Shown here piece by piece: positions 1 to 64,000 of a stretch of DNA of 64,000 nucleotides. This DNA is from Pseudodesulfovibrio profundus. Its GTDB lineage: Bacteria > Desulfobacterota > Desulfovibrionia > Desulfovibrionales > Desulfovibrionaceae. Position 1 is the first letter of the stretch, and every line of letters begins with the position of its first letter. Under the pieces are notes generated by a model. That model saw only the letters and a list, made by a program, of their open reading frames with translations, searched no databases and was not told where the DNA came from. Location of the stretch: the NCBI RefSeq assembly GCF_900217235.1, contig NZ_LT907975.1, forward strand, positions 3,323,001 through 3,387,000, written 5' to 3'. A program made the position numbers and the translations under genes.

Positions 1-1103
1 CCACGATCGTCACAGCAGATGAGTCGCCGCGCTCCTTCTTCATGGTCGAATTGGGCCAGCTCCTCTACCCAAATTGGATTCATGAGTCGTGTATGCTGTC
101 CGTCCGCTTCATTCAGGTACAATCCGGTTCGCTTGAGTTGAACACCATTGTGACTCTGGTATGGGGTATGTTGATGCACTGGAGATCTGGACAGGTACTG
201 CAGGGCCAAGGGCGAAGTGACGCCGCAGTCCTTTTTGCAGGGAAAATTGCCACCGTGTTCAGCTACGAAGGTCGCTACCTTATTGCATGGGATCGGTTCC
301 GGGTACTGCGCCTTGGCTTCTTTAAAACGCTGTCCGTTGAGTCCGCACAGGAGATGCCCACCACCGTGCATCTCAATAAGACGCAGGAAGTATGAGATAT
401 TTGCCCCGATGATTCGCCAGGCTATAGCCAGGTGCTCTTCGGTCACGGACTGTTGGTTGAGCAGTGCGGAAAAAACCTTGCAGCCCCGTATGTAGGCAGG
501 ATTGGTTCTGAGAAAATCTTTTCGGCCCGAGGCATCATCGTGTGCCATGAAGTATTCAGACGCCAGGAACGACAGAGGGATGGTCTGCTGATGCTGGAGA
601 TTTGAGAGCTTGGGCGCGGCCTCGCTCCAGAACACGGGTGTTTGGTTGACTAAAGTCGTCGGAAGCTGTTTGGCAAAGGTAAATCCTTGAATTTTATGAT
701 CGAAGTCGAGTCGGCTTGGGGAACCGATATCTCCCCTAAAGGTTGTCTCAGGGATGATGAGTTCGAATCCAAGTCTATGGAAATGGACCTGGATACTGTG
801 TAGGGGCACTTGGTAGTAAGTGAGGACTTCCTCAATCTCTGGGGGGAGAAAGGGACTGACGAGGGCCGTGAATGGCTGAATTGTGCCCGGACGGTTCTCG
901 TGTGGCCAATCGAAAAATAAGTGCAAGTCACCCCAAATGCGTTTTGGCCTGACGACCTCCTCTAGTGGGTGAGAGTATGAATGGACGCTGAAAGCTTCCG
1001 CGCCTTGCTTAATCATAGCCGACCGGTTGGCCGGGTTATCAATGAAACACTTATAGAAATTATTGGCGAAAAGTGCGTAGCGGTGTCGAGGCGTATTCGT
1101 CAT
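1..1103 (-). CDS. Degenerate AEP primase-like protein (partial, runs off left edge)
   Basis: The reading frame is open from an ATG at 1103 to base 1 (about 367 codons), so the C-terminus lies outside the window. By eye it aligns with the first third of the plus-strand primase at 1560. Shared features are the GDL strand before motif I, the Gly-Phe-x-(I/L)-I-x-Pro strand of motif II, and a C-terminal cysteine group (C273, C289, C293 here; C304-C317 there). The metal-binding Asp of motif I is Phe63 and the motif II His is Glu114, so primase activity is unlikely. The last 50 or so visible residues (GLYL...NPIWV...CCDD) resemble the start of a DUF927-type helicase module, which suggests a primase-helicase architecture. 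No strong ribosome site precedes the ATG, so the start is uncertain. The fold is inferred from the paralogue; the role is unknown. Confidence 0.6.
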   Translation of the reverse strand, partial: MTNTPRHRYALFANNFYKCFIDNPANRSAMIKQGAEAFSVHSYSHPLEEVVRPKRIWGDLHLFFDWPHENRPGTIQPFTALVSPFLPPEIEEVLTYYQVPLHSIQVHFHRLGFELIIPETTFRGDIGSPSRLDFDHKIQGFTFAKQLPTTLVNQTPVFWSEAAPKLSNLQHQQTIPLSFLASEYFMAHDDASGRKDFLRTNPAYIRGCKVFSALLNQQSVTEEHLAIAWRIIGANISYFLRLIEMHGGGHLLCGLNGQRFKEAKAQYPEPIPCNKVATFVAEHGGNFPCKKDCGVTSPLALQYLSRSPVHQHTPYQSHNGVQLKRTGLYLNEADGQHTRLMNPIWVEELAQFDHEEGARRLICCDDR

Positions 1104-1258
1104 CGGCGTGTCTGTTTGATTTCATGGAATGTCATCAAGGGTTAGCATGCCATGCTCGTCCTTTTCAGGCAATGAATCACAGCTCAAGAATCCGCTTCAA
1201 ATAATTTTTCACAACGAGGTGACATCTTGTGAGAACAAATGAACACAGGAGGTTACAC

Positions 1259-1477
1259 GTGGACAATCTCAAACAAGAACTAATGGAACATCTGCCCCCG
1301 ATATTCGCTGGCCGCGCCGTGGACTCCCTGACCGGAAACGCCGTCAGATGGCGGACGATCCAGAACCTTCGGAGTCAGAAGAAGATCCCCGAAGAATGCT
1401 TTATGCGGCAGGGATCGCGAAAGACCTTGCTGGTCAGGGCACCGTTTGTGGAATGGTTCCTTCAACATATCAACTAG
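1259..1477 (+). CDS. Small excisionase/HTH-like DNA-binding protein
   Basis: This 72-residue protein is read from a GTG with an AGGAGG nine bases upstream; an earlier GTG at 1229 lacks such a site. The pattern (a Leu-Pro-Pro-x-Phe start, a Trp-Arg-Thr-Ile-Gln helix, a basic Arg-Lys stretch, then a Trp-Phe-Leu tail) is that of short winged-helix/excisionase-like proteins encoded next to phage and island replication genes. It lies between the two divergent primase-like genes, 82 bases before the primase-ATPase and separated from it by a hairpin terminator. A role in controlling the element is an inference. Confidence 0.5.
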   Translation: MDNLKQELMEHLPPIFAGRAVDSLTGNAVRWRTIQNLRSQKKIPEECFMRQGSRKTLLVRAPFVEWFLQHIN

Positions 1478-1503
1478 TGTCCGCCTTGAATAAAAGGCGT
1501 TCG

Positions 1504-1535
1504 AAAGGCCGGAGAGCAACGCTCCCCGGCCTTTT
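1504..1535 (+). terminator. Hairpin terminator after the small DNA-binding gene
   Basis: A GC-rich stem (AAAGGCCGG paired with CCGGCCTTT) with a loop of about 14 bases ends in a TTTT run, 27 bases after the small gene and 25 before the primase start. It could also act as an attenuator for the primase gene. Confidence 0.6.
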
Positions 1536-1559
1536 CAATTTGCAACAGGAGAAGATGTA

Positions 1560-4025
1560 ATGGAATTGGTCTATTACTGGGCCCCCTTGAACGGCGATAA
1601 GCCGGGGCCCTGGGAAAAGATTATGGCCTCTCAGGATGTTTTCGAGCTTGCGCGACAAAAGGGTGCAGCTTTTCTGTCGACCATGGCTTTTGAATACGAA
1701 CCTGAGAAGGACAAGGAAGAGCCTCGTCGGTATGGCGACCTTGTCATTGACTTTGATTGCAAAGATGACCCTGAACAAGCGCGTAAAGATTGCGTCATAT
1801 TCGTGAACCATTTGTTCGGGTACATGGTGCGGCCTGGAGAACTGCGGTACTGGATAACCGGCTCTAAAGGGTTTCATATAATAGTCCCATCGTATTTGTT
1901 CGGTGGCATCGAAGGTGACCCCTTGCTCCCTCAAATCTATGCAAGGATGGTGCAGTTCCTTACCGTGCGCATATGGCATGGTCAGCCTAATTCGGTGGAC
2001 ACCAGCATGTACTGTATGGGGAAAGGAAAGCTCCTGCGAATGGAGAATGTCCAGCGGCCCAATGGCATGTACAAAGTGCCCATCACGTGGGAAGAACTGT
2101 CGACACAGAGTTACGATGATCTGATCGAGCTTGCCAGGCAGCCGCGCCATATAGAAGTCGCCCCGCCTTCGTTGCGGTTGCCTCAGCCTTTGGCAAGCAT
2201 GTACCATTGGCATAAAACGCTGGTTCACAGGCCTCCCACAAATTGCCTTTTAAGTCCTGCCGATTTTATCATGAAGTGCAAATTCATTCGGTATTGCTCG
2301 GAAAATGCTGAAACTCTGGAAGAACCTCTCTGGCATGCCATGCTGTCCGTCCTGAAAGGGCTTGGCGATTTCGGCCATTGGATGAGCCACGAGCTGAGTT
2401 TGAGACATCCCGAATATACCCCCGCAGAAACGGACAAGAAGATCGAAAAGGTCGTACCGAATATGAGTTGCGATAAAATCCGGCAACTCTACGATTGCAG
2501 GTGCGACTGTGGCGTGCCGTTCCCCAGCATGATTTGGGCGACAGGCAAGGGCGCAGAAGGCGTCAAGCAAACTGAAGTCGAGCGGGTGTCAAACCTGATC
2601 GAGCCATTCGATTTCTACCCGGCGGAAGACGGCATGACTGTCTATGCAGACATCCATGTAAACGAGCACCGGGAAACGTATCGAGTGGATAGCTTCGAGT
2701 TCAAGAACCTGATCGGCTATCGCTACTATCAGGAAACAGGCAAGCATCTGAAATCGGCTGCTGCGCAGGATTTGATTCACTTCATCACTGCACGTGGGCT
2801 GTTTGGTGGTGCTGAAAAGCAAAAAGTGTTCACACGCATCGCCCATCTTGATGACGCGGTGTACATCGACTTGTGCGATGACCAATGGCGTGCCGTGGAG
2901 ATCACTGCGGGTGGGTGGAGAATCGTGACCAGCCCGCCGGTTCGTTTTCGTCGTGTCAAAGGCATGCTGCCCCTTCCTGAGCCCATGGAGGGCGGCTCGG
3001 TCGCTGAAATACGGAAGCTCCTGAACATCGGGCAGGAAGATGCTCTCCTGGTCGAGGCGTGGTTGCTGGGCATACTGTCGCCTGGGCCGTATCCTGTGCT
3101 GATCCTGGAAGGCGAGCAGGGCTCGGCCAAGAGCAGTACAACTCGTCTGCTGCGGATGTTACTCGATCCGTCGGTTGCACCCACTCGGGCGGCACCCCGT
3201 AATGAGCAGGATTTGATCATCTCCGCAAACAACTCCTGGATCGTGACTCTGGACAACCTCTCTGGGGTGCCGGTTTGGCTATCGGATGCCCTGTGCCGCA
3301 TGGCTACAGGTGGCAGTTTCTCAGCCCGGAAGCTGTTCACCAACGATGAAGAGGCTCTGTTCACGATTATGCGTCCCATCGTCCTCAATGGGATTGATCA
3401 GGTCGCAGACCGTCATGATCTGGCTGATCGGAGTCTCCGAGTCACTCTGCCGGTGATAAAACCTGAAAACAGGCTGACGGAATCGGAGTTGTCGCTGGCA
3501 ATCGATGCAGCCGCTCCCAAAATACTAGGTGGTCTGTGTGATGGCGTCGTGTGCGCTCTGAAGAACAGACAGAGCATCCAGGTCGAAAACCCGCCAAGGA
3601 TGGCGGACTTCACCCACTGGTGCGTGGCGGCTGAAGAGGCCATGCACTGGGAGACGGGAGAGTTTCTGGAAGCCTATGGAAGCAATCAGGATGAGTCCAT
3701 TGAACGCGCTCTGGAATCAGATCATGTCGCCAACGCGATCATTACGCTGATGTCCGGCGTTTTTGATTGGGAAGGAACGCCTACCGAACTGCTTAAGGCT
3801 CTTGAAAACGTTGTGGATGAGCGCGTCACCAGACTGAAGCTATGGCCACAAGTGCCAGCTGCATTAGGCAAGCGACTGACACGCTGTAAGGGCTTCCTTC
3901 GAAGCTCTGGAATTAACGTCAATCAACAGAGAGGAGGAGAACGTCTCATCACCATAACCAATGAAAAGATCGCTCCTACTGCAAGCTCCAATGTGAGCAT
4001 CAGCAATGGAGTGTTCTTCGGATAA
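1560..4025 (+). CDS. AEP-type primase fused to P-loop ATPase/helicase
   Basis: The 821-residue protein starts at an ATG preceded by CAGGAG. The N-terminal domain carries archaeo-eukaryotic primase signatures: motif I with D64-x-D66 after a Gly-Asp-Leu strand, motif II Ser-Lys-Gly-Phe-His (H106), and a motif III-like region with D147 and R160. A cysteine group (C304, C313, C315, C317) ends the primase part and may bind zinc. The C-terminal half has a Walker A, GEQGSAKS at residues 518-525, followed by a Walker B-like TLDN strand and an Asn-Gly sensor segment, as in replicative helicases of phages and integrative elements. It probably primes and unwinds DNA for a mobile element or takes part in a defence system. 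No integrase is present in the window to decide between these. Confidence 0.75.
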   Translation: MELVYYWAPLNGDKPGPWEKIMASQDVFELARQKGAAFLSTMAFEYEPEKDKEEPRRYGDLVIDFDCKDDPEQARKDCVIFVNHLFGYMVRPGELRYWITGSKGFHIIVPSYLFGGIEGDPLLPQIYARMVQFLTVRIWHGQPNSVDTSMYCMGKGKLLRMENVQRPNGMYKVPITWEELSTQSYDDLIELARQPRHIEVAPPSLRLPQPLASMYHWHKTLVHRPPTNCLLSPADFIMKCKFIRYCSENAETLEEPLWHAMLSVLKGLGDFGHWMSHELSLRHPEYTPAETDKKIEKVVPNMSCDKIRQLYDCRCDCGVPFPSMIWATGKGAEGVKQTEVERVSNLIEPFDFYPAEDGMTVYADIHVNEHRETYRVDSFEFKNLIGYRYYQETGKHLKSAAAQDLIHFITARGLFGGAEKQKVFTRIAHLDDAVYIDLCDDQWRAVEITAGGWRIVTSPPVRFRRVKGMLPLPEPMEGGSVAEIRKLLNIGQEDALLVEAWLLGILSPGPYPVLILEGEQGSAKSSTTRLLRMLLDPSVAPTRAAPRNEQDLIISANNSWIVTLDNLSGVPVWLSDALCRMATGGSFSARKLFTNDEEALFTIMRPIVLNGIDQVADRHDLADRSLRVTLPVIKPENRLTESELSLAIDAAAPKILGGLCDGVVCALKNRQSIQVENPPRMADFTHWCVAAEEAMHWETGEFLEAYGSNQDESIERALESDHVANAIITLMSGVFDWEGTPTELLKALENVVDERVTRLKLWPQVPAALGKRLTRCKGFLRSSGINVNQQRGGERLITITNEKIAPTASSNVSISNGVFFG

Positions 4026-4032
4026 AAAACTT

Positions 4033-4068
4033 GGGCAGTCTGGGGATACTCCCAGACTGCCCGTTTTT
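4033..4068 (+). terminator. Rho-independent terminator of the primase gene
   Basis: A perfect 12-bp stem (GGGCAGTCTGGG / CCCAGACTGCCC) with a six-base loop is followed by GTTTTT, eight bases after the stop codon. An A-run precedes the stem, so it may work in both directions. Confidence 0.85.
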
Positions 4069-4317
4069 CGATGGCAGTTCGGGCGGCTGAGGCGGGACAT
4101 AACACGTTTAATTTTCATTACATGATTGGTAGGACAGATCATGCCTTTTTTTTGCATTGGCAAATTGTCAAACCAATTACGTTATTCCCGCCCCTACTGC
4201 CGTAACCGCCAAATATTGAAGTCTGTTCAAATCAATTGAAATATTTTATATCCTTTGCGCAAGGCAGGGGGCTTTAGCTCCTGCATAAGATCGTAGTGAA
4301 CAAAGGTATGGCCCCCA

Positions 4318-4980
4318 ATGAAACAAGATAAGAATATAGCACTCTTCATCGCTCAAAAGGTATTTGCCGAATTGGTATACGACGTACAAAGCCTTGAGGG
4401 GATGCCATTCACCATGCCCGAGGTTCAGACGTATCTCCAGGGTGTTACTGTCGGCGGGCACAAGGTTTCAGATGTTGAAAAGCTCAAACAGCAAAAGCTT
4501 GGCTGGGAACTCCTCATCGAGATGGTCAAGGAAGACACTTTCACCCTGACCAAAGAAACAGCCTGCGCAATCCAAAAGGTGATTGGCCATGGCGAAGCCC
4601 TAGACCCTGGAATGTTCCGAACAGCCCAGGTTGGCATTGCCGGAACCGAGTATAAGCCGCCCCGAGCCGACGAACTCGATAAACTTTTCAAAAGCGTGAT
4701 CAGCGACCTCTTGAAGCTTAAGGACGTGCGCGAGCAGGCTTATCGCCTGCATCTCGACTTTGCCCGAAGTCAGTTCTTCTGGGACGGCAACAAGCGTACC
4801 GGCCTGCTTATGCTCAATGGGCACCTGATGAGCAATGGCTATTGTCCGCTCTCTATCCCCGCCAAGCGGCTGACCGAATACAATGCCGGTATGATTCGCT
4901 TCTACGAAAGCGGTGAATATAATGAAATGATGGCGTTCCTGAAGGAGTGCCATGAAGCGATGTACGGGCGGTTCGAGTAG
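4318..4980 (+). CDS. Fic-fold protein with catalytic His replaced by Gln
   Basis: The 220-residue protein has the Fic layout. An N-terminal helix with a Ser-Leu-Glu-Gly segment resembles the usual inhibitory motif. A Pro-Glu-Val-Gln-Thr-x-Leu block and a Val-Gly-Gly-His stretch follow. The active-site loop reads S-Q-F-F-W-D-G-N-K-R-T-G around residues 151-162. Where Fic AMP-transferases have His-Pro-Phe-x-x-Gly-Asn, this has Q152-F153-F154, so the base needed for AMP transfer is missing although the phosphate-binding GNKR is kept. The inhibitory motif also lacks its first Ser/Thr. It may be an inactive or repurposed Fic. The next gene starts eight bases after its stop, so the two are probably one operon. 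Confidence 0.75.
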   Translation: MKQDKNIALFIAQKVFAELVYDVQSLEGMPFTMPEVQTYLQGVTVGGHKVSDVEKLKQQKLGWELLIEMVKEDTFTLTKETACAIQKVIGHGEALDPGMFRTAQVGIAGTEYKPPRADELDKLFKSVISDLLKLKDVREQAYRLHLDFARSQFFWDGNKRTGLLMLNGHLMSNGYCPLSIPAKRLTEYNAGMIRFYESGEYNEMMAFLKECHEAMYGRFE

Positions 4981-4988
4981 GAGGAGTC

Positions 4989-5597
4989 ATGCTTGAGGAT
5001 GTTGAAGTAAACATTCCCGAATACTTCCGGTTCATGGCCGAATACGCCGGGCCAATGGCGCTGAAACTTTCCCAACGGCTCCACGGTAAACCCGATTGTT
5101 TTGACTACGACGAACATGCTGCCATTGACTGTCCCGCATTCATCAATGAAAAGCTGGCCGACATGCAGGAATACGTCCCGGATGTCGTCGAAGCGATTAA
5201 TTCCCTGGGCAGGAGTGTTTCCGAGTACGAGATTCTGAACGCCTTCGAAGATATCGACCGGGCTTGCGATCCGATCCTCACGAGCATGGACGAGGTCAAA
5301 TGCGCCTTGTTCGAGGATGTGGAAGAGGCCAAGCCCCTCCTGCTCAACGTCATGGGGCGTGTCATTCAGGATGTCGCTCTCATGCTCCAGCAGTTGCACC
5401 AAGCAGTCCTCACTCCGGAGCACTGCATCGAAGATTACGAAGACAGTCTCGTGATGGATCTCACTGTTGAATTTCGCATTGATGAAGAAATGGCCGCACT
5501 CGAAGCCTGGGCCAATAGGCAAAACCGGACATCAGGCGGCGGCTGGGGAGGCCTGCTGGGCGCTTTCGGTCTGGGGTGGTGGATGGCTTCAGATTAA
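4989..5597 (+). CDS. Hypothetical acidic protein, partner of the Fic-like gene
   Basis: I do not recognise this 202-residue protein. It is strongly acidic and predicted mostly helical, and ends in a tail rich in glycine and tryptophan (about residues 183-202). A GAGGAG site stands just before its ATG, and it follows the Fic-like gene by eight bases, which suggests co-expression. An antitoxin or target role is possible but rests only on position. Its 3' end overlaps the convergent DUF6933 gene by four bases. Confidence 0.55.
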   Translation: MLEDVEVNIPEYFRFMAEYAGPMALKLSQRLHGKPDCFDYDEHAAIDCPAFINEKLADMQEYVPDVVEAINSLGRSVSEYEILNAFEDIDRACDPILTSMDEVKCALFEDVEEAKPLLLNVMGRVIQDVALMLQQLHQAVLTPEHCIEDYEDSLVMDLTVEFRIDEEMAALEAWANRQNRTSGGGWGGLLGAFGLGWWMASD

Positions 5598-6118
5598 CCG
5601 GCCCGATCAATCATTTTCAGCATTTCCCTGCCTGGAAACACGACACCCTTCAAATCCTTTCCTTGGCATGGCGTCTCATTGAGAAAAGTGACTAACCAAC
5701 GATATTCTTCTTCAGTTTCGGGCAGCCGTCCGAATCTAGCTTTCAGGATATAGTCGATCCCCACTTTCAGATCATTCAGCGTCCCGAGCACGCTGCGATT
5801 GTGCGTCTTGTGATACGAAAATCCACCGAGCAGCAGCTTGGCCTGGGCGATTTGCGCCGGGTTGGCGTTCATGTAGCCCAAGGTCCGCTCGCAGTGGTGG
5901 ATGAATACTTTCTGGAAGTTGGCAAAATCCTTTTTCACCATGCCGGGGATGAACAAAGTGAAGCGCGTTTCATCGTTGACCAGCAACACGCACTTTCGCC
6001 GGAACAGATGAATGAGGTTGCCATGCCAGCCGAGGAAACCACGCACGTCAGGAGCATCGGCCAACGGCTCGGAGGTCAGCTCCTTGGCGAGCTTTTGAGT
6101 GCAGCAGATGTAGGGCAT
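5594..6118 (-). CDS. DUF6933 family protein, last gene of the type I RM operon
   Basis: The 174-residue protein opens with the Tyr-Ile-x-Cys-Thr-x-Lys-Leu-x-Lys-Glu-Leu block that I associate with the DUF6933 family, whose function is not established. It starts ten bases after the hsdR stop with GAGG upstream, so it is probably translated with the restriction genes. A Trp-His segment and a Phe-x-Pro-Gly-Met motif are visible. There are no membrane segments. A link to restriction is inferred from position only. Confidence 0.6.
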   Translation of the reverse strand: MPYICCTQKLAKELTSEPLADAPDVRGFLGWHGNLIHLFRRKCVLLVNDETRFTLFIPGMVKKDFANFQKVFIHHCERTLGYMNANPAQIAQAKLLLGGFSYHKTHNRSVLGTLNDLKVGIDYILKARFGRLPETEEEYRWLVTFLNETPCQGKDLKGVVFPGREMLKMIDRAG

Positions 6119-6127
6119 ACCCGTCCT

Positions 6128-9100
6128 CTAAGCCGCCTCACTCCAGTCATCCGCCAAACTCTCGGCCTGACGCAGTACTTCAGCCACCGCTTCCTTCTGG
6201 GCGTCCGGCGGATACTTGTATTTCTTCAGGATCCGGCGAACCAGATTTCGCATCTTGGCCCGGACTGAATCCTTATGCTGCCAGTCGACGGTCACATTCT
6301 TCCGCAGCTTTTCGGTCAACTCCTTGGCGATCTTCTTGAGGATGTCATCGCCCAGTTCTCGCACGGCGGATTCGTTTTCTTCCAAGGCGTCATAGAAAGC
6401 CAACTCGCTTTGGTTGAGTCCGAGCTTGTCGCCACGCTTGAGGGCTTCGTTGAAGTCCTTGGCCATCTGGATCAGCTCTTCGATTACCTGGGCGGTCTCA
6501 ATGGCTCGATTGCGGTATTTGAGCAGAGACTCCTGCAGGCGCTCAGAGAACTTCCGCTCCTGCGTCGTATTACGGCGAGAACGGGCGCTGATTTCATCCC
6601 TGAGCAACTTTTCCAGCAATTCGACAGCGAGGTTGCGGTGCTCCATGTTGCGGACGTCGTCGAGGAATTCTTCAGACAAAATGGAAATGTCCGGTTTGTC
6701 GAGTCCCGCCAACGCGAAAACATCATCCACGCCTTCAGGGACAACAGCGCGGGCGAGAAGCTGGTTCAGGACGGCGTCCTTTTCCTGCCGTGTCTGCTTG
6801 CCCTTGGTGGCGGTTGTCTTGGCGATGAAAATCTTAACGGCCTGGAAGAAGGTGATCTCATCACGGAGAGCCATGGCTTCGTCCAGAGTTCCGCAGAGGG
6901 ATTGGGCGCGAGTCATAGCTACCACGACGTCGAAGAACTCCTTCTTGCGCTCCTCGGTCTCGACAACAAAGTCGGCAGCAGACGGCAGGAGCTCGACAGC
7001 CTTGCTTTTGTAGGCGGAGTAATCAAACTTGTGGAAGATATCGCGTGCGGTCTGGAGCTTCTCCTTGAGCACGTAAAACGCCTCATACACATCAACCGTG
7101 GGCTGACCGCCACGGCCACTGCTTTGGGTGTATGTGTGGAGTGCGTTCTTCAATTCGCTGGCAATGCCAATGTAATCGACGACCAGACCGCCTTGCTTGC
7201 CCTTGAACACGCGGTTCACGCGAGCGATGGCCTGCATGAGGTTGTGCCCCTTCATGGGCTTGTCGACGTACATGGTGTGGGCGCACGGTGCGTCGAAGCC
7301 GGTCAGCCACATGTCGCGGACAATGACTATCTTCAGTGGATCGTCGAGGTCCTTGAAACGCTTCTCCAAGGCCTTTTTCTGCGACTTGCTGTAATGGTGG
7401 GCCTGTAGCTCCTGCCGGTCAGACGCACTGGCGGTCATGATGATACGGATAGCCCCATCAGATGGATCGTAGGTATCGTTTGCCAATCGTCCCCCTGCCC
7501 AGTGCGGACGCAATTTCACGAGCGCATCGAACATCTGCACGCAGATATCACGGCTCATGCAGACAATCATGGCCTTGCCGTCCACGACCTCCAGGCGGGC
7601 TTCGAAGTGATCAACCAAGTCCTCGGCTACTTGTCGGATACGCGGTTCAGCCCCAACAAGCTTGGCCAGGGCAGCCCACTTGCCCTTGGTTTTTTCGGCT
7701 TGAGATGTCTCCTCATCCTCCGTTACTTCGTCTACTTTTTCGTCGATTTGCGGCAACTCATCCTCGTTGAGGTTGAGCTTGGCTAAGCGGCTTTCGTAGA
7801 AGATCGGGACGGTCGCGCCATCAAGTTGGGCCTGCTCGATGTCGTATACGCTGACATAGTCGCCAAACACTGCTTGGGTGTTCTTGTCCTCTTCGGATAT
7901 GGGCGTGCCGGTGAAGCCGGTGAACGTGGCATTTGGCAGAGCATCACGCATGTGCTGGGCATACCCGGCAACGAACGCATTACGCTTTTCGTCAAGCTTG
8001 GCCCTGAAGCCGTATTGGGAACGGTGACACTCGTCGGCAATGACGATGATGTTTCGACGGTCGGACAGGACCGGGAACGTGGTCTCATCCTTATCCAGGG
8101 AAAATTTCTGAATGGTGGTGAAGACAATGCCGCCGGACTGCTTCTCGTTGAGGATCTGACGAAGCGCTCCTCGATCATCCGCCTGTATCGGACTGTCGGC
8201 CAGCAGATCTCCTGCCTTGCAGAACGTTTCGTAGAGTTGTCCGTCCAGATCGTTTCGGTCCGTAATGACAACGAGGGTCGGGTTGGCCAGTTCGGGATGG
8301 CGGATGAGCTTTCCGGCGAGGCAGCACATGGAGATGGATTTACCGGAACCCTGAGTATGCCAGATGACGCCGCCGCGTCCTTTCAGCTCGTTCGGTGCGT
8401 GCTCGGAAGCCGCTTTCACGGCTGCGGCCACGGCTTGACGCACACCATGGAACTGGTGGTAGCTGGCGATCTTCTTGATGGTGCTGGAGTCGTCCGCCTC
8501 GAACAGAACGAAATCGCGGATGTATTCCAGGAGCAGCGTCCTGTCGAAGAAGCCTTTCACAATGCCCTTGAGTTCATACTCGAAGGACGGGCGGTCTTCT
8601 TCCGACTTCACGGTTCGCCACGGCAAGAACCACTCTCGGTTGGCGGTCAGCGACCCCACCCGAGCCTGAATGCCATCAGAGGCCACCAAAGCCTCGTTGA
8701 ACACGGCAAGATCAACCAATTCCTGCTTATAGGTCTGGAGTTGATGAAACGCCTCGTCCACGCCCACGTCCTCTTTGATAGGGGATTTCAACTCAATGAC
8801 GGCCAGCGGCAGACCGTTGATGTAGATGATCAGGTCGGGACGGCGATTGCCCTTGCTCCCCCGGATGGTGAGCTGATCCACAGCCCAGAATGTGTTGGCG
8901 TTCATATCGTTAAAATCGATGAGAAATGCCTTGTCTTCGACGTTCTCCCCATCCCGCTTGTAACTGACGTCCACGCCCTCACGGAGCAACCGGTGAAACT
9001 CCTGATTCGCCTTGACCGTGACCGGATGGGAAAGCTTTTGGAGCTGGTGGAGAACATCATCAACGGTGCCCGCCGGAAGTTGCGGATTAATACGCTCAAT

Positions 9101-9259
9101 GGCCGATCGAAGTGGTTCCACCAGAAGCACGTCATCCAACCGCGCTCGCGACCCGCTTCCGTCCAACTCCGGATTCAAGTCCGGTCCGTGAACATGTTCA
9201 TAACCTTCTTCTTCAAACCAACTGATGGCGAGTTTTTCGAGAGCGTCTTCGTTAATCAT
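6128..9259 (-). CDS. hsdR: Type I restriction endonuclease, R (motor/nuclease) subunit
   Basis: The 1043-residue protein carries the HsdR nuclease motif near the N-terminus (Pro-Asp-Leu-Ile...Ile-Glu-Leu-Lys), a Walker A in the His-Thr-Gln-Gly-Ser-Gly-Lys-Ser segment around residue 300, a DECH box (Ile-Ala-Asp-Glu-Cys-His) and later SF2 motifs including the Asp-x-Trp-Leu-Thr-Gly-Phe-Asp-Ala-Pro block. It would translocate and cut DNA once bound to M and S subunits. The frame is intact and of normal length. The start lies 26 bases after the hsdS stop. Because hsdS is interrupted, the complex probably cannot form with the original specificity. Confidence 0.95.
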
Positions 9260-9285
9260 GGGGGAGCTACCGTGGATGTCAGAGG

Positions 9286-10382
9286 TTACAAGACGGATTC
9301 CAGTTGTTTTTCGACTTCAGCGACTGAGAGTTCGCCGGATATGAGCTTGGGGAGGAGGGCATCCCGAGATTGAACCAAGGCTATATTCTGCTTCTTCTGC
9401 GCACTTGTTTGAGCAAAGAAGGATGACACTATTTGGTGAAAGGCCTCACCTACAGATTTGTCTGGAATGACAACAGCCGTTTCAGCTACAATATTTGGCT
9501 TTACCGCAGGATATGCTGCACCATCAGCAAGATGGGCTAATCTCTCAATTGATTCATCACAAGTAGCTGCAATGTAAACAAGTTCTCGCCAAAGCTTTTC
9601 TTGTGGAGTCAACACGGCAAATCCAGTGCTTCCTGTTAGCCGCGTATCTCCTGGTCCAATATAAGCGTATGAACGATTTCCAGGCCTCACAGTCCCAACA
9701 ATCGTGTCACCTTCAAATAGGGCTCTCCGTGCTCGTGAGGGTGCTTCCTCAAAATCATACTCGACGACCTGCTCGATAACACCATTCTTGGTATTTGCTA
9801 AATCTACGTATTGAACAGTCTCAGGATGCCTTTTTTTTGTCCATGACTTCGCATTAAGTTTGGCAAGGTCACCAAGACTACCAACCTTCCACCCCTCAGG
9901 GATCAGGCCAAGTTCGGACTCCACCAGCTTGTCGGGGAAGAGGGCCGCTGTTGCCGCATCCATGCCTTCGGGCTGCCTGCCTTCCATCTTCGACTTGACC
10001 GGGTCGAAGTCCACGAACCAACTCTTGAACAGCGCCTGCGCCATGGCCTCCAGCGTCTCATTCATGCGCCGGTTCAGTTCGATCTTGTCGTCCAGCGTGC
10101 CGAGGATGTGGGCTATGGCTTTCTGGGTTTTGAGAGGAGGGAGAATTATAGGTAAGCCATGCTGATTCGTAATGCTTAAGTAAGCACGAGTTGAACCACC
10201 ACCTGCCCAGCTTCCAAGAGTAGATTGGAAATCTGCCGAATCGAAGTAGTACTTGAGAAATTTGTTCGACAGCTTAGACTGATCTTTAACCCGATAGTAA
10301 GTCACTTGAGGGGTTAGCACGATTAAGGGGTGTTCATGTTTGGGAACAATAGCAGTTCTCCCAATCGTAGCCTTATGTGTTA
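9286..10382 (-). pseudogene. hsdS: hsdS 3' part (downstream of the IS1595 insertion)
   Basis: This is the larger remnant of the type I specificity subunit. It holds the end of the first target-recognition domain, the central conserved region (Leu-Asp-Asp-Lys-Ile-Glu-Leu-Asn, then Lys-Ser-Trp-Phe-Val-Asp-Phe-Asp-Pro), the second recognition domain and the C-terminal repeat. Joining base 10382 to the upstream part at 11100 gives an uninterrupted frame reading Leu-Leu-Thr-His-Lys-Ala-Thr-Ile-Gly across the junction. An internal GTG at 10320 could start a shortened protein with one intact recognition domain; half-size S proteins that dimerise are known in type I systems. Confidence 0.9.
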
Positions 10383-11091
10383 GGGGCTGTACCAGATAAC
10401 TAGCCCATATGTCTTCTAACCCACTGTTTCAGTTGTTTAAACTGGCTTCGCGGATTGCTGTTATTAAAACGCCACTCGCATTCCTTTAAAAACAGAGAAA
10501 AATGCTTGGTTGGAATGCCGTTGAATTTCCTCATATGGCGTTTGGCCTGGTTCCAAAAATTCTCGATTCCATTGATGTGGTTGTGGCTATCTGCAAACAG
10601 CTTCGAGTGGTTGATTCGGAAGTGTTTGAACGCTGACACATCAAGGACATTGTAGCCATACCAGCAGTCCGAGTAAACCACACTGTCTGGCTGGATTCTT
10701 TCCTGAATAATGGGAAGCAAGGTTTTACCTTTCGCATCAGGAATCACCTGTGTATAGACCTTCCCGCCCCTTTTAAGGATTCCAAAAACAGGAACCTTAC
10801 CAGCCGCCCCACGTCCTCTTTTGCCCTTTCGCTTGCCACCGAAGTAGCTCTCATCGACCTCAAATTCGCCAAAATCCATCCCTTCACAGGACTCTTCTAC
10901 CGCTATGATTTCCCGGAGCCGGTGAAAGTAATAGGCGGCTGTTTTGACGTTCACACCAACCAGATCGGCAGCGCAACGAGCTGTCGTGCCAGCCACAAAA
11001 TGTTCGATTAAACGAAGCTGCTTGTCCTTGCTCAAACGACTTTTTCGCATTGCCATACCGATAACCCAAAGGAGTTATCTGGTACAGCCCC
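10383..11091 (-). mobile_element. IS1595-family insertion sequence, copy 1 (in hsdS)
   Basis: The 709-bp element is bounded by inverted repeats beginning GGGGCTGTACCAGATAACT and flanked by an 8-bp target duplication ATGTGTTA at 10375-10382 and 11092-11099. It carries one transposase gene in the same direction as hsdS. The encoded protein is identical to that of the copy at 58526-59234, which indicates recent transposition. Confidence 0.97.
10400..11056 (-). CDS. IS1595-family transposase (copy 1)
   Basis: The 218-residue transposase lacks the long N-terminal zinc-ribbon region seen in larger IS1595 members, matching the short IS1016-like branch. It has an N-terminal helix-turn-helix, then DDE-type catalytic segments: Glu-Val-Asp-Glu-Ser-Tyr-Phe-Gly-Gly-Lys, Val-Tyr-Ser-Asp-Cys-Trp, and His-Ile-Asn/Gly-Ile-Glu-Asn-Phe-Trp. 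The frame is intact, so the element is probably active. Confidence 0.93.
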   Translation of the reverse strand: MAMRKSRLSKDKQLRLIEHFVAGTTARCAADLVGVNVKTAAYYFHRLREIIAVEESCEGMDFGEFEVDESYFGGKRKGKRGRGAAGKVPVFGILKRGGKVYTQVIPDAKGKTLLPIIQERIQPDSVVYSDCWYGYNVLDVSAFKHFRINHSKLFADSHNHINGIENFWNQAKRHMRKFNGIPTKHFSLFLKECEWRFNNSNPRSQFKQLKQWVRRHMG

Positions 11092-11382
11092 ATGTGTTAA
11101 AAGTACATCTCCTTCTTCAGCAAATCCTTTTCGCAGCTGATTTGCTTGGCTTTGTTTTATGTATTTGCAGGTTCGAAAGGAAAGGGTCCCATTGTTTATG
11201 TCTGAAGCTGCAACGAATGGTACGCCACTAGAAACGAAATCATCACCCTTAGGATGAATTCCTCCATGGTTTCCATCCATTGGTTTCTCAATAATATCTA
11301 ATTTAATTAGATCACTAATTGTATATTGCTGAACGTTGTCAACACTTCCTTTTTTCAAAATTTGTTGCTCTCTACTTCCCAT
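11092..11382 (-). pseudogene. hsdS: hsdS 5' part (upstream of the IS1595 insertion)
   Basis: About 97 codons of the N-terminal target-recognition domain remain before the insertion; the frame then runs into the element and stops after a short foreign tail at 11032. The ATG at 11382 (or GTG at 11385) overlaps the end of rhuM by about a dozen bases, so translation was coupled. The fragment is less than one recognition domain and should not bind DNA alone. Confidence 0.88.
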
Positions 11383-12421
11383 CACGTCCCACCTTCCGTT
11401 CCTGCTCCAAAGCCCTGGCAGATGTTCTCAAGTCCTCAATGTAGGTCTTGTCGGCCTCTTGCTGTTCTTCAAGACGTCGCTTCTCGGCGAACTTGTCGTA
11501 TTCCGCTTTGGCATGAGCCACAGCAGCTTCGCGGCTGACGCTTCCTGCGCCCTCAAGCACAGGGAGATCCACATCGCTCAAGAACTTGTCGAGAAAACCC
11601 TTCCAGTCTTCCATAAGGATATTCTGTCGCCGCTGAGCGCGAAACTCGGCCTGATCCAGGAACATCACGGTGATACGATTGAGTGTATCGATTTCCTTTT
11701 CGTCGAGGTAGTTTTTGGCCGTCTCGACATCCCTTTTCAGCACCCGTGACCCTTTGTAGTTCGTCAGCCCCATGTCGCGCAATTCTGCGTTGGCGCGGGT
11801 TTTGACGATCTCGCCTGCAGTCAGTTTTGTTGCGGCGTAGTGCATCTTGTTTTGCATGGTCGCAAAGAAATTGTGGGTTGCCTTCTCGCCCTCGCGATAG
11901 TCGGCTGCCAGTGAAAAGATATTGCGGATCATCAGATAGACACGAGCTTCACTCGCTCGAATCTCACGGATACGCGCCAGTAACTCTTCAAAGTAGTCAG
12001 CCCCGCTGGATTCGCCCTTGAGGCGTTCATCATCCAGAGTAAACCCTTTGACGAGGTATTCGTTCAAACGGTCCGTTGCCCACCTGCGGAACTGGCTACC
12101 CAGCTTGGAGCGAACCCGGAAACCGACGGCAATGATCATGTCCAAATTGTAGTGGTCAATCAGGCGCTTGACCTGCCGAGTTCCCTCAGTTTGAACTATT
12201 AAGTATTTCTTAATAGTTGCCTCGGGCAACAGCTCTTCATCTTCGTAAATGGAAGAAATGTGTTGATTTATGTTGGAAACAGAGGTCCCGTAAAGATCTG
12301 CCAACTGTTTTTGAGTCAGCCATACGGATTCACCTTCAAGCCTCACCTGAAGCGGTTTATCCAGGCCTTTTCCCTGGTAGACAAGGAGTTCGCCCTGTGG
12401 GCGTTCGTTGTTATTCGGCAT
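11372..12421 (-). CDS. rhuM: RhuM-family protein inside the RM operon
   Basis: The roughly 350-residue protein matches the RhuM family: a Trp-Leu-Thr-Gln-Lys-Gln-Leu-Ala-Asp-Leu-Tyr segment near the start, a Thr-Ile-Lys-Lys-Tyr block, and Arg-Ser-x-x-Gly-x-x-Phe-Arg-Arg-Trp-Ala. The C-terminus is a charged predicted coiled coil. RhuM proteins are found in pathogenicity islands and often beside type I RM genes; their biochemical role is unclear. I chose the ATG at 12421 because the upstream alternative at 12445 is a TTG. It overlaps the membrane-protein gene upstream and hsdS downstream, so the genes are tightly coupled. Confidence 0.85.
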   Translation of the reverse strand: MPNNNERPQGELLVYQGKGLDKPLQVRLEGESVWLTQKQLADLYGTSVSNINQHISSIYEDEELLPEATIKKYLIVQTEGTRQVKRLIDHYNLDMIIAVGFRVRSKLGSQFRRWATDRLNEYLVKGFTLDDERLKGESSGADYFEELLARIREIRASEARVYLMIRNIFSLAADYREGEKATHNFFATMQNKMHYAATKLTAGEIVKTRANAELRDMGLTNYKGSRVLKRDVETAKNYLDEKEIDTLNRITVMFLDQAEFRAQRRQNILMEDWKGFLDKFLSDVDLPVLEGAGSVSREAAVAHAKAEYDKFAEKRRLEEQQEADKTYIEDLRTSARALEQERKVGRDGK

Positions 12422-13139
12422 CGCTGGCCTCAACTGAAGGGGCAACTCTGTTGATCATCGTAAGCTCATTTTTTTTTGTTTTAAAATTGGTTCTCAACTT
12501 TACTGCTAGCAACCACCCGAATATTATTGAAAAAGCAGCAATTAAAAAGATACCAAGACAACCCAACCAAAACAAATCAGCTTCATTGTTATTGGGGTTA
12601 GAGATCGTAGGGGCTATACATAAACAAACTCCACCAATTACTATCCACATTGCAATAATAAGGCTGTTTATTGCCTCGTTAACTTTACTAACAGAGTAGA
12701 AAACATCATTGTTTTTGTTATGAAGAACTGTTTTGTAAAGATTTCCAGAAATACATTCTTCGAGCATATCAATGTGTGATTCCCAATTTTCTTGCCATTG
12801 CTTTGATCCTTTTAAAGCTACCCGCCATAAAAGTGTGAAAAAGCATGCAAAAATACTAACTAAAAAAAGAAAATAGAACTGCCCAGTAGTCCCGTTTCCT
12901 TTCGCTAACAATGTGCCAAACGCCAGCATAAATGCGGCTTCAAACCCCCAGAAATACAAAGCTCGCTTCCAGTAAAGTTCTATCTCAAACTGTCGGACTT
13001 CGTGTGCCTTGTCGTACGCTTCTTGGAGTCGGGATTTTGTTCCAGCTTCAAGGCATTCATTGTGCTCATTGATTACTGACGCTTTAGGCGCGTTGAACAT
13101 ATGGTTCCAGTATTTATATGTCAGCGGTTCCTTTGACAT
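12411..13139 (-). CDS. Four-helix membrane protein, RipA-like
   Basis: The 242-residue protein has four clear hydrophobic segments, two in the first half after a Tyr-Trp-Lys-Arg-Ala-Leu-Tyr-Phe-Trp-Gly entry motif and two in the second half, with a soluble loop between them. That motif and layout resemble the RipA family of octameric membrane proteins; I rate this as probable, not certain. It starts right after the hsdM stop, with GGGAG upstream, and overlaps rhuM. Its AT-richness compared with hsdM suggests it was added to the operon separately. A membrane-linked accessory role in defence is speculation. Confidence 0.6.
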   Translation of the reverse strand: MSKEPLTYKYWNHMFNAPKASVINEHNECLEAGTKSRLQEAYDKAHEVRQFEIELYWKRALYFWGFEAAFMLAFGTLLAKGNGTTGQFYFLFLVSIFACFFTLLWRVALKGSKQWQENWESHIDMLEECISGNLYKTVLHNKNNDVFYSVSKVNEAINSLIIAMWIVIGGVCLCIAPTISNPNNNEADLFWLGCLGIFLIAAFSIIFGWLLAVKLRTNFKTKKNELTMINRVAPSVEASDAE

Positions 13140-13141
13140 AG

Positions 13142-14797
13142 CTACTGTCTCCCAAATCCCAACTTCTTTAGATTTTCCCGAATCACGCTATCCAACCGCC
13201 GTCCCTCTTCCAGCTGCTCGAACAGTGTCGAGGTCAAAGCCGCCATCTTTTCTCCAAAGGGGATGCCATCGTCCTCTTCCTCGCGAGCGCCAACGTATCG
13301 GCCCGGAGTCAGCACATAGTCGTGCTTGCGGATATCCTTCAATTCGACCGAAGCACAGAATCCGGCCTCGTCCTCATACGGCGTCTCGGCCTTATCGCCC
13401 ATCTGCCAGTTCAGCAGGGTCTGCGCGATCCGCAGGATGTCCTTTTCGCGGTCAAAGTCTCGCAAAACGCGGTCGATCATGTAACCGCAATTCCGGGCGT
13501 CGATGAACAGCACCTCGCCGGAACGGTCCCGTAACGTCTCGATATTCTGTCCGTTGGATTTGTCCTTGTTCAGGAACCAGATGCAAGCCGGGATCTGCGT
13601 GTTGGTAAAAAGCTGTCCAGGCAGGGCCACGATGCATTCCACGAGGTCCGCATCAACGATCTTCTGACGAATGTCCGCCTCACCATTGGTAGCGGTGGAC
13701 ATGGAACCATTGGCGAGCAGCAGAGCCATTTTGCCCTTGGGCCCAAGGTGGTGGACCATGTGCTGCATCCACGCGAAGTTGGCGTTGCCATCCGGCGGCA
13801 GGCCGTACTTCCAGCGCACGTCGTCAGCCAGCTTGTTCGCACCCCATCCGCTGATATTAAACGGCGGGTTGGCCATGATGTAGTCAAAGCGCTTGTCCGA
13901 GTGCTGGTCATTGCCAAAGGTGTCGGCAGGCTCCTTACCGAAGTCGAACTCAATGCCACGGATAGCCATGTTCATTGCCGCCAACTTCCACGTAGTCGGG
14001 TTGGACTCCTGCCCGTAAATGGACAAGTTGCCGACCTTTCCACCATGGGCCTCGACAAATTCCTCGCTGGAAACGAAGAAGCCACCGGAGCCGCAAGCCG
14101 GGTCATACACACGCCCTTTGTACGGGCGAAGCATTTCAACGATCAGCGTAACAATCGATTTGGGCGTGTAATACTGACCGCCTTTCTTGCCCTCGGCTAC
14201 CGCGAACTGCCCTAGGAAGTATTCATAGACATGGCCCAGGATATCCTTGGCTTTCAAACTTTCATGCTCAAACGGAATGGTGTTGATCAGGTCCATGACC
14301 TCGGCCAGCTTGGAGCTTTCCACCTGAAGCCGCGCAAAGTCCTTGGTCAGCACATTCTTGAGGACCGGGTTCTCCTTCTCGATGGCGTCCATGGCATCAT
14401 CAAGCAGGTTGCCCACGCTCTTGAATTCTGCCCCCCAAGGTAACCTGGAACCGGGGTTAAGCTTCACGCATTCGAGCAGGGTGGACCAACGCCCTTTCTC
14501 CGGCACCCAAAACACGTTGGCTTCGGTGTAGTAGTCGCGCTCCTCAAGCTCGTCAGCAAGAAGCTCTTCGTCTTCCAGGTCGTCATCAAGATAGTACTCA
14601 TGGTCGGGGTCAGCGAACTGAGCCTTCAGCTCGTCCTGCCGCTGCACAAAACTGTCGCCCACATATTTCAGGAAGACCAACCCGAGCACGACGTGTTTAT
14701 ACACCGCCGCATCGAGCGAAGGCAGGAGCTTACAAGCGGCAGCCCACAGCCGCTTCTCCATTTTCTTGAGAAACGCATATTGTTCCAACGCTGTCAT
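13142..14797 (-). CDS. hsdM: Type I restriction-modification DNA methyltransferase, M subunit
   Basis: The protein (551 residues from the chosen start) shows the N-terminal HsdM helical domain, the SAM-binding motif Asp-Pro-Ala-Cys-Gly-Ser-Gly-Gly-Phe, and the catalytic Asn-Pro-Pro-Phe of N6-adenine methyltransferases. The ATG at 14797 has an AAGGAAAACGAA site; an upstream in-frame ATG at 14839 has none and falls inside the 73-bp repeat. It heads the operon hsdM, RipA-like, rhuM, hsdS, hsdR, DUF6933. Without an intact S subunit it should lack sequence-specific methylation. Confidence 0.95.
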   Translation of the reverse strand: MTALEQYAFLKKMEKRLWAAACKLLPSLDAAVYKHVVLGLVFLKYVGDSFVQRQDELKAQFADPDHEYYLDDDLEDEELLADELEERDYYTEANVFWVPEKGRWSTLLECVKLNPGSRLPWGAEFKSVGNLLDDAMDAIEKENPVLKNVLTKDFARLQVESSKLAEVMDLINTIPFEHESLKAKDILGHVYEYFLGQFAVAEGKKGGQYYTPKSIVTLIVEMLRPYKGRVYDPACGSGGFFVSSEEFVEAHGGKVGNLSIYGQESNPTTWKLAAMNMAIRGIEFDFGKEPADTFGNDQHSDKRFDYIMANPPFNISGWGANKLADDVRWKYGLPPDGNANFAWMQHMVHHLGPKGKMALLLANGSMSTATNGEADIRQKIVDADLVECIVALPGQLFTNTQIPACIWFLNKDKSNGQNIETLRDRSGEVLFIDARNCGYMIDRVLRDFDREKDILRIAQTLLNWQMGDKAETPYEDEAGFCASVELKDIRKHDYVLTPGRYVGAREEEDDGIPFGEKMAALTSTLFEQLEEGRRLDSVIRENLKKLGFGRQ

Positions 14798-15317
14798 TTC
14801 GTTTTCCTTTTCAGATTCAGTAAGATTGGCAAAAGTCATAATACACGGGCACGGAAATGTGAAACACGAATTATGCTTATAGAAAAAATGACATCTGAAA
14901 TATGATGAAAAGGCCTGTTTGCTTCAAGCTCTTTACAAGCGAAACACCTCAGCCACGATCAGCGGCTGAGGTGTTGTACTATCTAGAGTTGCAGAACCAG
15001 CTCCTAAGCGTTGTAGGCTAATATAAACCCAGAGGATTATATGGGAGCAGATTAAGTCTGACAAACAGAATAGTCATGCAGATCCTTTGATTGCTTGTAT
15101 TTCTATCTACGATAGTGATTACCCCAGAGAGGGCGGCACCTCAAGCGATCAACGCAAATAAATATAATTCTCAAGAGAATGTTATTGAGGGGTAAAAAGC
15201 TGCGGCAGTACAAGGTGTTGCGCATGGTAGTTAGCATGATAGGGTCTGTTAAAGCTTGCAGCCATTTCCACCGCTTTTCAAAAATAGGTGGACGTTTTTG
15301 ATTCACGTAAAGAGGAA
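14798..15317. other. 520-bp gap with hsdM promoter region and hairpin
   Basis: This holds the hsdM leader and the first 73-bp repeat (14812-14884). A perfect 12-bp stem follows at 14944-14976 (AACACCTCAGCC / GGCTGAGGTGTT); it could end transcription of the minus-strand 307-codon gene, although its T-run is short. Between 15000 and 15317 I see only short unconvincing frames, the longest 67 codons on the minus strand from a GTG at 15306. A small RNA cannot be excluded. Confidence 0.5.
14812..14884. repeat. 73-bp direct repeat, copy 1 (upstream of hsdM)
   Basis: This matches 16331-16403 with only a few substitutions. It begins CAGATTCAGTA and ends TTATGCTTATAGAA. It covers the region directly upstream of the hsdM ribosome site, so it probably contains that operon's promoter. 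Confidence 0.9.
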
Positions 15318-16241
15318 CTACTCTGTCCTCTTTCCAAACTCTGCTTCAACAATGTAAGAGTCCATGTTTTCGGCGTATGATGCCTTGTCAATTTCTTTTT
15401 TGGCTTCGGCGGAGCAGCCATAACCACCTGCACTCATGCTTCCCTGAAAGCTACGCCTAAGAGAAAATGATGTTTGCTTTTTCAATTCGATCGATGCTTT
15501 TAGACAACCACCCATTTCACGTGCATTTACCATTGCACCCCAAGAAGGTTCATAAAGCAGCCAGCCAAAAGGAGATAAGTCAAGACAATCTGATTTATTC
15601 CACTCCAAGCCTTCGAGAACAAAGGATCTTGTGTCACTCATATATTGATCAGCGCTTGAGTCAGATTGGTCCTTTATTTCACCACTCGCTGAAACAACTG
15701 GGGTGTCAACTGAGGCACTGGATGAAGTTGCACTGTTCTTTTGTCGATAACCAGCCCCAACTTTGCGGATAGAAATGCCTGTAGCCCCCAGCGCTACCAG
15801 CAGTCTAATTAATTCTGCTTCTCTTTCCGCATAGAGGACATCGTCATAGGTTTCTTCTGGGATGTAAACATTTGATTTGTTTGAGTTTGGCAATTCTGCC
15901 AGAGGGTGCAATCTATATGTTTTGCCTGGTAGAGGGTGTCCAGGTGGAAAGAAACAATCAAGATTTTTTGCTTCATTGAATGTTTTAACCATTAGGCCTG
16001 ATGCCTTAGCCAAAGCCTTGACCAGACCATTACTGATATTTTTATTACTTTGATCCTCGTCGGAGTTAACGGGACTAAGGAGAGTGCCTAAAGTCTGGAC
16101 TGCCAAAGTAGATCCAACAATAGTAGTGGCACCTGAAACCACTGATGAAAAATCTACTGACTCCCTTAACAACATCTCAGTATCTTCGCTCTCTTCACCA
16201 CATTCAGAGATATAAAGGAATGGTTTTAATTCGTTTGTCAT
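15318..16241 (-). CDS. Hypothetical 307-residue protein in the defence region
   Basis: I do not recognise this protein. It has an acidic N-terminus, a hydrophobic stretch at about residues 32-58 that could be one membrane segment or an amphipathic helix, a low-complexity Ser-rich linker around residues 175-205, and a C-terminal domain with a Trp-Leu-Leu-Tyr-Glu-Pro-Ser-Trp-Gly core. Base composition is AT-rich compared with hsdM. It is divergent from the reverse transcriptase, and a copy of the hsdM upstream region lies 90 bases before its start. The position suggests an accessory or defence gene; no function can be given. Confidence 0.6.
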   Translation of the reverse strand: MTNELKPFLYISECGEESEDTEMLLRESVDFSSVVSGATTIVGSTLAVQTLGTLLSPVNSDEDQSNKNISNGLVKALAKASGLMVKTFNEAKNLDCFFPPGHPLPGKTYRLHPLAELPNSNKSNVYIPEETYDDVLYAEREAELIRLLVALGATGISIRKVGAGYRQKNSATSSSASVDTPVVSASGEIKDQSDSSADQYMSDTRSFVLEGLEWNKSDCLDLSPFGWLLYEPSWGAMVNAREMGGCLKASIELKKQTSFSLRRSFQGSMSAGGYGCSAEAKKEIDKASYAENMDSYIVEAEFGKRTE

Positions 16242-16330
16242 CTTCGGCGTCCTTTAGGTTTGGTATCCCCTATTATCAACATCTCCAGGAGAGGATTATT
16301 ATCTGATACTGGATGTGCTCACAGGTCGAT

Positions 16331-16403
16331 CAGATTCAGTACGATTGGGGAAAGTCATAATACACGGGCTGGGAAATGTGAAACACGAATTATGCTTATA
16401 GAA
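16331..16403. repeat. 73-bp direct repeat, copy 2 (between the 307-residue gene and the RT)
   Basis: Second copy of the sequence upstream of hsdM. On the minus strand it lies upstream of the 307-residue gene; on the plus strand it lies 120 bases before the RT start. It could supply a promoter to the former and marks a duplication boundary. Confidence 0.9.
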
Positions 16404-16522
16404 GATGTGACTTCGTGGGTGAGGCTCAAGAAATTATCAAACACGTCGCACTTAAGCGTAGGAGCGAAAGTTCCAGCCTTTTTTTTGTAGCTTGCAGTCT
16501 ATTACATGATGTTCTATTTTGT

Positions 16523-17441
16523 ATGAGTATGTGTGCAGCAATCAAAATCGAAGATTACTTTACTTTGGATAATATTTCTGAAGTTTACGACAAACGAATC
16601 CGATCCAAATCAGGACGTGGAATTGATCGAACATCCGTTGTTGATTTCGATAAAGACGCAGAAGGACACTTCGAGGTTATTAGGAGAAAATGCACAAACT
16701 CGACATATCGCTTTTCACCCTACCTCCAACGCTTGATCCTGAAAGGCCCAAAGAAATTTCCGAGATCAATCTCGATTCCTACAGTGAGAGACAAAATAGT
16801 TCTAAGCATTTTGAACTCTGTTCTCCAAGACGCTTTCCCAGACAGTGTTAAACGGGAATTGCCCAATGTGAAAGTCAGAAACTTGGCAAAGGCACTCAAC
16901 AAATCTAACGGGGCGCGAAGCCTTCATAGAGTGGATGTCGAAGCATATTATGACAACATTGATCACGAGCAACTATTTTCTGAATTAGACTCAAGTGACT
17001 TGGCAAGTGAATTTTTAACCCTCATTCGAAGAGCGGTAAGAAACCCTACAGTCCCTGAAGGTTACCACAGAGAAGATCGGCAAAACTATGCCAACAAAGA
17101 CGGCAAAGGTGTCCCTCAAGGTCTTCCGATTTCAAATGTACTCGCAGAGATATACCTCAAAGATACAGATGAAGTGCTTGAGAAGCTTTGCTTCCACTAC
17201 GACCGATATGTCGACGACATCGTAGCATTGACCGACCCAGAAGTTGATTTTGAGGGAGTGTGTCAAAGTGCACTTAAGGACAAAGACCTTGGACTGAACA
17301 CCGACAAATCAGATTTCTGCTGTAAGGACGAGTGCACGATCTACTTGGGGTATACTATTTCCGGCTCCGATATTTCTGTTAGACAAAGCACCTTAGAGAA
17401 GCACCTTCACTCCATCTCGATGATGTTCGTCAGACTAAAAA
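16523..17441 (+). pseudogene. Reverse transcriptase, 3' end lost at an IS5-family element
   Basis: The surviving 306 codons hold the RT palm and fingers: a Gly-x-Asp start block, Ile-Ser-Ile-Pro-Thr-Val-Arg-Asp-Lys-Ile-Val, Asp-Val-Glu-Ala-Tyr-Tyr-Asp-Asn-Ile-Asp, a Gly-Val-Pro-Gln-Gly-Leu-Pro-Ile-Ser turn, and Tyr-Val-Asp-Asp at residues 229-232. The frame runs into the insertion sequence and stops at 17506, so any C-terminal domain is lost. I saw no retron NAxxH or VTG motif and no group II maturase domain, so it fits the stand-alone 'unknown group'/DRT-type defence RTs better. I cannot name the group. The ATG at 16523 is the best start but has no clear ribosome site. Confidence 0.8.
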
Positions 17442-18709
17442 GAGACCTCTGCGCATCCCCTTTTCGCGTCCGTGCCTTGCGCTCCGCACCCAATTTGATG
17501 TTCTGACCGCACCCCAGCTTGGGCTCATTCCCGGCCTTTTCCTGCCATTTCTGGCCGAAATGCCGGATTTTGGACGCACCTCTCCCTTCAGGCTCGCGCC
17601 AGTCGAACAGCTTTTTTCAAATTGAACGCCATGGCGAGGATGTGGAACTCTCCCTCCACCTTCTCACGACCCACGTATCGGGACCGAAAGAATGCGTAGC
17701 CACGTTTGAGTGTGCCGAAGGCCCGCTCGACTATTTGCCGAATGCTGCTGATGTCACGGTTGCGGGTCTTTTCGAAGTCTGTCAGCCTGCCGCCACGAGG
17801 CGTCTTGTCCATGGTTCCGTCCTCCAAATCGCGATCAAACAGAATGTCCCGGTTCTTCCCGCTGCAATAGCCCTTGTCCGCATAAACCCGTGCGCCGGGA
17901 TCAAGGCCGACGCCATTCACGAGCCGCTCGAATTCGCCCGTGTCCGAATGGTTCGCGGGAGTGATGTGACCACAGAGCAGAAACCCGTCTCGACTGTCCG
18001 TCGCGGCATGGAGCTTGTAGCCGTAATAGGCCCGATTTCTCTTGCGGAGCCAGGCCGCCTCCTCGTCATCCGAATAGCTGACCCGGCAGTCCACCGGCCC
18101 ATCCTGTTCTTCGGCGTCCTCGGAACGGTCCTCAGGCATCACGTCGATAACCTTGCGCGGCCGCCGCTGCGACTCGACTACCGAGGCGTCCACCACGGCT
18201 CCCTCACGGACAAGAAGCCCTTGTCCTTCAAGCTGGCGGTTAAGCATGTCGAGCAAGGAGTCCAGCACCTTCAGGCGGATCAAACCGTTACGGAAACGGC
18301 ATATGGTGGTCTCGTCCGGCACGTCGTCCTCGATGGAAAAACCGGTAAATCTGACAAAGGAGAGCCGGTCGAGCAGCGCCTGCTCCACGCCCGGATCACT
18401 CAGGTTGTACCAACGCTGCAAGAGCAGAATCTTGAACATCGCCAGAGGCGGATAGGCGGGATTGCCCACGGCGTTGGCCTTGCGCCTGATCTTCTTGCAC
18501 AGAAAGGCGTTGATGGGCTGCCAGTCGATGAGTTCGTTGATCTCATCCAGAAATGTGGTCTTGGTTCTGCGGTGCCCCAGGAAGTAATCACCCAACCGAG
18601 GTCCTTTCTGCCGAATAGCCATGCCTTCCTCCTTTGGATGGAGAAATAATAGCATAATAAATCAAATAGTTAAAGAGTAAAAGTGTGGGATTTGCCGTGC
18701 AGAGGTCTC
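17442..18709 (-). mobile_element. IS5-family insertion sequence truncating the RT
   Basis: The 1268-bp element is bounded by inverted repeats starting GAGACCTCTGC at both ends (about 12 of 13 matching). Flanks are AAA on the left and AAT on the right, so no clear target duplication is present. That fits an adjacent deletion after insertion, which would explain why the rest of the RT gene is missing on the far side. Confidence 0.85.
17588..18622 (-). CDS. IS5-family transposase
   Basis: The 344-residue transposase starts at an ATG with AGGAGGAA directly upstream; a longer reading to 18655 lacks such a site. It has the IS5-type N-terminal DUF772-like region and the DDE segments Val-Val-Asp-Ala-Ser, Ala-Asp-Lys-Gly-Tyr and Ile-Val-Glu-Arg-x-Phe-Gly. 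An acidic insert lies after the first Asp. The frame is intact. It separates the accessory region from conserved genes to the right. Confidence 0.93.
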   Translation of the reverse strand: MAIRQKGPRLGDYFLGHRRTKTTFLDEINELIDWQPINAFLCKKIRRKANAVGNPAYPPLAMFKILLLQRWYNLSDPGVEQALLDRLSFVRFTGFSIEDDVPDETTICRFRNGLIRLKVLDSLLDMLNRQLEGQGLLVREGAVVDASVVESQRRPRKVIDVMPEDRSEDAEEQDGPVDCRVSYSDDEEAAWLRKRNRAYYGYKLHAATDSRDGFLLCGHITPANHSDTGEFERLVNGVGLDPGARVYADKGYCSGKNRDILFDRDLEDGTMDKTPRGGRLTDFEKTRNRDISSIRQIVERAFGTLKRGYAFFRSRYVGREKVEGEFHILAMAFNLKKAVRLARA

Positions 18710-18786
18710 AATAGGGTAACATTCGATCCAGGTGTGCGCACACAAGGAACTTGGCTAAACCAGAATGGTCTGTCTTGCCCATAAAA

Positions 18787-18819
18787 AAAAGCCCTGCGCT
18801 GGTGCGCAGGGCTTTTTTT
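18787..18819 (-). terminator. Bidirectional hairpin terminator
   Basis: A GCCCTGCGC / GCGCAGGGC stem is flanked by an A-run on the left and a T-run on the right. It lies downstream of the minus-strand glutamate-synthase-like gene. Confidence 0.85.
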
Positions 18820-18842
18820 GATTGTTTTTGGGAGACTGGAGA

Positions 18843-20471
18843 TTACATGTCCAGAATCTTTTTGGCGGTCTCGTCCATGACGTCGGTGATGAACGGGATG
18901 CCGGTTTCGGCAGCGGTCTCGCGGTTGCCGGAGGCGATGTCGTTGCGGGAGATCTGGTTCAGGTCGAACTTGCGGGCACCGGCCAGGAGCTGTTGGAGTC
19001 CGGCGGAGAGCTTGTCGACGAGGCACCAGATGCCGACGGCTCCGAGAGGTACGTTCTTCATTTCATCCTTACCGACGACCTTCTGGACGTCCTGGTAGCA
19101 GGCGAAGATTTCTTCTGCGGTGGCACCGTACTGGGAAACGGAAGCGGGCAGCTTGTCCCAGTTGCCGTTGACGGCCTGGCGGCGTTCGGGGTTGAGCACG
19201 CCTTCGATGTTGGAGCCGAGGAAGCCGGGGATCATCATTGCGCGACCCATGCAGATCATCTTGGTGAACGGAGCACCCATGGCGAGGGCCTTGAAGATGT
19301 TGCTCTCCTTGGCGAAACCACCGGCAAAGGACATGTCGACCACGCGCTGGCCGCTGGCGGCGAGGCGGGAAGCATATTCGTGTGCCTTGGCGTGGAGCAG
19401 GATAGAGGGAACGCCCCAGCTTTCCATCATGTTCCAGGGGCTCATGCCGGTTCCGCCGCCGGAGCCGTCCATGGTCAACAGTTCAAGTTCAGCTTCGGAG
19501 GCGAACTTGATAGCCATGGCCAGCGCTTCCATGCCGTAGGAGCCGGTTTTGAGGGAAATGCGCTTGAAGCCGAGTTCGCGGAGGTATTTGACTGCATTCA
19601 TGAAGTCGTCGCGAACCTGCTCATAGGAGGACAGGTCGGTGTAACCCAGACGGCTGTGACGGGCGAAATGCTTGACCGCACCGGCCTTGTAGCCATCCTG
19701 TACTTCCTGTTTTTCAGGATCGGGATCGACGAGGTAGCCACGCTTCTTCAGGAACAGAGCGTAATCAAGGCTGGTGACTTCGATCTCGCCACCGATGTTC
19801 TTGGCGCCCTGGCCCCATTTCAGCTCGATGATGACCTTGTCGCCGTACTTCTCAGCAACGTACTCGGCAACACCGTTACGGGTGTCTTCGACGTTGAGCT
19901 GAACGATGATTGCACCGTAGCCATCGTAGTAGCGCATGTAGGTGTCGATGCGGCGTTCCAGCTCGGGAGCCTTGGTGATGCGTCCGTTCTTGAGTTCGGC
20001 TTCGCGGTCAACGCCGACGACGTTTTCGCCGACAACGATGGGCGCGCCAACCAGAGCACAACCCGCGGCAAAGGAATCCCAGTACTTGGCTGCGATGAAA
20101 GTGGAGCCGAGTGCGCCGGTCATGAAAGGAACCTTACACTTGGTCTTTTCCTTGGTACCGAAAGATGTTTCGAGAGAAACGTCGGTGAACAGCAGGTCCT
20201 GATCGGCGCTGGTGGAACCCGTGGCACCGTAGTTCAGGCCCTGGATGCGCAGGGAGTTGTAGGAAACACCGACGTGCGTGGTGTTGCCGCTGCCTGCGGT
20301 AACAAGGCCGAAGTCGCGGGGGTACAGCTTTTCGCGGCCGCGCAGGGAGGACAGGAAGGTCTCACATTTGCCCTGGCAGTCGGCGCGGCACAAGGTACAC
20401 AGGCCGGACTCAATGGTATTTCCTCGGTTCACACATCCCAAAACATCATTACTTTTAGGCCAATTGTTCAT
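18843..20471 (-). CDS. FMN-binding glutamate-synthase-like protein
   Basis: The 542-residue protein has an N-terminal cysteine group (Cys-x2-Cys-x3-Cys-x3-Cys at about residues 25-36) that may bind an Fe-S cluster. A glutamate-synthase central/FMN barrel follows, with Glu-Leu-Lys-Trp-Gly-Gln-Gly-Ala-Lys, Asp-Gly-Ser-Gly-Gly-Gly-Thr-Gly and Met-Gly-Arg-Ala-Met segments. The amidotransferase domain of full GltB is absent, so it is a single-domain relative whose substrate is not settled. It is a stand-alone transcription unit. Confidence 0.85.
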   Translation of the reverse strand: MNNWPKSNDVLGCVNRGNTIESGLCTLCRADCQGKCETFLSSLRGREKLYPRDFGLVTAGSGNTTHVGVSYNSLRIQGLNYGATGSTSADQDLLFTDVSLETSFGTKEKTKCKVPFMTGALGSTFIAAKYWDSFAAGCALVGAPIVVGENVVGVDREAELKNGRITKAPELERRIDTYMRYYDGYGAIIVQLNVEDTRNGVAEYVAEKYGDKVIIELKWGQGAKNIGGEIEVTSLDYALFLKKRGYLVDPDPEKQEVQDGYKAGAVKHFARHSRLGYTDLSSYEQVRDDFMNAVKYLRELGFKRISLKTGSYGMEALAMAIKFASEAELELLTMDGSGGGTGMSPWNMMESWGVPSILLHAKAHEYASRLAASGQRVVDMSFAGGFAKESNIFKALAMGAPFTKMICMGRAMMIPGFLGSNIEGVLNPERRQAVNGNWDKLPASVSQYGATAEEIFACYQDVQKVVGKDEMKNVPLGAVGIWCLVDKLSAGLQQLLAGARKFDLNQISRNDIASGNRETAAETGIPFITDVMDETAKKILDM

Positions 20472-20782
20472 CTCATCTCCAAAATTATTTTTAAATTACA
20501 TCTGTAAGATTTGGTAAAGGCGGAGCCGTTTTAACGTATTCTTTGTCAAGTGTCAGCAAAAATCGACAAAAAAGTATTTAATATATTACAAATATGTTAA
20601 AACCATGCGTTGATGGTTTTCCATTGTGGGTGATTATTCCATCATTGTTATAATGGCAATCTTTATTCGTCGCTTTTCATACAGTTTTGAACGACCGTCA
20701 GCGCTTGATAATCAAGGCTTGGTACGTCAAAAAGTGTCCTCCCATAATATAATGATATGGGTGGTCGATAAAAGGGAGCTAA
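20472..20782. other. 311-bp intergenic region
   Basis: An AT-rich stretch upstream of the glutamate-synthase-like gene and downstream of the MFS-ApbE gene. I see no gene, no strong terminator and no riboswitch motif. It presumably holds the promoter of the minus-strand gene at 20471. Confidence 0.4.
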
Positions 20783-22954
20783 CTAGCGGGGGAAATTGCT
20801 TGAAGTGGTAACTGTGTCGTTGGGGAGAAACCAGATGGAGGCACTGTCCGGGTAATGAGAGTCCAGAAAGGCGGTCCCTTTGGCCGGTCCCATTATGAAT
20901 AGTGTGGTTGCCAGCGCATCGGCTGTTTCTGTTGTGTCGGCAATAACGGATACACCTATGGATTCGGTCGCAGGTTCCATTGTCGATGGATTGATGATGT
21001 GATGACGAATGGAAGGTGTTGTGGTCGTTTCGGTTGTAATGAACTGCTGGTAATCGCCGGAGCCGCACACGCCTTTCTCGCGGACGGTGATTGTCTGGTA
21101 CACTGAAGCGTTTCTCGGGTGGCGAATGCCGACAGTCCAGTCGCGGTCACCGAAACAGTAAAAATCGCCGCCTGCTTCGACTATTCCGGCACGGATTCCT
21201 TGTTCCCGCAGCAGGTTGACGGCCATATCCACGATAGTCCCTTTGGCGATTCCTCCAAGATCAAGGACCATGCCTTTTTGTTCAAGTCGTACCCGTTTCC
21301 CCTCATGGTCAAAGAGGACCTGCCGAAAGTTCACGAGATCGGTTTTTTCACGGGCTATGGTCGGGTCGATGGCGTAGTAGACAGGCATGCTCGTCAAAGC
21401 CCCGATGGTGGGATCGAAAACGCCGTTACTCTTGTGGCTGATATCGACGGATCGCTTCAGCAGGGTGTAGGTGCGAAGTGATGGTTGAACCCAAGACGTG
21501 CCGGCATGTGTATTGATGCGTCCGATGGAACCCTCGGGGTTACGAAAGTCGAAATCCTGTTGGATGGAGCGCATTGCCGTGATCGTTCGCTTTGCGGCCA
21601 TGGAGGCTTGTTCCCGACTGTCTGCCTCAAGGGTCAGATTGACAATAGTTCCCATGGCGACATCAGTGAATCGGTGGAGGGTATCGGTGGGGGAGTTGGT
21701 GTCGTGGGACATCCTCACTCCGGCCGTAAGCAGCAGAATGGCAGCCATTGATCCGGTTAGCACATAGGCTGTCCTGATTCCCCAGTGGAGTCGGTCGCGC
21801 AGGATGATGGCACAAATCGGGATCGTGGATGCGGCACCCAATAAGCCCAAGACCTGCATGGCTGGAAGTGGTGAGTGATAATTCTGTATGATCATACCAC
21901 CGAGCAGCGGGCCTGTCAGGAAACCCACACCGGCTGCCATATTCGCAACCCCGAAAACCGTTCCCTTGTTATCGGTGGCACTGGAAGCCAGAGCCATGGA
22001 TGGCGGGATTGACCATGCTGCACCCAGTCCCATGGTCATGCCGAGAATGGCAAACTGCCATGCTTGTGTGCAGTCGGCCAACAGGTACAGACTGCAGGCA
22101 CTGATCAGCAAGCCTGTCAGGACTTGAATCAAATGCGGTTTTTGATGTGAGAATCGACTCGTTATCAGCAACCCGAGAAAAGTTGCCGCCCCGGGGATGG
22201 CAAAGATGAAGCCAATCTGAAGGCCGTTTTTTCCTATGATAGTGGATAATATTATTGGGTAGAATGCGGCAAGAAATCCCAGCCCCATTGTTCTGCCGCA
22301 TATGGCAATAAGAAGCCCCATGATTGTATGGCGGCTGAGTTTCGTTTTTGGTTCATTGGCAGCTTTGGAGGGGCGGGCAGCACTGTCGGGCAGAAACAGG
22401 AACGCTGTTGCGACCGCAAGCCCCATACAGGTGGAAAGCGTTATCAGCACATGGGGTACGGATTTATCTGCATAGAGAAGACTACCAAGAATGGGACCGG
22501 CAACTGCTGCCGCACTGAAAATGGATGCGTATGTTGCAAACTGTCTGGGGAGTACGGATTGGGAGCTTGCATCCCCCAAGGCCGCCATGCCCACAGGGCG
22601 AATTGCCCCGGCAGTTATCCCGATACAGAACTGGACAAAGTACAACGTTGTTATCGTGGGGATGAGAAAATATACGAAAGGAACGAGGCATCCGATTATC
22701 ATGGCCGAAATAAGCGTGCGTCGGGTGCCGAAAGTGTCGGCGACAAGTCCGAAAATCGGTGCGGCTATCAGCCTGGCCAGATAAAACCCTGCAAACGCAC
22801 TGCCCAGCCACGTGAAGTCCATGCGTTGGTCAAGTGAGATCAAGGGTATCGTATAGGCAAATGACCCTATACCCAGGCATACGAGAAAGGTGACGAAGTA
22901 AAGGACGTTCCTCGTTCTTTTTGCATGGTCTTCGATCAAGTGGGCATTTGTCAT
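20783..22954 (-). CDS. MFS transporter fused to ApbE-type FMN transferase
   Basis: The protein of about 723 residues starts at an ATG with upstream GAGG. Its first 400 residues are a 12-helix major facilitator transporter. A further hydrophobic segment (about residues 405-425, Ala-Tyr-Val-Leu-Thr-Gly-Ser-Met) follows, then an ApbE domain with Asp-Leu-Gly-Gly-Ile-Ala-Lys-Gly, Glu-Ala-Gly-Gly-Asp and His-His-Ile-Ile-Asn-Pro. ApbE attaches FMN from FAD covalently to proteins outside the membrane. The extra helix would put the domain on the periplasmic side. The transporter may supply the flavin, but its substrate is not shown by the sequence. Confidence 0.88.
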   Translation of the reverse strand: MTNAHLIEDHAKRTRNVLYFVTFLVCLGIGSFAYTIPLISLDQRMDFTWLGSAFAGFYLARLIAAPIFGLVADTFGTRRTLISAMIIGCLVPFVYFLIPTITTLYFVQFCIGITAGAIRPVGMAALGDASSQSVLPRQFATYASIFSAAAVAGPILGSLLYADKSVPHVLITLSTCMGLAVATAFLFLPDSAARPSKAANEPKTKLSRHTIMGLLIAICGRTMGLGFLAAFYPIILSTIIGKNGLQIGFIFAIPGAATFLGLLITSRFSHQKPHLIQVLTGLLISACSLYLLADCTQAWQFAILGMTMGLGAAWSIPPSMALASSATDNKGTVFGVANMAAGVGFLTGPLLGGMIIQNYHSPLPAMQVLGLLGAASTIPICAIILRDRLHWGIRTAYVLTGSMAAILLLTAGVRMSHDTNSPTDTLHRFTDVAMGTIVNLTLEADSREQASMAAKRTITAMRSIQQDFDFRNPEGSIGRINTHAGTSWVQPSLRTYTLLKRSVDISHKSNGVFDPTIGALTSMPVYYAIDPTIAREKTDLVNFRQVLFDHEGKRVRLEQKGMVLDLGGIAKGTIVDMAVNLLREQGIRAGIVEAGGDFYCFGDRDWTVGIRHPRNASVYQTITVREKGVCGSGDYQQFITTETTTTPSIRHHIINPSTMEPATESIGVSVIADTTETADALATTLFIMGPAKGTAFLDSHYPDSASIWFLPNDTVTTSSNFPR

Positions 22955-23197
22955 TGCCTGGTGTGTCCTCGTTGGTATCCTGATTCTCAACTCATTCTAT
23001 TCATGACCAGAATCAGGGATGATGTCCAGTCTGCCATGGTTGAATAACGTTTCCTCTTTTTTCGATTATCCCGACTAAATCGATTTATAATTCTTCCCCC
23101 CCGTCAAAGTGTGCAAGGTGGGTACTAGGCTATAGCGTATTTCATACACGCATTAAATTGAATGCCTTGTTTTGGCGGAAAATAATCGGGAGGAGTT

Positions 23198-25255
23198 GTG
23201 AGGCTGAAATTCGTTCTCTATGCATCTGTCGGCACGTTATTTGGTATCGGGCTGGCAATGTTCCTGGCTACCTTCTTTATTTCATCAGCACAAAAAGACG
23301 ACGGTCTGGTCATCAACCTGGCAGGTCGGCAGCGCATGCTGAGTCAGAAGATGGCGAAAGAAGTCCTCCTTTATCATCAGGCGGTTGCATCCGAGCAAGA
23401 TGGCAGCGCGATGAAAACGCAGGTCCTGTCCACCATGGAACTGTTCGACAAGACACTCAAGGCGCTCGCCAACTCCGGACAAGCCCCGGTCACGGTTGAC
23501 CCTGCTGGCCCGGCAAAGATGATCCCCGCTGCTTCCGAGGAAGTGGGAAAGCAACTGGCAACAGTCGAATCATTTTGGGCAGCATATCAAGGTGATATTC
23601 GTTTGATTCTTGAAAAGCATGAGTTGAACAAGGACTTTTTGAGTAACAGCCTGAATGTTCTCAAAGAGATGAACAAAGCGGTCGGCATGATGCAGGCCGA
23701 GTCCGAAGAACGGGTGCAGGGGCTTATTATCAGCCAGATCGCTGGCATCATTGTCATGGCTTTGATCGTGGTGATTGCACTATTGGTAATCAGTCGTAAA
23801 ATTATTGCTCCTATGAATAAGTTCAAGGATGCAATGGAAAAGATGAGTGGCGGTGATCTGACGCATCTTTGTGAAATGCAAAGCAGAGATGAAATTGGTG
23901 AAGTGAATCAGGCTCTTAATGATATGAGCGCACGTCTGGCCCAGATTGTTGATGATGTGAAGCGGTCGGCGGGCAATGTGGCTTCCGGTAGTTCTGAGCT
24001 TACGGACACGACCAACATGCTCGCATCCGGAACGTCACATCAGGCTTCTGCCATCGAACATATCGCGGATTTGATGAAGGGAATGCTCGATTCCATCTCC
24101 AGAACGTCAAGGACATCAGAAAGTACTAAGGAAACAGCTCTAAAAGCTGCGGTGGATGCCAAGCGTGGTGGTGAGTCGGTTTCTTCGGCCCTTGAGGCGG
24201 TCAAAACCATCGCAGACAGGATTACCGTGATTGAAGAGATCGCCCGGCAAACCAATCTGCTCGCCTTGAATGCCGCCATTGAAGCGGCCCGGGCCGGTGA
24301 GCATGGCAAGGGCTTCGCCGTGGTTGCTGCCGAGGTTCGCAAGCTCGCAGAACGTAGCGGGCAGGCTGCCAGTGAGATCGGCGAGCTGTCATCCAATACG
24401 ATCAGGATGTCGGATGAGGCCGAGGAACTGCTGCGTTCCCTTGTTCCCGGCATTGAGGATACCGCAGAAATGATCGAGGAGATATCTGCGTCAAGCAAGG
24501 AGCAGCATCAGAGCGTCATTGATGTGGAAAACGCCGTAAGCCGCCTTGAATCGACCATCCAGCAAAATGCTTCCATCAGTGAAGAGTTGGCTGCCACGAC
24601 GGAAAACCTCAGTGACCAGGCTTCACAATTGAGAAACGAGATGCAGTTTTTCAGAACATGTGAAGACGAAGAGCAATCGTATTCTCCCTCCTCGTACTCG
24701 AGCGAAGTGGAGTACAACCCCAGTGTGGTCAGGTCGGAACCCGTTCGGCGTCCGGTGACTGCGAGTGCTCCTCCGCCTCCCAGACTGGAGAGACCGCAAG
24801 CGCCTGTGAGTAGTCCTCCGTCAGATCATGGCGGAAAGATACTCATGGAGAGGGATGCCTCTTTCAATACCGGTATCGTGGAGATAGACGACCAGCATCG
24901 CCAACTGGTGGATATGCTCAATCGATTGAATGGAGCCATGGCACATGGTGAAGGGGCCAGTGTTCTTGGTAATATCTTTGACGAGTTGAAAGCCTACACC
25001 ATCAGTCATTTTGGAACGGAAGAAAAACTGTTTGACGAGACAGGGTACCCGGGGGCTGAACAGCACAAACAGATTCACGCGAACCTGCTGGAAAAGGTTA
25101 TGGAGCTTGAATCGGACTTCAAGTCCGGTAGAGTGACCATGAGTCGCGAAATCCTGATGCTCCTGAAGGACTGGCTCCAGAATCATATCAAGGGTGTGGA
25201 TATGGAATATGTTGATCATCTGAAAGCGAATGCTTCCGGTATCAGCCTTTCATAG
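23198..25255 (+). CDS. Methyl-accepting chemotaxis protein with C-terminal hemerythrin domain
   Basis: The 685-residue receptor starts at a GTG after GGGAGGAG. Layout: a first membrane helix (5-28), a PilJ-type helical sensor with the [10 protein letters not shown] block, a second helix near residue 185, HAMP, the conserved signalling hairpin ([13 protein letters not shown]), a Pro-rich linker, and a bacteriohemerythrin. The hemerythrin shows His-Arg-Gln, His-x3-Glu, His-x3-His and His-x4-Asp, the full di-iron ligand set. It resembles DcrH of Desulfovibrio and probably signals oxygen or redox state to the flagellar system. Confidence 0.93.
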
Positions 25256-25279
25256 TCGGATTATTGCTCAATAATAGAG

Positions 25280-25312
25280 AGCCGGTCTGAGTGGAGTTCA
25301 GACCGGCTTTTT
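25280..25312. terminator. Bidirectional terminator between receptor and kinase
   Basis: An AGCCGGTCTGA / TCAGACCGGCT stem is followed by a TTTTTC run on the plus strand. The convergent kinase gene ends 26 bases away. Confidence 0.85.
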
Positions 25313-25337
25313 CTTTGTATGTGAAAGTTGGGTCGGT

Positions 25338-27626
25338 TTATTTCCCCATCTCTCGGGGGAGGGTGATTACAAATCGGGAGCCGCCGTCCGAGGGCGAAGA
25401 GGCGCGGATCGTGCCGCCGCAATCTCGGATGATGCCGTAACTGATGGAAAGGCCAAGGCCGGTTCCCTTGTTGACTTCCTTGGTGGTGAAGAATGGCTCG
25501 AACAACCGCGGAAGGATATGCTTGTCTATGCCGGTTCCCGTGTCGATGACTTCGGCTATGACCGTGCGACGGGTGGCTCGGGTGCGGAGAGTGATAATGC
25601 GATCCGGTTGCGAGCAGGGTTGGTTGGCGCATCGGTCGTCTATGGCGTCCCGGGCGTTGAGCATGAGGTTGATGAATACCTGCTCCAGGCGGTTGGGGTC
25701 AGCCTGCACAATGGGAAGATCGGGCGTTAACTGCCACTGTACTTCGATATCATGCAGTGCCAGTTGCTGACTGAAAAAGTCGAAGGACCGGCGGATGATA
25801 TCGTTGATGCGGACTGCTTCGGTTTCAATGTCCGATTTGCGTCCGAATTCACGCATGTGGTTGATGATTTTTGTGGCCCGTTCCACGTTGTTGCTGATTT
25901 TCTCCGACATGTTCTGTGCCGTTGTATGGTCAATGGGCTTTTGCGCTTTGAGCTTGCGCCGGAAAAGATTGGCAACCATTTGCAGCACGGCCAAAGGCTG
26001 ATTCAACTCGTGGGCAACGCCTGTTGCCATCTCACCAAGTGTCGCCATTTTGCTGGTCTGGATGAGCTGCTCCTCCGAACTGATACGCTCGGAGATATCG
26101 GTAATGGCAGTCAGAAGGACTTCTTTGTCTTCGAACTGCGTCCGGGTGGTGTTGACCGATGCCCAGAATTCGTCGCCGTTCGCTTTGACATGCTTGGTAC
26201 GCTTCAGTCCTTTGGCCTCGCTGAAGGCCTGGATATGTGCATCGATTTCGTCGTTCGCTATGAAATCAGTAATCGGATGCCGCAGCAGACGACCCTTTTT
26301 GCAGCCGTAGAGTGTCAGTGCTGTTTGGTTGCAATCGACGATATCCATGGTGTCGGCATCAATGGCCAGTACCGCGCTGGGGATATTGTTGAAGATGGCG
26401 CAGTATTTCTGTTCCGATGCTTTCAGGTCTTCCTCCAGCCGTTTGCGCTGGGTGATGTCGAGACTCATCTCCATGGCTGCGATTATTTCGCCCTTTTCAT
26501 TGTAGATGGGCGCTGTATTGACGATCCAGTGCGCTTTGCTCCCGTCCTTGTAATACCCAATCTCTTCGGTGGTGTGCGACTTGCCGTCCTCAAACGTTTT
26601 TTCCACGGGACATACTTCACATTTGCAATCACGCCCCTTGTAAGCGCGGTAGCAGTAGTCGCCATGCTTCACCTGAAAGTGCTCGGCAAAGGTCTGGTTG
26701 TAGTTCAACAACCGGTAGTCTCTGTCCTGCACGGTGATCAGGCATGGAACCCCCTCGAAAAGCGATTGGTACAGAATACGCTGTTTGGACAACTCATCAT
26801 GATGGTCCCCGACATCCTTGGCCATGCGGTTGATGGCACGGGCAAGCAGCCCCAGTTCATCGTTTCCGCTCTCATCCACGCGGGCATCGTAGTTGCCGAG
26901 TGCGATGCGTCGCGTACCTTCGATGATGTTGTCGATGGGGCGATCTACCAGACGGTAGGTGACTGCAAACAGCGTAACGAAAATCGCAACCAGACTGAAA
27001 ATGACGTACTGGGCATTGTCCAGTACCAGCAGGGAGATGTTGCCCTCGATGTTTTCCATGGAGGCGGTCAGTTCCATGACCCCCAGAAACTGTTTTTCAC
27101 TTCGGTCAGCATGGCATCCGCTTGTGGAACAGCCGGGCTCGTTGGGAATGGGGCTGACAATGCGCACCAGACGGTTGTTATTCTCATCTGTTATGAGTGA
27201 GAAACGCTCGTTGATGCCTGCATAGACTTCCGGTGGTTCCTGGGCATGGCACATGACACACAGGGGGTGATCTTCCGGTAGCTGGTCGCCTGCAATTTGT
27301 TTATCGCTGGAAAATCGGGGGTTGCCGATCTTATCGTATATGGTGATCGATTTGATGTGGGCCAGTTGACCAACATCATTGATCAAATTGATGGTGTCCT
27401 GACGTGGAGACAGGCGCATGGAAGTGCGCAGGCCGGCCTTGACCACTGCGGCAATTTCGTCGGCCTGGATGGCGGCATTGCGAACAGCGGTCTCTTCGTA
27501 TTTCTTGATGTTGACCAGAAACAGGCCGACCATCAACGCCGCCATCAAAACGATGAGCGAGATGACGATCTTGAGCGCCAGAGAGATGTGGAGCTTTCGC
27601 AGTCGCTTTATGATCCTGCTGAACAT
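25338..27626 (-). CDS. Membrane PAS histidine kinase with c-type haem motifs
   Basis: The protein of about 762 residues starts at an ATG with GAGGTGATACC upstream. It has one membrane helix, a periplasmic sensor with a Cys-x2-Cys-His haem motif (123-127) and a Cys-x4-Cys-His (166-172), a second helix, HAMP, two PAS domains, HisKA (Val-Ala-His-Glu-Leu-Asn-Gln-Pro) and HATPase_c (Gly-x-Gly-Leu-Gly-Leu-Ser). The first PAS carries a Cys-x9-Cys-x-Cys-x2-Cys-Pro-Val segment. Haem in the periplasmic domain suggests gas or redox sensing. It lies 48 bases downstream of the next kinase and probably shares its operon. Confidence 0.9.
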   Translation of the reverse strand: MFSRIIKRLRKLHISLALKIVISLIVLMAALMVGLFLVNIKKYEETAVRNAAIQADEIAAVVKAGLRTSMRLSPRQDTINLINDVGQLAHIKSITIYDKIGNPRFSSDKQIAGDQLPEDHPLCVMCHAQEPPEVYAGINERFSLITDENNNRLVRIVSPIPNEPGCSTSGCHADRSEKQFLGVMELTASMENIEGNISLLVLDNAQYVIFSLVAIFVTLFAVTYRLVDRPIDNIIEGTRRIALGNYDARVDESGNDELGLLARAINRMAKDVGDHHDELSKQRILYQSLFEGVPCLITVQDRDYRLLNYNQTFAEHFQVKHGDYCYRAYKGRDCKCEVCPVEKTFEDGKSHTTEEIGYYKDGSKAHWIVNTAPIYNEKGEIIAAMEMSLDITQRKRLEEDLKASEQKYCAIFNNIPSAVLAIDADTMDIVDCNQTALTLYGCKKGRLLRHPITDFIANDEIDAHIQAFSEAKGLKRTKHVKANGDEFWASVNTTRTQFEDKEVLLTAITDISERISSEEQLIQTSKMATLGEMATGVAHELNQPLAVLQMVANLFRRKLKAQKPIDHTTAQNMSEKISNNVERATKIINHMREFGRKSDIETEAVRINDIIRRSFDFFSQQLALHDIEVQWQLTPDLPIVQADPNRLEQVFINLMLNARDAIDDRCANQPCSQPDRIITLRTRATRRTVIAEVIDTGTGIDKHILPRLFEPFFTTKEVNKGTGLGLSISYGIIRDCGGTIRASSPSDGGSRFVITLPREMGK

Positions 27627-27673
27627 GGTATCACCTCTCACTGACGCCACAACCGACTGAACGGCCTCGGATG

Positions 27674-29638
27674 TCAGCCGGTTATGGCATCATTGGCACT
27701 ACCTGTCTCGGGTTGCGAGACTGGCAGGCAAACATGAAAATGTGTTCCTTTGCCCACGGTGGAATCGACGGTGATGGTCCCATAGTGGCGCTCGATGATC
27801 TGGTTCGAGATGAACAGACCGATGCCTGTGCCGTTGGCGCCTTTAGATGAAAAGAAGAGGGTGAACATGTTTTCTCTCGTGTCGTCATCCATCCCCGTAC
27901 CGTTGTCCGTTATTTCAAAATGGACGGTGGTTTCATCGGCATGCACCTTGAATCGTACGCAGTGCTCTTCCTTGGATCGGTCAAAGGTGCAGGCATCAAC
28001 GGCGTTCTCCGCGAAATTGACCAGAGCGGACGACAGGGCTCCTGTATCCGCTACAAAACGAGTGTCTTTCTGGTTGAAATTCTTGATGAAGGCGATGCCA
28101 TGTTGGTCAGCCTTGGCCTCGACTATTGCAGCAAGGTCATCGGCAAATGTGCCAAGGGTGGTTTCCTGTAGTTCCATCTCTCGGGACTTCGTATAATAAA
28201 GGATGTCCATGACCATCTTCTTCATGTGCCCAAGGCGGTGCTTGACGACCTTCCATCCCTTTTCAACGCGTTCCGGGTCGCCTTTTTTCAAGCCGGAATC
28301 CACACGATAGACACCGCCATCAAGGGCAGTCAGCAAACCTTTCACACCATGTGACATGGAACCAAGCATGATACCGAGACTTGTGAGCTGGTCTTGGAGC
28401 TTTCGGATAGTGGTAATGTTGGTGGAAACTTCGAGTACGTGCTCTATCTCACCGGATTCATTGTAGACAGGGGCTGTCCAGACGAGGATGTTGTACTGCT
28501 CGCCGGATTTGGAGGTCACTACGGTTTCACGTTGGTGACGCTCTCCGTCGGCAAAGGTTTTCTGAACCGGACATTCTTCGCAAATCGCGTCACGATTTTT
28601 GTACGCCTGATGGCAGGTCCTGCCCCGGTCAAAACCAAAATCGCGCATGAAGTGTTCGTTGGCCTCCACAATGCGCATGTCCCGATCCTGAAGGGTGATG
28701 TAGCAGGGGACCTGATTGAACAGGTGCTGGTATTTGCGCTGTGCAAATGTCAGCTCTTTTTGCAGCCGATTCACTTCGGAAATATCAACAGCCACTTCCA
28801 GAATCAGCGAAACCTTGCCATCATGTCCTTTGATGGGAGCGGTGTATACCACCGCGGGGAACTCGGTCCCGTCCTCCCCTATCAATGTGGCAGAACCTCG
28901 TCCCCCGGTTTTGGTGGCAATAGCTTCGTAGGCGGGACAACTGCCCTGCCCGGAAAAGTGACTGTAAACGGTGCGGCTGGACTGGCCCACAAGGTCACCA
29001 AATCGTTTCTCGAACAAACCGTTAGCGGTGACGATCTTGAGATCGGACGAGTGGATGGAAATGAAACAGGGCAACTCGTTGAACAGGCCGGATTCGTCGA
29101 CATCCTCAGAGATGATGGACATGGCGCTGGTCAGACCGTCCACGATCTGCTCGGCAGCTGTCTGGCGTTCCAGCTCGATAACACGAGCCGTTTTTTCCTC
29201 TACCAGCCGCTCAAGATGCTCGGTGTAGTTACGAACCTGTCGCTTCAACCGCAACTTTTCGGTTACCTTTTCGAGTGATATGGCAAGGATGTCGTCGTCG
29301 ATGGGCTTGGTGATGAAGTCGGCTGCCCGGTATTTGAGGGACTCAATGGCGAGTTTCATGTCGCCGTGACCGGAGATCATGATCACTTCGACGTCATCGT
29401 CTTCCGCTTTGAGGGCACGCAGCAGTTCAATGCCGTTCATGACTGGCATCTTGATGTCGGTCAGGACGATGTCGGGGCGTTGTTCGCGAAAGGAATCAAG
29501 CGCTGTTTTGCCGTTTTCGGCTGTACGCACCAGATAGCCGAGATCGCTCAGAAGCATTCCGAGCAATTCACGAATATCTTCCTCGTCATCCACGAGCAGG
29601 ATGGTAAAGGGGGAGGTATCGTTGGAAGCTGCGTGCAT
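27674..29638 (-). CDS. Hybrid protein: receiver, two PAS domains, histidine kinase
   Basis: The 654-residue cytoplasmic protein begins with a receiver domain (phospho-acceptor Asp in Val-Leu-Thr-Asp-Ile-Lys-Met-Pro), then a coiled segment, two PAS domains, a phospho-acceptor region with Ser-Met-Ser-His-Gly, and HATPase_c with Asn-x3-Asn-Ala-Val-Asp-Ala and Gly-Thr-Gly-Ile-Gly-Leu. The second PAS repeats the Cys...Cys-x2-Cys-Pro-Val motif of the neighbouring kinase. The N-terminal receiver implies control by an upstream kinase. It sits between the CheY-like receiver and the haem kinase on the same strand. Confidence 0.9.
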   Translation of the reverse strand: MHAASNDTSPFTILLVDDEEDIRELLGMLLSDLGYLVRTAENGKTALDSFREQRPDIVLTDIKMPVMNGIELLRALKAEDDDVEVIMISGHGDMKLAIESLKYRAADFITKPIDDDILAISLEKVTEKLRLKRQVRNYTEHLERLVEEKTARVIELERQTAAEQIVDGLTSAMSIISEDVDESGLFNELPCFISIHSSDLKIVTANGLFEKRFGDLVGQSSRTVYSHFSGQGSCPAYEAIATKTGGRGSATLIGEDGTEFPAVVYTAPIKGHDGKVSLILEVAVDISEVNRLQKELTFAQRKYQHLFNQVPCYITLQDRDMRIVEANEHFMRDFGFDRGRTCHQAYKNRDAICEECPVQKTFADGERHQRETVVTSKSGEQYNILVWTAPVYNESGEIEHVLEVSTNITTIRKLQDQLTSLGIMLGSMSHGVKGLLTALDGGVYRVDSGLKKGDPERVEKGWKVVKHRLGHMKKMVMDILYYTKSREMELQETTLGTFADDLAAIVEAKADQHGIAFIKNFNQKDTRFVADTGALSSALVNFAENAVDACTFDRSKEEHCVRFKVHADETTVHFEITDNGTGMDDDTRENMFTLFFSSKGANGTGIGLFISNQIIERHYGTITVDSTVGKGTHFHVCLPVSQPETGSANDAITG

Positions 29639-29727
29639 GAAGACGTCCCGTTTTTAAAGCCGCACGCAGGCAGGTGCGTGGCCTGCGTGCGGCATATTGT
29701 GGGCAGCTTGCTGCCACTTCTCATCAG

Positions 29728-30081
29728 TTAGGCAAGCAGGGTGCTGAGGTGGCCCAGCAATGCATCGCCGTCGATGGGTTTGGTGATGACCGGCACGGAT
29801 TTGTGCAATGCCGGAGGACGCGGCCCTACGCCGCTGATCACCACCACGGGAGTATCTTTGAGAGATTCGTTTTTACGGAGACCCGCGTAGAACAGGGTGC
29901 CGCCTTTTTCAGGCATGTCCATGTCCAGGGTCACAAGATCAGGTTTTTCGGATTCCAGCTTTTCCAACCCCTCGGCACCATTGAATGCAGAGACAGTTTC
30001 AAAGTCGTTATCCTGCAGAAAATCTTCCAGGAACTCCACGATTGCGGGATCATCGTCGATGATCAAAACTTTCTTAGCCAT
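29728..30081 (-). CDS. Single-domain CheY-like response regulator
   Basis: The 117-residue receiver has paired Asp-Asp near the start, the acceptor Asp in Val-Thr-Leu-Asp-Met-Asp-Met-Pro, a Val-Val-Ile-Ser-Gly turn and a Lys-Pro-Ile-Asp end. There is no output domain. A CGAGG ribosome site precedes the ATG. It heads a three-gene signalling set and is probably a phosphotransfer partner of the two kinases. Confidence 0.88.
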   Translation of the reverse strand: MAKKVLIIDDDPAIVEFLEDFLQDNDFETVSAFNGAEGLEKLESEKPDLVTLDMDMPEKGGTLFYAGLRKNESLKDTPVVVISGVGPRPPALHKSVPVITKPIDGDALLGHLSTLLA

Positions 30082-30417
30082 ATCAAACCTCGTATGAATT
30101 GGAGCCGCGGCTGAGTATGAAACCTAGCCTTGATGAACGGGGCCGTGACTCATGAATGTCATTTTCCGGAGCTGGTGCTGTTTCAAAAAGCAAGTAACTT
30201 GCGCGAGCTGGTCAGGGATGAGCGAACAGTGTCGTTCGCTCGGCCATGACCAACCCGCGCCCGCGAGGGGCCCATGCCGCTGAAGCCAGCTCCACGCTTC
30301 CTTTGCAAGCAAAGACGCAGCATGGGCCGTCGCGGAGTCCTGGCAAGGCCAGAACAATTTCGGTCGTATTTCAATGTGCGGGCGGTTCGCGTGGAACCGC
30401 CCGCGCAGGTTGTCAGA
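30082..30417. other. 336-bp intergenic region with GC-rich hairpin
   Basis: No convincing gene. A perfect 10-bp stem (GCGGGCGGTT / AACCGCCCGC) at 30378-30404 lies just downstream of the DUF1641 gene and may end that operon, although no clear T-run follows. The rest would hold the promoter of the CheY-like gene. Confidence 0.5.
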
Positions 30418-31146
30418 TTACTTGGATGCTTTTTTAGTCTCGGCAGCTTCCGCGGCCATTGCAGCTTTTTCAGCAGCCTTTTCATCCACTTTGGGGACTT
30501 CCAGACCGATCTTGCCAAGGGTCTTGGTCATTTCGAGCATGACACCCAGGCCGCGCTTGGCGTCCTTGGAGGCCATACCGGAGACCATGCCGATGGGACC
30601 GGTGGGCTTGACTTCCGTGAGATCCAGTTCGGAGAACGCATTGGCTGCGCCTTCGATCATCATGCGGACCTTCGGATCACCGAGCTTCTCGAGCATACCG
30701 ATGAGGAAGACGAAGGAGTCGCCCATGTTTCTGAGGTTTTCCGGGCCGTAGGTCTCAGCGACCTGAGCACGGATTTCAATCATTGCACGGTAGGTGTCGA
30801 AAACGCCGCGCTGTTCCAGGGAGTCCATGTACTGAATCAACTGGGGCACGGAAGAGTGCATCAGCGGTTCAATGGTCTTCCACAGGTCAATGGCGTCTTC
30901 CATCTTATCCAGCATGTAGGTCATGTTCTTGAAAGAGACCATGGCCTTCTTGATGAACTCGGTGAGATCCTCAAGCTGGAAACCGTGCTCAATGCTGCCG
31001 AACTCGTGCATCAGAACTTTGAAGCCGTCATGTACGATCGGCGACAGGTCGTTCTTCAACTCTTCGGTAGCTTTGGCGCGTTCCGTCAGGAACGCGATAT
31101 TTTCCTCGATCTTGTCGAGGCGTTCCATAATGGCTTCGTTTGTCAT
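30418..31146 (-). CDS. DUF1641 protein, partner of the SQR-like flavoprotein
   Basis: The 242-residue helical protein matches DUF1641 (Met-x-Arg-Leu-Asp-Lys-Ile-Glu-Glu-Asn, and a C-terminal Gly-Pro-Ile-Gly-Met block) and ends in an Ala/Lys-rich tail. Genes of this family often follow sulfide:quinone reductase-like flavoproteins, as here with an 18-base gap. Function is not established. Confidence 0.82.
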   Translation of the reverse strand: MTNEAIMERLDKIEENIAFLTERAKATEELKNDLSPIVHDGFKVLMHEFGSIEHGFQLEDLTEFIKKAMVSFKNMTYMLDKMEDAIDLWKTIEPLMHSSVPQLIQYMDSLEQRGVFDTYRAMIEIRAQVAETYGPENLRNMGDSFVFLIGMLEKLGDPKVRMMIEGAANAFSELDLTEVKPTGPIGMVSGMASKDAKRGLGVMLEMTKTLGKIGLEVPKVDEKAAEKAAMAAEAAETKKASK

Positions 31147-31164
31147 AATATTGCCTCCGCCTGG

Positions 31165-32400
31165 TTATTTGCCTGCCATGTGGCGCATCTTACCAGCCAT
31201 GAACATCTGCGGTTCCAGCGGCAGCTCGTGTCCCTTCAGCATCAGGTTGAAGTACGCCCATTTGAACATCATCTTGCCCCAGTAGTTCTGGTGGTTTTCA
31301 CCCAGCAGGGCGAAGGGTCCGAGACCGGGGAACGGGTACTTACCAGGCAGCGGCTCAACATCGTAGTTGAAGTCGATGAGGTAGGCTTTCTCGTAACCGG
31401 AAACGATGAAGCAGGTGGAGTGACCGTCGTATTCGGGACGGGGCTCTTCGCCATCGATTTCGCGCAGGAGGTTGTCGACAACGATGTCGGCCTCGTAGTG
31501 AGCAACGGAACCGGCCTTGGAGGTCGGGCAGTTGGTGGCGTCACCGATGATGTACATGTTCTCGAACTGAGCGGACTTCAGGGTGTGCTTGTCGGTGTCC
31601 ATGTAGCCCATGGGATCGGCAATGCCGGAATCGATGAGCACCTGGGCGCCGAAGTTCGGCGGAATGGCGACGAGCAGGTCGTAGGGGATTTCTTCGCCCA
31701 TGACGTCTTCGATGACTTTCTTGCCAACGTTGACGTTGTCGATGGTGAAGTTCGGGGTGACTTTGATGTTCTTCTCATCGCAGACACGGCCGAGGATCTC
31801 TGCAGCCACCGGCTTGGTGAATGCACCGGTCAGTGGGGTGACCAGTTCGATTTCGATGTTGTCACGAACGCCGTTGACGGTGAAGAACCAGTCAGCGAGG
31901 TACACGAATTCCAGCGGAGCAACCGGGCACTTGATAGGCATTTCAGCGATGTTCAGAACAACGCGGCCTTCCTTCATGTACTTCCACTTCTTGAAGAGAG
32001 CTTCTGCTCCGTCAGGGGTGTAGAAGTCGTGGATGTCACCACGCCAGTCGTCCATCATACCGTCGATTTCGTCGGGCATGATGCGGCAACCGGTACCAAC
32101 AACGCACCAGTCGTATTCGTACTTGCCACCGGAGCAGGTGACGACTTTCTTCTCAGGGTCGACGTTGGTGATGGTGTCCTGGACAAAGTCGACGCCGTGC
32201 AGGAAGTCGGCCTTGGGCTTTTCGCAATCATCCAGAGTGTAGATTCCGAAAGGAACGAACAGCCAACCGGCCTGGTAGTGATGCTTCCAATCACGATCGA
32301 TGACAGTGATTTTCCATTCTTTCGGATCCAATTTCTCGCGCATCTTCGTCGCGACCATGGTTCCGCCGGCACCGGCGCCGAGAATAACCAGTTTTTTCAT
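31165..32400 (-). CDS. Sulfide:quinone oxidoreductase-like flavoprotein
   Basis: The 411-residue protein has an N-terminal FAD motif (Gly-Ala-Gly-Ala-Gly-Gly), a Val-Gly-Thr-Gly-Cys-Arg segment, Pro-Ile-Lys-Cys-Pro-Val-Ala-Pro with a conserved SQR-type cysteine, Ile-Gly-Asp-Ala-Thr-Asn-Cys-Pro with a further cysteine, and a C-terminal amphipathic end (Phe-Lys-Trp-Ala-Tyr-Phe-Asn). These features fit the SQR group of membrane-bound flavoproteins that pass electrons from sulfur species to quinone. Substrate direction in a sulfate reducer is not clear. It is in one operon with DUF1641 and the rhodanese-fused flavoprotein. Confidence 0.85.
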   Translation of the reverse strand: MKKLVILGAGAGGTMVATKMREKLDPKEWKITVIDRDWKHHYQAGWLFVPFGIYTLDDCEKPKADFLHGVDFVQDTITNVDPEKKVVTCSGGKYEYDWCVVGTGCRIMPDEIDGMMDDWRGDIHDFYTPDGAEALFKKWKYMKEGRVVLNIAEMPIKCPVAPLEFVYLADWFFTVNGVRDNIEIELVTPLTGAFTKPVAAEILGRVCDEKNIKVTPNFTIDNVNVGKKVIEDVMGEEIPYDLLVAIPPNFGAQVLIDSGIADPMGYMDTDKHTLKSAQFENMYIIGDATNCPTSKAGSVAHYEADIVVDNLLREIDGEEPRPEYDGHSTCFIVSGYEKAYLIDFNYDVEPLPGKYPFPGLGPFALLGENHQNYWGKMMFKWAYFNLMLKGHELPLEPQMFMAGKMRHMAGK

Positions 32401-32487
32401 GCTAGGACTCCTTTAAAAGTGTATTAAACTTACAATCTTCAACCATCCCGGAACCGAGGGGACGGTTTATATCCATTGTTGGTGGGG

Positions 32488-34110
32488 TTAAATTTTCACC
32501 CCGGTCTGTTTGACGGCCGTCATGCCGCCATCCACGTTGGCTACATCGTTGAAGCCAGCGTGCTTGAGCGTCACCTGCGCCTCGTATGAACGAGTGCCGG
32601 TGTTGCACATCAAAACTATTTTCTTTCCCTCGGGAATCTCGCTGAGCCGACGAGCAATCTCCCCCTGGGGGATGTGATTCCAATGGGCTGGGTGGGCCTC
32701 GATAAAAGGCTTTGCATTGCCAAGCTCTCGGCAATCGAGGAAAAAGCTGTCGCCGTTTTCGCGCTCCTGCCAAAGAGCTTCAAATTCGGTAGCGCTGATT
32801 CCTTCGTTAATCCCGGCCAGCATGTTGTCCGCCACGTTGGCAACGGTGTTGATCACGTCCATTGCCGAGGCAAATGGCGGGGAGTAGGCGAGTTCGAGAT
32901 TGGCGATGTCGTCAATGCTTGGGCGCTTGGCAAGGATGGCCGAGACAGAGCTGATTCGACCGCGAAGCGCTTCACCGGATTTGCTCATTCCCTGAATGCC
33001 GAGGACTCGGCGTGTGGGAGCGTCGAAAACCAGTTCCAGAGTCATGAGGTCTGCCTCGGGCATGAAGTGGGCCCGATCAAACTGAATGGCAGTGGCGCTC
33101 ATGGGGGTGAATCCGCATTCGCGTGCGGCATCGACTGTCAATCCTGCACCGGCAACAGTCCTGTCTCCTAGTGTAATGGAGTACGTGCAGATCGGATTGA
33201 ACAGACGGGCTTTTGTGCCTTCCAGCGCTTTGGCGAGAGCTGTGGACTGGCGATGCTCGGTAAATTTGATGCATGTGCCGGGAATGGGCTTCTTGCACAT
33301 GTCGCTGATGAAGGATGCGCAACCGCCGCATGCGTATACATCGTTGATATTGGTTCGCAACTGGCCGTCCACAATGATGCCGCCGACCTTGTCTGTTTCA
33401 AAACCTGCTTCCTGGGCAAGGTAGGAAACAGCCAGACTTGTTTTGGCGTTGATGACCCGGCTTGCTGTGAATTCGCCCTTGTCGGTAGTGACTTTCAGTT
33501 CGCTGCCGACTTCTTCGATCTGTTTCAGAGTGTGATCTTCATGGATGGTGACACCTGATTCGCGCAGGTGGTGGAGCACCATGGCGAACAGATCTTCTGA
33601 CATGGGCTTGCCGAGATGCCCGGTGTTTTGAAGGATGACTTCGATCGAACCTTTCTTGTGCTTGAGGAGCACGGAAACGGTCATGAGAAGGTTCAGGCCG
33701 CTCCCGATAACGAGAGTGGTGCCATCCATGGGGCGCAGACGGGTAGTGTCAACGTGGGACCCGACACGGACTATCCTGGCAATATGGTCGCCCGGGACGT
33801 CAAATTCTTCCGGTGCTGCGCACGCTGCGAAAATAAGCTTGTCGTACGTGATGGAACCTTCAGCACCACTGGCGTGATCTCGGATGATCACTCGCTTGGC
33901 TTCAGTGTCGACTCCAGAAGCGCGCAGGTCTTCGGAAAATTCGATGCCGCGGCCCAGATACCGTTCAAGCACGTCGCAGGAGAATTCAGGAACTGGATTG
34001 AATTCAGGGTAAATAACGATGGCTTCGGTGTCCGGATGTTTGCGTTGGTACTCCATGACACCATTAAGAGCTGCTTCATATGCTCCTATGAGGACTATGC
34101 GTTCTGACAT
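32488..34110 (-). CDS. CoA-disulfide-reductase-like flavoprotein with C-terminal rhodanese domain
   Basis: The 540-residue protein shows a Phe-Ser-Cys-Asp-Val-Leu segment near residue 44, at the place of the CoADR active cysteine, an NAD motif (Val-Ile-Gly-Ser-Gly-Leu), a Cys-Gly-Gly-Cys segment in the FAD-binding part, a dimerisation domain and a rhodanese ending with the active loop Cys-Asn-Thr-Gly-Thr-Arg. The first dinucleotide motif is degenerate (Gly-Ala-Tyr-Glu-Ala-Ala instead of Gly-x-Gly-x-x-Gly). It probably handles persulfide or CoA-persulfide chemistry. It is the first gene of the flavoprotein operon and faces the palindrome array upstream. Confidence 0.82.
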   Translation of the reverse strand: MSERIVLIGAYEAALNGVMEYQRKHPDTEAIVIYPEFNPVPEFSCDVLERYLGRGIEFSEDLRASGVDTEAKRVIIRDHASGAEGSITYDKLIFAACAAPEEFDVPGDHIARIVRVGSHVDTTRLRPMDGTTLVIGSGLNLLMTVSVLLKHKKGSIEVILQNTGHLGKPMSEDLFAMVLHHLRESGVTIHEDHTLKQIEEVGSELKVTTDKGEFTASRVINAKTSLAVSYLAQEAGFETDKVGGIIVDGQLRTNINDVYACGGCASFISDMCKKPIPGTCIKFTEHRQSTALAKALEGTKARLFNPICTYSITLGDRTVAGAGLTVDAARECGFTPMSATAIQFDRAHFMPEADLMTLELVFDAPTRRVLGIQGMSKSGEALRGRISSVSAILAKRPSIDDIANLELAYSPPFASAMDVINTVANVADNMLAGINEGISATEFEALWQERENGDSFFLDCRELGNAKPFIEAHPAHWNHIPQGEIARRLSEIPEGKKIVLMCNTGTRSYEAQVTLKHAGFNDVANVDGGMTAVKQTGVKI

Positions 34111-34817
34111 GCGGATTCCTTCGTGCGTTCTGTGAGTTCGAATGCAACGGCTGGTTGAGTGAGCTGTGTCTCAACGCCGTGTGAGAGGGGAAGTGTATTG
34201 TGCCTGGAATCACAAGCTGCGAAATTTCGACGGAAGCGGAGGGTGAAGCGGGGCAACGCTTCACCATCTCCGCGCATACCGTCATATGTGCCGGGATGAT
34301 TGGGGTCGACGTCGAGGGTTATCTCGCTGAGGGGCTGGAGAAAGGTCTCCGTCGACACCATTAGCCATCCGGCTCTATTAAAGGGAGTAGTCTTGCAGAA
34401 TGCATCTACTGCCCCTTGGTGGGCTATGTAACCCGGCTCCTTGCGGAGTGCGGGCTGTATGGAGCTAATCATCGGCTACCGCCTGAATTGTCGGGACTTT
34501 TGGTCCCATTTCCGCGACCGGACCGCGAGGTCCGCACTCTTCTTGATTGGTTTAATCTAGATTGAATTAATCCAGATTAAATTAATTCGTACCAAATCAA
34601 TCAAGATTGAGTAAGTACGAATTAGCCCGAAAAAATATTGAGTGTCAAGTCAATCTGGAAAAATTTACGGTAGGTATTTTAGATACTTGTGTTGATCGCG
34701 TTTTTGCTTGTCACAAAAATCACAGAATACAGGCATAGAATGCACGCAAAGGATGCGTGTTTTGATAGAAAAAAAGTGGTCGGTGAAAGGAAGTGAAAGG
34801 GGGAAAAAGCGCGTGTC
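34111..34817. other. 707-bp intergenic region upstream of the flavoprotein operon
   Basis: I see no convincing gene; a 125-codon minus-strand frame at 34095-34472 has no family features. The right half is AT-rich and carries the palindrome array at 34552-34624. Downstream of that lies the end of the Rrf2 gene. Confidence 0.5.
34552..34624. promoter_or_regulatory. Operator-like palindrome array, probably for the Rrf2 regulator
   Basis: Two tandem 15-bp near-palindromes, TTAATCTAGATTGAA (34552) and TTAATCCAGATTAAA (34567), stand head to tail at exactly 15-bp spacing. A third, TCAATCAAGATTGAG (34597), is enclosed by a perfect 10-bp inverted repeat, TAATTCGTAC / GTACGAATTA. The array lies between the flavoprotein operon and an Rrf2 gene, so that regulator is the best candidate to bind it. 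Confidence 0.6.
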
Positions 34818-35243
34818 TTAATCGTCGAGTTTGATCCCATCAGGGTCTTTCATAAGGTCGGCCAAAGTGATCGAGTCGAGTTCCTGCTCCAGAACCCGTG
34901 ATGCTCGCTGCCACACCTTGCGAGTCAGACAGATTGGGGACCGTTTGCAGAGTCCGTCATCGGTCACACAGTCGGTAAGGCTGATACCGCCTTCCATGAT
35001 TCTGACGATTTCACCAACGGTAATTTTTGCTGGGTCCTGATTGAGAATGTGTCCACCGGCTGCACCTCGAACTGATGTGATCAATTCGGCTTTCTTTAGA
35101 GGGCGAAGGATCTGTTCTATGAACTGAACGGTTATCCCGGTTGATTCAGAGAGGATGGTAGTACGCTGCGGTGAATCGGTCTCACGCAGAGCAAGGTCCA
35201 ACAGGAGCCGTGTTGCGTAGCGGGATCGTGCGGATAATTTCAT
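34818..35243 (-). CDS. Rrf2-family Fe-S transcriptional regulator
   Basis: The 141-residue protein begins Met-Lys-Leu-Ser-x-Arg-Ser-Arg-Tyr-Ala, the Rrf2 signature, with a winged helix and recognition segment (Ile-Glu-Gln-Ile-Leu-Arg-Pro-Leu-Lys). Three cysteines in a Cys-x6-Cys-x5-Cys array, about residues 92-105, match the cluster site of IscR-like members, so it probably senses Fe-S or sulfur/redox status. It is transcribed toward the palindrome array and may control the flavoprotein operon beyond it. Confidence 0.9.
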   Translation of the reverse strand: MKLSARSRYATRLLLDLALRETDSPQRTTILSESTGITVQFIEQILRPLKKAELITSVRGAAGGHILNQDPAKITVGEIVRIMEGGISLTDCVTDDGLCKRSPICLTRKVWQRASRVLEQELDSITLADLMKDPDGIKLDD

Positions 35244-35407
35244 TGTTCTCGATATGGTATCAGTTATCGGCCTGCAGGATTGCTTGCCTCCTACACAGAT
35301 TGTAATTGACTAAAATAATCAGGAAAATGAGTCAAGCATGCGTTGATCAAATCTGGGTATCTTCTAGGGGTTTTAAACGCTTGTATATGTTTTGTTGTCG
35401 TTGCTGG

Positions 35408-35447
35408 ATAAGAAAAAGGGGGCACGGAAATCCGTGCCCCCGATTTT
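35408..35447. terminator. Bidirectional terminator after the glycerol ABC operon
   Basis: The GGGGGCACGGA / TCCGTGCCCCC stem has an A-run on the left, so it ends in a T-run on the minus strand, and a TTTTT run on the right. It lies 16 bases beyond the glpV stop. Confidence 0.85.
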
Positions 35448-35463
35448 TAATTATCAATGCCAA

Positions 35464-37200
35464 TTACTTAACGCGGCCATCCTTCCATGCCTTCAGCAGT
35501 TGGTCGTAGTTGACCGTTTCACCCTGGGGCTTCTCGTTGTCGAGCTTTGCCTTCGGGGAACCGGGCTGCTTCAACCAGTAGGATTCGTCGCGAGGCTTGT
35601 TCAGCTTCGGTCCGCATTCGCCAAGGATATTAGCGCGTTCAAGACGCATCAGGATCTTATCCTGTTCTTCGGCGAGGTTGTCCATGGCGGTGTCGACGGT
35701 AACTTCACCGGCAACAGCTTCACCGATGTTTTGCCACCACAGCTGGGAGAGCTTGGGGTAGTCAGGAACGTTGGTGCCGGTCGGGGTCCATGCAACACGG
35801 GCCGGGGAACGGTAGAATTCCACCAGACCGCCAAGCTTGGGAGCGCGATCGGTAAAGGACTGGTGACGGATGTCGGAGTCACGGATCGGAGTCAGACCAA
35901 CGTGGGTCTTCTTCAGCGAAACGGTCTTGGCGACGCAGAACTGCGCGAACAACCATGCAGCCTTACGGCGTTGGACCGGAGTGGACTTCAACAGGGTCCA
36001 GGAACCGCAGTCCTGATAACCGAGCTTCTGGCCTTCTTCCCAGTAGGGACCGTGCGGGGACGGAGCCATGCGCCACAGGGGGAAGCCCTGATCGTCAACG
36101 GTCATGTTACCCTTGGAGCGGGATTCGACCATGGAAGATGTGAAGGCGGTGTACCAGAAGATCTGCTGAGCAACGTTACCCTTGGCCAGGGACGGGAGGG
36201 ACTGGTAGAAGTCCATGCCCAATGCGCCCGGAGGAGCATACAGACGGAGCCATTCCATGTACTTGCGCAGGGCGTACTTGGCAGCAGGGCCGTTGGCGGC
36301 GCCACCACGGGCAACAGAGGAGCCGACAGGCTTGCAGCCGTCAACGCGAATGCCCCATTCATCAACGGGCTTACCATTGGGGAGGCCCTTGTCGCCAGCA
36401 CCGGCCATGGAGAGCCATGCATCGGTGAAGCGCCAACCGAGGTCAGGAGCTTTCTTGCCGTAATCCATGTGGCCGTAAACAGCCTTGCCGTCGATTTCAC
36501 GAACGTCGTTGGTGAAGAATTCGGCGATATCTTCGTAAGCGGACCAGTTGACCGGAACACCCAGTTCGTAGCCGTACTTGGCCTTGAAGGCCTTCTTCAG
36601 TTCAGGCTTGTTGAACCAGTCGTAACGGAACCAGTACAGGTTCGCGAACTGTTGGTCAGGAAGCTGGTAGAGCTTGCCGTCAGGACCGGTGGTGAAGGAC
36701 TTGCCCATGAAGTCGTCGATGTCCAGAGTCGGCAGGGTAACGTCCTTGCCTTCGCCGGTCATCCAGTCGGTCAGGTTGACAACGTGACCGGAGCGGAAGT
36801 GGGTACCAATCAGGTCGGAGTCGTTGATGTATGCATCAAAGACGTTCTCGCCGGACTGGAACTGAACCTGGAGTTTTTCGATGACGTCACCTTCCTGGAT
36901 CAGGTCATGGGTGACCTTGATGCCGGTGATTTCATAAAAGGCTTTGGCGAGTACCCTGGATTCGTACTCGTGGGTTGGGATGGTTTCGGAAACAACTTTG
37001 ATTTCCATGCCTTTGAAGGGGGCAGCGGCTTTTATGAACCACTCCATTTCCTTCATTTGTTCTGCTTTCGACAAGGTCGAAGGCTGGAACTCCGTATCGA
37101 TCCACTTTTCGGCAGCCTTCATGTCGGCCATGCCGACACTTGCGAGGCTGAGGAATGCTATAGTCAACATTCCTGTCATCAATAAACGCCGCAACTTCAT
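35464..37200 (-). CDS. glpV: Glycerol ABC transporter substrate-binding protein
   Basis: The 578-residue protein has a clear signal peptide (Lys-Leu-Arg-Arg, hydrophobic core, Ala-Ser-Val-Gly-Met-Ala) followed by a family-1 solute-binding fold. It is long, as in the GlpV group of the rhizobial glpSTPQUV glycerol transporter. The operon order glpR-S-T-P-Q-U-V is the same as in that system, which is the main basis for the glycerol assignment. It acts in the periplasm and delivers substrate to GlpP/GlpQ. Confidence 0.88.
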   Translation of the reverse strand: MKLRRLLMTGMLTIAFLSLASVGMADMKAAEKWIDTEFQPSTLSKAEQMKEMEWFIKAAAPFKGMEIKVVSETIPTHEYESRVLAKAFYEITGIKVTHDLIQEGDVIEKLQVQFQSGENVFDAYINDSDLIGTHFRSGHVVNLTDWMTGEGKDVTLPTLDIDDFMGKSFTTGPDGKLYQLPDQQFANLYWFRYDWFNKPELKKAFKAKYGYELGVPVNWSAYEDIAEFFTNDVREIDGKAVYGHMDYGKKAPDLGWRFTDAWLSMAGAGDKGLPNGKPVDEWGIRVDGCKPVGSSVARGGAANGPAAKYALRKYMEWLRLYAPPGALGMDFYQSLPSLAKGNVAQQIFWYTAFTSSMVESRSKGNMTVDDQGFPLWRMAPSPHGPYWEEGQKLGYQDCGSWTLLKSTPVQRRKAAWLFAQFCVAKTVSLKKTHVGLTPIRDSDIRHQSFTDRAPKLGGLVEFYRSPARVAWTPTGTNVPDYPKLSQLWWQNIGEAVAGEVTVDTAMDNLAEEQDKILMRLERANILGECGPKLNKPRDESYWLKQPGSPKAKLDNEKPQGETVNYDQLLKAWKDGRVK

Positions 37201-37295
37201 ACGTACCTCCGTATGCTGATTAAGAATAACGCCTCTACCTCTAGTACCTTATTTCCGTATTGTTTTCTCCCTTAAAAGAAGGAACATGCAGTCGG

Positions 37296-37574
37296 TTATC
37301 CCCATCGCATGATAATGATGAGAAAACATACGGCGATAATCGTTGCCACCCAAACCGGGAAGGTGGTCAGACCGACCCACGCGAGGTGGATATATGCACT
37401 GCCAAGCAGGCTGATGAACAATCGGTCTCCACGGGTGGTCGTCAGCGGCAGAAATCCGCGTCGGGCCACAGTGGGAGACACCACTTCCCATATGGTCATG
37501 CCGATAAGCATGAGTACGATGAAGGTGAAGAAACCGGCAGTGACCGGTGTCCATGCCATCCATTCAAGATTCAT
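37296..37574 (-). CDS. glpU: Small membrane protein DUF2160 of the glycerol transporter
   Basis: The 92-residue protein has two to three hydrophobic segments and a Met-Ala-Trp-Thr start typical of DUF2160. It lies between glpQ and glpV, as glpU does in rhizobia. Its exact role in transport is not known. Confidence 0.8.
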   Translation of the reverse strand: MNLEWMAWTPVTAGFFTFIVLMLIGMTIWEVVSPTVARRGFLPLTTTRGDRLFISLLGSAYIHLAWVGLTTFPVWVATIIAVCFLIIIMRWG

Positions 37575-37589
37575 TGCGTACCTCCCAAA

Positions 37590-38393
37590 TTAGACTCGAC
37601 CCAAGGCAAAGCCCTTGGCGAGGTGGTTGCGGACAAACCAGATGACCAGAGCGCCCGGGACGATGGTCAGGATTCCGGCTGCGGCCAGGAGGCCCCAGTC
37701 AAGGCCGGTGGCCGAGACTGTACGAGTCATGGTCGCTGCGATGGGCTTGGCTGCGGTGGTGGTCAGCGTGCGGGCAAGCAGCAGCTCGACCCAACTGAAC
37801 ATGAAGCAGAAGAACGCGGTGACACCGATTCCGGCCCTGATCAGCGGAATGAACACCCGAATGAAGAAGCGGGGGAACGAGTATCCGTCGATAAACGCGG
37901 TTTCATCGATCTCGCGAGGAATACCGGACATGAACCCTTCCAGAATCCAGACCGCCAGCGGCACATTGAACAGGCAGTGGGACAATGCCACTGCGAAGTG
38001 CGTGTCGATGAGGTTGAACGTAGAGTAGAGCTGGAAGAACGGGAGCAGGAAGACGGCTGGCGGTGCCATGCGGTTGGTCAGCAGCCAGAAGAAGACATGC
38101 TTGTCGCCGATGAAGCGGTAGCGCGAGAAGGCGTAGGCCGCCGGGAGTGCCGTCAACAGCGAGATGACCGTGTTGATGGTCACATATATTATTGAATTGA
38201 TATAGCCAGAGTACCAGGATGGGTCGGTGAATATCTTCATGTAGTTCATCAGTGTCGGATCACTGGGGAACAGCGCGAAGGTACTCATGATGTCGGCGTT
38301 GGTACGCAGCGACATGTTGAGCATCCAGTAGATGGGCAGGAATAACAGCAACAGATAAAAGAGCAGTCCGATGTGTCTTTTGCGGAACTTCAT
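37590..38393 (-). CDS. glpQ: Glycerol ABC transporter permease
   Basis: The 267-residue inner-membrane permease has six predicted helices and an EAA loop (Asp-Glu-Thr-Ala-Phe-Ile-Asp-Gly-Tyr-Ser) for contact with the ATPases. Its start abuts the glpP stop, so the two are translationally coupled. It belongs to the MalG-like carbohydrate permease group. Confidence 0.9.
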   Translation of the reverse strand: MKFRKRHIGLLFYLLLLFLPIYWMLNMSLRTNADIMSTFALFPSDPTLMNYMKIFTDPSWYSGYINSIIYVTINTVISLLTALPAAYAFSRYRFIGDKHVFFWLLTNRMAPPAVFLLPFFQLYSTFNLIDTHFAVALSHCLFNVPLAVWILEGFMSGIPREIDETAFIDGYSFPRFFIRVFIPLIRAGIGVTAFFCFMFSWVELLLARTLTTTAAKPIAATMTRTVSATGLDWGLLAAAGILTIVPGALVIWFVRNHLAKGFALGRV

Positions 38394-39263
38394 TTATTTA
38401 TCCCCCGTGCCCACGGCCTGCAGGGCGTTGTAGAACAGCCAGCAGAACAGCAGGATGATAAGGAAGTAGATGAGCGAGAATGCGGCAGCCGGACCAAGGT
38501 CGAACTGGCCGACAGCGATCTTTACAAGGTAGATGGACAGGAAGGTCGTCGAGTTGCCGGGGCCACCGCCGGTCAGGACAAAGGGTTCCGCATAAATGAG
38601 GAACGAGTCCATGAACCGGAGCAGCAGGGCAATGGTCAGTACGCCTCGCATCTTGGGCAACTGGATATATCGGAATATGGCCAGCGGGGATGCGCCATCA
38701 ATCTTGGCTGCCTGATAATAGGCTTCGGGGATCGAGCGAAGCCCGGCATAGGCGAGCAGCGCAACGAGCGGCGTCCAGTGCCACACTTCCATGAGCATGA
38801 GCGTGATCCACGCATGCAGCCCGTTGGCGGTATGGTCGAAGCCGATACCAAGACCGTTGACGAAGGCGCCGAACAGCCCGATATCCGGTCTGGTGAAGAT
38901 GATCCAGATGGTGCCGATGACGTTCCAGGGGATCAGCAGCGGCAGGGCCAGAATGACCAGACAGGCAGAGGCTGCCCATCCTTTTTTTGGCATCATGAGG
39001 CCGATGATGATCCCAAGGGGCATTTCTATCAGGAGGACCATACAAGAAAACGCCAACTGACGCAGAAGAGCATCATGAAGGCGTTCATCAAGGAGGACTT
39101 CCCTAAACCATTCAACCCCGACAAAAAATCGTTGTCCCGGGCCGAAAATATCCTGAACCGAGTAGTTCACGACGGTCATAAGCGGTATGATTGCGGAAAA
39201 GGCGACAATCACGAAGACCGGAAGGACCAGGAACCAGGCTCTGTTGTTTTCCCATTTATTCAT
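38394..39263 (-). CDS. glpP: Glycerol ABC transporter permease
   Basis: The 289-residue MalF-like permease has a first helix near the N-terminus, an extended periplasmic loop, and an EAA-type loop (Tyr-Tyr-Gln-Ala-Ala-Lys-Ile-Asp-Gly-Ala). It pairs with GlpQ to form the membrane channel. It starts 11 bases after the glpT stop. Confidence 0.9.
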   Translation of the reverse strand: MNKWENNRAWFLVLPVFVIVAFSAIIPLMTVVNYSVQDIFGPGQRFFVGVEWFREVLLDERLHDALLRQLAFSCMVLLIEMPLGIIIGLMMPKKGWAASACLVILALPLLIPWNVIGTIWIIFTRPDIGLFGAFVNGLGIGFDHTANGLHAWITLMLMEVWHWTPLVALLAYAGLRSIPEAYYQAAKIDGASPLAIFRYIQLPKMRGVLTIALLLRFMDSFLIYAEPFVLTGGGPGNSTTFLSIYLVKIAVGQFDLGPAAAFSLIYFLIILLFCWLFYNALQAVGTGDK

Positions 39264-39274
39264 AGTTCCTCCCC

Positions 39275-40360
39275 TTATCGTACCAGCCGTTCATTGCTGT
39301 ATATTTTGGTTTTGTCTTTGGGGAAGGTCAGCCAACATCGTCCTTCCGGGGTGGGCCGGTTGTCCTTGATGCGCGCCTTGATCTGATGCCCGGCGAACTG
39401 GCAGGTCACGATCTTGCAGAACCCCTGATCTTCAACCCCTTCGATTTCGGCGACGATGCCGTCTTCGACTTCATTATCGTGAACTTCGACATACATGGGA
39501 CGGATGCCAAGCTTGATATCGCCACCTGTTTTGGCAGCTCGTCCGGCATAGGCCGGGTCAAGCGGGATGATCGCTTCGTTCACGGCAGCGAGATGGCCGT
39601 CCAGGGTACATTCGAGGAAGTTCATCCCCGGGCTGCCAATGAAGTAGCCGACAAAGGTGTGTTCCGGGTCTTCAAAGAGCTCCTGCGGGGTACCCATCTG
39701 GACGATCTCGCCCTCGTACATGACGACGATCTGGTCGGCGAAGGTCATGGCCTCCACCTGATCATGGGTCACGTAGATCATGGTGAGTTTGAATTCCTTG
39801 TGGATTTCCTTGAGCTTGCGACGCAGATCCCATTTAAGATGCGGATCGATGACCGTCAGCGGTTCATCAAAGAGGATGGCTGCGACATCGGAACGAACCA
39901 GACCGCGGCCTAACGATATTTTTTGCTTGGCATCAGCGGAAAGGTTGGCTGCGCGCTTCTGGAGGTCATCCGTGAGGTCCAGCGCATCAGCGATTTCCCT
40001 GACCCGTTTATCAATGGCCTCCGCATCAACACCGCGGTTTTTCAGCGGGAAAGCGAGGTTCTGATATACGGTCATGGTGTCGTACAGCACAGGAAACTGA
40101 AACACCTGCGCTATGTTGCGTTGTTCCGGCTGCATGGCGGAGACATCGACTCCGTCATAAAGAATCGAGCCATGAGAGGGCTTCAGCAGGCCGGAGATAA
40201 TATTGAGCATGGTGGTCTTTCCGCAGCCGGAGGGGCCGAGGAGGGCATATGCTCCGCCGTCTTCCCAGACGGTGTGGATTCGCTTGAGTGCGAAGTCCTC
40301 TTCACCTTTTGGTTCGGGAAGGTAGCTGTGTTTGATTTCATCAAGTTCAATGCGTGCCAT
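39275..40360 (-). CDS. glpT: Glycerol ABC transporter ATPase with degenerate signature motif
   Basis: The 361-residue ATPase has Walker A Gly-Pro-Ser-Gly-Cys-Gly-Lys-Thr (42-49), Walker B ending Phe-Asp-Glu-Pro-Leu, and a C-terminal TOBE/MalK-like regulatory region. The ABC signature reads Leu-Ser-Ala-Asp-Ala-Lys-Gln (140-146) instead of Leu-Ser-Gly-Gly-Gln, so only one composite ATP site of the GlpS-GlpT pair may be fully catalytic. It is 12 bases from glpS. Confidence 0.9.
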   Translation of the reverse strand: MARIELDEIKHSYLPEPKGEEDFALKRIHTVWEDGGAYALLGPSGCGKTTMLNIISGLLKPSHGSILYDGVDVSAMQPEQRNIAQVFQFPVLYDTMTVYQNLAFPLKNRGVDAEAIDKRVREIADALDLTDDLQKRAANLSADAKQKISLGRGLVRSDVAAILFDEPLTVIDPHLKWDLRRKLKEIHKEFKLTMIYVTHDQVEAMTFADQIVVMYEGEIVQMGTPQELFEDPEHTFVGYFIGSPGMNFLECTLDGHLAAVNEAIIPLDPAYAGRAAKTGGDIKLGIRPMYVEVHDNEVEDGIVAEIEGVEDQGFCKIVTCQFAGHQIKARIKDNRPTPEGRCWLTFPKDKTKIYSNERLVR

Positions 40361-40372
40361 GATGGTTCCCTG

Positions 40373-41452
40373 CTAATCATTGGCAGGCGAGGCAACCAGC
40401 TTGCCCGCCGCGTTAAAAACATAAAAGGCGTTCGGATGTGCATATACCGAAACCTGACTTCCGACGTCGTAGGAATGTACCCCGTTATCCTGGGCAACGA
40501 GTGACTCCTCACCAAAGTTGAAATGGATGAAAGTCTCTGACCCGTTGATTTCGGTGAGGCCGATCTCGCCCTTGATACACGCCCAATCCTCTCCCTCGGA
40601 GTTGAGGGTCAACTGGCTTGAGCGAATGCCGAACTTGTATTCCCCGGGATCCAATGCGTTCATACCAGGAGTGGCTTTGAAGCTCAGGTTGTTTCCGAAG
40701 TTGACAGTGCCGTCTTCAATGTGGCCGGTAAGGAAGTTGATGGGCGGATCGCTGAATACTTCTGCCACTTCCGTGGTTGCCGGATTCATGTACACCTCGG
40801 CAGTGGGGCCGACCTGGAGAACGCGACCTTCGTGCATGACTACGACATTGCCGCCCAGCATCAGCGCCTCGGTTGGCTCCGTGGTGGTGTAGACAACGAC
40901 GGAATCGCGCTCGATGAAGATTTTCTGCAACTCGTCCCGCAGTTCTTCACGGAGTTTGTAATCGAGGTTGACGAGCGGTTCATCGAGCAACAACAGATCA
41001 ACATCCTTGACCAGTGCCCGTGCAATGGCCGTACGCTGTTGCTGCCCACCGGAAAGCTCTGCCGGGAGGCGGTCGAGCATGGTGTCGATGTGCAGCATCT
41101 TTGCGGCGGTCATGACACGTTCATCGATTTCCTGCTTCTTCATTCCCTGGATTTTCAGGGGCGAGGCGATGTTTTCGTAAATGGTTTGGGATGGGTAGTT
41201 GATGAATTGCTGGTAGACCATGGCCACGCTGCGTTTACGGACCGAAACACCGGTCACGTCCTGATTGTCAGCTATGACCTGTCCTGTTGTGGGGCGGTCC
41301 AGTCCTGCCATGATTCGCAGTAGTGACGTTTTTCCAGCCAGCGTCCGGCCCAGAATGACGTAGCGAGAGCCTGACGCAAAATCCAGGCTGATGTCTTTGA
41401 GGTGGACTTCGCGCCCGACCGTTTTGTTGATGTCCTTGAGCTTCAAACTCAT
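40373..41452 (-). CDS. glpS: Glycerol ABC transporter ATPase
   Basis: About 359 residues are read from an ATG with AGGGGAG upstream; a longer frame to 41512 has no comparable site. Walker A is Gly-Arg-Thr-Leu-Ala-Gly-Lys-Thr, the signature is canonical Leu-Ser-Gly-Gly-Gln (133-137), and Walker B ends Leu-Asp-Glu-Pro-Leu. A TOBE-type C-terminus follows. It is the first gene of the transporter operon, just downstream of a GlpR-type palindrome. Confidence 0.9.
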   Translation of the reverse strand: MSLKLKDINKTVGREVHLKDISLDFASGSRYVILGRTLAGKTSLLRIMAGLDRPTTGQVIADNQDVTGVSVRKRSVAMVYQQFINYPSQTIYENIASPLKIQGMKKQEIDERVMTAAKMLHIDTMLDRLPAELSGGQQQRTAIARALVKDVDLLLLDEPLVNLDYKLREELRDELQKIFIERDSVVVYTTTEPTEALMLGGNVVVMHEGRVLQVGPTAEVYMNPATTEVAEVFSDPPINFLTGHIEDGTVNFGNNLSFKATPGMNALDPGEYKFGIRSSQLTLNSEGEDWACIKGEIGLTEINGSETFIHFNFGEESLVAQDNGVHSYDVGSQVSVYAHPNAFYVFNAAGKLVASPAND

Positions 41453-41528
41453 AAAGTGCACTCCCCTAGCATGTGTCTGGTCAAGTTGTTGCCAGTTATC
41501 AGGATGGCGCATAGCGCAGTTTCATTGT

Positions 41529-41542
41529 TTTCGCATGCGAAA
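41529..41542. promoter_or_regulatory. GlpR-type operator upstream of glpS
   Basis: A perfect palindrome TTTCGCATGCGAAA, 77 bases before the glpS start and 49 bases after the glpR stop. It shares the TTCG-N4-CGAA pattern with the site before glpA and with the TTCG/CGAA halves of enterobacterial GlpR sites. Confidence 0.6.
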
Positions 41543-41590
41543 GCGCGGTGACTTTTCTCATCTGCGCTTGTTTTGGTGCATGTCTGTCCC

Positions 41591-42400
41591 TTACTCAGCC
41601 ACGTGCAGTTCCACCTCGTTGTGTTTCATCATTTTCACAAGCTCCGCTGGCGGTAGCTTGTCCGTAAACATGGCATCCACTTCCTGGATACTCCCCAGTC
41701 GCACCATGGCGTTTCTGCCGAATTTGGTGCTGTCCGTCACAAGGAAGACCTTGCGCGAGTTGTCGATGATGGAACGCGCTGCCGTGACTTCCCTGTAATC
41801 GAAGTCGAGGAGGGTGCCATCCTTGTCCACGCCGCTGATCCCGATGATTCCGTAGTCCACCTTGAACTGCCGAATGAAATCAATGGCGGCTTCACCCACA
41901 ATGCCGCAGTCCTTGGGACGAACTACTCCACCGGTGACAATGACTTCGATGTCACTGTTGCCACTGAGGGTTTTGGCTACATTGAGGTTGTTGGTTATGA
42001 CGCGAAGTCGTTTGTGGTGAATGAGCGCTTTGGCTACTTCTTCGTTGGTTGTTCCCATGTTGATGAACAGGGAAGACCTGGAAGGGATGTGTTGTGCCAC
42101 GAGTCGGGCGATGGTCTGCTTCTCCCTGTAGCAGAGCACTTTGCGATCCGTGTAGTCCACATTCTCCGTGGAATAGATAGGGCCTGCTCCACCGTGATGA
42201 CGTTGAAGCAGGCCCTGGTCGCTAAGAATATTTATGTCGCGGCGGATGGTTTGGGGAGTCACATTGAAGTGGTCGGCCAATGTTCCAATGGCAACGAATC
42301 CCTGCTCGCGTACCAGATCGATGATTTGCGCGTGTCTGGTGCGAACCGATGCGTGTTTTCCGCCGGTGGTTATTTCGTTTTCGCCCGTGATGGGGTCCAT
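41591..42400 (-). CDS. glpR: DeoR-family glycerol regulon repressor
   Basis: The 269-residue protein has the DeoR N-terminal helix-turn-helix (Val-Thr-Pro-Gln-Thr-Ile-Arg-Arg-Asp-Ile) and the C-terminal sugar-phosphate sensor domain with Val-Thr-Gly-Gly and Asp-Gly-x-Leu-x-Asp-Phe-Asp segments. It lies between the transporter operon and the divergent glpABK operon, so control of both by glycerol-3-phosphate is likely. Confidence 0.92.
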   Translation of the reverse strand: MDPITGENEITTGGKHASVRTRHAQIIDLVREQGFVAIGTLADHFNVTPQTIRRDINILSDQGLLQRHHGGAGPIYSTENVDYTDRKVLCYREKQTIARLVAQHIPSRSSLFINMGTTNEEVAKALIHHKRLRVITNNLNVAKTLSGNSDIEVIVTGGVVRPKDCGIVGEAAIDFIRQFKVDYGIIGISGVDKDGTLLDFDYREVTAARSIIDNSRKVFLVTDSTKFGRNAMVRLGSIQEVDAMFTDKLPPAELVKMMKHNEVELHVAE

Positions 42401-42425
42401 TTTTTATCCTGATTGCATTAAAAAG

Positions 42426-42437
42426 TTCGTTTCCGAA
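42426..42437. promoter_or_regulatory. GlpR-type operator between glpR and glpA
   Basis: TTCGTTTCCGAA, a TTCG-N4-CGAA palindrome 26 bases upstream of the glpR start and about 220 before glpA. A longer inverted repeat (ATGCTA at 42531, TAGCAT at 42558) lies nearer to glpA and may belong to the same control region. Confidence 0.55.
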
Positions 42438-42656
42438 AACAAGGTTGGGGTGTTTTTCGTTCACAAGTGAAAAAAACAGTGACGGAACCCTTGAATTTGC
42501 ATAATCTGATACGCGCTGTGTCGCACGAAAATGCTAAAAAAGTCATTTTTTTGTTCATAGCATGTTCATTTTTTTGCTACAAGAGAAAAGAAATCTTTCA
42601 GGTCTGTAACAGAACGCAGGAAACAATGAAGTTTCAGTTGATAAAGGATCGGTAAA

Positions 42657-44240
42657 ATGAAGGTCCTGCAAACCACAATTCTCATCCTCGGCGGAGGAGC
42701 TACCGGGACAGGTATTGCCCGGGATCTCGCCCTGCGCGGAGTGAAATGTCTGCTCGCGGAACGGCATGATATCAATGCCGGTGCATCGGGTGGAAACCAT
42801 GGCTTGCTCCACAGTGGCGCTCGGTACGTGGCTTCCGATATGGAAGCAGCCGTGGAGTGTCGCGAAGAGGGAGAGATCATCAAGCGACTGGCGCCTCAAT
42901 GTATCGAAGATACTGGAGGACTCTTTGTTGCCGTGGAAGGCGACGACGAGGACTACGTAGCCAATTTCCAGGCCATGTGTGACCGAAGCGGTGTACCTGC
43001 TCAGGAGCTGGACCTTGACGAAGCGCGCTCATTGGAGCCGGTGTTGTCGGATAAGCTCATAGCCGCCTATGCCGTGGAAGACGGTGCCATCGATCCGTTC
43101 ATGCTGTCGCTGGACAACATGGCCCATGCCATGGAACACGAGGCTGAGTATGTTCGCAATGCAAAGGTGATTGGCTTCGTCAAGGAATCCGGAAAGATCA
43201 AGCGGACACAATTTCGCCATGAAGTGACCGGTGAGTTGTTCGAGGTGGAGGCGGAGGTTGTCGTCAACGCCACAGGAGCATGGGCAGGGCTGGTGGCCGA
43301 ACTCGCCGGTGCGTCCATTAACATTTTATATTCTGCCGGCAGTCTTATCATCACGCAGGACAGGCTCACCAAGCGTGTTATCAATCGCCTTCGCAAGGCC
43401 GCTGATTCCGATATCCTTGTTCCGGGAGGCACGGTTTCCGTTCTCGGTACCACTTCGGTCACCGTGGAGCATCCCAATGACTGTCGTCCCACCGTCACTG
43501 AGGTTGATCGTATCATCGATGATGCACGCGCCATGATCCCGTTGCTTGAGACCACCCGCTACATCCGGGCGTATGCCGGTGTCAGGCCTTTGGTTCTCTC
43601 GGGCGACGGCAGCGATGCTCGAAGCGTCAGCCGCGGCTTTTCCCTGATCGATCACGCTGATGATGGCGTGGAAAATTTTGTGACGATCACCGGCGGCAAG
43701 TTGACCACCTATCGAATGATGGCCGAAAAGACCGCCGATCTCGTCTGTGGCAAAATCAATGTGACCAAGCCGTGTCTTACGGCAACCGAGCCGCTGCCTG
43801 CCTCCACAATGGGACGGTGGACCGAGCCCGGCCTGGGGCCGAAATCATGGATCACCAAACGGGATGGGGACGATCTCATACTGTGTGAATGTGAGATGAT
43901 CTCCAAGGCCACCATCGACACGATCATCGCCAACATGGGGGATGATCACGGTGAGTCTGCCTTGCAGGCCATCGGGCTGCGAAGCCGTGTCGGCAAAGGC
44001 CCGTGTCAGGGTGGATTTTGCGGACTGCGGGTAACCGGTCATCTCTATGATGAAGGGCTTGTGAAATCGCAGCAGGGAATGGATGAGCTCAAGTATTTTG
44101 TTGAACGACGGTGGCGCGGCTTCTCTCCGGTTCTGTGGGGGCTTGGCGCTGTACAGGCGGATTTGCAGGAGGCTTTGTACTGCGGTGCGCTGGACATGGA
44201 ACTGGACGACGAGGTCCTGAACTGCGGAGAGAATTCATGA
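42657..44240 (+). CDS. glpA: Anaerobic glycerol-3-phosphate dehydrogenase, catalytic subunit A
   Basis: The 527-residue flavoprotein opens with Ile-Leu-Gly-Gly-Gly-Ala-Thr-Gly-Thr-Gly, the GlpA FAD motif, and the Ser-Gly-Gly-Asn-His-Gly-Leu-Leu-His-Ser-Gly-Ala-Arg-Tyr block. The C-terminal BFD-like domain has Cys-x-Cys (Cys-Glu-Cys-Glu) and Cys-x4-Cys ligands for a [2Fe-2S] cluster. It oxidises glycerol-3-phosphate to dihydroxyacetone phosphate. An AAGGA site precedes the ATG. Confidence 0.94.
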   Translation: MKVLQTTILILGGGATGTGIARDLALRGVKCLLAERHDINAGASGGNHGLLHSGARYVASDMEAAVECREEGEIIKRLAPQCIEDTGGLFVAVEGDDEDYVANFQAMCDRSGVPAQELDLDEARSLEPVLSDKLIAAYAVEDGAIDPFMLSLDNMAHAMEHEAEYVRNAKVIGFVKESGKIKRTQFRHEVTGELFEVEAEVVVNATGAWAGLVAELAGASINILYSAGSLIITQDRLTKRVINRLRKAADSDILVPGGTVSVLGTTSVTVEHPNDCRPTVTEVDRIIDDARAMIPLLETTRYIRAYAGVRPLVLSGDGSDARSVSRGFSLIDHADDGVENFVTITGGKLTTYRMMAEKTADLVCGKINVTKPCLTATEPLPASTMGRWTEPGLGPKSWITKRDGDDLILCECEMISKATIDTIIANMGDDHGESALQAIGLRSRVGKGPCQGGFCGLRVTGHLYDEGLVKSQQGMDELKYFVERRWRGFSPVLWGLGAVQADLQEALYCGALDMELDDEVLNCGENS

Positions 44241-45505
44241 CCGGAAACAATACAGTATATGATGTGATGGTCATCGGCAGCGGGTTTGCCGGAATGGCTG
44301 CCACGCTGTTCGCCGCTCGCAGAGGACTGTCCGTTGTCCAGACCGGTGCCACTGGTGGTATCGATTTTAGCACCGGCTTCCTCGATCTGATGGGAGTGCA
44401 TCCCATTTCAGAAGGTAAACGGTGGAGCGACCCGTGGCAGGCCATCGATGCGGCGATTACCGACTTCCCCAATCATCCCTATGCGTTGATGAGTCACGAT
44501 GAAATCGCCGAATCCATTAAGGAATTTACCGATTTTCTTGGTGAGTACGGGCTCAAATATGTCGGTAAGGAGCAACAGAACACCTGCATTATGACTCCTG
44601 TGGGGACGGTGAAACGGACGTATCGCATTCACAAAACCGCATGGAACGGTGCCGTGGCTCTGGAGAGCAAAGCACCGACATTGATTGTCGATTTTCAAGG
44701 CCTCAAGGGATTCAGTGCTCGTCAATTGGTGGAAAACCGCCAAAAAGACTGGCCCTTACTGCGATCTGTTCGCGTGTCTTTCCCCGGTTCTAGCGGTGAG
44801 TTGTTCCCGGAGCACATGGCGTGGACGCTTGCTGATCCGAAGCATCGCGTTCAGTTGGCGGAAACTGTTCGACCGCAACTGGAGCAGGTTGAATATGTCG
44901 GATTCCCAGCCGTTCTCGGGCTGACCAATCCCGCAGAAGTTGTCGCCCATCTGGAAGAACTGCTTGGGGTCAAGGTCTTTGAAGTGCCGACCATGCCGCC
45001 ATCCATTGCCGGGCCGCGTCTGCGATCCGTTTTTGATCGGGGACTGCCTAATCTCGGAGTCAAAACTCGCTCGCAAAAAATGGTGACCGCTGTCCGAATG
45101 AAGGACCACGGTGTCATGGAGTTTGATATCGGAAAAGGCGGCGGCATGAATACGGTTGCCGCCAAATCGGCGATTTTGGCCAGTGGCCGTTTCTTCGGTA
45201 AAGGCTTGAAGGCTGGACGGACCGGTGTGTTGGAGCCTGTCTTCAACATCCCCGTGCACCAGCCGGAAAGACGCGAAGACTGGCACCAAAAAGAGTTTTT
45301 TGATGCCAAAGGGCATCCGGTAAATATGGCAGGTATTGAGGTGGATGCTCGCCTTCGACCACTGGGCGAAGACGGGAAACCGGTCAATGAACGACTGCAT
45401 GCTGCCGGAGCAATACTGGCTCACCATGACTGGATGCGTATGAAATGCGGGGCCGGGCTGGCCATCGCTACGGCTTACAAGGCCGTTCGGGAGTTGACTG
45501 GATAA
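44237..45505 (+). CDS. glpB: Anaerobic glycerol-3-phosphate dehydrogenase subunit B
   Basis: The 422-residue subunit starts at an ATG that overlaps the glpA stop by four bases (ATGA). It shows an FAD motif (Gly-Ser-Gly-Phe-Ala-Gly), a Thr-Gly-Ala-Thr-Gly-Gly-Ile-Asp-Phe segment and the C-terminal Ala-Ile-Leu-Ala-His-His-Asp-Trp block of GlpB. It passes electrons from GlpA toward the Fe-S and membrane partners encoded next. Confidence 0.92.
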   Translation: MTGNNTVYDVMVIGSGFAGMAATLFAARRGLSVVQTGATGGIDFSTGFLDLMGVHPISEGKRWSDPWQAIDAAITDFPNHPYALMSHDEIAESIKEFTDFLGEYGLKYVGKEQQNTCIMTPVGTVKRTYRIHKTAWNGAVALESKAPTLIVDFQGLKGFSARQLVENRQKDWPLLRSVRVSFPGSSGELFPEHMAWTLADPKHRVQLAETVRPQLEQVEYVGFPAVLGLTNPAEVVAHLEELLGVKVFEVPTMPPSIAGPRLRSVFDRGLPNLGVKTRSQKMVTAVRMKDHGVMEFDIGKGGGMNTVAAKSAILASGRFFGKGLKAGRTGVLEPVFNIPVHQPERREDWHQKEFFDAKGHPVNMAGIEVDARLRPLGEDGKPVNERLHAAGAILAHHDWMRMKCGAGLAIATAYKAVRELTG

Positions 45506-45535
45506 GAGGTTGGCAACGACAGCAAGGACGGATTC

Positions 45536-47128
45536 ATGACATTCTTCGATATCGGTTTGATTCTCGCCTCAGTGATCTGTCTCGTCGGCATTGTTCGGCG
45601 TGTGGCCGTATGGAGCCGATCGCCGGGAGGAGCGAAGGTTGATCACCAATCCATGATCCGTCAATTGCTGTCTGCTGTCCGCTCCTTTTTCCTTGATGTC
45701 CTGCTCCTGTCGAGAACCGGCCGGACCGGTATGCTTCGTTGGGTCGCGCATTCTCTGGTTTTCTTCGGTTTCATAGGGCTGCTGCTCTTTCACGCCCTTG
45801 ATGATTATGTAACCGTATATTTCTTCCCGGCCTATGAATCGACCCTGGATCCATGGCAGTTCATAAGGAACCTGCTCGGATTGATGGTCCTTGTCGGAGT
45901 GTCGATCATGGTTGTTCGACGTCTTGTCGATAAGCGGCTGCGCAGCCTGACACGATTTCAGGACTGGGCAGCCATTCTCGTTGTCGGGATGATTATCCTG
46001 TCCGGCTTTTTCCTTGAATCATCCAAGATTGTTTCTCCTGCCGTTTTCGACCGAATGGTCCGTTACTATTACTTCCCGGAAAGTGCGCGGGACCTGACCG
46101 CACTCAAAGCATTTTGGGCCAGAGAATACGGTGTTGTTTTCAGTGCGCCGTTGCCCCTTGATGACGAGACCGTGGAGTTCGGGGCTTCGTTGAATGAGGA
46201 CAACTGTTCCGATTGTCACGCTGATACCGCATCGGCTTTTGTCTCAAAGACAATGGCCACCGTGGGCGCGCCCCTTGCTCCGGCATTAAATCGAAGTGGA
46301 GCGGACAGTGTCTTCTGGTATCTGCACATCATTTTTTGTTTCATTGGTCTTGCGGCGTTACCATTCGGGAAGTTCCTGCATCCTCTTTCTGCACCGGCCA
46401 ACATGCTGGTTCGAGGAGGGCGTCGTGACGGAGCACCGGTGGCGTCAGGCGCTGCCAAAGGGCTTGGTCTGGATGCCTGCACCCGCTGTGGCGAATGCAG
46501 TCTGCATTGCAGTGTCGCGCCGAGTTTTTCGGTGCTGGGCAATGACAACATACTGCCGTCAGAGAAACTTCGTTCTCTTCACGATTTCAGAACAGACTCC
46601 CTTACGGAAGAAGGGGTGAGCCGGTTTGCCGAGGGAAGCAGAATCTGTACGGAGTGTTTGCGCTGTACGGATATTTGTTCGGCCGGGATCAACCTGCAGG
46701 ATTTGTGGATCGAGTCGAAGAAGGAGGCCGCCGCGCTTTCGCCGGATTCCAACGGGGCTGTGCGCGCACTGCCTTCCGAGTTCAGAATTGCCGCCTTTGA
46801 AGGGAGTACCGCTGTGCCGCCCCTGTTCGGGTTGGCAGACAACGCCGAATCCTACTGGGCCTGTGTTCAGTGTACTACCTGCACCAGTGTTTGCCCTGTG
46901 GTGGCGGTGAGCGAGGACCCGACCCGTGACCTCGACATGACACCGCAGCAGATCATGAATCTTCTGCGTATGGGCCTCAAGGATCAGGCGATGGGTGTCC
47001 GGATGGTTTGGAGTTGCACCACTTGCTACAAGTGCCAGGAGCATTGCCCGCAGAATATTCGCGTGGCAGACGTTCTGTATGAACAGCGAAACACCGCTGC
47101 CGCTCGCTTGCGGGAAGATGAGGAATAG
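45536..47128 (+). CDS. Membrane haem/Fe-S electron carrier (HdrE/D-like) in the GlpC position
   Basis: The 530-residue protein has an N-terminal NarI/HdrE-like part with several membrane helices, a single Cys-x2-Cys-His c-type haem motif near residue 222, one further helix, and a cytoplasmic C-terminal part with four cysteine groups of the Cys-x2-Cys-x2-Cys-x3-Cys kind. It could carry electrons from GlpAB to menaquinone or to thiol partners. Standard GlpC is shorter and has no membrane or haem part. It starts 31 bases after glpB and ends two bases before the HdrB-like gene. Confidence 0.8.
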   Translation: MTFFDIGLILASVICLVGIVRRVAVWSRSPGGAKVDHQSMIRQLLSAVRSFFLDVLLLSRTGRTGMLRWVAHSLVFFGFIGLLLFHALDDYVTVYFFPAYESTLDPWQFIRNLLGLMVLVGVSIMVVRRLVDKRLRSLTRFQDWAAILVVGMIILSGFFLESSKIVSPAVFDRMVRYYYFPESARDLTALKAFWAREYGVVFSAPLPLDDETVEFGASLNEDNCSDCHADTASAFVSKTMATVGAPLAPALNRSGADSVFWYLHIIFCFIGLAALPFGKFLHPLSAPANMLVRGGRRDGAPVASGAAKGLGLDACTRCGECSLHCSVAPSFSVLGNDNILPSEKLRSLHDFRTDSLTEEGVSRFAEGSRICTECLRCTDICSAGINLQDLWIESKKEAAALSPDSNGAVRALPSEFRIAAFEGSTAVPPLFGLADNAESYWACVQCTTCTSVCPVVAVSEDPTRDLDMTPQQIMNLLRMGLKDQAMGVRMVWSCTTCYKCQEHCPQNIRVADVLYEQRNTAAARLREDEE

Positions 47129-47130
47129 CC

Positions 47131-48003
47131 ATGAGATACGCATATTTCCCCGGTTGCAAGATTGCGCATCACCTCCCGCAGTACGGAACTGCTGTGGAGG
47201 CCGTCTGTGATGCGCTTGATATCGGCCTGGAGAAGGTGGAGTTCAACTGTTGCGGTTGGCCGGTTCGTCATGAAAACGAGTTGGCGTCTATTTTTTCCGC
47301 CATCCGCAATTTTGCTCTGGCAGAAGCTGCCGGTCTTCCGATCATGTCTCCGTGCAAGTGTTGCTTCGGCAATTTGAAGTATGCTGTTTCGCGAGTGCAG
47401 GAAGACAAGGAGTTGGCAGGCCGGGTAGAGGAATTATTGATTGATGACGGTTTGTCCATGCCCACGCGGATGGAAGCATTACATTTTCTGACTGTTTTGG
47501 ATGAAAAGGTCGGGGCCGACCTCCTCGCGCAACGGACCGCAACACCGCTCGCCGGAGTGAAGGTGGCCTGTCACTATGGGTGCCATGCACTTCGACCGGG
47601 AAACGTCACCGAGTTTGACGATCCTCTGGCCCCGACCGTTTTCGAGCGACTGATGCGCGCCATTGGTGCCGAGCCTGTGGAGTGGGACTTGCGCCTTGAG
47701 TGCTGCGGCCATCCACTGCGTGGAAGGGACAATGTCATTTCCGATGCACTGATGAGGAAAAAACTGGAGAATGCCCAGGGTGCTGGTGCCGATATTGTCG
47801 TGACCGGCTGCACGTATTGTCAGTTGCAATTTGATGTGGAGCGTGATGCCAAGCCGCTGGGATCATCCATGCGCAAGGCACCACCTGCTGTTCTGGCGGC
47901 TCAGCTCATCGGGATGGCGCTTGGGCTGAAAGAGGATGCCGTAGGGTTGGCTGAAAACAGAATCCCATGGCAATCAACTGTTTTGGAAGGGTACTTTTTT
48001 TGA
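47131..48003 (+). CDS. HdrB-like CCG-domain protein
   Basis: The 290-residue protein has two CCG domains: Cys...Cys-Cys-Gly-Trp-Pro...Cys-x-Cys-Cys, then Cys...Cys-Cys-Gly-His-Pro...Cys-x2-Cys. In HdrB these bind the noncubane clusters that reduce disulfides. With the membrane subunit before it, it makes a split GlpC/Hdr-like module for glycerol-3-phosphate oxidation. Redox partner unknown. Confidence 0.85.
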
Positions 48004-48055
48004 TAAGGCTCCGAAAAGGGATGGTAATTCCAATCGGATAATCAAGGAGATGACG

Positions 48056-49567
48056 ATGGCTAAATATGTCGGGGCAGTAGATTCGGGAACCACCAGCAGT
48101 CGCTTCATAATTTTTGATGAGAAAGGGCGCATCGTCGGCCAGGATCAGAAAGAGCACGAGCAGATATATCCCAGGCCCGGGTGGGTCGAGCATGACCCCA
48201 TGGAGATATGGAACAACACGTGTGAGGTTATCAAGGGCGCGTTGACCAAGTCTGGAATCAAGGGTTCCGAGCTGGCGGCCATCGGTATAACCAACCAGCG
48301 TGAAACCACTGTGGTGTGGGATCGAAATACCGGCAAACCGTTTTACAACGCTATTGTCTGGCAGTGCACCCGTACCCATGAAATCTGCAAGGACCTCATG
48401 CAGGACGGTGGACAGGATCGTTTCCGCTCCAAGACCGGATTGCCCATTGCCACCTATTTTTCCGGCCCCAAGATCAAATGGATTCTGAACAATGTGCCGG
48501 AAGCCAAGGCTGCTTCCGAGCGAGGCGATGCCATGTTCGGTACCATTGAAACATGGATCATCTGGTGGCTGACAGGCGGCCCCAAGGGCGGCGCACACGT
48601 CACCGATGTTACCAATGCCAGCCGGACCATGCTCATGGATTTGGAGTCTTTGGAATGGGATGAAGATATTCTTGATGTGATGGGAATCCCGCGCAGCGGA
48701 CTTGCCCGTATTGTCCCGTCCTCGGACTCGGGAACATGGGGGCCGACATCCGAAAGCGGTCCTTTGGGGGCCCGTGTGCCGGTCTGTGGCGCGGTGGGGG
48801 ATCAGCAGGCAGCCCTTGTCGGGCAGACGTGCTTTGCTCCGGGACAGGCCAAGAATACCTACGGAACCGGTTGTTTTCTCCTTATGCACACCGGCCACGA
48901 GCCGATCCAGTCCAAGCATGGCCTGATCACCACATTGGCCTACCAGTTCAGCGGACGTAAACCCTCCTATTGTCTCGAAGGCTCTATCGCCATTGCCGGT
49001 GCGTTGGTCCAGTGGCTCAGAGACAATCTCCAGATGTTCGAGTCGGCTCCCGAAATTGAGGCCATGGCCAGCAAGGTGGAAGATACGGGCGGCATGTATA
49101 TCGTCCCGGCTTTTTCCGGATTGTATGCCCCGTACTGGCGCCCGGATGCTCGCGGCGTTATGGTGGGATTGACCCGCTACATCAACCGCAACCACATTGC
49201 GCGTGCTGTTCTTGAAGCTACCGCGTATCAGACCAAAGACATTGTCGAGGCCATGAACAAGGATTCGGGCGTCGAACTGAAAAGTCTCAAGGCGGACGGT
49301 GGCATGGTCTACAACGAGCTATTGATGCAGTTCCAGTCGGATATCCTTGATGTTCCGGTTGTCCGCCCCAAGGTTGCGGAAACAACCTGTCTGGGCGCCG
49401 CCTATGCAGCGGGAATCGCTGTCGGATTCTGGTCCGGTCGGGAGGAGTTGTACAACAACTGGGAAGAGGACAAGACGTGGCACCCCGATATGAGCGACAA
49501 GGATCGCCAGAAAGGGTACAGCGGTTGGAAAAAGGCCATTGAGCGAACGTATGACTGGGTAGAATAA
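48056..49567 (+). CDS. glpK: Glycerol kinase
   Basis: The 503-residue kinase has the FGGY signatures: an N-terminal Asp-Ser-Gly-Thr-Thr-Ser-Ser-Arg, Thr-Asn-Gln-Arg-Glu-Thr-Thr, Gly-Asp-Gln-Gln-Ala-Ala-Leu, and Lys-Ala-Asp-Gly-Gly-Met. The second ATG (48056) has AAGGAG at seven bases; the first (48050) is too close to it. It phosphorylates imported glycerol to trap it for GlpAB. It ends the operon. Confidence 0.96.
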
Positions 49568-49578
49568 TTCCAGAAAAC

Positions 49579-49607
49579 AGGGCGGCCTCAGGGGCGCCCT
49601 TTTTTTA
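49579..49607 (+). terminator. glpK terminator interrupted by an ISL3 element
   Basis: An AGGGCG / CGCCCT stem is followed by TTTTTTTA, which is the 8-bp target duplication of the adjacent insertion sequence. The element sits directly after the T-tract, and the second TTTTTTTA copy begins at 50919. Confidence 0.75.
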
Positions 49608-50918
49608 GGTTCATCCGGCTAAAGCGTACTTTTGACAAAATGAAAGGACATGGCGTCCAACCGTTGGAAGCATCACCAACCAGCGGGAGGAGTAATCACC
49701 ATGTCCACGAGTTTCATCTACCACGCGTTCGGCCTGCGAGGCTACGACTACGTTCGGCAGGATTTCATCGCAGGCAACATCATCCTGAAAGTGCAGCCCA
49801 AGGATGACTTGATTCGTTGTCCTTGCTGCCATTCCAGAAACATCATTCGCCACGGCTTTGCCGAAAGATGGGTTCAGACTGTGCCCATCGGTTTCAAGCC
49901 CGTCTGGCTGGTCATTCCCGTCCAACGGGTAGGATGTCGCAATTGCGGCGTCATTCGTTTGATCGACATTCAGATCGCCGAGTCCAGGCGCTGGTATACG
50001 AAAGCCTTTGAGCGATATGCTCTCGCCTTGGCAAAAAAGATGACGATTCAGGATGTTGCCGATCTGCTGGGCGTCGGTTGGGACACCATCAAATCAATCT
50101 TCAAGCGCTATCTGTTTCGCCGTTTCTCAAGTCCCAGCCTGGGAAAGATCAAGTATATCGCCATCGACGAAATCAGCGTCCGTAAAGGGCAAAAGTACCT
50201 CACGCTGGTCATGGACCTCGAAAGTGGCGCAGTCGTCTTTGTTGGTGAAGGACGAAGTCGAGAAACGCTTACCCCGTTTTGGGAACGTCTCAAGAAGACA
50301 AAAGCCAAGATTGCGGCTGTGGCGACGGACATGAACGCAGGCTACATCAGCGCTGTCATGGAGAACTTGCCGAATGCGGCTATCGTGTTTGACCGGTTTC
50401 ATGTGGTCAAGCTGATGAACGAGAAAATCACGCAGATCCGCCGCCAGCTCTTTCGGGAACTCACCTCGCCACTTGAAAGGAAAGCGGTCAAAGGAACTCG
50501 ATGGATTCTTCTGAAAAACCCCGAAAATCTGGATGAAAGCCGTGATGAAAAGGAGCGCTTGGATGAAGCGTTGCGGCTGAACAAACCTCTGGCGACAGCC
50601 TACTATCTGAAAGAGGATTTGCGGCAACTCTGGTCCCAGCCGAACAAGGCGACGGCAGAGAAAGTCATCAACGACTGGATCGCCAGAGCCGAAGCCTCGG
50701 AGATACGCCCTTTGCAGATCATGGCGAGGACGCTTGCCTCGTATCGTTTCGGCATTCTTGCCTATTACGACCATCCCATCTCATCAGGCCCAATCGAGGG
50801 AACCAACAACAAGATCAAGACGCTGAAACGACAAGCCTACGGATATCGGGATACCGAGTTCTTCAAGCTCAGGATCATGGGAATTCACGAAGCGAAGTAC
50901 GCTTTAGCCGGATGAACC
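49608..50918 (+). mobile_element. ISL3-family insertion sequence
   Basis: The 1311-bp element is bounded by perfect inverted repeats beginning GGTTCATCCGGCTAAAGC and flanked by the 8-bp duplication TTTTTTTA (49600-49607 and 50919-50926). Intact ends, duplication and transposase suggest recent insertion. Confidence 0.95.
49701..50915 (+). CDS. ISL3-family transposase
   Basis: About 404 residues are read from an ATG with GGGAGGAG upstream. It has an N-terminal zinc finger (Cys-Pro-Cys-Cys...Cys-Arg-Asn-Cys), a helix-turn-helix, and ISL3 DDE segments: Ile-Ala-Ile-Asp-Glu-Ile, Val-Ala-Thr-Asp-Met-Asn, and Pro-Ile-Glu-Gly-Thr-Asn-Asn. The stop codon lies inside the right inverted repeat. Confidence 0.94.
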   Translation: MSTSFIYHAFGLRGYDYVRQDFIAGNIILKVQPKDDLIRCPCCHSRNIIRHGFAERWVQTVPIGFKPVWLVIPVQRVGCRNCGVIRLIDIQIAESRRWYTKAFERYALALAKKMTIQDVADLLGVGWDTIKSIFKRYLFRRFSSPSLGKIKYIAIDEISVRKGQKYLTLVMDLESGAVVFVGEGRSRETLTPFWERLKKTKAKIAAVATDMNAGYISAVMENLPNAAIVFDRFHVVKLMNEKITQIRRQLFRELTSPLERKAVKGTRWILLKNPENLDESRDEKERLDEALRLNKPLATAYYLKEDLRQLWSQPNKATAEKVINDWIARAEASEIRPLQIMARTLASYRFGILAYYDHPISSGPIEGTNNKIKTLKRQAYGYRDTEFFKLRIMGIHEAKYALAG

Positions 50919-51106
50919 TTTTTTTATGCAAGTGCGGCCTGTGGCGTGGTTGTAAGCAGGAGTGTCGGAAGGCAAAGAGCGTCAAGTCGCGCTGTTTGTG
51001 GCAGGTCTTTCACGACAATGTATATTTATATTGCTGAAACTGCTGACATCTTTTACTGCTCAAAGGAATACTGACGTTATTAATCCGATGTAATCTGGAG
51101 TTTCTA

Positions 51107-52195
51107 ATGTATACTGCAATGTCATTGTCCAAAAGAATCCCCATGCTCGACGTAGCCCGTTTTTTCGGGATGTTCCTCGTCTACTACGGCCACATCATCG
51201 AGCGAATAATGTATCTGGAAAATCCTGTTGCAACGGCGCACTATAAGTTTATCTACTCGTTTCACATGCCGTTTTTCTTTCTGCTCGCCGGAATGACCAT
51301 TGACCCTGGTAAGTTGTATCTTCCGGCAAGACAGTTTTTCAAGAAACTGGCCCTGTCTCGATTGGTGCCGTATTTCTTTTTCACCGCAGCTTTGGCTGTG
51401 GCAAGCCTTGTTTTTGCAGGGCACTTTGTTGTCGTCGATCTGTCAACAGCCAAGGGGTATCTGGAAGGGGTCATCGCCACGCTGACCGGATTTCCCGTAT
51501 TCAACATTCCGCTGTGGTTCATGGCCTGCCTTGTTTCGGTTGAGGTCATCCATTACGTAGTTGGGCGCTATCTGAATTCGACGTTGAAGATCATTGTTGC
51601 GGCGATACTGTTTTATGTCGGCGGCTATTATCTCACCGCCAATGTGCAATTCATCCCCGGACCCAATTTCTGGATTTTCCATGAAGCCATAGTGGTTTAC
51701 GGATTTTATCTGGTGGGTGTGCTCATGCGCAGGGAATCAATTCTGATCGCTGCCCAACCTCGCTGGCGACTGGTGGTGGCGAGTGTCGTTTGCCTGGGCG
51801 CTGTTGTGGCAACCTGGGACCTCAATCAGGGACCGTTCAGGTTGTTCGATGCCGTGGTGGTTGTTCTCTCCGGTCATGGCAACGTCTTCTTGTTTCCGTT
51901 CACGGCACTGGCCGGAAGCATCCTGATTTTGACCCTGGCTCGATTGTGTGGCGAGAGCCGCTTCCTGATGTTCATGGGTGAAAACGTTCTGATCCTCTTT
52001 TGTCTTAATGGCGTTTTCTACCACTTCTTTAATGGACCGTTTGCGGCTTGGTTCGTCGATAAATTCCCCGGGAACTGGATGGCAGTCACCGGGGCCGGAA
52101 TCGCTTTTACCATTGTCAGCATGGCCGCATGCATTCCGGTAATACTATTCTTCAACAGACGGCTGCCGATACTTGTGGGCAAGCGTTCACGCTAA
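51107..52195 (+). CDS. Acyltransferase-3 family membrane protein
   Basis: The 362-residue protein has about ten hydrophobic helices and the acyltransferase-3 N-terminal motif (Arg-Ile-Pro-Met-Leu-Asp-Val-Ala-Arg, then Tyr-Gly-His-Ile with the conserved His, and Phe-His-Met-Pro-Phe-Phe-Phe). Such enzymes O-acylate surface polysaccharides or other envelope sugars; the target is not shown here. It is a single-gene unit. Confidence 0.85.
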   Translation: MYTAMSLSKRIPMLDVARFFGMFLVYYGHIIERIMYLENPVATAHYKFIYSFHMPFFFLLAGMTIDPGKLYLPARQFFKKLALSRLVPYFFFTAALAVASLVFAGHFVVVDLSTAKGYLEGVIATLTGFPVFNIPLWFMACLVSVEVIHYVVGRYLNSTLKIIVAAILFYVGGYYLTANVQFIPGPNFWIFHEAIVVYGFYLVGVLMRRESILIAAQPRWRLVVASVVCLGAVVATWDLNQGPFRLFDAVVVVLSGHGNVFLFPFTALAGSILILTLARLCGESRFLMFMGENVLILFCLNGVFYHFFNGPFAAWFVDKFPGNWMAVTGAGIAFTIVSMAACIPVILFFNRRLPILVGKRSR

Positions 52196-52200
52196 AAGAA

Positions 52201-52232
52201 AAAGGCTTCATGTGATCATGAAGCCTTTTTTA
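52201..52232. terminator. Bidirectional terminator between convergent genes
   Basis: The stem AAAGGCTTCATG / CATGAAGCCTTT has A- and T-runs on either side. It serves the acyltransferase (plus) and alcohol dehydrogenase (minus) genes. Confidence 0.88.
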
Positions 52233-52243
52233 TTCGGTTGATT

Positions 52244-53395
52244 TTACAGTGCGTTTTTTAGAATTTGAATAAGTTCCGCTTGAGTCAATTCGATGGGATT
52301 CCCCTTCATGCTGCTGGCTTGAGCGGCTTTTTCCGCCATGGCTTCAAAGTCCTGCTCCACTATCCCGATTTTGGACAGGCCTGCGATAGACAATTCTTCG
52401 CAGAGCGACTCAACCCAGTCGCAGCCATCTTCAGGTGTGGCGCTGACATCTCCGGTCAGCATGACGGCTATCTCATTGTAGCGGAAAAGTGCCATTGATT
52501 CGGGGTCACGTTTCCGCAGGGCCTGAATATTTGCGCGCATGACATGGGGAAGCAGGGCGGCACAGATTTCTCCGTGGGGCGCTTTGAACTCGCCGCCGAG
52601 CGGGGCAGCGAATCCATGCACTGCGCCCAGCTTGGCATTGGCCAGCGCAATGCCTGAGAACAGGGAAGCAAGGGCCATGTCTTCGCGGGCAACGATCTCG
52701 TCGCCTTCCTCGCAGGCCACGGGGAGGGAGGTCGCAGCACGCATCATCCCTTCGCGGCAGAGACCATCTGTCATGGGATTCGCCTTATTGGAAACGTAGG
52801 CTTCCATGAGCTGGGTGAGCGCATCCATTCCGGTTCCGGCGGTGACATGGGCAGGCATGGAGAGAGTGAGTTCAGGATCAACAACCGCGACATCGGCAAT
52901 CATGTCAGTTGAGCGCAGGCTGACCTTTACCCCGTAGGGTTTAGCCAGAATCACGGCGTTTGCCGTAACTTCCGAACCGGTACCTGAAGTTGTGGGGACA
53001 GTGATCAGCGGGAGCGGCTTTGCGGCCAGCGGTTCACCTTTACCAACCACTTCGAGGTAGTCGAACAGGTCTTTTCTGTTGGTTGCCATTGCCGCAAGAA
53101 TCTTTCCGGCATCCATTACGCTTCCGCCGCCTATAGCAATCACAACATCGCAGTCCTCATCGCGAATCGATTGGATATGTGCGGCGATGGTGTCCGTATC
53201 CGGCTCGCCAGAAATACGAATGACGTGCGGGGTGCCGGTCTCGCTCATGGCATCGATAAGCCACTGGGTACGCTCCGGGGAAGAACCGGTAACGATACAG
53301 GGGCGTTCGCCAAGTCCGGCTGCTATCTCTGGAATGGATGCTGCCGCACCGGATTGAAATATGATTTTGTTGGCCGTGGCAAATTGGAATTGCAT
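52244..53395 (-). CDS. Iron-containing alcohol dehydrogenase
   Basis: The 383-residue protein has the Fe-ADH fold: Gly-Gly-Gly-Ser-Val-Met-Asp, Pro-Thr-Thr-Ser-Gly-Thr-Gly-Ser-Glu, and a metal site with a Gly-Ala-Val-His-Gly-Phe-Ala and a later Pro-His-Gly-Glu-Ile. The ATG at 53395 has ACGAGG upstream. Near genes for an HdrD-like Fe-S protein suggest alcohol or aldehyde oxidation linked to respiration. Exact substrate unknown. Confidence 0.88.
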   Translation of the reverse strand: MQFQFATANKIIFQSGAAASIPEIAAGLGERPCIVTGSSPERTQWLIDAMSETGTPHVIRISGEPDTDTIAAHIQSIRDEDCDVVIAIGGGSVMDAGKILAAMATNRKDLFDYLEVVGKGEPLAAKPLPLITVPTTSGTGSEVTANAVILAKPYGVKVSLRSTDMIADVAVVDPELTLSMPAHVTAGTGMDALTQLMEAYVSNKANPMTDGLCREGMMRAATSLPVACEEGDEIVAREDMALASLFSGIALANAKLGAVHGFAAPLGGEFKAPHGEICAALLPHVMRANIQALRKRDPESMALFRYNEIAVMLTGDVSATPEDGCDWVESLCEELSIAGLSKIGIVEQDFEAMAEKAAQASSMKGNPIELTQAELIQILKNAL

Positions 53396-53550
53396 ATGAA
53401 ACCTCGTCTGATTGGTATTAAGCGGCAAAAAAATATCACTACCGGCAGATGACAGCAATGAAAAGGAATGCGCTTTGAATAGTGAGTACGTGCAGAGTTG
53501 GAGCTATGTGTTTTGTCTGCATGAAACGATTCTTGGCAAGCCAAGCAAAA

Positions 53551-53575
53551 AGGCCCGGCGAACCGGGCCTTCAAT
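53551..53575 (-). terminator. Terminator after the HdrD-like gene
   Basis: A perfect 8-bp GC stem (AGGCCCGG / CCGGGCCT) with a four-base loop; on the minus strand it is followed by TTTTT. It lies just past the stop at 53579. Confidence 0.85.
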
Positions 53576-53578
53576 CTG

Positions 53579-54874
53579 TTATTCGTCGTCTGTCATGCCG
53601 AGGGCGCGCCATTGGGCTTCGGCTTCAGCCTGTGCCTTGTCAATGCGTTCCTGATCCCATGGCGTAATGACCAATGCTTCGGCCACAAGCTGCCAGATAT
53701 ATTTCACTTCATACGGATGCCCCTCATAGTGCTTGGGAATCCGCTTCATGATCTGGTCGCGGCAGTTGGAGCAGCCAACGACAACCACATGGGCTCCGCT
53801 GTCTTCGATCTGCTGGTGCTTGTAGCGGGCATGCCATGCAGACTGTTCCTCAAAGGGCATGGGCCACATGCCGCCGCCAGCGCCGCAGCAGTAGTTCTTG
53901 TCCCTGTTGGGCGTCAGCTCCACGTAGTCATCCACACATTGCTGCACGATCCAGCGGGGTTCGTCGAAGTATCCCTTGCCGAATGTGCGTTCGAGTTCTC
54001 GACCGTGTTTGCAGGAATCGTGGAACGTAAAAACCTTTCCGGCGTGGGCGGATTTGTCGAGGGTGATCCGTCCTTCCTTGATGATTTCCATCAGGTAATC
54101 ATACAGGTACAGGTAGTTGATTCGATTGGCAGGATCTTCCTTGAACAGCTTTTCCATTCCCTTGCGGGCACCGTATGATCCGCCGCCGCAGTCCGGCATG
54201 ATCATTCTGTCGATTTCATGCTTCTGCATGTAGTCGATTTTACGCCTTGCCAGTTCGCGGTTGGCGTCGTTGTTGCCAGTGAAAAGAGCCCAGTCGACGG
54301 CTTCCCAGTTGTCACCGGGAACGGTCCAGTCTTCCTGTGCGGCGTAAAAAATTTTCCACCACCAGAACTGATCCTCGTAGTCCCCGTATACCTCTTTCGA
54401 GTTCGGGAAAAAGAGGGTCCTGGCGCCCTGCTTGTCGATGGGGACATAGAAACCGGGACATTCCTCTTCGGCAAGCTCTTCACCGAGTTCTTTCATGCCC
54501 TCAACGTAGTCTTCCTTGGCGATGCCGAGGTTGTTGCCGGTCTCAAGGTTGTTGACCATGCCCTGATGCAGGGAGCCGGGAACATCCTCACGAGGACGCA
54601 AGGATTTCAGGTGGGCCATGAGCGATGTGATGTCGATTCCGCCCGGACAGGTGGAAGTACAGCGTCCGCAACCGGTGCAGAGCCATGGAAAATTGGAAGC
54701 AACCACTTCGTCGATCAATCCGTTGGCCAGCATACGCATGACCTTGCGCGCATCCCAGCCATCCAGACCCGGGGCGCCACTGGTGGGGCAGCCATTGGAA
54801 CAGGCGCCGCAAACCAGGCAGTTGGAAAAATCGTAATCGTTCAGAAAATCAAGTGAATGTTTGCTCTTTGTCAT
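53579..54874 (-). CDS. HdrD-like Fe-S protein with CCG domains
   Basis: About 431 residues. Two 4Fe-4S motifs lie near the N-terminus (Cys-Leu-Val-Cys-Gly-Ala-Cys-x3-Cys-Pro and Cys-Thr-Gly-Cys-Gly-Arg-Cys-x3-Cys-Pro). Two CCG-type cysteine groups follow, the second being Cys-Cys-Gly-Ala-Gly-Gly-Gly-Met-Trp. This is the layout of HdrD and of the Fe-S subunits of lactate/glycolate oxidases. It probably carries electrons from an oxidation such as that of the neighbouring alcohol dehydrogenase. The start (ATG 54874, or GTG 54883) has no strong ribosome site. Confidence 0.82.
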   Translation of the reverse strand: MTKSKHSLDFLNDYDFSNCLVCGACSNGCPTSGAPGLDGWDARKVMRMLANGLIDEVVASNFPWLCTGCGRCTSTCPGGIDITSLMAHLKSLRPREDVPGSLHQGMVNNLETGNNLGIAKEDYVEGMKELGEELAEEECPGFYVPIDKQGARTLFFPNSKEVYGDYEDQFWWWKIFYAAQEDWTVPGDNWEAVDWALFTGNNDANRELARRKIDYMQKHEIDRMIMPDCGGGSYGARKGMEKLFKEDPANRINYLYLYDYLMEIIKEGRITLDKSAHAGKVFTFHDSCKHGRELERTFGKGYFDEPRWIVQQCVDDYVELTPNRDKNYCCGAGGGMWPMPFEEQSAWHARYKHQQIEDSGAHVVVVGCSNCRDQIMKRIPKHYEGHPYEVKYIWQLVAEALVITPWDQERIDKAQAEAEAQWRALGMTDDE

Positions 54875-55283
54875 TGTTATCACGCGGCTGTCGCACAGGG
54901 GGCTGCTTCAGCATATATGGTTTATCGAGTTGGTACTCTTCCGTAGGTTCGGAAGGTCAAAAAAGGCTCCTACCTAAGGGAAACAGGTAAGTCAAAGTGC
55001 TAATGACGGTTTTTCTCGCACAGACCGCTTATGCTCTGGTCGATCGGTGATGAGAAGGGCGCTCCTTTGGGAGTAAGCGGCTGGTCGGTTTGGTTGAAGA
55101 ACCTTCTGTGTCGCATGCACAAGTGTATTACATAATAATAAAAGGATCGTTCCTTTAAGATAGGAATTCCTCTCATGGAGTCAAGGCGTGCTGGGTGGTG
55201 ATAACCGCACGTAAAACGAAAGCTGCGCCACCGGGGTGACCGATGGCGCAGCAACTGTTCATTATGGCTTGGTTGTTGGGCTG
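54875..55283. other. 409-bp intergenic region
   Basis: No gene seen. It holds a strong terminator near its right end, a small stem (CTTCCG / CGGAAG) at 54938-54955 in the probable leader of the HdrD-like gene, and otherwise no motif I can name. A riboswitch was looked for by eye and not recognised. Confidence 0.4.
55222..55252 (-). terminator. Terminator after the amphi-Trp gene
   Basis: A GCTGCGCCA / TGGCGCAGC stem, followed on the minus strand by TTTCGTTTT. It lies 31 bases past the amphi-Trp stop. Confidence 0.75.
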
Positions 55284-55757
55284 CTATTTTTTCTTGTCAG
55301 CAGCGGGTTTCTTTTTATCAGCCGCCGCTTTTTTCTTGGTTTTGGGTTCGGTCTTTTTTTTCGCAGGTTTCGCTTTTTCCTTTTTTGCAGGCGGCGCGTC
55401 GTCTTTCTTTTTCACTTCTTTGTTTTCGGATTGTTTGGCTGGGACTTCCGCTTCCTCTTTTTCTACGATCGAAGATTCCCCTTTGACTGCCGGTGTCAGA
55501 TCCTCAGCGGTCTTTTCTTTCGTGGACTCATCGCCTGCCTCTTTCCACTTCAACTTGAGGGCAAATTTGCGTTTGTCCTTTTTGACTTTGGCTTCGATCT
55601 CCATGCTGACTGTTTCAGCAGGGGCCAGAATCAGTGTTTCTTCCTCATTCTTAACAACAATTCTGCCGTCCTTGAGTTCGGAGAGAAGTGTTTCCAGATG
55701 TTTGATGACATCTTCGCAGGCCATTTCTTTCTTCATGCTGATCTTTTTCTTTTCCAT
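55284..55757 (-). CDS. Amphi-Trp domain protein with Lys/Ala-rich tail
   Basis: The 157-residue protein has an N-terminal amphi-Trp domain (Met-Lys-Lys-Glu-Met...Leu-Lys-Leu-Lys-Trp-Lys at about residues 1-73) and a long, highly charged Lys/Glu/Ala tail. An AAGGAG site precedes the ATG. It follows a CofD-like gene by 24 bases; that pairing fits the set called the GAK system, whose function is not established. No ATP-grasp partner is in the window. Confidence 0.78.
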   Translation of the reverse strand: MEKKKISMKKEMACEDVIKHLETLLSELKDGRIVVKNEEETLILAPAETVSMEIEAKVKKDKRKFALKLKWKEAGDESTKEKTAEDLTPAVKGESSIVEKEEAEVPAKQSENKEVKKKDDAPPAKKEKAKPAKKKTEPKTKKKAAADKKKPAADKKK

Positions 55758-55781
55758 TGGTATCTCCTTGATGCGCTGTTG

Positions 55782-56966
55782 CTATGAGAGAGATAGCAGA
55801 GCCTCTGCAAGTAGCCGAGCATCCATGTATGTGTCGCCGCTTTGTGTCAGCAGTGGGCAGTTGATAACGGTTACGCCCATGGATTCCAGTTCTTCCGTGT
55901 CGATGGGGTATGTGTAGGAAGCTTTTTCCATATCCATCAAAACGTATTTCAGCGTGTCGCTGCCATTCGGGGCTCCACTTAATGCTAGTTGTCGTCGTAT
56001 GAGGCGAACCTGATCGACAACGCTCAGTCCAAGCGATTCCGGGTCTTCCGCCGTATTGGGAACAAAGACCTTGGGACAGCGATTGGCTGCCACGGCTTCG
56101 CCGACCCCGTCGGGCAGCAGGTTGGCCATAACGCTCGAAAAGAAGCTGCCTACAGGATAGCAGATGAGGTCGGCCTCAGCGATGTGTTTTTTCGTTTTAT
56201 CGGACACAGCGGTGTGAACAGGGGTGCTGTCGTCCAGGCTGTCCGTCATCCATATCTCGCGTATGGGCGATGCTGGGGGCGGCATTTCCTTGCCGGTAAT
56301 GCAGTGCTGGCCGATAATGACCGTATCATCCTGCAATCGCACAGCAATGTGCAGATCCTTGTTGATGGTCGCGTGAACGACGCCGTAGACCTGGACCAGC
56401 TTGGAGAAGACATAAATGACCGGATCGAGCTGCCGGTTGTTATGCAGATACCCGGCAGCGAGAACCAGATTGCCGACCGATGCGCCATTGAGGTCGAAGT
56501 CGTCCGGCATGATCTTCAAAAAATGCTTGAAGTGGTTGCAGATTATTTCCCGCATAGGAGCGGGGATGGGCTGAACCAGAGGGTGCCCGCCCGTAGCCAT
56601 GTGTTGCAACTCGCTATGGAGTTCTTCCTGACTTTTGCTCTGGGAAAGGCGGTAGGTGAAGAGTTTGAAAATTTCAGGGGTGCCAGTGATGGATTGATCT
56701 GCCAGTGCCAGGAGGCGATTGCGGATGTCGCCGACTGCGGGCATGCCAAAGGCTTTGCGAATAACAGCCGAGCTGCCACCTGAATCAAAGGGAGTGATCA
56801 GGTGGATGGAGTTGTGGGTGTAGCGAATTAGCTCACGGGATGTATTTCGGAGCGCTGTGCCGCCACTGAAAAACAGTATTTTAGGCCCGAATTCCGGGGC
56901 TTTTTTATACAACTCCAGCTTGTGAGTTGCAGGTATTTCAACCTGATGGGTGACACTGATTCGCAT
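55782..56966 (-). CDS. CofD-like protein, probable GAK-system component
   Basis: About 394 residues from the ATG at 56966. The Phe-Phe-Ser-Gly-Gly-Thr-Ala-Leu-Arg and Ile-Thr-Pro-Phe-Asp-Ser-Gly-Gly-Ser-Ser segments match the CofD/YvcK nucleotide-binding fold. CofD proper moves a lactyl-phospho group onto the F420 precursor; the GAK branch has no proved substrate. It is upstream of the amphi-Trp gene in one operon. Confidence 0.82.
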   Translation of the reverse strand: MRISVTHQVEIPATHKLELYKKAPEFGPKILFFSGGTALRNTSRELIRYTHNSIHLITPFDSGGSSAVIRKAFGMPAVGDIRNRLLALADQSITGTPEIFKLFTYRLSQSKSQEELHSELQHMATGGHPLVQPIPAPMREIICNHFKHFLKIMPDDFDLNGASVGNLVLAAGYLHNNRQLDPVIYVFSKLVQVYGVVHATINKDLHIAVRLQDDTVIIGQHCITGKEMPPPASPIREIWMTDSLDDSTPVHTAVSDKTKKHIAEADLICYPVGSFFSSVMANLLPDGVGEAVAANRCPKVFVPNTAEDPESLGLSVVDQVRLIRRQLALSGAPNGSDTLKYVLMDMEKASYTYPIDTEELESMGVTVINCPLLTQSGDTYMDARLLAEALLSLS

Positions 56967-57089
56967 TATGTTTGCAGTCCTTTGAGTAGGGTCCATTCCC
57001 CATGTATATCAATCAGATGTCAGGTCTTTTGTCAAAAAAAGAAGACATGTGGCGGTCATTTTTTTAGGGAAGCGTGGTCATACAAATGC

Positions 57090-57122
57090 AAAAGCCCCCG
57101 AAATGGATTCGAGGGCTTTACA
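57090..57122 (-). terminator. Terminator after the small thioredoxin gene
   Basis: An AAAGCCC / GGGCTTT stem with inner pairs (CGAA / TTCG) lies 25 bases past the thioredoxin stop. On the minus strand it is followed by TTTTGC. Confidence 0.6.
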
Positions 57123-57143
57123 GGACAGTCGGTGAAATTGTGC

Positions 57144-57374
57144 TTATTTCAGCCAGTTTAACACGTCCTTTTTAGATGGCGCTTTGCCAACAACTTTGAC
57201 TTCGTTGTTTACGGCCACGGCTGGAGTGGAGAATACGCCGAAGGCTGCGATTTCCTGAAAGTCAGCCACTTTGATTATTTCGGCATCGATACCGGCTTCG
57301 GCCACCGCTTCGCGCACGGTATTTTCCGCTTCTTCACATTTCGCACAGCCGGGTCCCATGACATGGATTTTCAT
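57144..57374 (-). CDS. Small thioredoxin-family redox protein
   Basis: The 76-residue protein has a Gly-Pro-Gly-Cys-Ala-Lys-Cys active site at about residues 7-13 and the cis-Pro in Ser-Thr-Pro-Ala. It belongs to the short thioredoxin/'redox-active disulfide protein' group. It is 26 bases after a permease gene and ArsR is upstream, a pairing seen in metal- or arsenic-related operons. It probably supplies electrons or moves thiols. Confidence 0.85.
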   Translation of the reverse strand: MKIHVMGPGCAKCEEAENTVREAVAEAGIDAEIIKVADFQEIAAFGVFSTPAVAVNNEVKVVGKAPSKKDVLNWLK

Positions 57375-57400
57375 AGTGTACTCCTTTGTATTTCAATTGA

Positions 57401-58483
57401 TCAGATAATTGCATTGAATAGATAGCCTACTAACAAAATGCCGCTTCCTAGCACGCAGATGAATATACCGATCAGACGTGGCTTGAGGACCTTCCTGAGA
57501 ATGACCATTTCCGGGAAAGAGAGAGCGATGACCGACATCATGAACGCCAGAACTGTCCCCAATGCGGCTCCCTTACCCAGCAGGGCTTCCACCACCGGGA
57601 TAACGCCTGCGGCATTGGTATACATCGGGATGCCGATAAGGACGGAGAAGGGCACGGACCACCATGCTGAGTCGCCCATGATGCCAGCGAGATATCCCTC
57701 GGGAACATAACCGTGAATGCCTGCGCCCACGGCAATGCCGAGGACCACGAACTTCCAGACCCGCCCGACGATCTCCTTGACGGAATCCCATGCGTACTCG
57801 AAACGATCCTGCCAGGACATTGTCTGGTCGGCCATGTTGGCTTCACCGGCCCTGATCTCCTTGACCCAATCCTCAATGTGAGCTTCCAGCTTCATGCGCC
57901 CGAGCACCCATCCGGTGACCACGGCTATGGTAATGCCTGTCACGAAATAGAGGGCGGCGATTTTCCATCCGAGCAGGCCGTAGAGCAGGACCAGGGCTAT
58001 TTCGTTGACCATTGGAGCGGCAATCAGGAAAGAAAAGGTCACTCCCAGCGGTATTCCAGCAGTCATAAAGCCGATGAACAGTGGGACCGCCGAGCAGGAG
58101 CAAAAAGGTGTGACCACTCCGAGCAGTGCCGCCAGCACGTTGCCTGCCGACTCCCGTTTTCCGGCCAAGACCTTTCTGGTCCACTCTACCGTCACAAAGG
58201 AGCGCAGGATGCCCACAAGGAAGACGACAAGAATCAATAGCATCAACACCTTGGGCGTGTCGTAGACGAAAAACTGAATGGCTGAACCGAGGTGGCTTCC
58301 CTGCGCCAGTCCGACGAAGTTGTAGGTGAACCAGTGGGAAAAGGGGAGTAGCTGGCTGTAGAGGGCGTACCACGCGATTAACCCCATACAACCAAAGACG
58401 AGCTGTTTGCCCAAATGGGATCGGGGGGATGAAGCCTCTGTCGGTGCGGATAGTTCCGATTGTGTTTCGTTACTTGTGCTCAT
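57401..58483 (-). CDS. Inner-membrane permease (DUF318/ArsP-like)
   Basis: About 360 residues with eight or so hydrophobic helices. A Thr-Pro-Phe-Cys-Ser-Cys-Ser-Ala-Val-Pro segment, typical of the DUF318 permease group that includes ArsP, is present near residue 135. Together with the ArsR regulator and small thioredoxin it may export an arsenic or metal-thiol compound, but substrate is not certain. An IS1595 copy lies 42 bases before its start and separates it from arsR. Confidence 0.85.
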   Translation of the reverse strand: MSTSNETQSELSAPTEASSPRSHLGKQLVFGCMGLIAWYALYSQLLPFSHWFTYNFVGLAQGSHLGSAIQFFVYDTPKVLMLLILVVFLVGILRSFVTVEWTRKVLAGKRESAGNVLAALLGVVTPFCSCSAVPLFIGFMTAGIPLGVTFSFLIAAPMVNEIALVLLYGLLGWKIAALYFVTGITIAVVTGWVLGRMKLEAHIEDWVKEIRAGEANMADQTMSWQDRFEYAWDSVKEIVGRVWKFVVLGIAVGAGIHGYVPEGYLAGIMGDSAWWSVPFSVLIGIPMYTNAAGVIPVVEALLGKGAALGTVLAFMMSVIALSFPEMVILRKVLKPRLIGIFICVLGSGILLVGYLFNAII

Positions 58484-58525
58484 GATTTCGCTTGGCGTTT
58501 TTGCCAAATGTTAGAGAAAAAATTA

Positions 58526-59234
58526 GGGGCTGTACCAGATAACTCCTTTGGGTTATCGGTATGGCAATGCGAAAAAGTCGTTTGAGCAAGGACAAGCAGC
58601 TTCGTTTAATCGAACATTTTGTGGCTGGCACGACAGCTCGTTGCGCTGCCGATCTGGTTGGTGTGAACGTCAAAACAGCCGCCTATTACTTTCACCGGCT
58701 CCGGGAAATCATAGCGGTAGAAGAGTCCTGTGAAGGGATGGATTTTGGCGAATTTGAGGTCGATGAGAGCTACTTCGGTGGCAAGCGAAAGGGCAAAAGA
58801 GGACGTGGGGCGGCTGGTAAGGTTCCTGTTTTTGGAATCCTTAAAAGGGGCGGGAAGGTCTATACACAGGTGATTCCTGATGCGAAAGGTAAAACCTTGC
58901 TTCCCATTATTCAGGAAAGAATCCAGCCAGACAGTGTGGTTTACTCGGACTGCTGGTATGGCTACAATGTCCTTGATGTGTCAGCGTTCAAACACTTCCG
59001 AATCAACCACTCGAAGCTGTTTGCAGATAGCCACAACCACATCAATGGAATCGAGAATTTTTGGAACCAGGCCAAACGCCATATGAGGAAATTCAACGGC
59101 ATTCCAACCAAGCATTTTTCTCTGTTTTTAAAGGAATGCGAGTGGCGTTTTAATAACAGCAATCCGCGAAGCCAGTTTAAACAACTGAAACAGTGGGTTA
59201 GAAGACATATGGGCTAGTTATCTGGTACAGCCCC
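58526..59234 (+). mobile_element. IS1595-family insertion sequence, copy 2
   Basis: The 709-bp element has the same GGGGCTGTACCAGATAAC ends as copy 1 and an 8-bp duplication AAAAATTA on both sides (58518-58525 and 59235-59242). It is inverted relative to copy 1 and lies between arsR and the permease. Its target duplication overlaps the arsR stop codon, so arsR remains whole. Confidence 0.97.
58561..59217 (+). CDS. IS1595-family transposase (copy 2)
   Basis: The 218-residue protein is identical to that of copy 1. It reads opposite to the ArsR/permease genes. Confidence 0.93.
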   Translation: MAMRKSRLSKDKQLRLIEHFVAGTTARCAADLVGVNVKTAAYYFHRLREIIAVEESCEGMDFGEFEVDESYFGGKRKGKRGRGAAGKVPVFGILKRGGKVYTQVIPDAKGKTLLPIIQERIQPDSVVYSDCWYGYNVLDVSAFKHFRINHSKLFADSHNHINGIENFWNQAKRHMRKFNGIPTKHFSLFLKECEWRFNNSNPRSQFKQLKQWVRRHMG

Positions 59235-59239
59235 AAAAA

Positions 59240-59557
59240 TTATTTGTTTGCCTCGATGACGGATTCTATGCAGTGGAAAAAATTCAGGATGCAGGGAACC
59301 TTGAGCCGGTAGTAGATTTGTTTGCCGCGTCTGTCGCTGACGACGATCCCGGCTTTTTTGAGTACGGACAGATGTTTGGACACGGTCGACATGTCATGGC
59401 CGATGAGTGTTTGCAGGTCGCACACGCAGCGCTCGCCATGGGCGAGTGCATCGATCATCTTCAGCCGCGACGGGTGGGCCATGGCTTTCATGATATTGGC
59501 TCGCTCTTTAATCTGCGAGTCTGTGACGATTTCATGTTGCTGATTAACACTGTTCAT
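59240..59557 (-). CDS. ArsR-family transcriptional regulator
   Basis: The 105-residue winged-helix protein has the ArsR pattern: Ala-Met-Ala-His-Pro-Ser-Arg-Leu, then a Cys-Val-Cys-Asp-Leu metal-binding element (Cys-x-Cys), Ser-Thr-Val-Ser-Lys-His-Leu recognition helix and Arg-Gly-Lys-Gln-Ile-Tyr-Tyr wing. The ATG at 59557 lies right next to an operator-like palindrome and has no ribosome site, so it may be leaderless. It should repress its own operon, and formerly the permease before the insertion. Confidence 0.9.
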   Translation of the reverse strand: MNSVNQQHEIVTDSQIKERANIMKAMAHPSRLKMIDALAHGERCVCDLQTLIGHDMSTVSKHLSVLKKAGIVVSDRRGKQIYYRLKVPCILNFFHCIESVIEANK

Positions 59558-59581
59558 ACATTTGGTAATATGACCAAGTGT
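59558..59581. promoter_or_regulatory. ArsR-type operator overlapping the arsR start
   Basis: An imperfect palindrome ACA-TTTGGT-N6-ACCAAG-TGT directly before the ATG. Position and symmetry fit an autoregulatory ArsR site. Confidence 0.55.
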
Positions 59582-59617
59582 TGATGCTGTCAAGTTGAGA
59601 AGAAGGATTTTTTGCGA

Positions 59618-60790
59618 TTAGCGCGTGACGTCTGCCACTATCTCGTCGATGCGGTTAAGGTAGTCCCGTTGGTATAGTGGGCCATTTGCTGTGAATTGCT
59701 CAGCTATTGTACGGTGTGTCTCACACCACTGGGCCAGTTTCGGGTTTTGGTGGATGCGAGCGTAGGCTTTTATCATGTGGAGGGTCATGTGGCACACGGG
59801 CATGTGGTGACGGGCTTCGACGAGCAGGTCGGTGTAGTCACGGCCCAGGTTCAGGAAAAAGGCTGCCACTGCCTCGCCGCTTCTATAGTTCGCTCCGGAG
59901 TGGAGTAGCTCGGAGAGTTTGTTGTCGTCGGGAAGCTGCAATCTGGGAGAGCGCCGCCATTCGGTCGGCACCACTTCGTTGGTGTCATACTGAATTGAAC
60001 CATGTTCGAGGAAATTCTCGATTTTTCTGGCGAGCAGGTCAGGCATTGGCGCAATGTGCTCAATGTCTCGCCGCGCATGCAGGCCGATAACCTGGCCGTC
60101 TTTCTCCTCAAGGGTCAGCTTCAGGAAAGGGCAGAGTGAGCTGATGCCATTCTCGGATTTGGCCCAAATGCCGCCGAAAATGCGATTCATGTCGAGGATG
60201 TGGACGTTGTCCAATGTTTCGGCCCACTGATTAAGCGTAGTTTCCGCCTTGGGCCAGATGTGTTCCCATCCCTCAAGGTATGAGAAAGGTTCGGGACCGA
60301 ATGCCGAGTAATGTGACAGACGGTTGAGTATCAGTATGGGGACATCCGGGTGAGCATGACTGAGCTGACTCACCATGGCCTCATACCGGCTGAGGTATGT
60401 TTTGGGGTCGGGCTTGAACATCCGGCAGTTGGCGCTGGCCCATTGCATGAGCTCCGGGGAACTGTTGAGTGCATTGGTATCCATGAAAAAGACATACTCA
60501 TCATCATTGTGCACGAAGAGCGGGGTGTTTTCATGAAACAGGCTCAGTACAATGAGTTGCGGCTGGGTATCATTGGGAACTGGCTCAAACTGATTCGTGA
60601 ACAGGCGGCCATGGAGATAGTCGGTGAGCCCGAAGCGTTGTTCTGCCTGCTGTAACCATACGGGAACACTTCCGGGGTGGGATGGATAGGTCAGCGGCGA
60701 CGCCTGCACCCCATACGAGCATTGGTGACCAAGTCGTTCCATGGACTTGCTAACGAAATCAGCCTGACAATTGCCAAGAAAGTAGAGCAT
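59618..60790 (-). CDS. WcbI-like protein (putative polysaccharide-modifying)
   Basis: The 390-residue protein begins with Leu-Gly-Asn-Cys-Gln-Ala, the start motif of WcbI-type enzymes, and has a Asn-Arg-Leu-Ser-His-Tyr segment and a C-terminal helical part. WcbI proteins are linked to capsule assembly. I give this family with moderate confidence. GGGAG precedes the ATG. It lies between arsR and the pst operon without a clear partner. Confidence 0.55.
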   Translation of the reverse strand: MLYFLGNCQADFVSKSMERLGHQCSYGVQASPLTYPSHPGSVPVWLQQAEQRFGLTDYLHGRLFTNQFEPVPNDTQPQLIVLSLFHENTPLFVHNDDEYVFFMDTNALNSSPELMQWASANCRMFKPDPKTYLSRYEAMVSQLSHAHPDVPILILNRLSHYSAFGPEPFSYLEGWEHIWPKAETTLNQWAETLDNVHILDMNRIFGGIWAKSENGISSLCPFLKLTLEEKDGQVIGLHARRDIEHIAPMPDLLARKIENFLEHGSIQYDTNEVVPTEWRRSPRLQLPDDNKLSELLHSGANYRSGEAVAAFFLNLGRDYTDLLVEARHHMPVCHMTLHMIKAYARIHQNPKLAQWCETHRTIAEQFTANGPLYQRDYLNRIDEIVADVTR

Positions 60791-60920
60791 GTGTCTCCCG
60801 TTTGATTAAGAGAATGATTCCGCATTTATCCACATGTTACATGATCCTGTAAACCCCGTTGTGTGAACAGCGACGATTGCAGCCTTTAGTGGCTGTAAAG
60901 GGAGTGAAGAAACTATTCGG

Positions 60921-60946
60921 CATATGTCACTAAAGCGTAACATATG
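60921..60946. promoter_or_regulatory. Inverted repeat upstream of pstS
   Basis: CATATGT and ACATATG face each other across 12 bases, about 90 bases before the pstS ATG. It may be a regulator site. I could not make out a clear PhoB box, so phosphate control is expected but not shown. Confidence 0.35.
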
Positions 60947-61034
60947 GCACATTGTCTTGTAACAGACGTCATCTAGGTTCTCTCTCATCAATTTGGAACA
61001 ATGTTTTTCATAAAACACTTTGAGGAGTACCTTA

Positions 61035-62078
61035 ATGCCTAAGTTCATGAAACTGCTTGTTGTTGCTGCTGCCATCGTCGCTTTCGGCGCTGGCATGGCC
61101 CAGGCTCGCGATCAGGTCAAGATCGTCGGATCTTCCACTGTTTACCCCTTCTCCAGTTATGTTGCTGAAGAACTGGGCGCTACCACGAAGTTCAAGTCTC
61201 CTGTTGTCGAGTCCACTGGTTCCGGCGGTGGTCACAAGTTGTTTGGCGGCGGCGTCGGCATGGACACCCCGGACATCACCAACTCTTCCCGTCGCATGAA
61301 GCCTTCCGAGTTTGAGAAGGATCAGGCTGCCGGTATCACTGAAATCACCGAAGCCCTGATCGGTTATGATGGTATTGCTGTCGCTCAGAACGGCGAAAAC
61401 GCTGACTTCGCTGTCACCAAGGATGAACTCGCCATGGCTGTTGCCGAGATGGTTCCCATGGATGGCAAGCTGGTCAAGAACCCGTACAAGACCTGGGATC
61501 AGATCAACTCCAATTACCCCAAGCGTAAAATCCTGTTCTATGGCCCGCCGACCTCTTCCGGTACCCGTGATGCTTTCGCTGAAATGGTGCTGGGCAAGTT
61601 CGCAAAAAAACACAAAGACCTCTATGCTCCGGTATCTCCCAAAGGCAAAGCCAAGAAGTACGAATCCGTTCGTCAGGATGGCGTGTATGTACCTGCCGGT
61701 GAGAACGACAACCTGATTGTTCAGAAGCTGACCAAAGACAAGGACGCTTTCGGAATCTTCGGTTACTCCTTCCTGGAAGAGAACTCTGATCGCATCAAGG
61801 GTGCCAAGGTCGATGGCGTTGCCCCGACCCCGGACACCATCGCTGCTGGCGATTACCCGATCTCCCGCTCCCTGTTCTTCTACATCAAAAAGGCTCACCT
61901 CGGTAAGGTTCCCGGCATGAAGGAATATGTTGAACTCTTCATGTCCGACAAGATGATCGGCCCCCGTGGTCTGCTGAAGCGTATCGGACTGGTTCCTCTG
62001 GCCGATGACCTTCGCAAGCAGGTCCAGAAGGACGTTCTTTCCTACAAGAATCTGACCCTGGACGATCTGAAAAACTAG
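61035..62078 (+). CDS. pstS: Phosphate ABC transporter substrate-binding protein
   Basis: The 347-residue protein has a signal peptide (Met-Lys-Leu-Leu...Ala-Gln-Ala) and PstS motifs: Gly-Ser-Ser-Thr-Val-Tyr-Pro, Ser-Thr-Gly-Ser-Gly-Gly-Gly and Thr-Ser-Ser-Gly-Thr-Arg-Asp. The ATG has GAGGAG upstream. It captures phosphate in the periplasm for PstC/PstA. Confidence 0.94.
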   Translation: MPKFMKLLVVAAAIVAFGAGMAQARDQVKIVGSSTVYPFSSYVAEELGATTKFKSPVVESTGSGGGHKLFGGGVGMDTPDITNSSRRMKPSEFEKDQAAGITEITEALIGYDGIAVAQNGENADFAVTKDELAMAVAEMVPMDGKLVKNPYKTWDQINSNYPKRKILFYGPPTSSGTRDAFAEMVLGKFAKKHKDLYAPVSPKGKAKKYESVRQDGVYVPAGENDNLIVQKLTKDKDAFGIFGYSFLEENSDRIKGAKVDGVAPTPDTIAAGDYPISRSLFFYIKKAHLGKVPGMKEYVELFMSDKMIGPRGLLKRIGLVPLADDLRKQVQKDVLSYKNLTLDDLKN

Positions 62079-62097
62079 TCGTCATACAAATAGTCAG

Positions 62098-62130
62098 AGA
62101 CCGGCCCCCCTCCCGGGCCGGTCTCTTTTG
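62098..62130 (+). terminator. Terminator between pstS and pstC
   Basis: An 11-bp stem (GAGACCGGCCC / GGGCCGGTCTC) with a TTTT run lies between the pstS stop and the pstC start. It would leave PstS more abundant than the channel. Confidence 0.85.
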
Positions 62131-62142
62131 CCGTTTAATAAC

Positions 62143-63378
62143 ATGGGGATAAATGTGACTACGGGAACCATATTTTTCTATCTCATCTGCGGATTGCTAC
62201 CTTTATCCGTTGTCGCCTACTTTCTGGCGACCAAAAAAACGTACTCGGTCAAGTATGAGGGGGAGAAGTTCCACTCCACGCCGGGAAGTTACGGTTGGTA
62301 TGCTATCGTGTGGACGTTGTCGCCAGCCTTGCTGGCTTCTTTCGTGGCTGTCGTACTGCAGTTGACCGGTGTCGTTGAGGTGCCGGGAACTGCGTTGATT
62401 GCCGCGACAATTGCTGTTGCCGCCGGAGGGCTTTGGGTCGGCGTAATGACAGTCAAACCCAGTCTCAAGGCGAGACAGGTGGTCGAGGACCTCGTCGTCA
62501 AGATGCTGTTCGCGGCTTCGCTGGTCTCGATCTTTACAACGATCGGTATCGTCATTTCCGTGACATTTGAGGCAATCAAGTTCTTTGAAATTGTCTCGTT
62601 GTGGGATTTCATCACCGGTACGACCTGGAACCCTGATGAGGCAGTGGCTGCTGCCGATACGCATGGCGTTTTCGGCTCCATTCCATTGTTTGCGGGTACG
62701 TTCATGATCACGGCCATCGCCATGGTTGTCGCGGTGCCCATCGGACTGTTCGCAGCCATCTGCATGGCAGAGTATGCGACGCCTTCTTTTCGCAAAGTAG
62801 CCAAGCCAGCCCTCGAGATCCTGGCCGGTATTCCTACCGTCGTATACGGATTCTTCGCGGCAATCACTGTCAGTCCCATGATTGTAAATGCAGCCGAGTT
62901 CTTTGGGTTGCAGGCTGACTTTACCAACGCGCTTTCGCCCGGAATCGTCATGGGGATCATGATCATTCCGCTCATCTCTTCACTTTCGGATGATGTTATT
63001 ACTTCGGTTCCGAACTCTCTGCGTGAAGGCTCCCTTGCTATGGGGGCGTTCCGCTCCGAGTCCATCAAGACCGTCATTCTCCCAGCAGCGTTGCCTGGTA
63101 TTGTGTCAGCCTTTTTGCTGGCCGTATCTCGAGCTGTTGGAGAAACCATGATTGTTGTCATGGCTGCTGGATTGCGGCCAAACCTGACCTGGAATCCGTT
63201 GGAAGGAATGACCACTGTTACTGTCCGCATTGTTGATGCATTTACTGGTGATCAGGCTTTTGACAGCCCCGAGACCCTGTCCGCTTTTGGGCTGGGGCTT
63301 GTGCTGCTCGTGGTCACGCTGGTGCTCAACGTTATTTCCCTGGTGGTTATCCGCCGTTTCCGTCAACAATACGAGTAA
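62143..63378 (+). CDS. pstC: Phosphate ABC transporter permease
   Basis: The 411-residue permease (ATG 62143; a TTG at 62128 or GTG at 62155 are possible) has an extended N-terminus with extra helices and the PstC core with Gly-Ile-Pro-Thr-Val-Val-Tyr-Gly-Phe and Arg-Ala-Val-Gly-Glu-Thr-Met. It pairs with PstA, which follows nine bases downstream. Confidence 0.92.
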   Translation: MGINVTTGTIFFYLICGLLPLSVVAYFLATKKTYSVKYEGEKFHSTPGSYGWYAIVWTLSPALLASFVAVVLQLTGVVEVPGTALIAATIAVAAGGLWVGVMTVKPSLKARQVVEDLVVKMLFAASLVSIFTTIGIVISVTFEAIKFFEIVSLWDFITGTTWNPDEAVAAADTHGVFGSIPLFAGTFMITAIAMVVAVPIGLFAAICMAEYATPSFRKVAKPALEILAGIPTVVYGFFAAITVSPMIVNAAEFFGLQADFTNALSPGIVMGIMIIPLISSLSDDVITSVPNSLREGSLAMGAFRSESIKTVILPAALPGIVSAFLLAVSRAVGETMIVVMAAGLRPNLTWNPLEGMTTVTVRIVDAFTGDQAFDSPETLSAFGLGLVLLVVTLVLNVISLVVIRRFRQQYE

Positions 63379-63387
63379 GAGAAGAAT

Positions 63388-64000
63388 ATGCCTATTAGTT
63401 TAGATCAAAAAACGTTGAAAAAGCGTTCCGGGGTTGACCGCCGTTTTCGGCTTTACTCGTATACTGCCATCCTGATGGCAGGAGCTTTTCTCATTTTCTT
63501 CTTTGCCGATATCGTATCAACGGCATGGACCGCTTTCGAGCAGGCCGAGTTGCGGGTTGAAGTGAGTTATAACGAGCAGGCACTGGAGATGGGTGATTAC
63601 GCTCTTGAAGAAGATGTCAGCTATCTTGTCAGTCGTGGTTTTACTCGTCTGATTCCGAATACTATTCTGGAAGACAGGACCCTGATGGGAACGTCTGAGG
63701 AGAAGTGGGTGCTGGCGGACGCAGAAGTCGATCAGTACCTGAAAGGCAAGCCCAACCGGTTGCGGAAGGCAGAGCGAAAGCTTGTGGACCAGATGCGAGC
63801 CGAAGGCCGCGCCAGACTCGCATTCAATACAGGATTCTTTGCCAATGGCGACTCCAAGTTACCGGAAATGGCCGGTATTGCCGCTGCTGCAACCGGTTCC
63901 TTTTACGTCCTGTTGATTACCTTGCTTTTTAGCTTCCCATTGGGAGTCGCAACCGCAATTTACCTTGAGGAGTTTGCCCCGGATAATCGGTTGATGCAGA
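63388..64000 (+). CDS. pstA: Phosphate ABC transporter permease, 5' part (cut by right edge)
   Basis: The frame is open to the end of the window (about 204 codons). A first helix near residue 30 is followed by a long periplasmic segment and then a Gly-Ser-Phe-Tyr-Val-Leu-Leu-Ile-Thr-Leu-Leu-Phe helix with Pro-Leu-Gly-Val-Ala-Thr-Ala-Ile-Tyr-Leu-Glu-Glu-Phe, the PstA pattern. The window ends before the EAA loop. Confidence 0.85.
   Translation, partial: MPISLDQKTLKKRSGVDRRFRLYSYTAILMAGAFLIFFFADIVSTAWTAFEQAELRVEVSYNEQALEMGDYALEEDVSYLVSRGFTRLIPNTILEDRTLMGTSEEKWVLADAEVDQYLKGKPNRLRKAERKLVDQMRAEGRARLAFNTGFFANGDSKLPEMAGIAAAATGSFYVLLITLLFSFPLGVATAIYLEEFAPDNRLMQ

Follow-up and report, generated by a model that had tools for sequence, protein, structure and literature searches.

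A doubly inactivated AEP-DUF927 protein family beside the replication genes of integrative elements in Desulfovibrionaceae

Why would a genome keep, beside a live primase, a relative of it that has lost its catalytic residues? The question is raised by a 64,000-nt stretch of Pseudodesulfovibrio profundus (NZ_LT907975.1, positions 3,323,001 to 3,387,000), here called the window; its genome is labeled G000. An earlier note on this DNA had described a divergent pair of AEP proteins, one live and one dead, separated by an HTH-type gene, and the motifs and gene layout bear this out. The dead gene occupies 1..1103 on the minus strand (residues 1 to 367 of 828; assigned by ORF, Pfam, motif alignment, and profile comparison), and its remainder lies left of the window on the same strand (G000:C1:3321617-3323000). 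With the flanking genome added, the open frame running from 1103 to beyond base 1 becomes an intact, complete ORF of 828 amino acids (G000:C1:3321617-3324103). The small HTH-type gene (1229..1477, plus strand; conserved part from near 1262) has no Pfam match and is presumably AlpA/Xis-like. Between it and the replicase, folding of the loci places a terminator-like hairpin (1503..1536, plus strand). The live primase-helicase (1560..4025, plus strand) has intact AEP motifs, a Cys cluster, and an ATPase with intact GEQGSAKS and LDN motifs. A search of its own genome with the Prim-Pol model PF09250 gave no match, so the live AEP goes unrecognized by that model.

The dead protein is related to its neighbor but more closely to something else. 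When the AEP and cysteine parts were compared together with the plus-strand protein, the profile-profile score was 84% (E = 7.5e-6, columns 32 to 457), in agreement with the alignment from motif I to the cysteine group proposed in the earlier note; a local repeat gave 75% (2.4e-5). Taken separately, the pieces scored weakly (AEP part, 10%; cysteine part, 25%; C-terminal half, 0.1%). From these piecewise and joint scores, we infer that the AEP and cysteine part is common to the two proteins and that the ATPase is not. Controls stayed low: five unrelated element families, compared as whole proteins, gave at most 0.6%, and with 20 column-shuffled AEP parts the highest score was 1.2% for live AEP-DUF927 proteins and 1.6% for the plus-strand family. 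The best match of the dead protein lay instead with live AEP-DUF927 replicases of full length (99.7%, E = 4e-27), over nearly its whole length; its first ∼200 residues alone matched them at 96.8% (E = 2.5e-10). As anticipated, the frame enters a DUF927-like module, with residues 339 to 563 matching Pfam PF06048 at 22.9 bits (curated cut-off, 22.6). Profile and Pfam matches thus class the dead protein as an AEP superfamily homologue and a PF06048 member. AlphaFold models from two-row alignments had mean pLDDT values of 33.3 and 37.5, too low for a fold search. By sequence, the dead protein matched only five lysozyme chains among solved structures (E of 0.76 or worse) and the plus-strand protein matched none.

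Active AEP primases carry a DxD motif I and a motif II His. The first motif I Asp and the motif II His are absent from all ten full-length dead copies; in G000, motif alignments confirm that Phe63 and Glu114 hold these positions. The second motif I Asp (Asp65) is retained in two of the ten (G000 and G131) and in the G194 piece. In the ATPase, the Walker A Lys is replaced by Arg and the Walker A Ser/Thr and Walker B Asp are gone in 10/10, while the Walker B Glu is kept in 8/10. Among the other aligned DUF927 proteins, some of them near-copies, GK[ST] is found in 37/37, with DE in 35 and DD in 2; this count includes L103 and L108, assigned by Pfam scan, and omits seven DUF927-core matches (G325, G273:C152, G237, G324:C1:483407, G021:C27, G323, and G314). 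By motif alignment, then, no full-length dead copy (0/10) has the motifs of an active primase or of an active DUF927 helicase/ATPase. What the family nevertheless retains is its cysteine cluster, along with the ATPase core and an RGY-type segment at the C terminus. Among AEP-DUF927 proteins, those of G161 and G136 are half-dead.

The pair lies in an integrated element, flanked by cargo and by a tyrosine integrase gene 116 bp further left than the dead gene in G000. The order integrase, dead partner, HTH, replicase, cargo characterizes these integrative elements of Desulfovibrionaceae, several of which end in a MoxR/DUF3150/CobT trio and occupy the 3′ end of tRNA-Ala(CGC). Within the examined G000 stretch, no att site emerged from direct repeats flanking the integrase; the site was located from the tRNA-like tail and by searching genomes for the pattern. 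The 25-bp att repeat and an intact tRNA-Ala(CGC) share one contig in G194 and G177 and both occur, but separately, in G000, G131, and G126; G160 and G184 have the intact tRNA only, without the repeat, and neither was matched in G152, G155, G114, or G179. A tyrosine integrase with an att repeat at a tRNA 3′ end identifies these, as judged from sequence features, as tRNA-integrating mobile elements. Cargo in the window comprises a Fic/Doc-family gene common to G000 and G194 (4318..4980, plus strand; PF02661, PADLOC PDC-S04/SoFic), a DUF6933 gene (5594..6118, minus strand; PADLOC candidate PDC-S63), and, at 6128..14839 on the minus strand, type I restriction-modification genes with RhuM, 8xMP, and an IS1595-type transposase gene (PADLOC). 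An insertion sequence at 17442..18711, with an identical inverted copy at G000:C1:1305777-1307046, likely marks the end of G000's half of a split element.

The divergent arrangement of dead gene and primase is conserved elsewhere, recurring in four other genomes (G194, G131, G177, and G152). An HTH gene lies 87 to 449 bp from the dead gene in all ten full-length loci with contig context and is divergent from it in eight. The earlier note had also suggested a two-subunit replication or defense machine, and the comparison of loci does not support a dedicated machine of this kind. In G160 and G184, HTH, primase, and dead partner all share one strand. The primases of G131 and G184 are 91% identical and their dead partners 16%; for G000 and G177 the values are 80% and 32%. 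In both comparisons the DNA is homologous on either side of the dead gene and the dead gene itself is replaced. In three elements the dead gene and HTH adjoin a YagK/YfjJ-type Rep-like gene instead of a primase, and the primase family had no match in those three genomes nor in G179 (0/4), an empty answer that is weak alone, although the same query matched 43 of 247 genomes, none of them these four. In all, the dead gene adjoins three kinds of replication gene, and sequence comparison indicates that dead partners are exchanged as cassettes independently of the replicase. Because many elements carrying this HTH type lack a dead partner, those elements can do without it. A partner fragment in G333 is placed after the primase rather than after the HTH gene. 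The swapping of cassettes suits specificity or interference just as well as regulation.

Dead proteins were present in 11 of 288 Desulfovibrionaceae genomes. The ten full-length copies lie on one side of a single branch (support 100/99). Long-branch attraction could account for part of this single branch. In a phylum sample of 395 genomes, matches came from four: a full one from the window genome and short DUF927-core ones from three others, two of which lie outside the family. The dead protein was not found in the viral contigs, plasmids, or phages searched, nor the plus-strand protein in the viral contigs searched. A genome-contig scan for the dead protein gave none by pattern and one MAG contig by alignment.

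Is the dead gene a former replicase, displaced by the plus-strand one and now decaying? Its catalytic residues are gone, it is split by a frameshift in G194, and in four close comparisons its dN/dS (0.16 to 0.27) is above that of its primase neighbors (0.081 and 0.065). The G194 frameshift may be a sign that the gene can be lost. However, the frames are intact in the other 10 of the 11 genomes (827 to 870 amino acids), the same sites were lost along an old branch, and many residues are invariant among seven copies. Moreover, dN/dS values well below 1 imply purifying selection in close copies; more distant copies (pN/pS, 0.51 and 0.64) have saturated synonymous sites and are uninformative on selection. 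We therefore consider a decaying relic most unlikely. Retained activity, with unusual residues such as the Arg still allowing weak nucleotide binding or some other function, is also very doubtful: the Arg is invariant at the Walker Lys position and most copies keep the Walker B Glu, but the other ATPase and AEP residues listed above are lost in every full-length copy.

Since the dead relative is both kept and swapped between elements, it probably has a noncatalytic job. The reading that we tentatively prefer, with somewhat less than even confidence, is that it is an old, noncatalytic accessory or regulatory protein derived from an AEP-DUF927 replicase and exchangeable between elements. The dead protein would no longer prime or unwind, tasks that would fall to the live plus-strand protein. 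It may instead bind DNA near the control region through its cysteine cluster together with a winged helix presumed at the C terminus, as predicted from sequence only, and, with the HTH protein, could govern or scaffold the start of replication or excision, serving whichever replicase the element carries. A rather improbable alternative is an interference or incompatibility determinant that blocks competing elements or phages whose replication depends on a live AEP-DUF927 replicase, for instance by joining mixed rings or by sitting on the rival's origin. The exchange of dead for dead gene at a fixed place between homologous flanks resembles specificity-allele exchange, and the dead copy is the sole DUF927 match in 10 of the 11 genomes carrying one, which could leave the element's own replicase immune. 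The elements also bear defense-type cargo (type I RM, Fic, and RhuM in G000; in G126, type III-A CRISPR genes next to the integrase). Against this, G160 has a dead partner alongside two DUF927 proteins with intact ATPase motifs, live AEP-DUF927 elements were found mainly in different genera, and a long distance separates the dead and live branches of the tree. Further, no PADLOC family was hit by either the dead or the live protein (E up to 0.01), and by these models neither belongs to a known anti-phage defense system. A quite unlikely possibility is a UL8-like structural subunit that binds the element's replicase and is required for its activity. The shared divergent region, the recurrence of the pair in five genomes including G000, and the precedent of UL8 as a catalytically dead replication subunit (in the available text of PMC8187027) favor it, but partner and primase travel separately, and four genomes have the dead gene with no match to the primase family. 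The constant co-occurrence and coevolution with a replicase to be expected of such a subunit were not found, given the exchanges and Rep-like loci.

AEP-DUF927 replicases of integrated elements include the PrimQH and All3500-type organizations (Kazlauskas et al., 2018; PMC5862659). As far as the available portions of that paper go, the dead protein shares with them the order of AEP, Cys/PriCT-like part, DUF927 ATPase, and C-terminal segment and the integrated setting, but differs in that both its catalytic sites are destroyed and it adjoins another replication gene; those portions describe no naturally inactivated member. The SCCmec genes Cch (DUF927) and CCPol-MP-Cch2 likewise pair a DUF927-type helicase with a primase for mobile-element replication, but in the available text of PMC7581432 the proteins are described as active and the primase is an unrelated polymerase, whereas the elements here combine a dead DUF927 protein with a live primase that brings a different ATPase of its own. 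Herpes UL8, an inactivated B-family polymerase and obligate helicase-primase subunit, is also a catalytically dead replication protein retained beside a live enzyme, according to the available text of PMC8187027; unlike UL8, the dead partner has an unrelated fold, is exchanged, and occurs without the primase. In the available parts of the literature on DUF927, on inactivated AEP and primase-helicase proteins, and on Desulfovibrio, we found no account of an AEP-DUF927 family dead at both sites. Twinkle-type helicases with a primase-like domain, as outlined there, have also lost the priming site of a primase-helicase. They are TOPRIM-type with a live helicase; in the minus-strand family both halves are dead.

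Doubly inactivated, exchanged primase-helicases would be a bacterial counterpart to UL8-type subunits, not bound to one replicase, and a testable case of replication enzymes becoming regulators or weapons of mobile DNA. It is conceivable, if improbable, that the family is an exchangeable specificity factor that blocks or outcompetes rivals while its own replicase, with another ATPase or a Rep-like initiator, is immune; if so, dead primase-helicases would change hands between elements in the way that immunity or restriction-specificity genes do. The dead gene can also be used to mark integrative elements of this group, which carry defense-type cargo. Finally, the hairpin between HTH gene and replicase was present in all eight loci folded, and its consensus, built from seven of the eight sequences (G152 left out), has two-sided changes at 7 of 19 pairs.

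The minus-strand reading frame at the left edge of the window (1103 to beyond base 1) does run past base 1, as the earlier note had read it: leftward extension gave an intact protein of 828 residues, of which residues 1 to 367 lie inside the window. The DUF927-like module expected there is present, with Pfam DUF927 barely above the cut-off. In profile comparisons, the protein matched seven live AEP-DUF927 proteins (replicases with a fused archaeo-eukaryotic primase [AEP] domain and intact catalytic motifs) over nearly its full length (99.7%, E = 4e-27), with control values of at most 0.6% for five unrelated element families and at most 1.6% for 20 shuffles of the AEP part. Its proposed alignment with the plus-strand primase-ATPase (window 1560 to 4025) held for the AEP and cysteine part (84%, E = 7.5e-6) but not for the ATPase halves (0.1%), and the AEP part alone matched the plus-strand family weakly (10%).

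The claim of a dead primase was confirmed across the family: in the alignment, the first motif I Asp and the motif II His were lost in all 10 full-length partner sequences. The same 10 sequences had Arg in place of the Walker A Lys, with neither the Ser/Thr of Walker A nor the Asp of Walker B; 8 retained the Walker B Glu, and 2 retained the second Asp of motif I. The pieces of a frameshifted copy in genome G194 carry these catalytic-site changes as well. The dead proteins share with their live relatives the cysteine cluster and two further stretches, the "CGVtsP" segment and the "RGY" region at the C terminus. Two AlphaFold runs from two-sequence alignments had mean pLDDT values of 33.3 and 37.5, too low to judge the fold. 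Judged from its sequence, the minus-strand protein is related to AEP-DUF927 replicases and dead at both sites.

For comparison, we aligned 37 nonpartner DUF927 proteins, consisting of nine live relatives and the DUF927 members of 39 added proteins, some of them near-copies. Left out were the G194 piece, six primases of the plus type, and four proteins that lacked a DUF927 match, and seven more DUF927-core matches, not fetched in full, fall outside this set. GK[ST] and DE were found together in 35 of the 37; the other two (on stretches L103 and L108; DUF927 by Pfam) had GK[ST] with DD. Both AEP motifs were also intact in 10. In two proteins of G161 and G136 (L096, 8516 to 11287; L105, 7276 to 10113), the AEP is damaged and the ATPase live, a half-dead state in which AEP residues are lost and ATPase motifs intact. 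The N termini of the remaining members were not alignable as AEP in this alignment.

The dead proteins are a kept family rather than the product of plain decay. Four partner comparisons among G000 (the window genome), G131, and the G194 pieces gave dN/dS values of 0.16 to 0.27, and four subregions of the G000-G131 partner gave 0.09 to 0.19. The values were 0.081 and 0.065 for the primase (both comparisons with unsaturated synonymous sites) and 0.019 for the integrase (one comparison). Two more distant partner pairs (pN/pS, 0.51 and 0.64) were uninformative on selection because synonymous sites were saturated. In a tree of 27 proteins, in which long branches call for caution, all ten dead proteins fell to the same side of a single branch (support, 100/99, with ungrouped rows left uncounted). 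Of 288 genomes from the bacterial family, 11 had a copy and G333 had a contig-end fragment, and a phylum sample of 395 genomes gave no long match outside the bacterial family. A relative lies on a contig of a Desulfovibrionaceae MAG. The dead protein is the sole DUF927 match in 10 of the 11 carriers; the exception, G160, has two further DUF927 proteins, both with GK[ST] and DE. No DUF927 match was found in the search of G333. Outside the eleven, G213 has a very divergent DUF927-like candidate without Walker A (L163, 5437 to 8121) adjoining an HTH gene, on an element that also has a YagK/YfjJ-type gene. It matched the live proteins at 93% over residues 213 to 549 in profile comparison, and the tree fork placing it is weak (52/73).

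A 421-aa tyrosine integrase is the next gene to the left of the dead gene, 116 bp away. Rightward are the small HTH-type gene (window 1229 to 1477), the 821-aa primase-ATPase, a Fic gene, a DUF6933 gene, and RhuM together with genes for type I restriction-modification. The arrangement described earlier, a live and a dead protein facing away from each other with an HTH gene between, does recur. An HTH gene lies 87 to 449 bp from the partner in 10 of 10 full-length loci whose contig shows that side (G179 is absent from this count because its contig begins at the dead gene; in G126 and G114, the HTH gene was detected by tblastn), divergent in 8 and on the same strand in G160 and G184. G333 is exceptional in that its fragment of the partner comes after the primase, with both on one strand.

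The replication gene beside this pair varies. It is the plus-type primase in G000, G131, G194, G177, G152, and G184, a live AEP-DUF927 in G160, and a YagK/YfjJ-type gene, which we take to be a rolling-circle-type Rep, in G126, G155, and G114. YagK_YfjJ_C was above the cut-off in all three of the latter and the replication-associated model REP_ORF2-G2P in one; RNase H genes are nearby in G155 and G114. None of G126, G155, G114, and G179 had a plus-family match when these four were searched, nor are they among the 43 genomes that matched in another plus-family search. In G033 (L053, 8453 to 10768), the plus-strand ATPase half is fused to a different N terminus, zinc-finger-like by eye, instead of AEP. 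A protein of 754 to 894 aa follows the integrase in live AEP-DUF927 elements (L089, L090, and L092) or adjoins the live replicase (L091, L094, and L175); it is AAA_25 by Pfam in all four scanned (L089, L091, L094, and L175) and is possibly another paired replication protein.

The partner is exchanged between similar elements. Between G131 and G184, HTH and primase DNA is 91.6% identical, and 158 bases at the partner's other side are 88% identical, whereas the partner genes have no DNA match and their proteins are 16% identical. Likewise, the DNA of G000 matches that of G177 over the integrase and HTH-primase but not over the partner (protein identities: integrase, 86%; primase, 80%; partner, 32%). 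G000 and G131 show the opposite pattern (partner, 69%; primase, 60%). A mismatched partner between homologous flanks indicates that the dead gene is transferred whole, with another dead gene taking its place.

This exchange beside similar primases, together with the four genomes in which the dead gene occurs without a plus-family match, argues against the two-subunit machine that the earlier note proposed. The sequences show that both engines are lost. Because likely DNA-binding parts are kept, an HTH gene is adjacent, and the neighboring replication genes are of three kinds, we consider the dead protein more likely to be an accessory or regulatory factor of the element than a subunit of one particular primase. 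The swapping of dead alleles at one fixed place would also fit a possible interference or incompatibility role. The interval from the HTH gene to the replicase (window 1476 to 1562) contains two stems, one terminator-like. A terminator-like hairpin was present there in 8 of 8 loci folded, and 7 of 19 pairs had two-sided changes among 7 sequences. This suggests that read-through past the hairpin controls expression of the replicase. The literature already describes mobile elements with AEP-DUF927 replicases (PMC5862659), helicases of the DUF927 type in SCCmec and SaPI (PMC7581432), and dead subunits in replication, UL8 among them (PMC8187027); PMC10061031 mentions polymerase parts in mobile elements that are inactive and possibly vestigial. 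The component parts are thus known, while the portions of the literature searched yielded no description of a doubly dead, replicase-like lineage exchanged between elements.

Adjoining the integrase is a 25-bp repeat of the 3' end of tRNA-Ala(CGC). For G194 and G177, whose elements span 21.6 and 37.6 kb, the intact tRNA lies at the opposite end; G131 and G126 have repeat and tRNA on separate contigs, and G160 and G184 have the intact tRNA only. Neither was matched in G152, G155, G114, and G179, so the sites used may differ among members. MoxR-type, DUF3150, and CobT-type genes adjoin the tRNA in G194, G177, and G000. In G000, whose contig positions 3323001 to 3387000 form the window, the tRNA-like tail is at position 3320066, and the intact tRNA with this trio is at 1286899 in opposite orientation. 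A 1,270-bp insertion sequence (window 17442 to 18711) has an identical inverted copy at contig positions 1305777 to 1307046. We infer that an inversion of ∼2 Mb, flanked by these inverted insertion sequences, split the element from its tRNA-Ala end. Elsewhere in the window, a type I specificity gene (9286 to 11385) is seemingly interrupted by an IS1595-type transposase gene (10400 to 11056). In G126 (L176, 9066 to 16944), type III-A CRISPR genes (Cas6, Cas10/Csm1, and Csm2) come after an integrase and att tail of the same type, and the cargo of the G194 element (L124, 2611 to 6765) includes a prismane-family protein and an ODP-flavodoxin protein.
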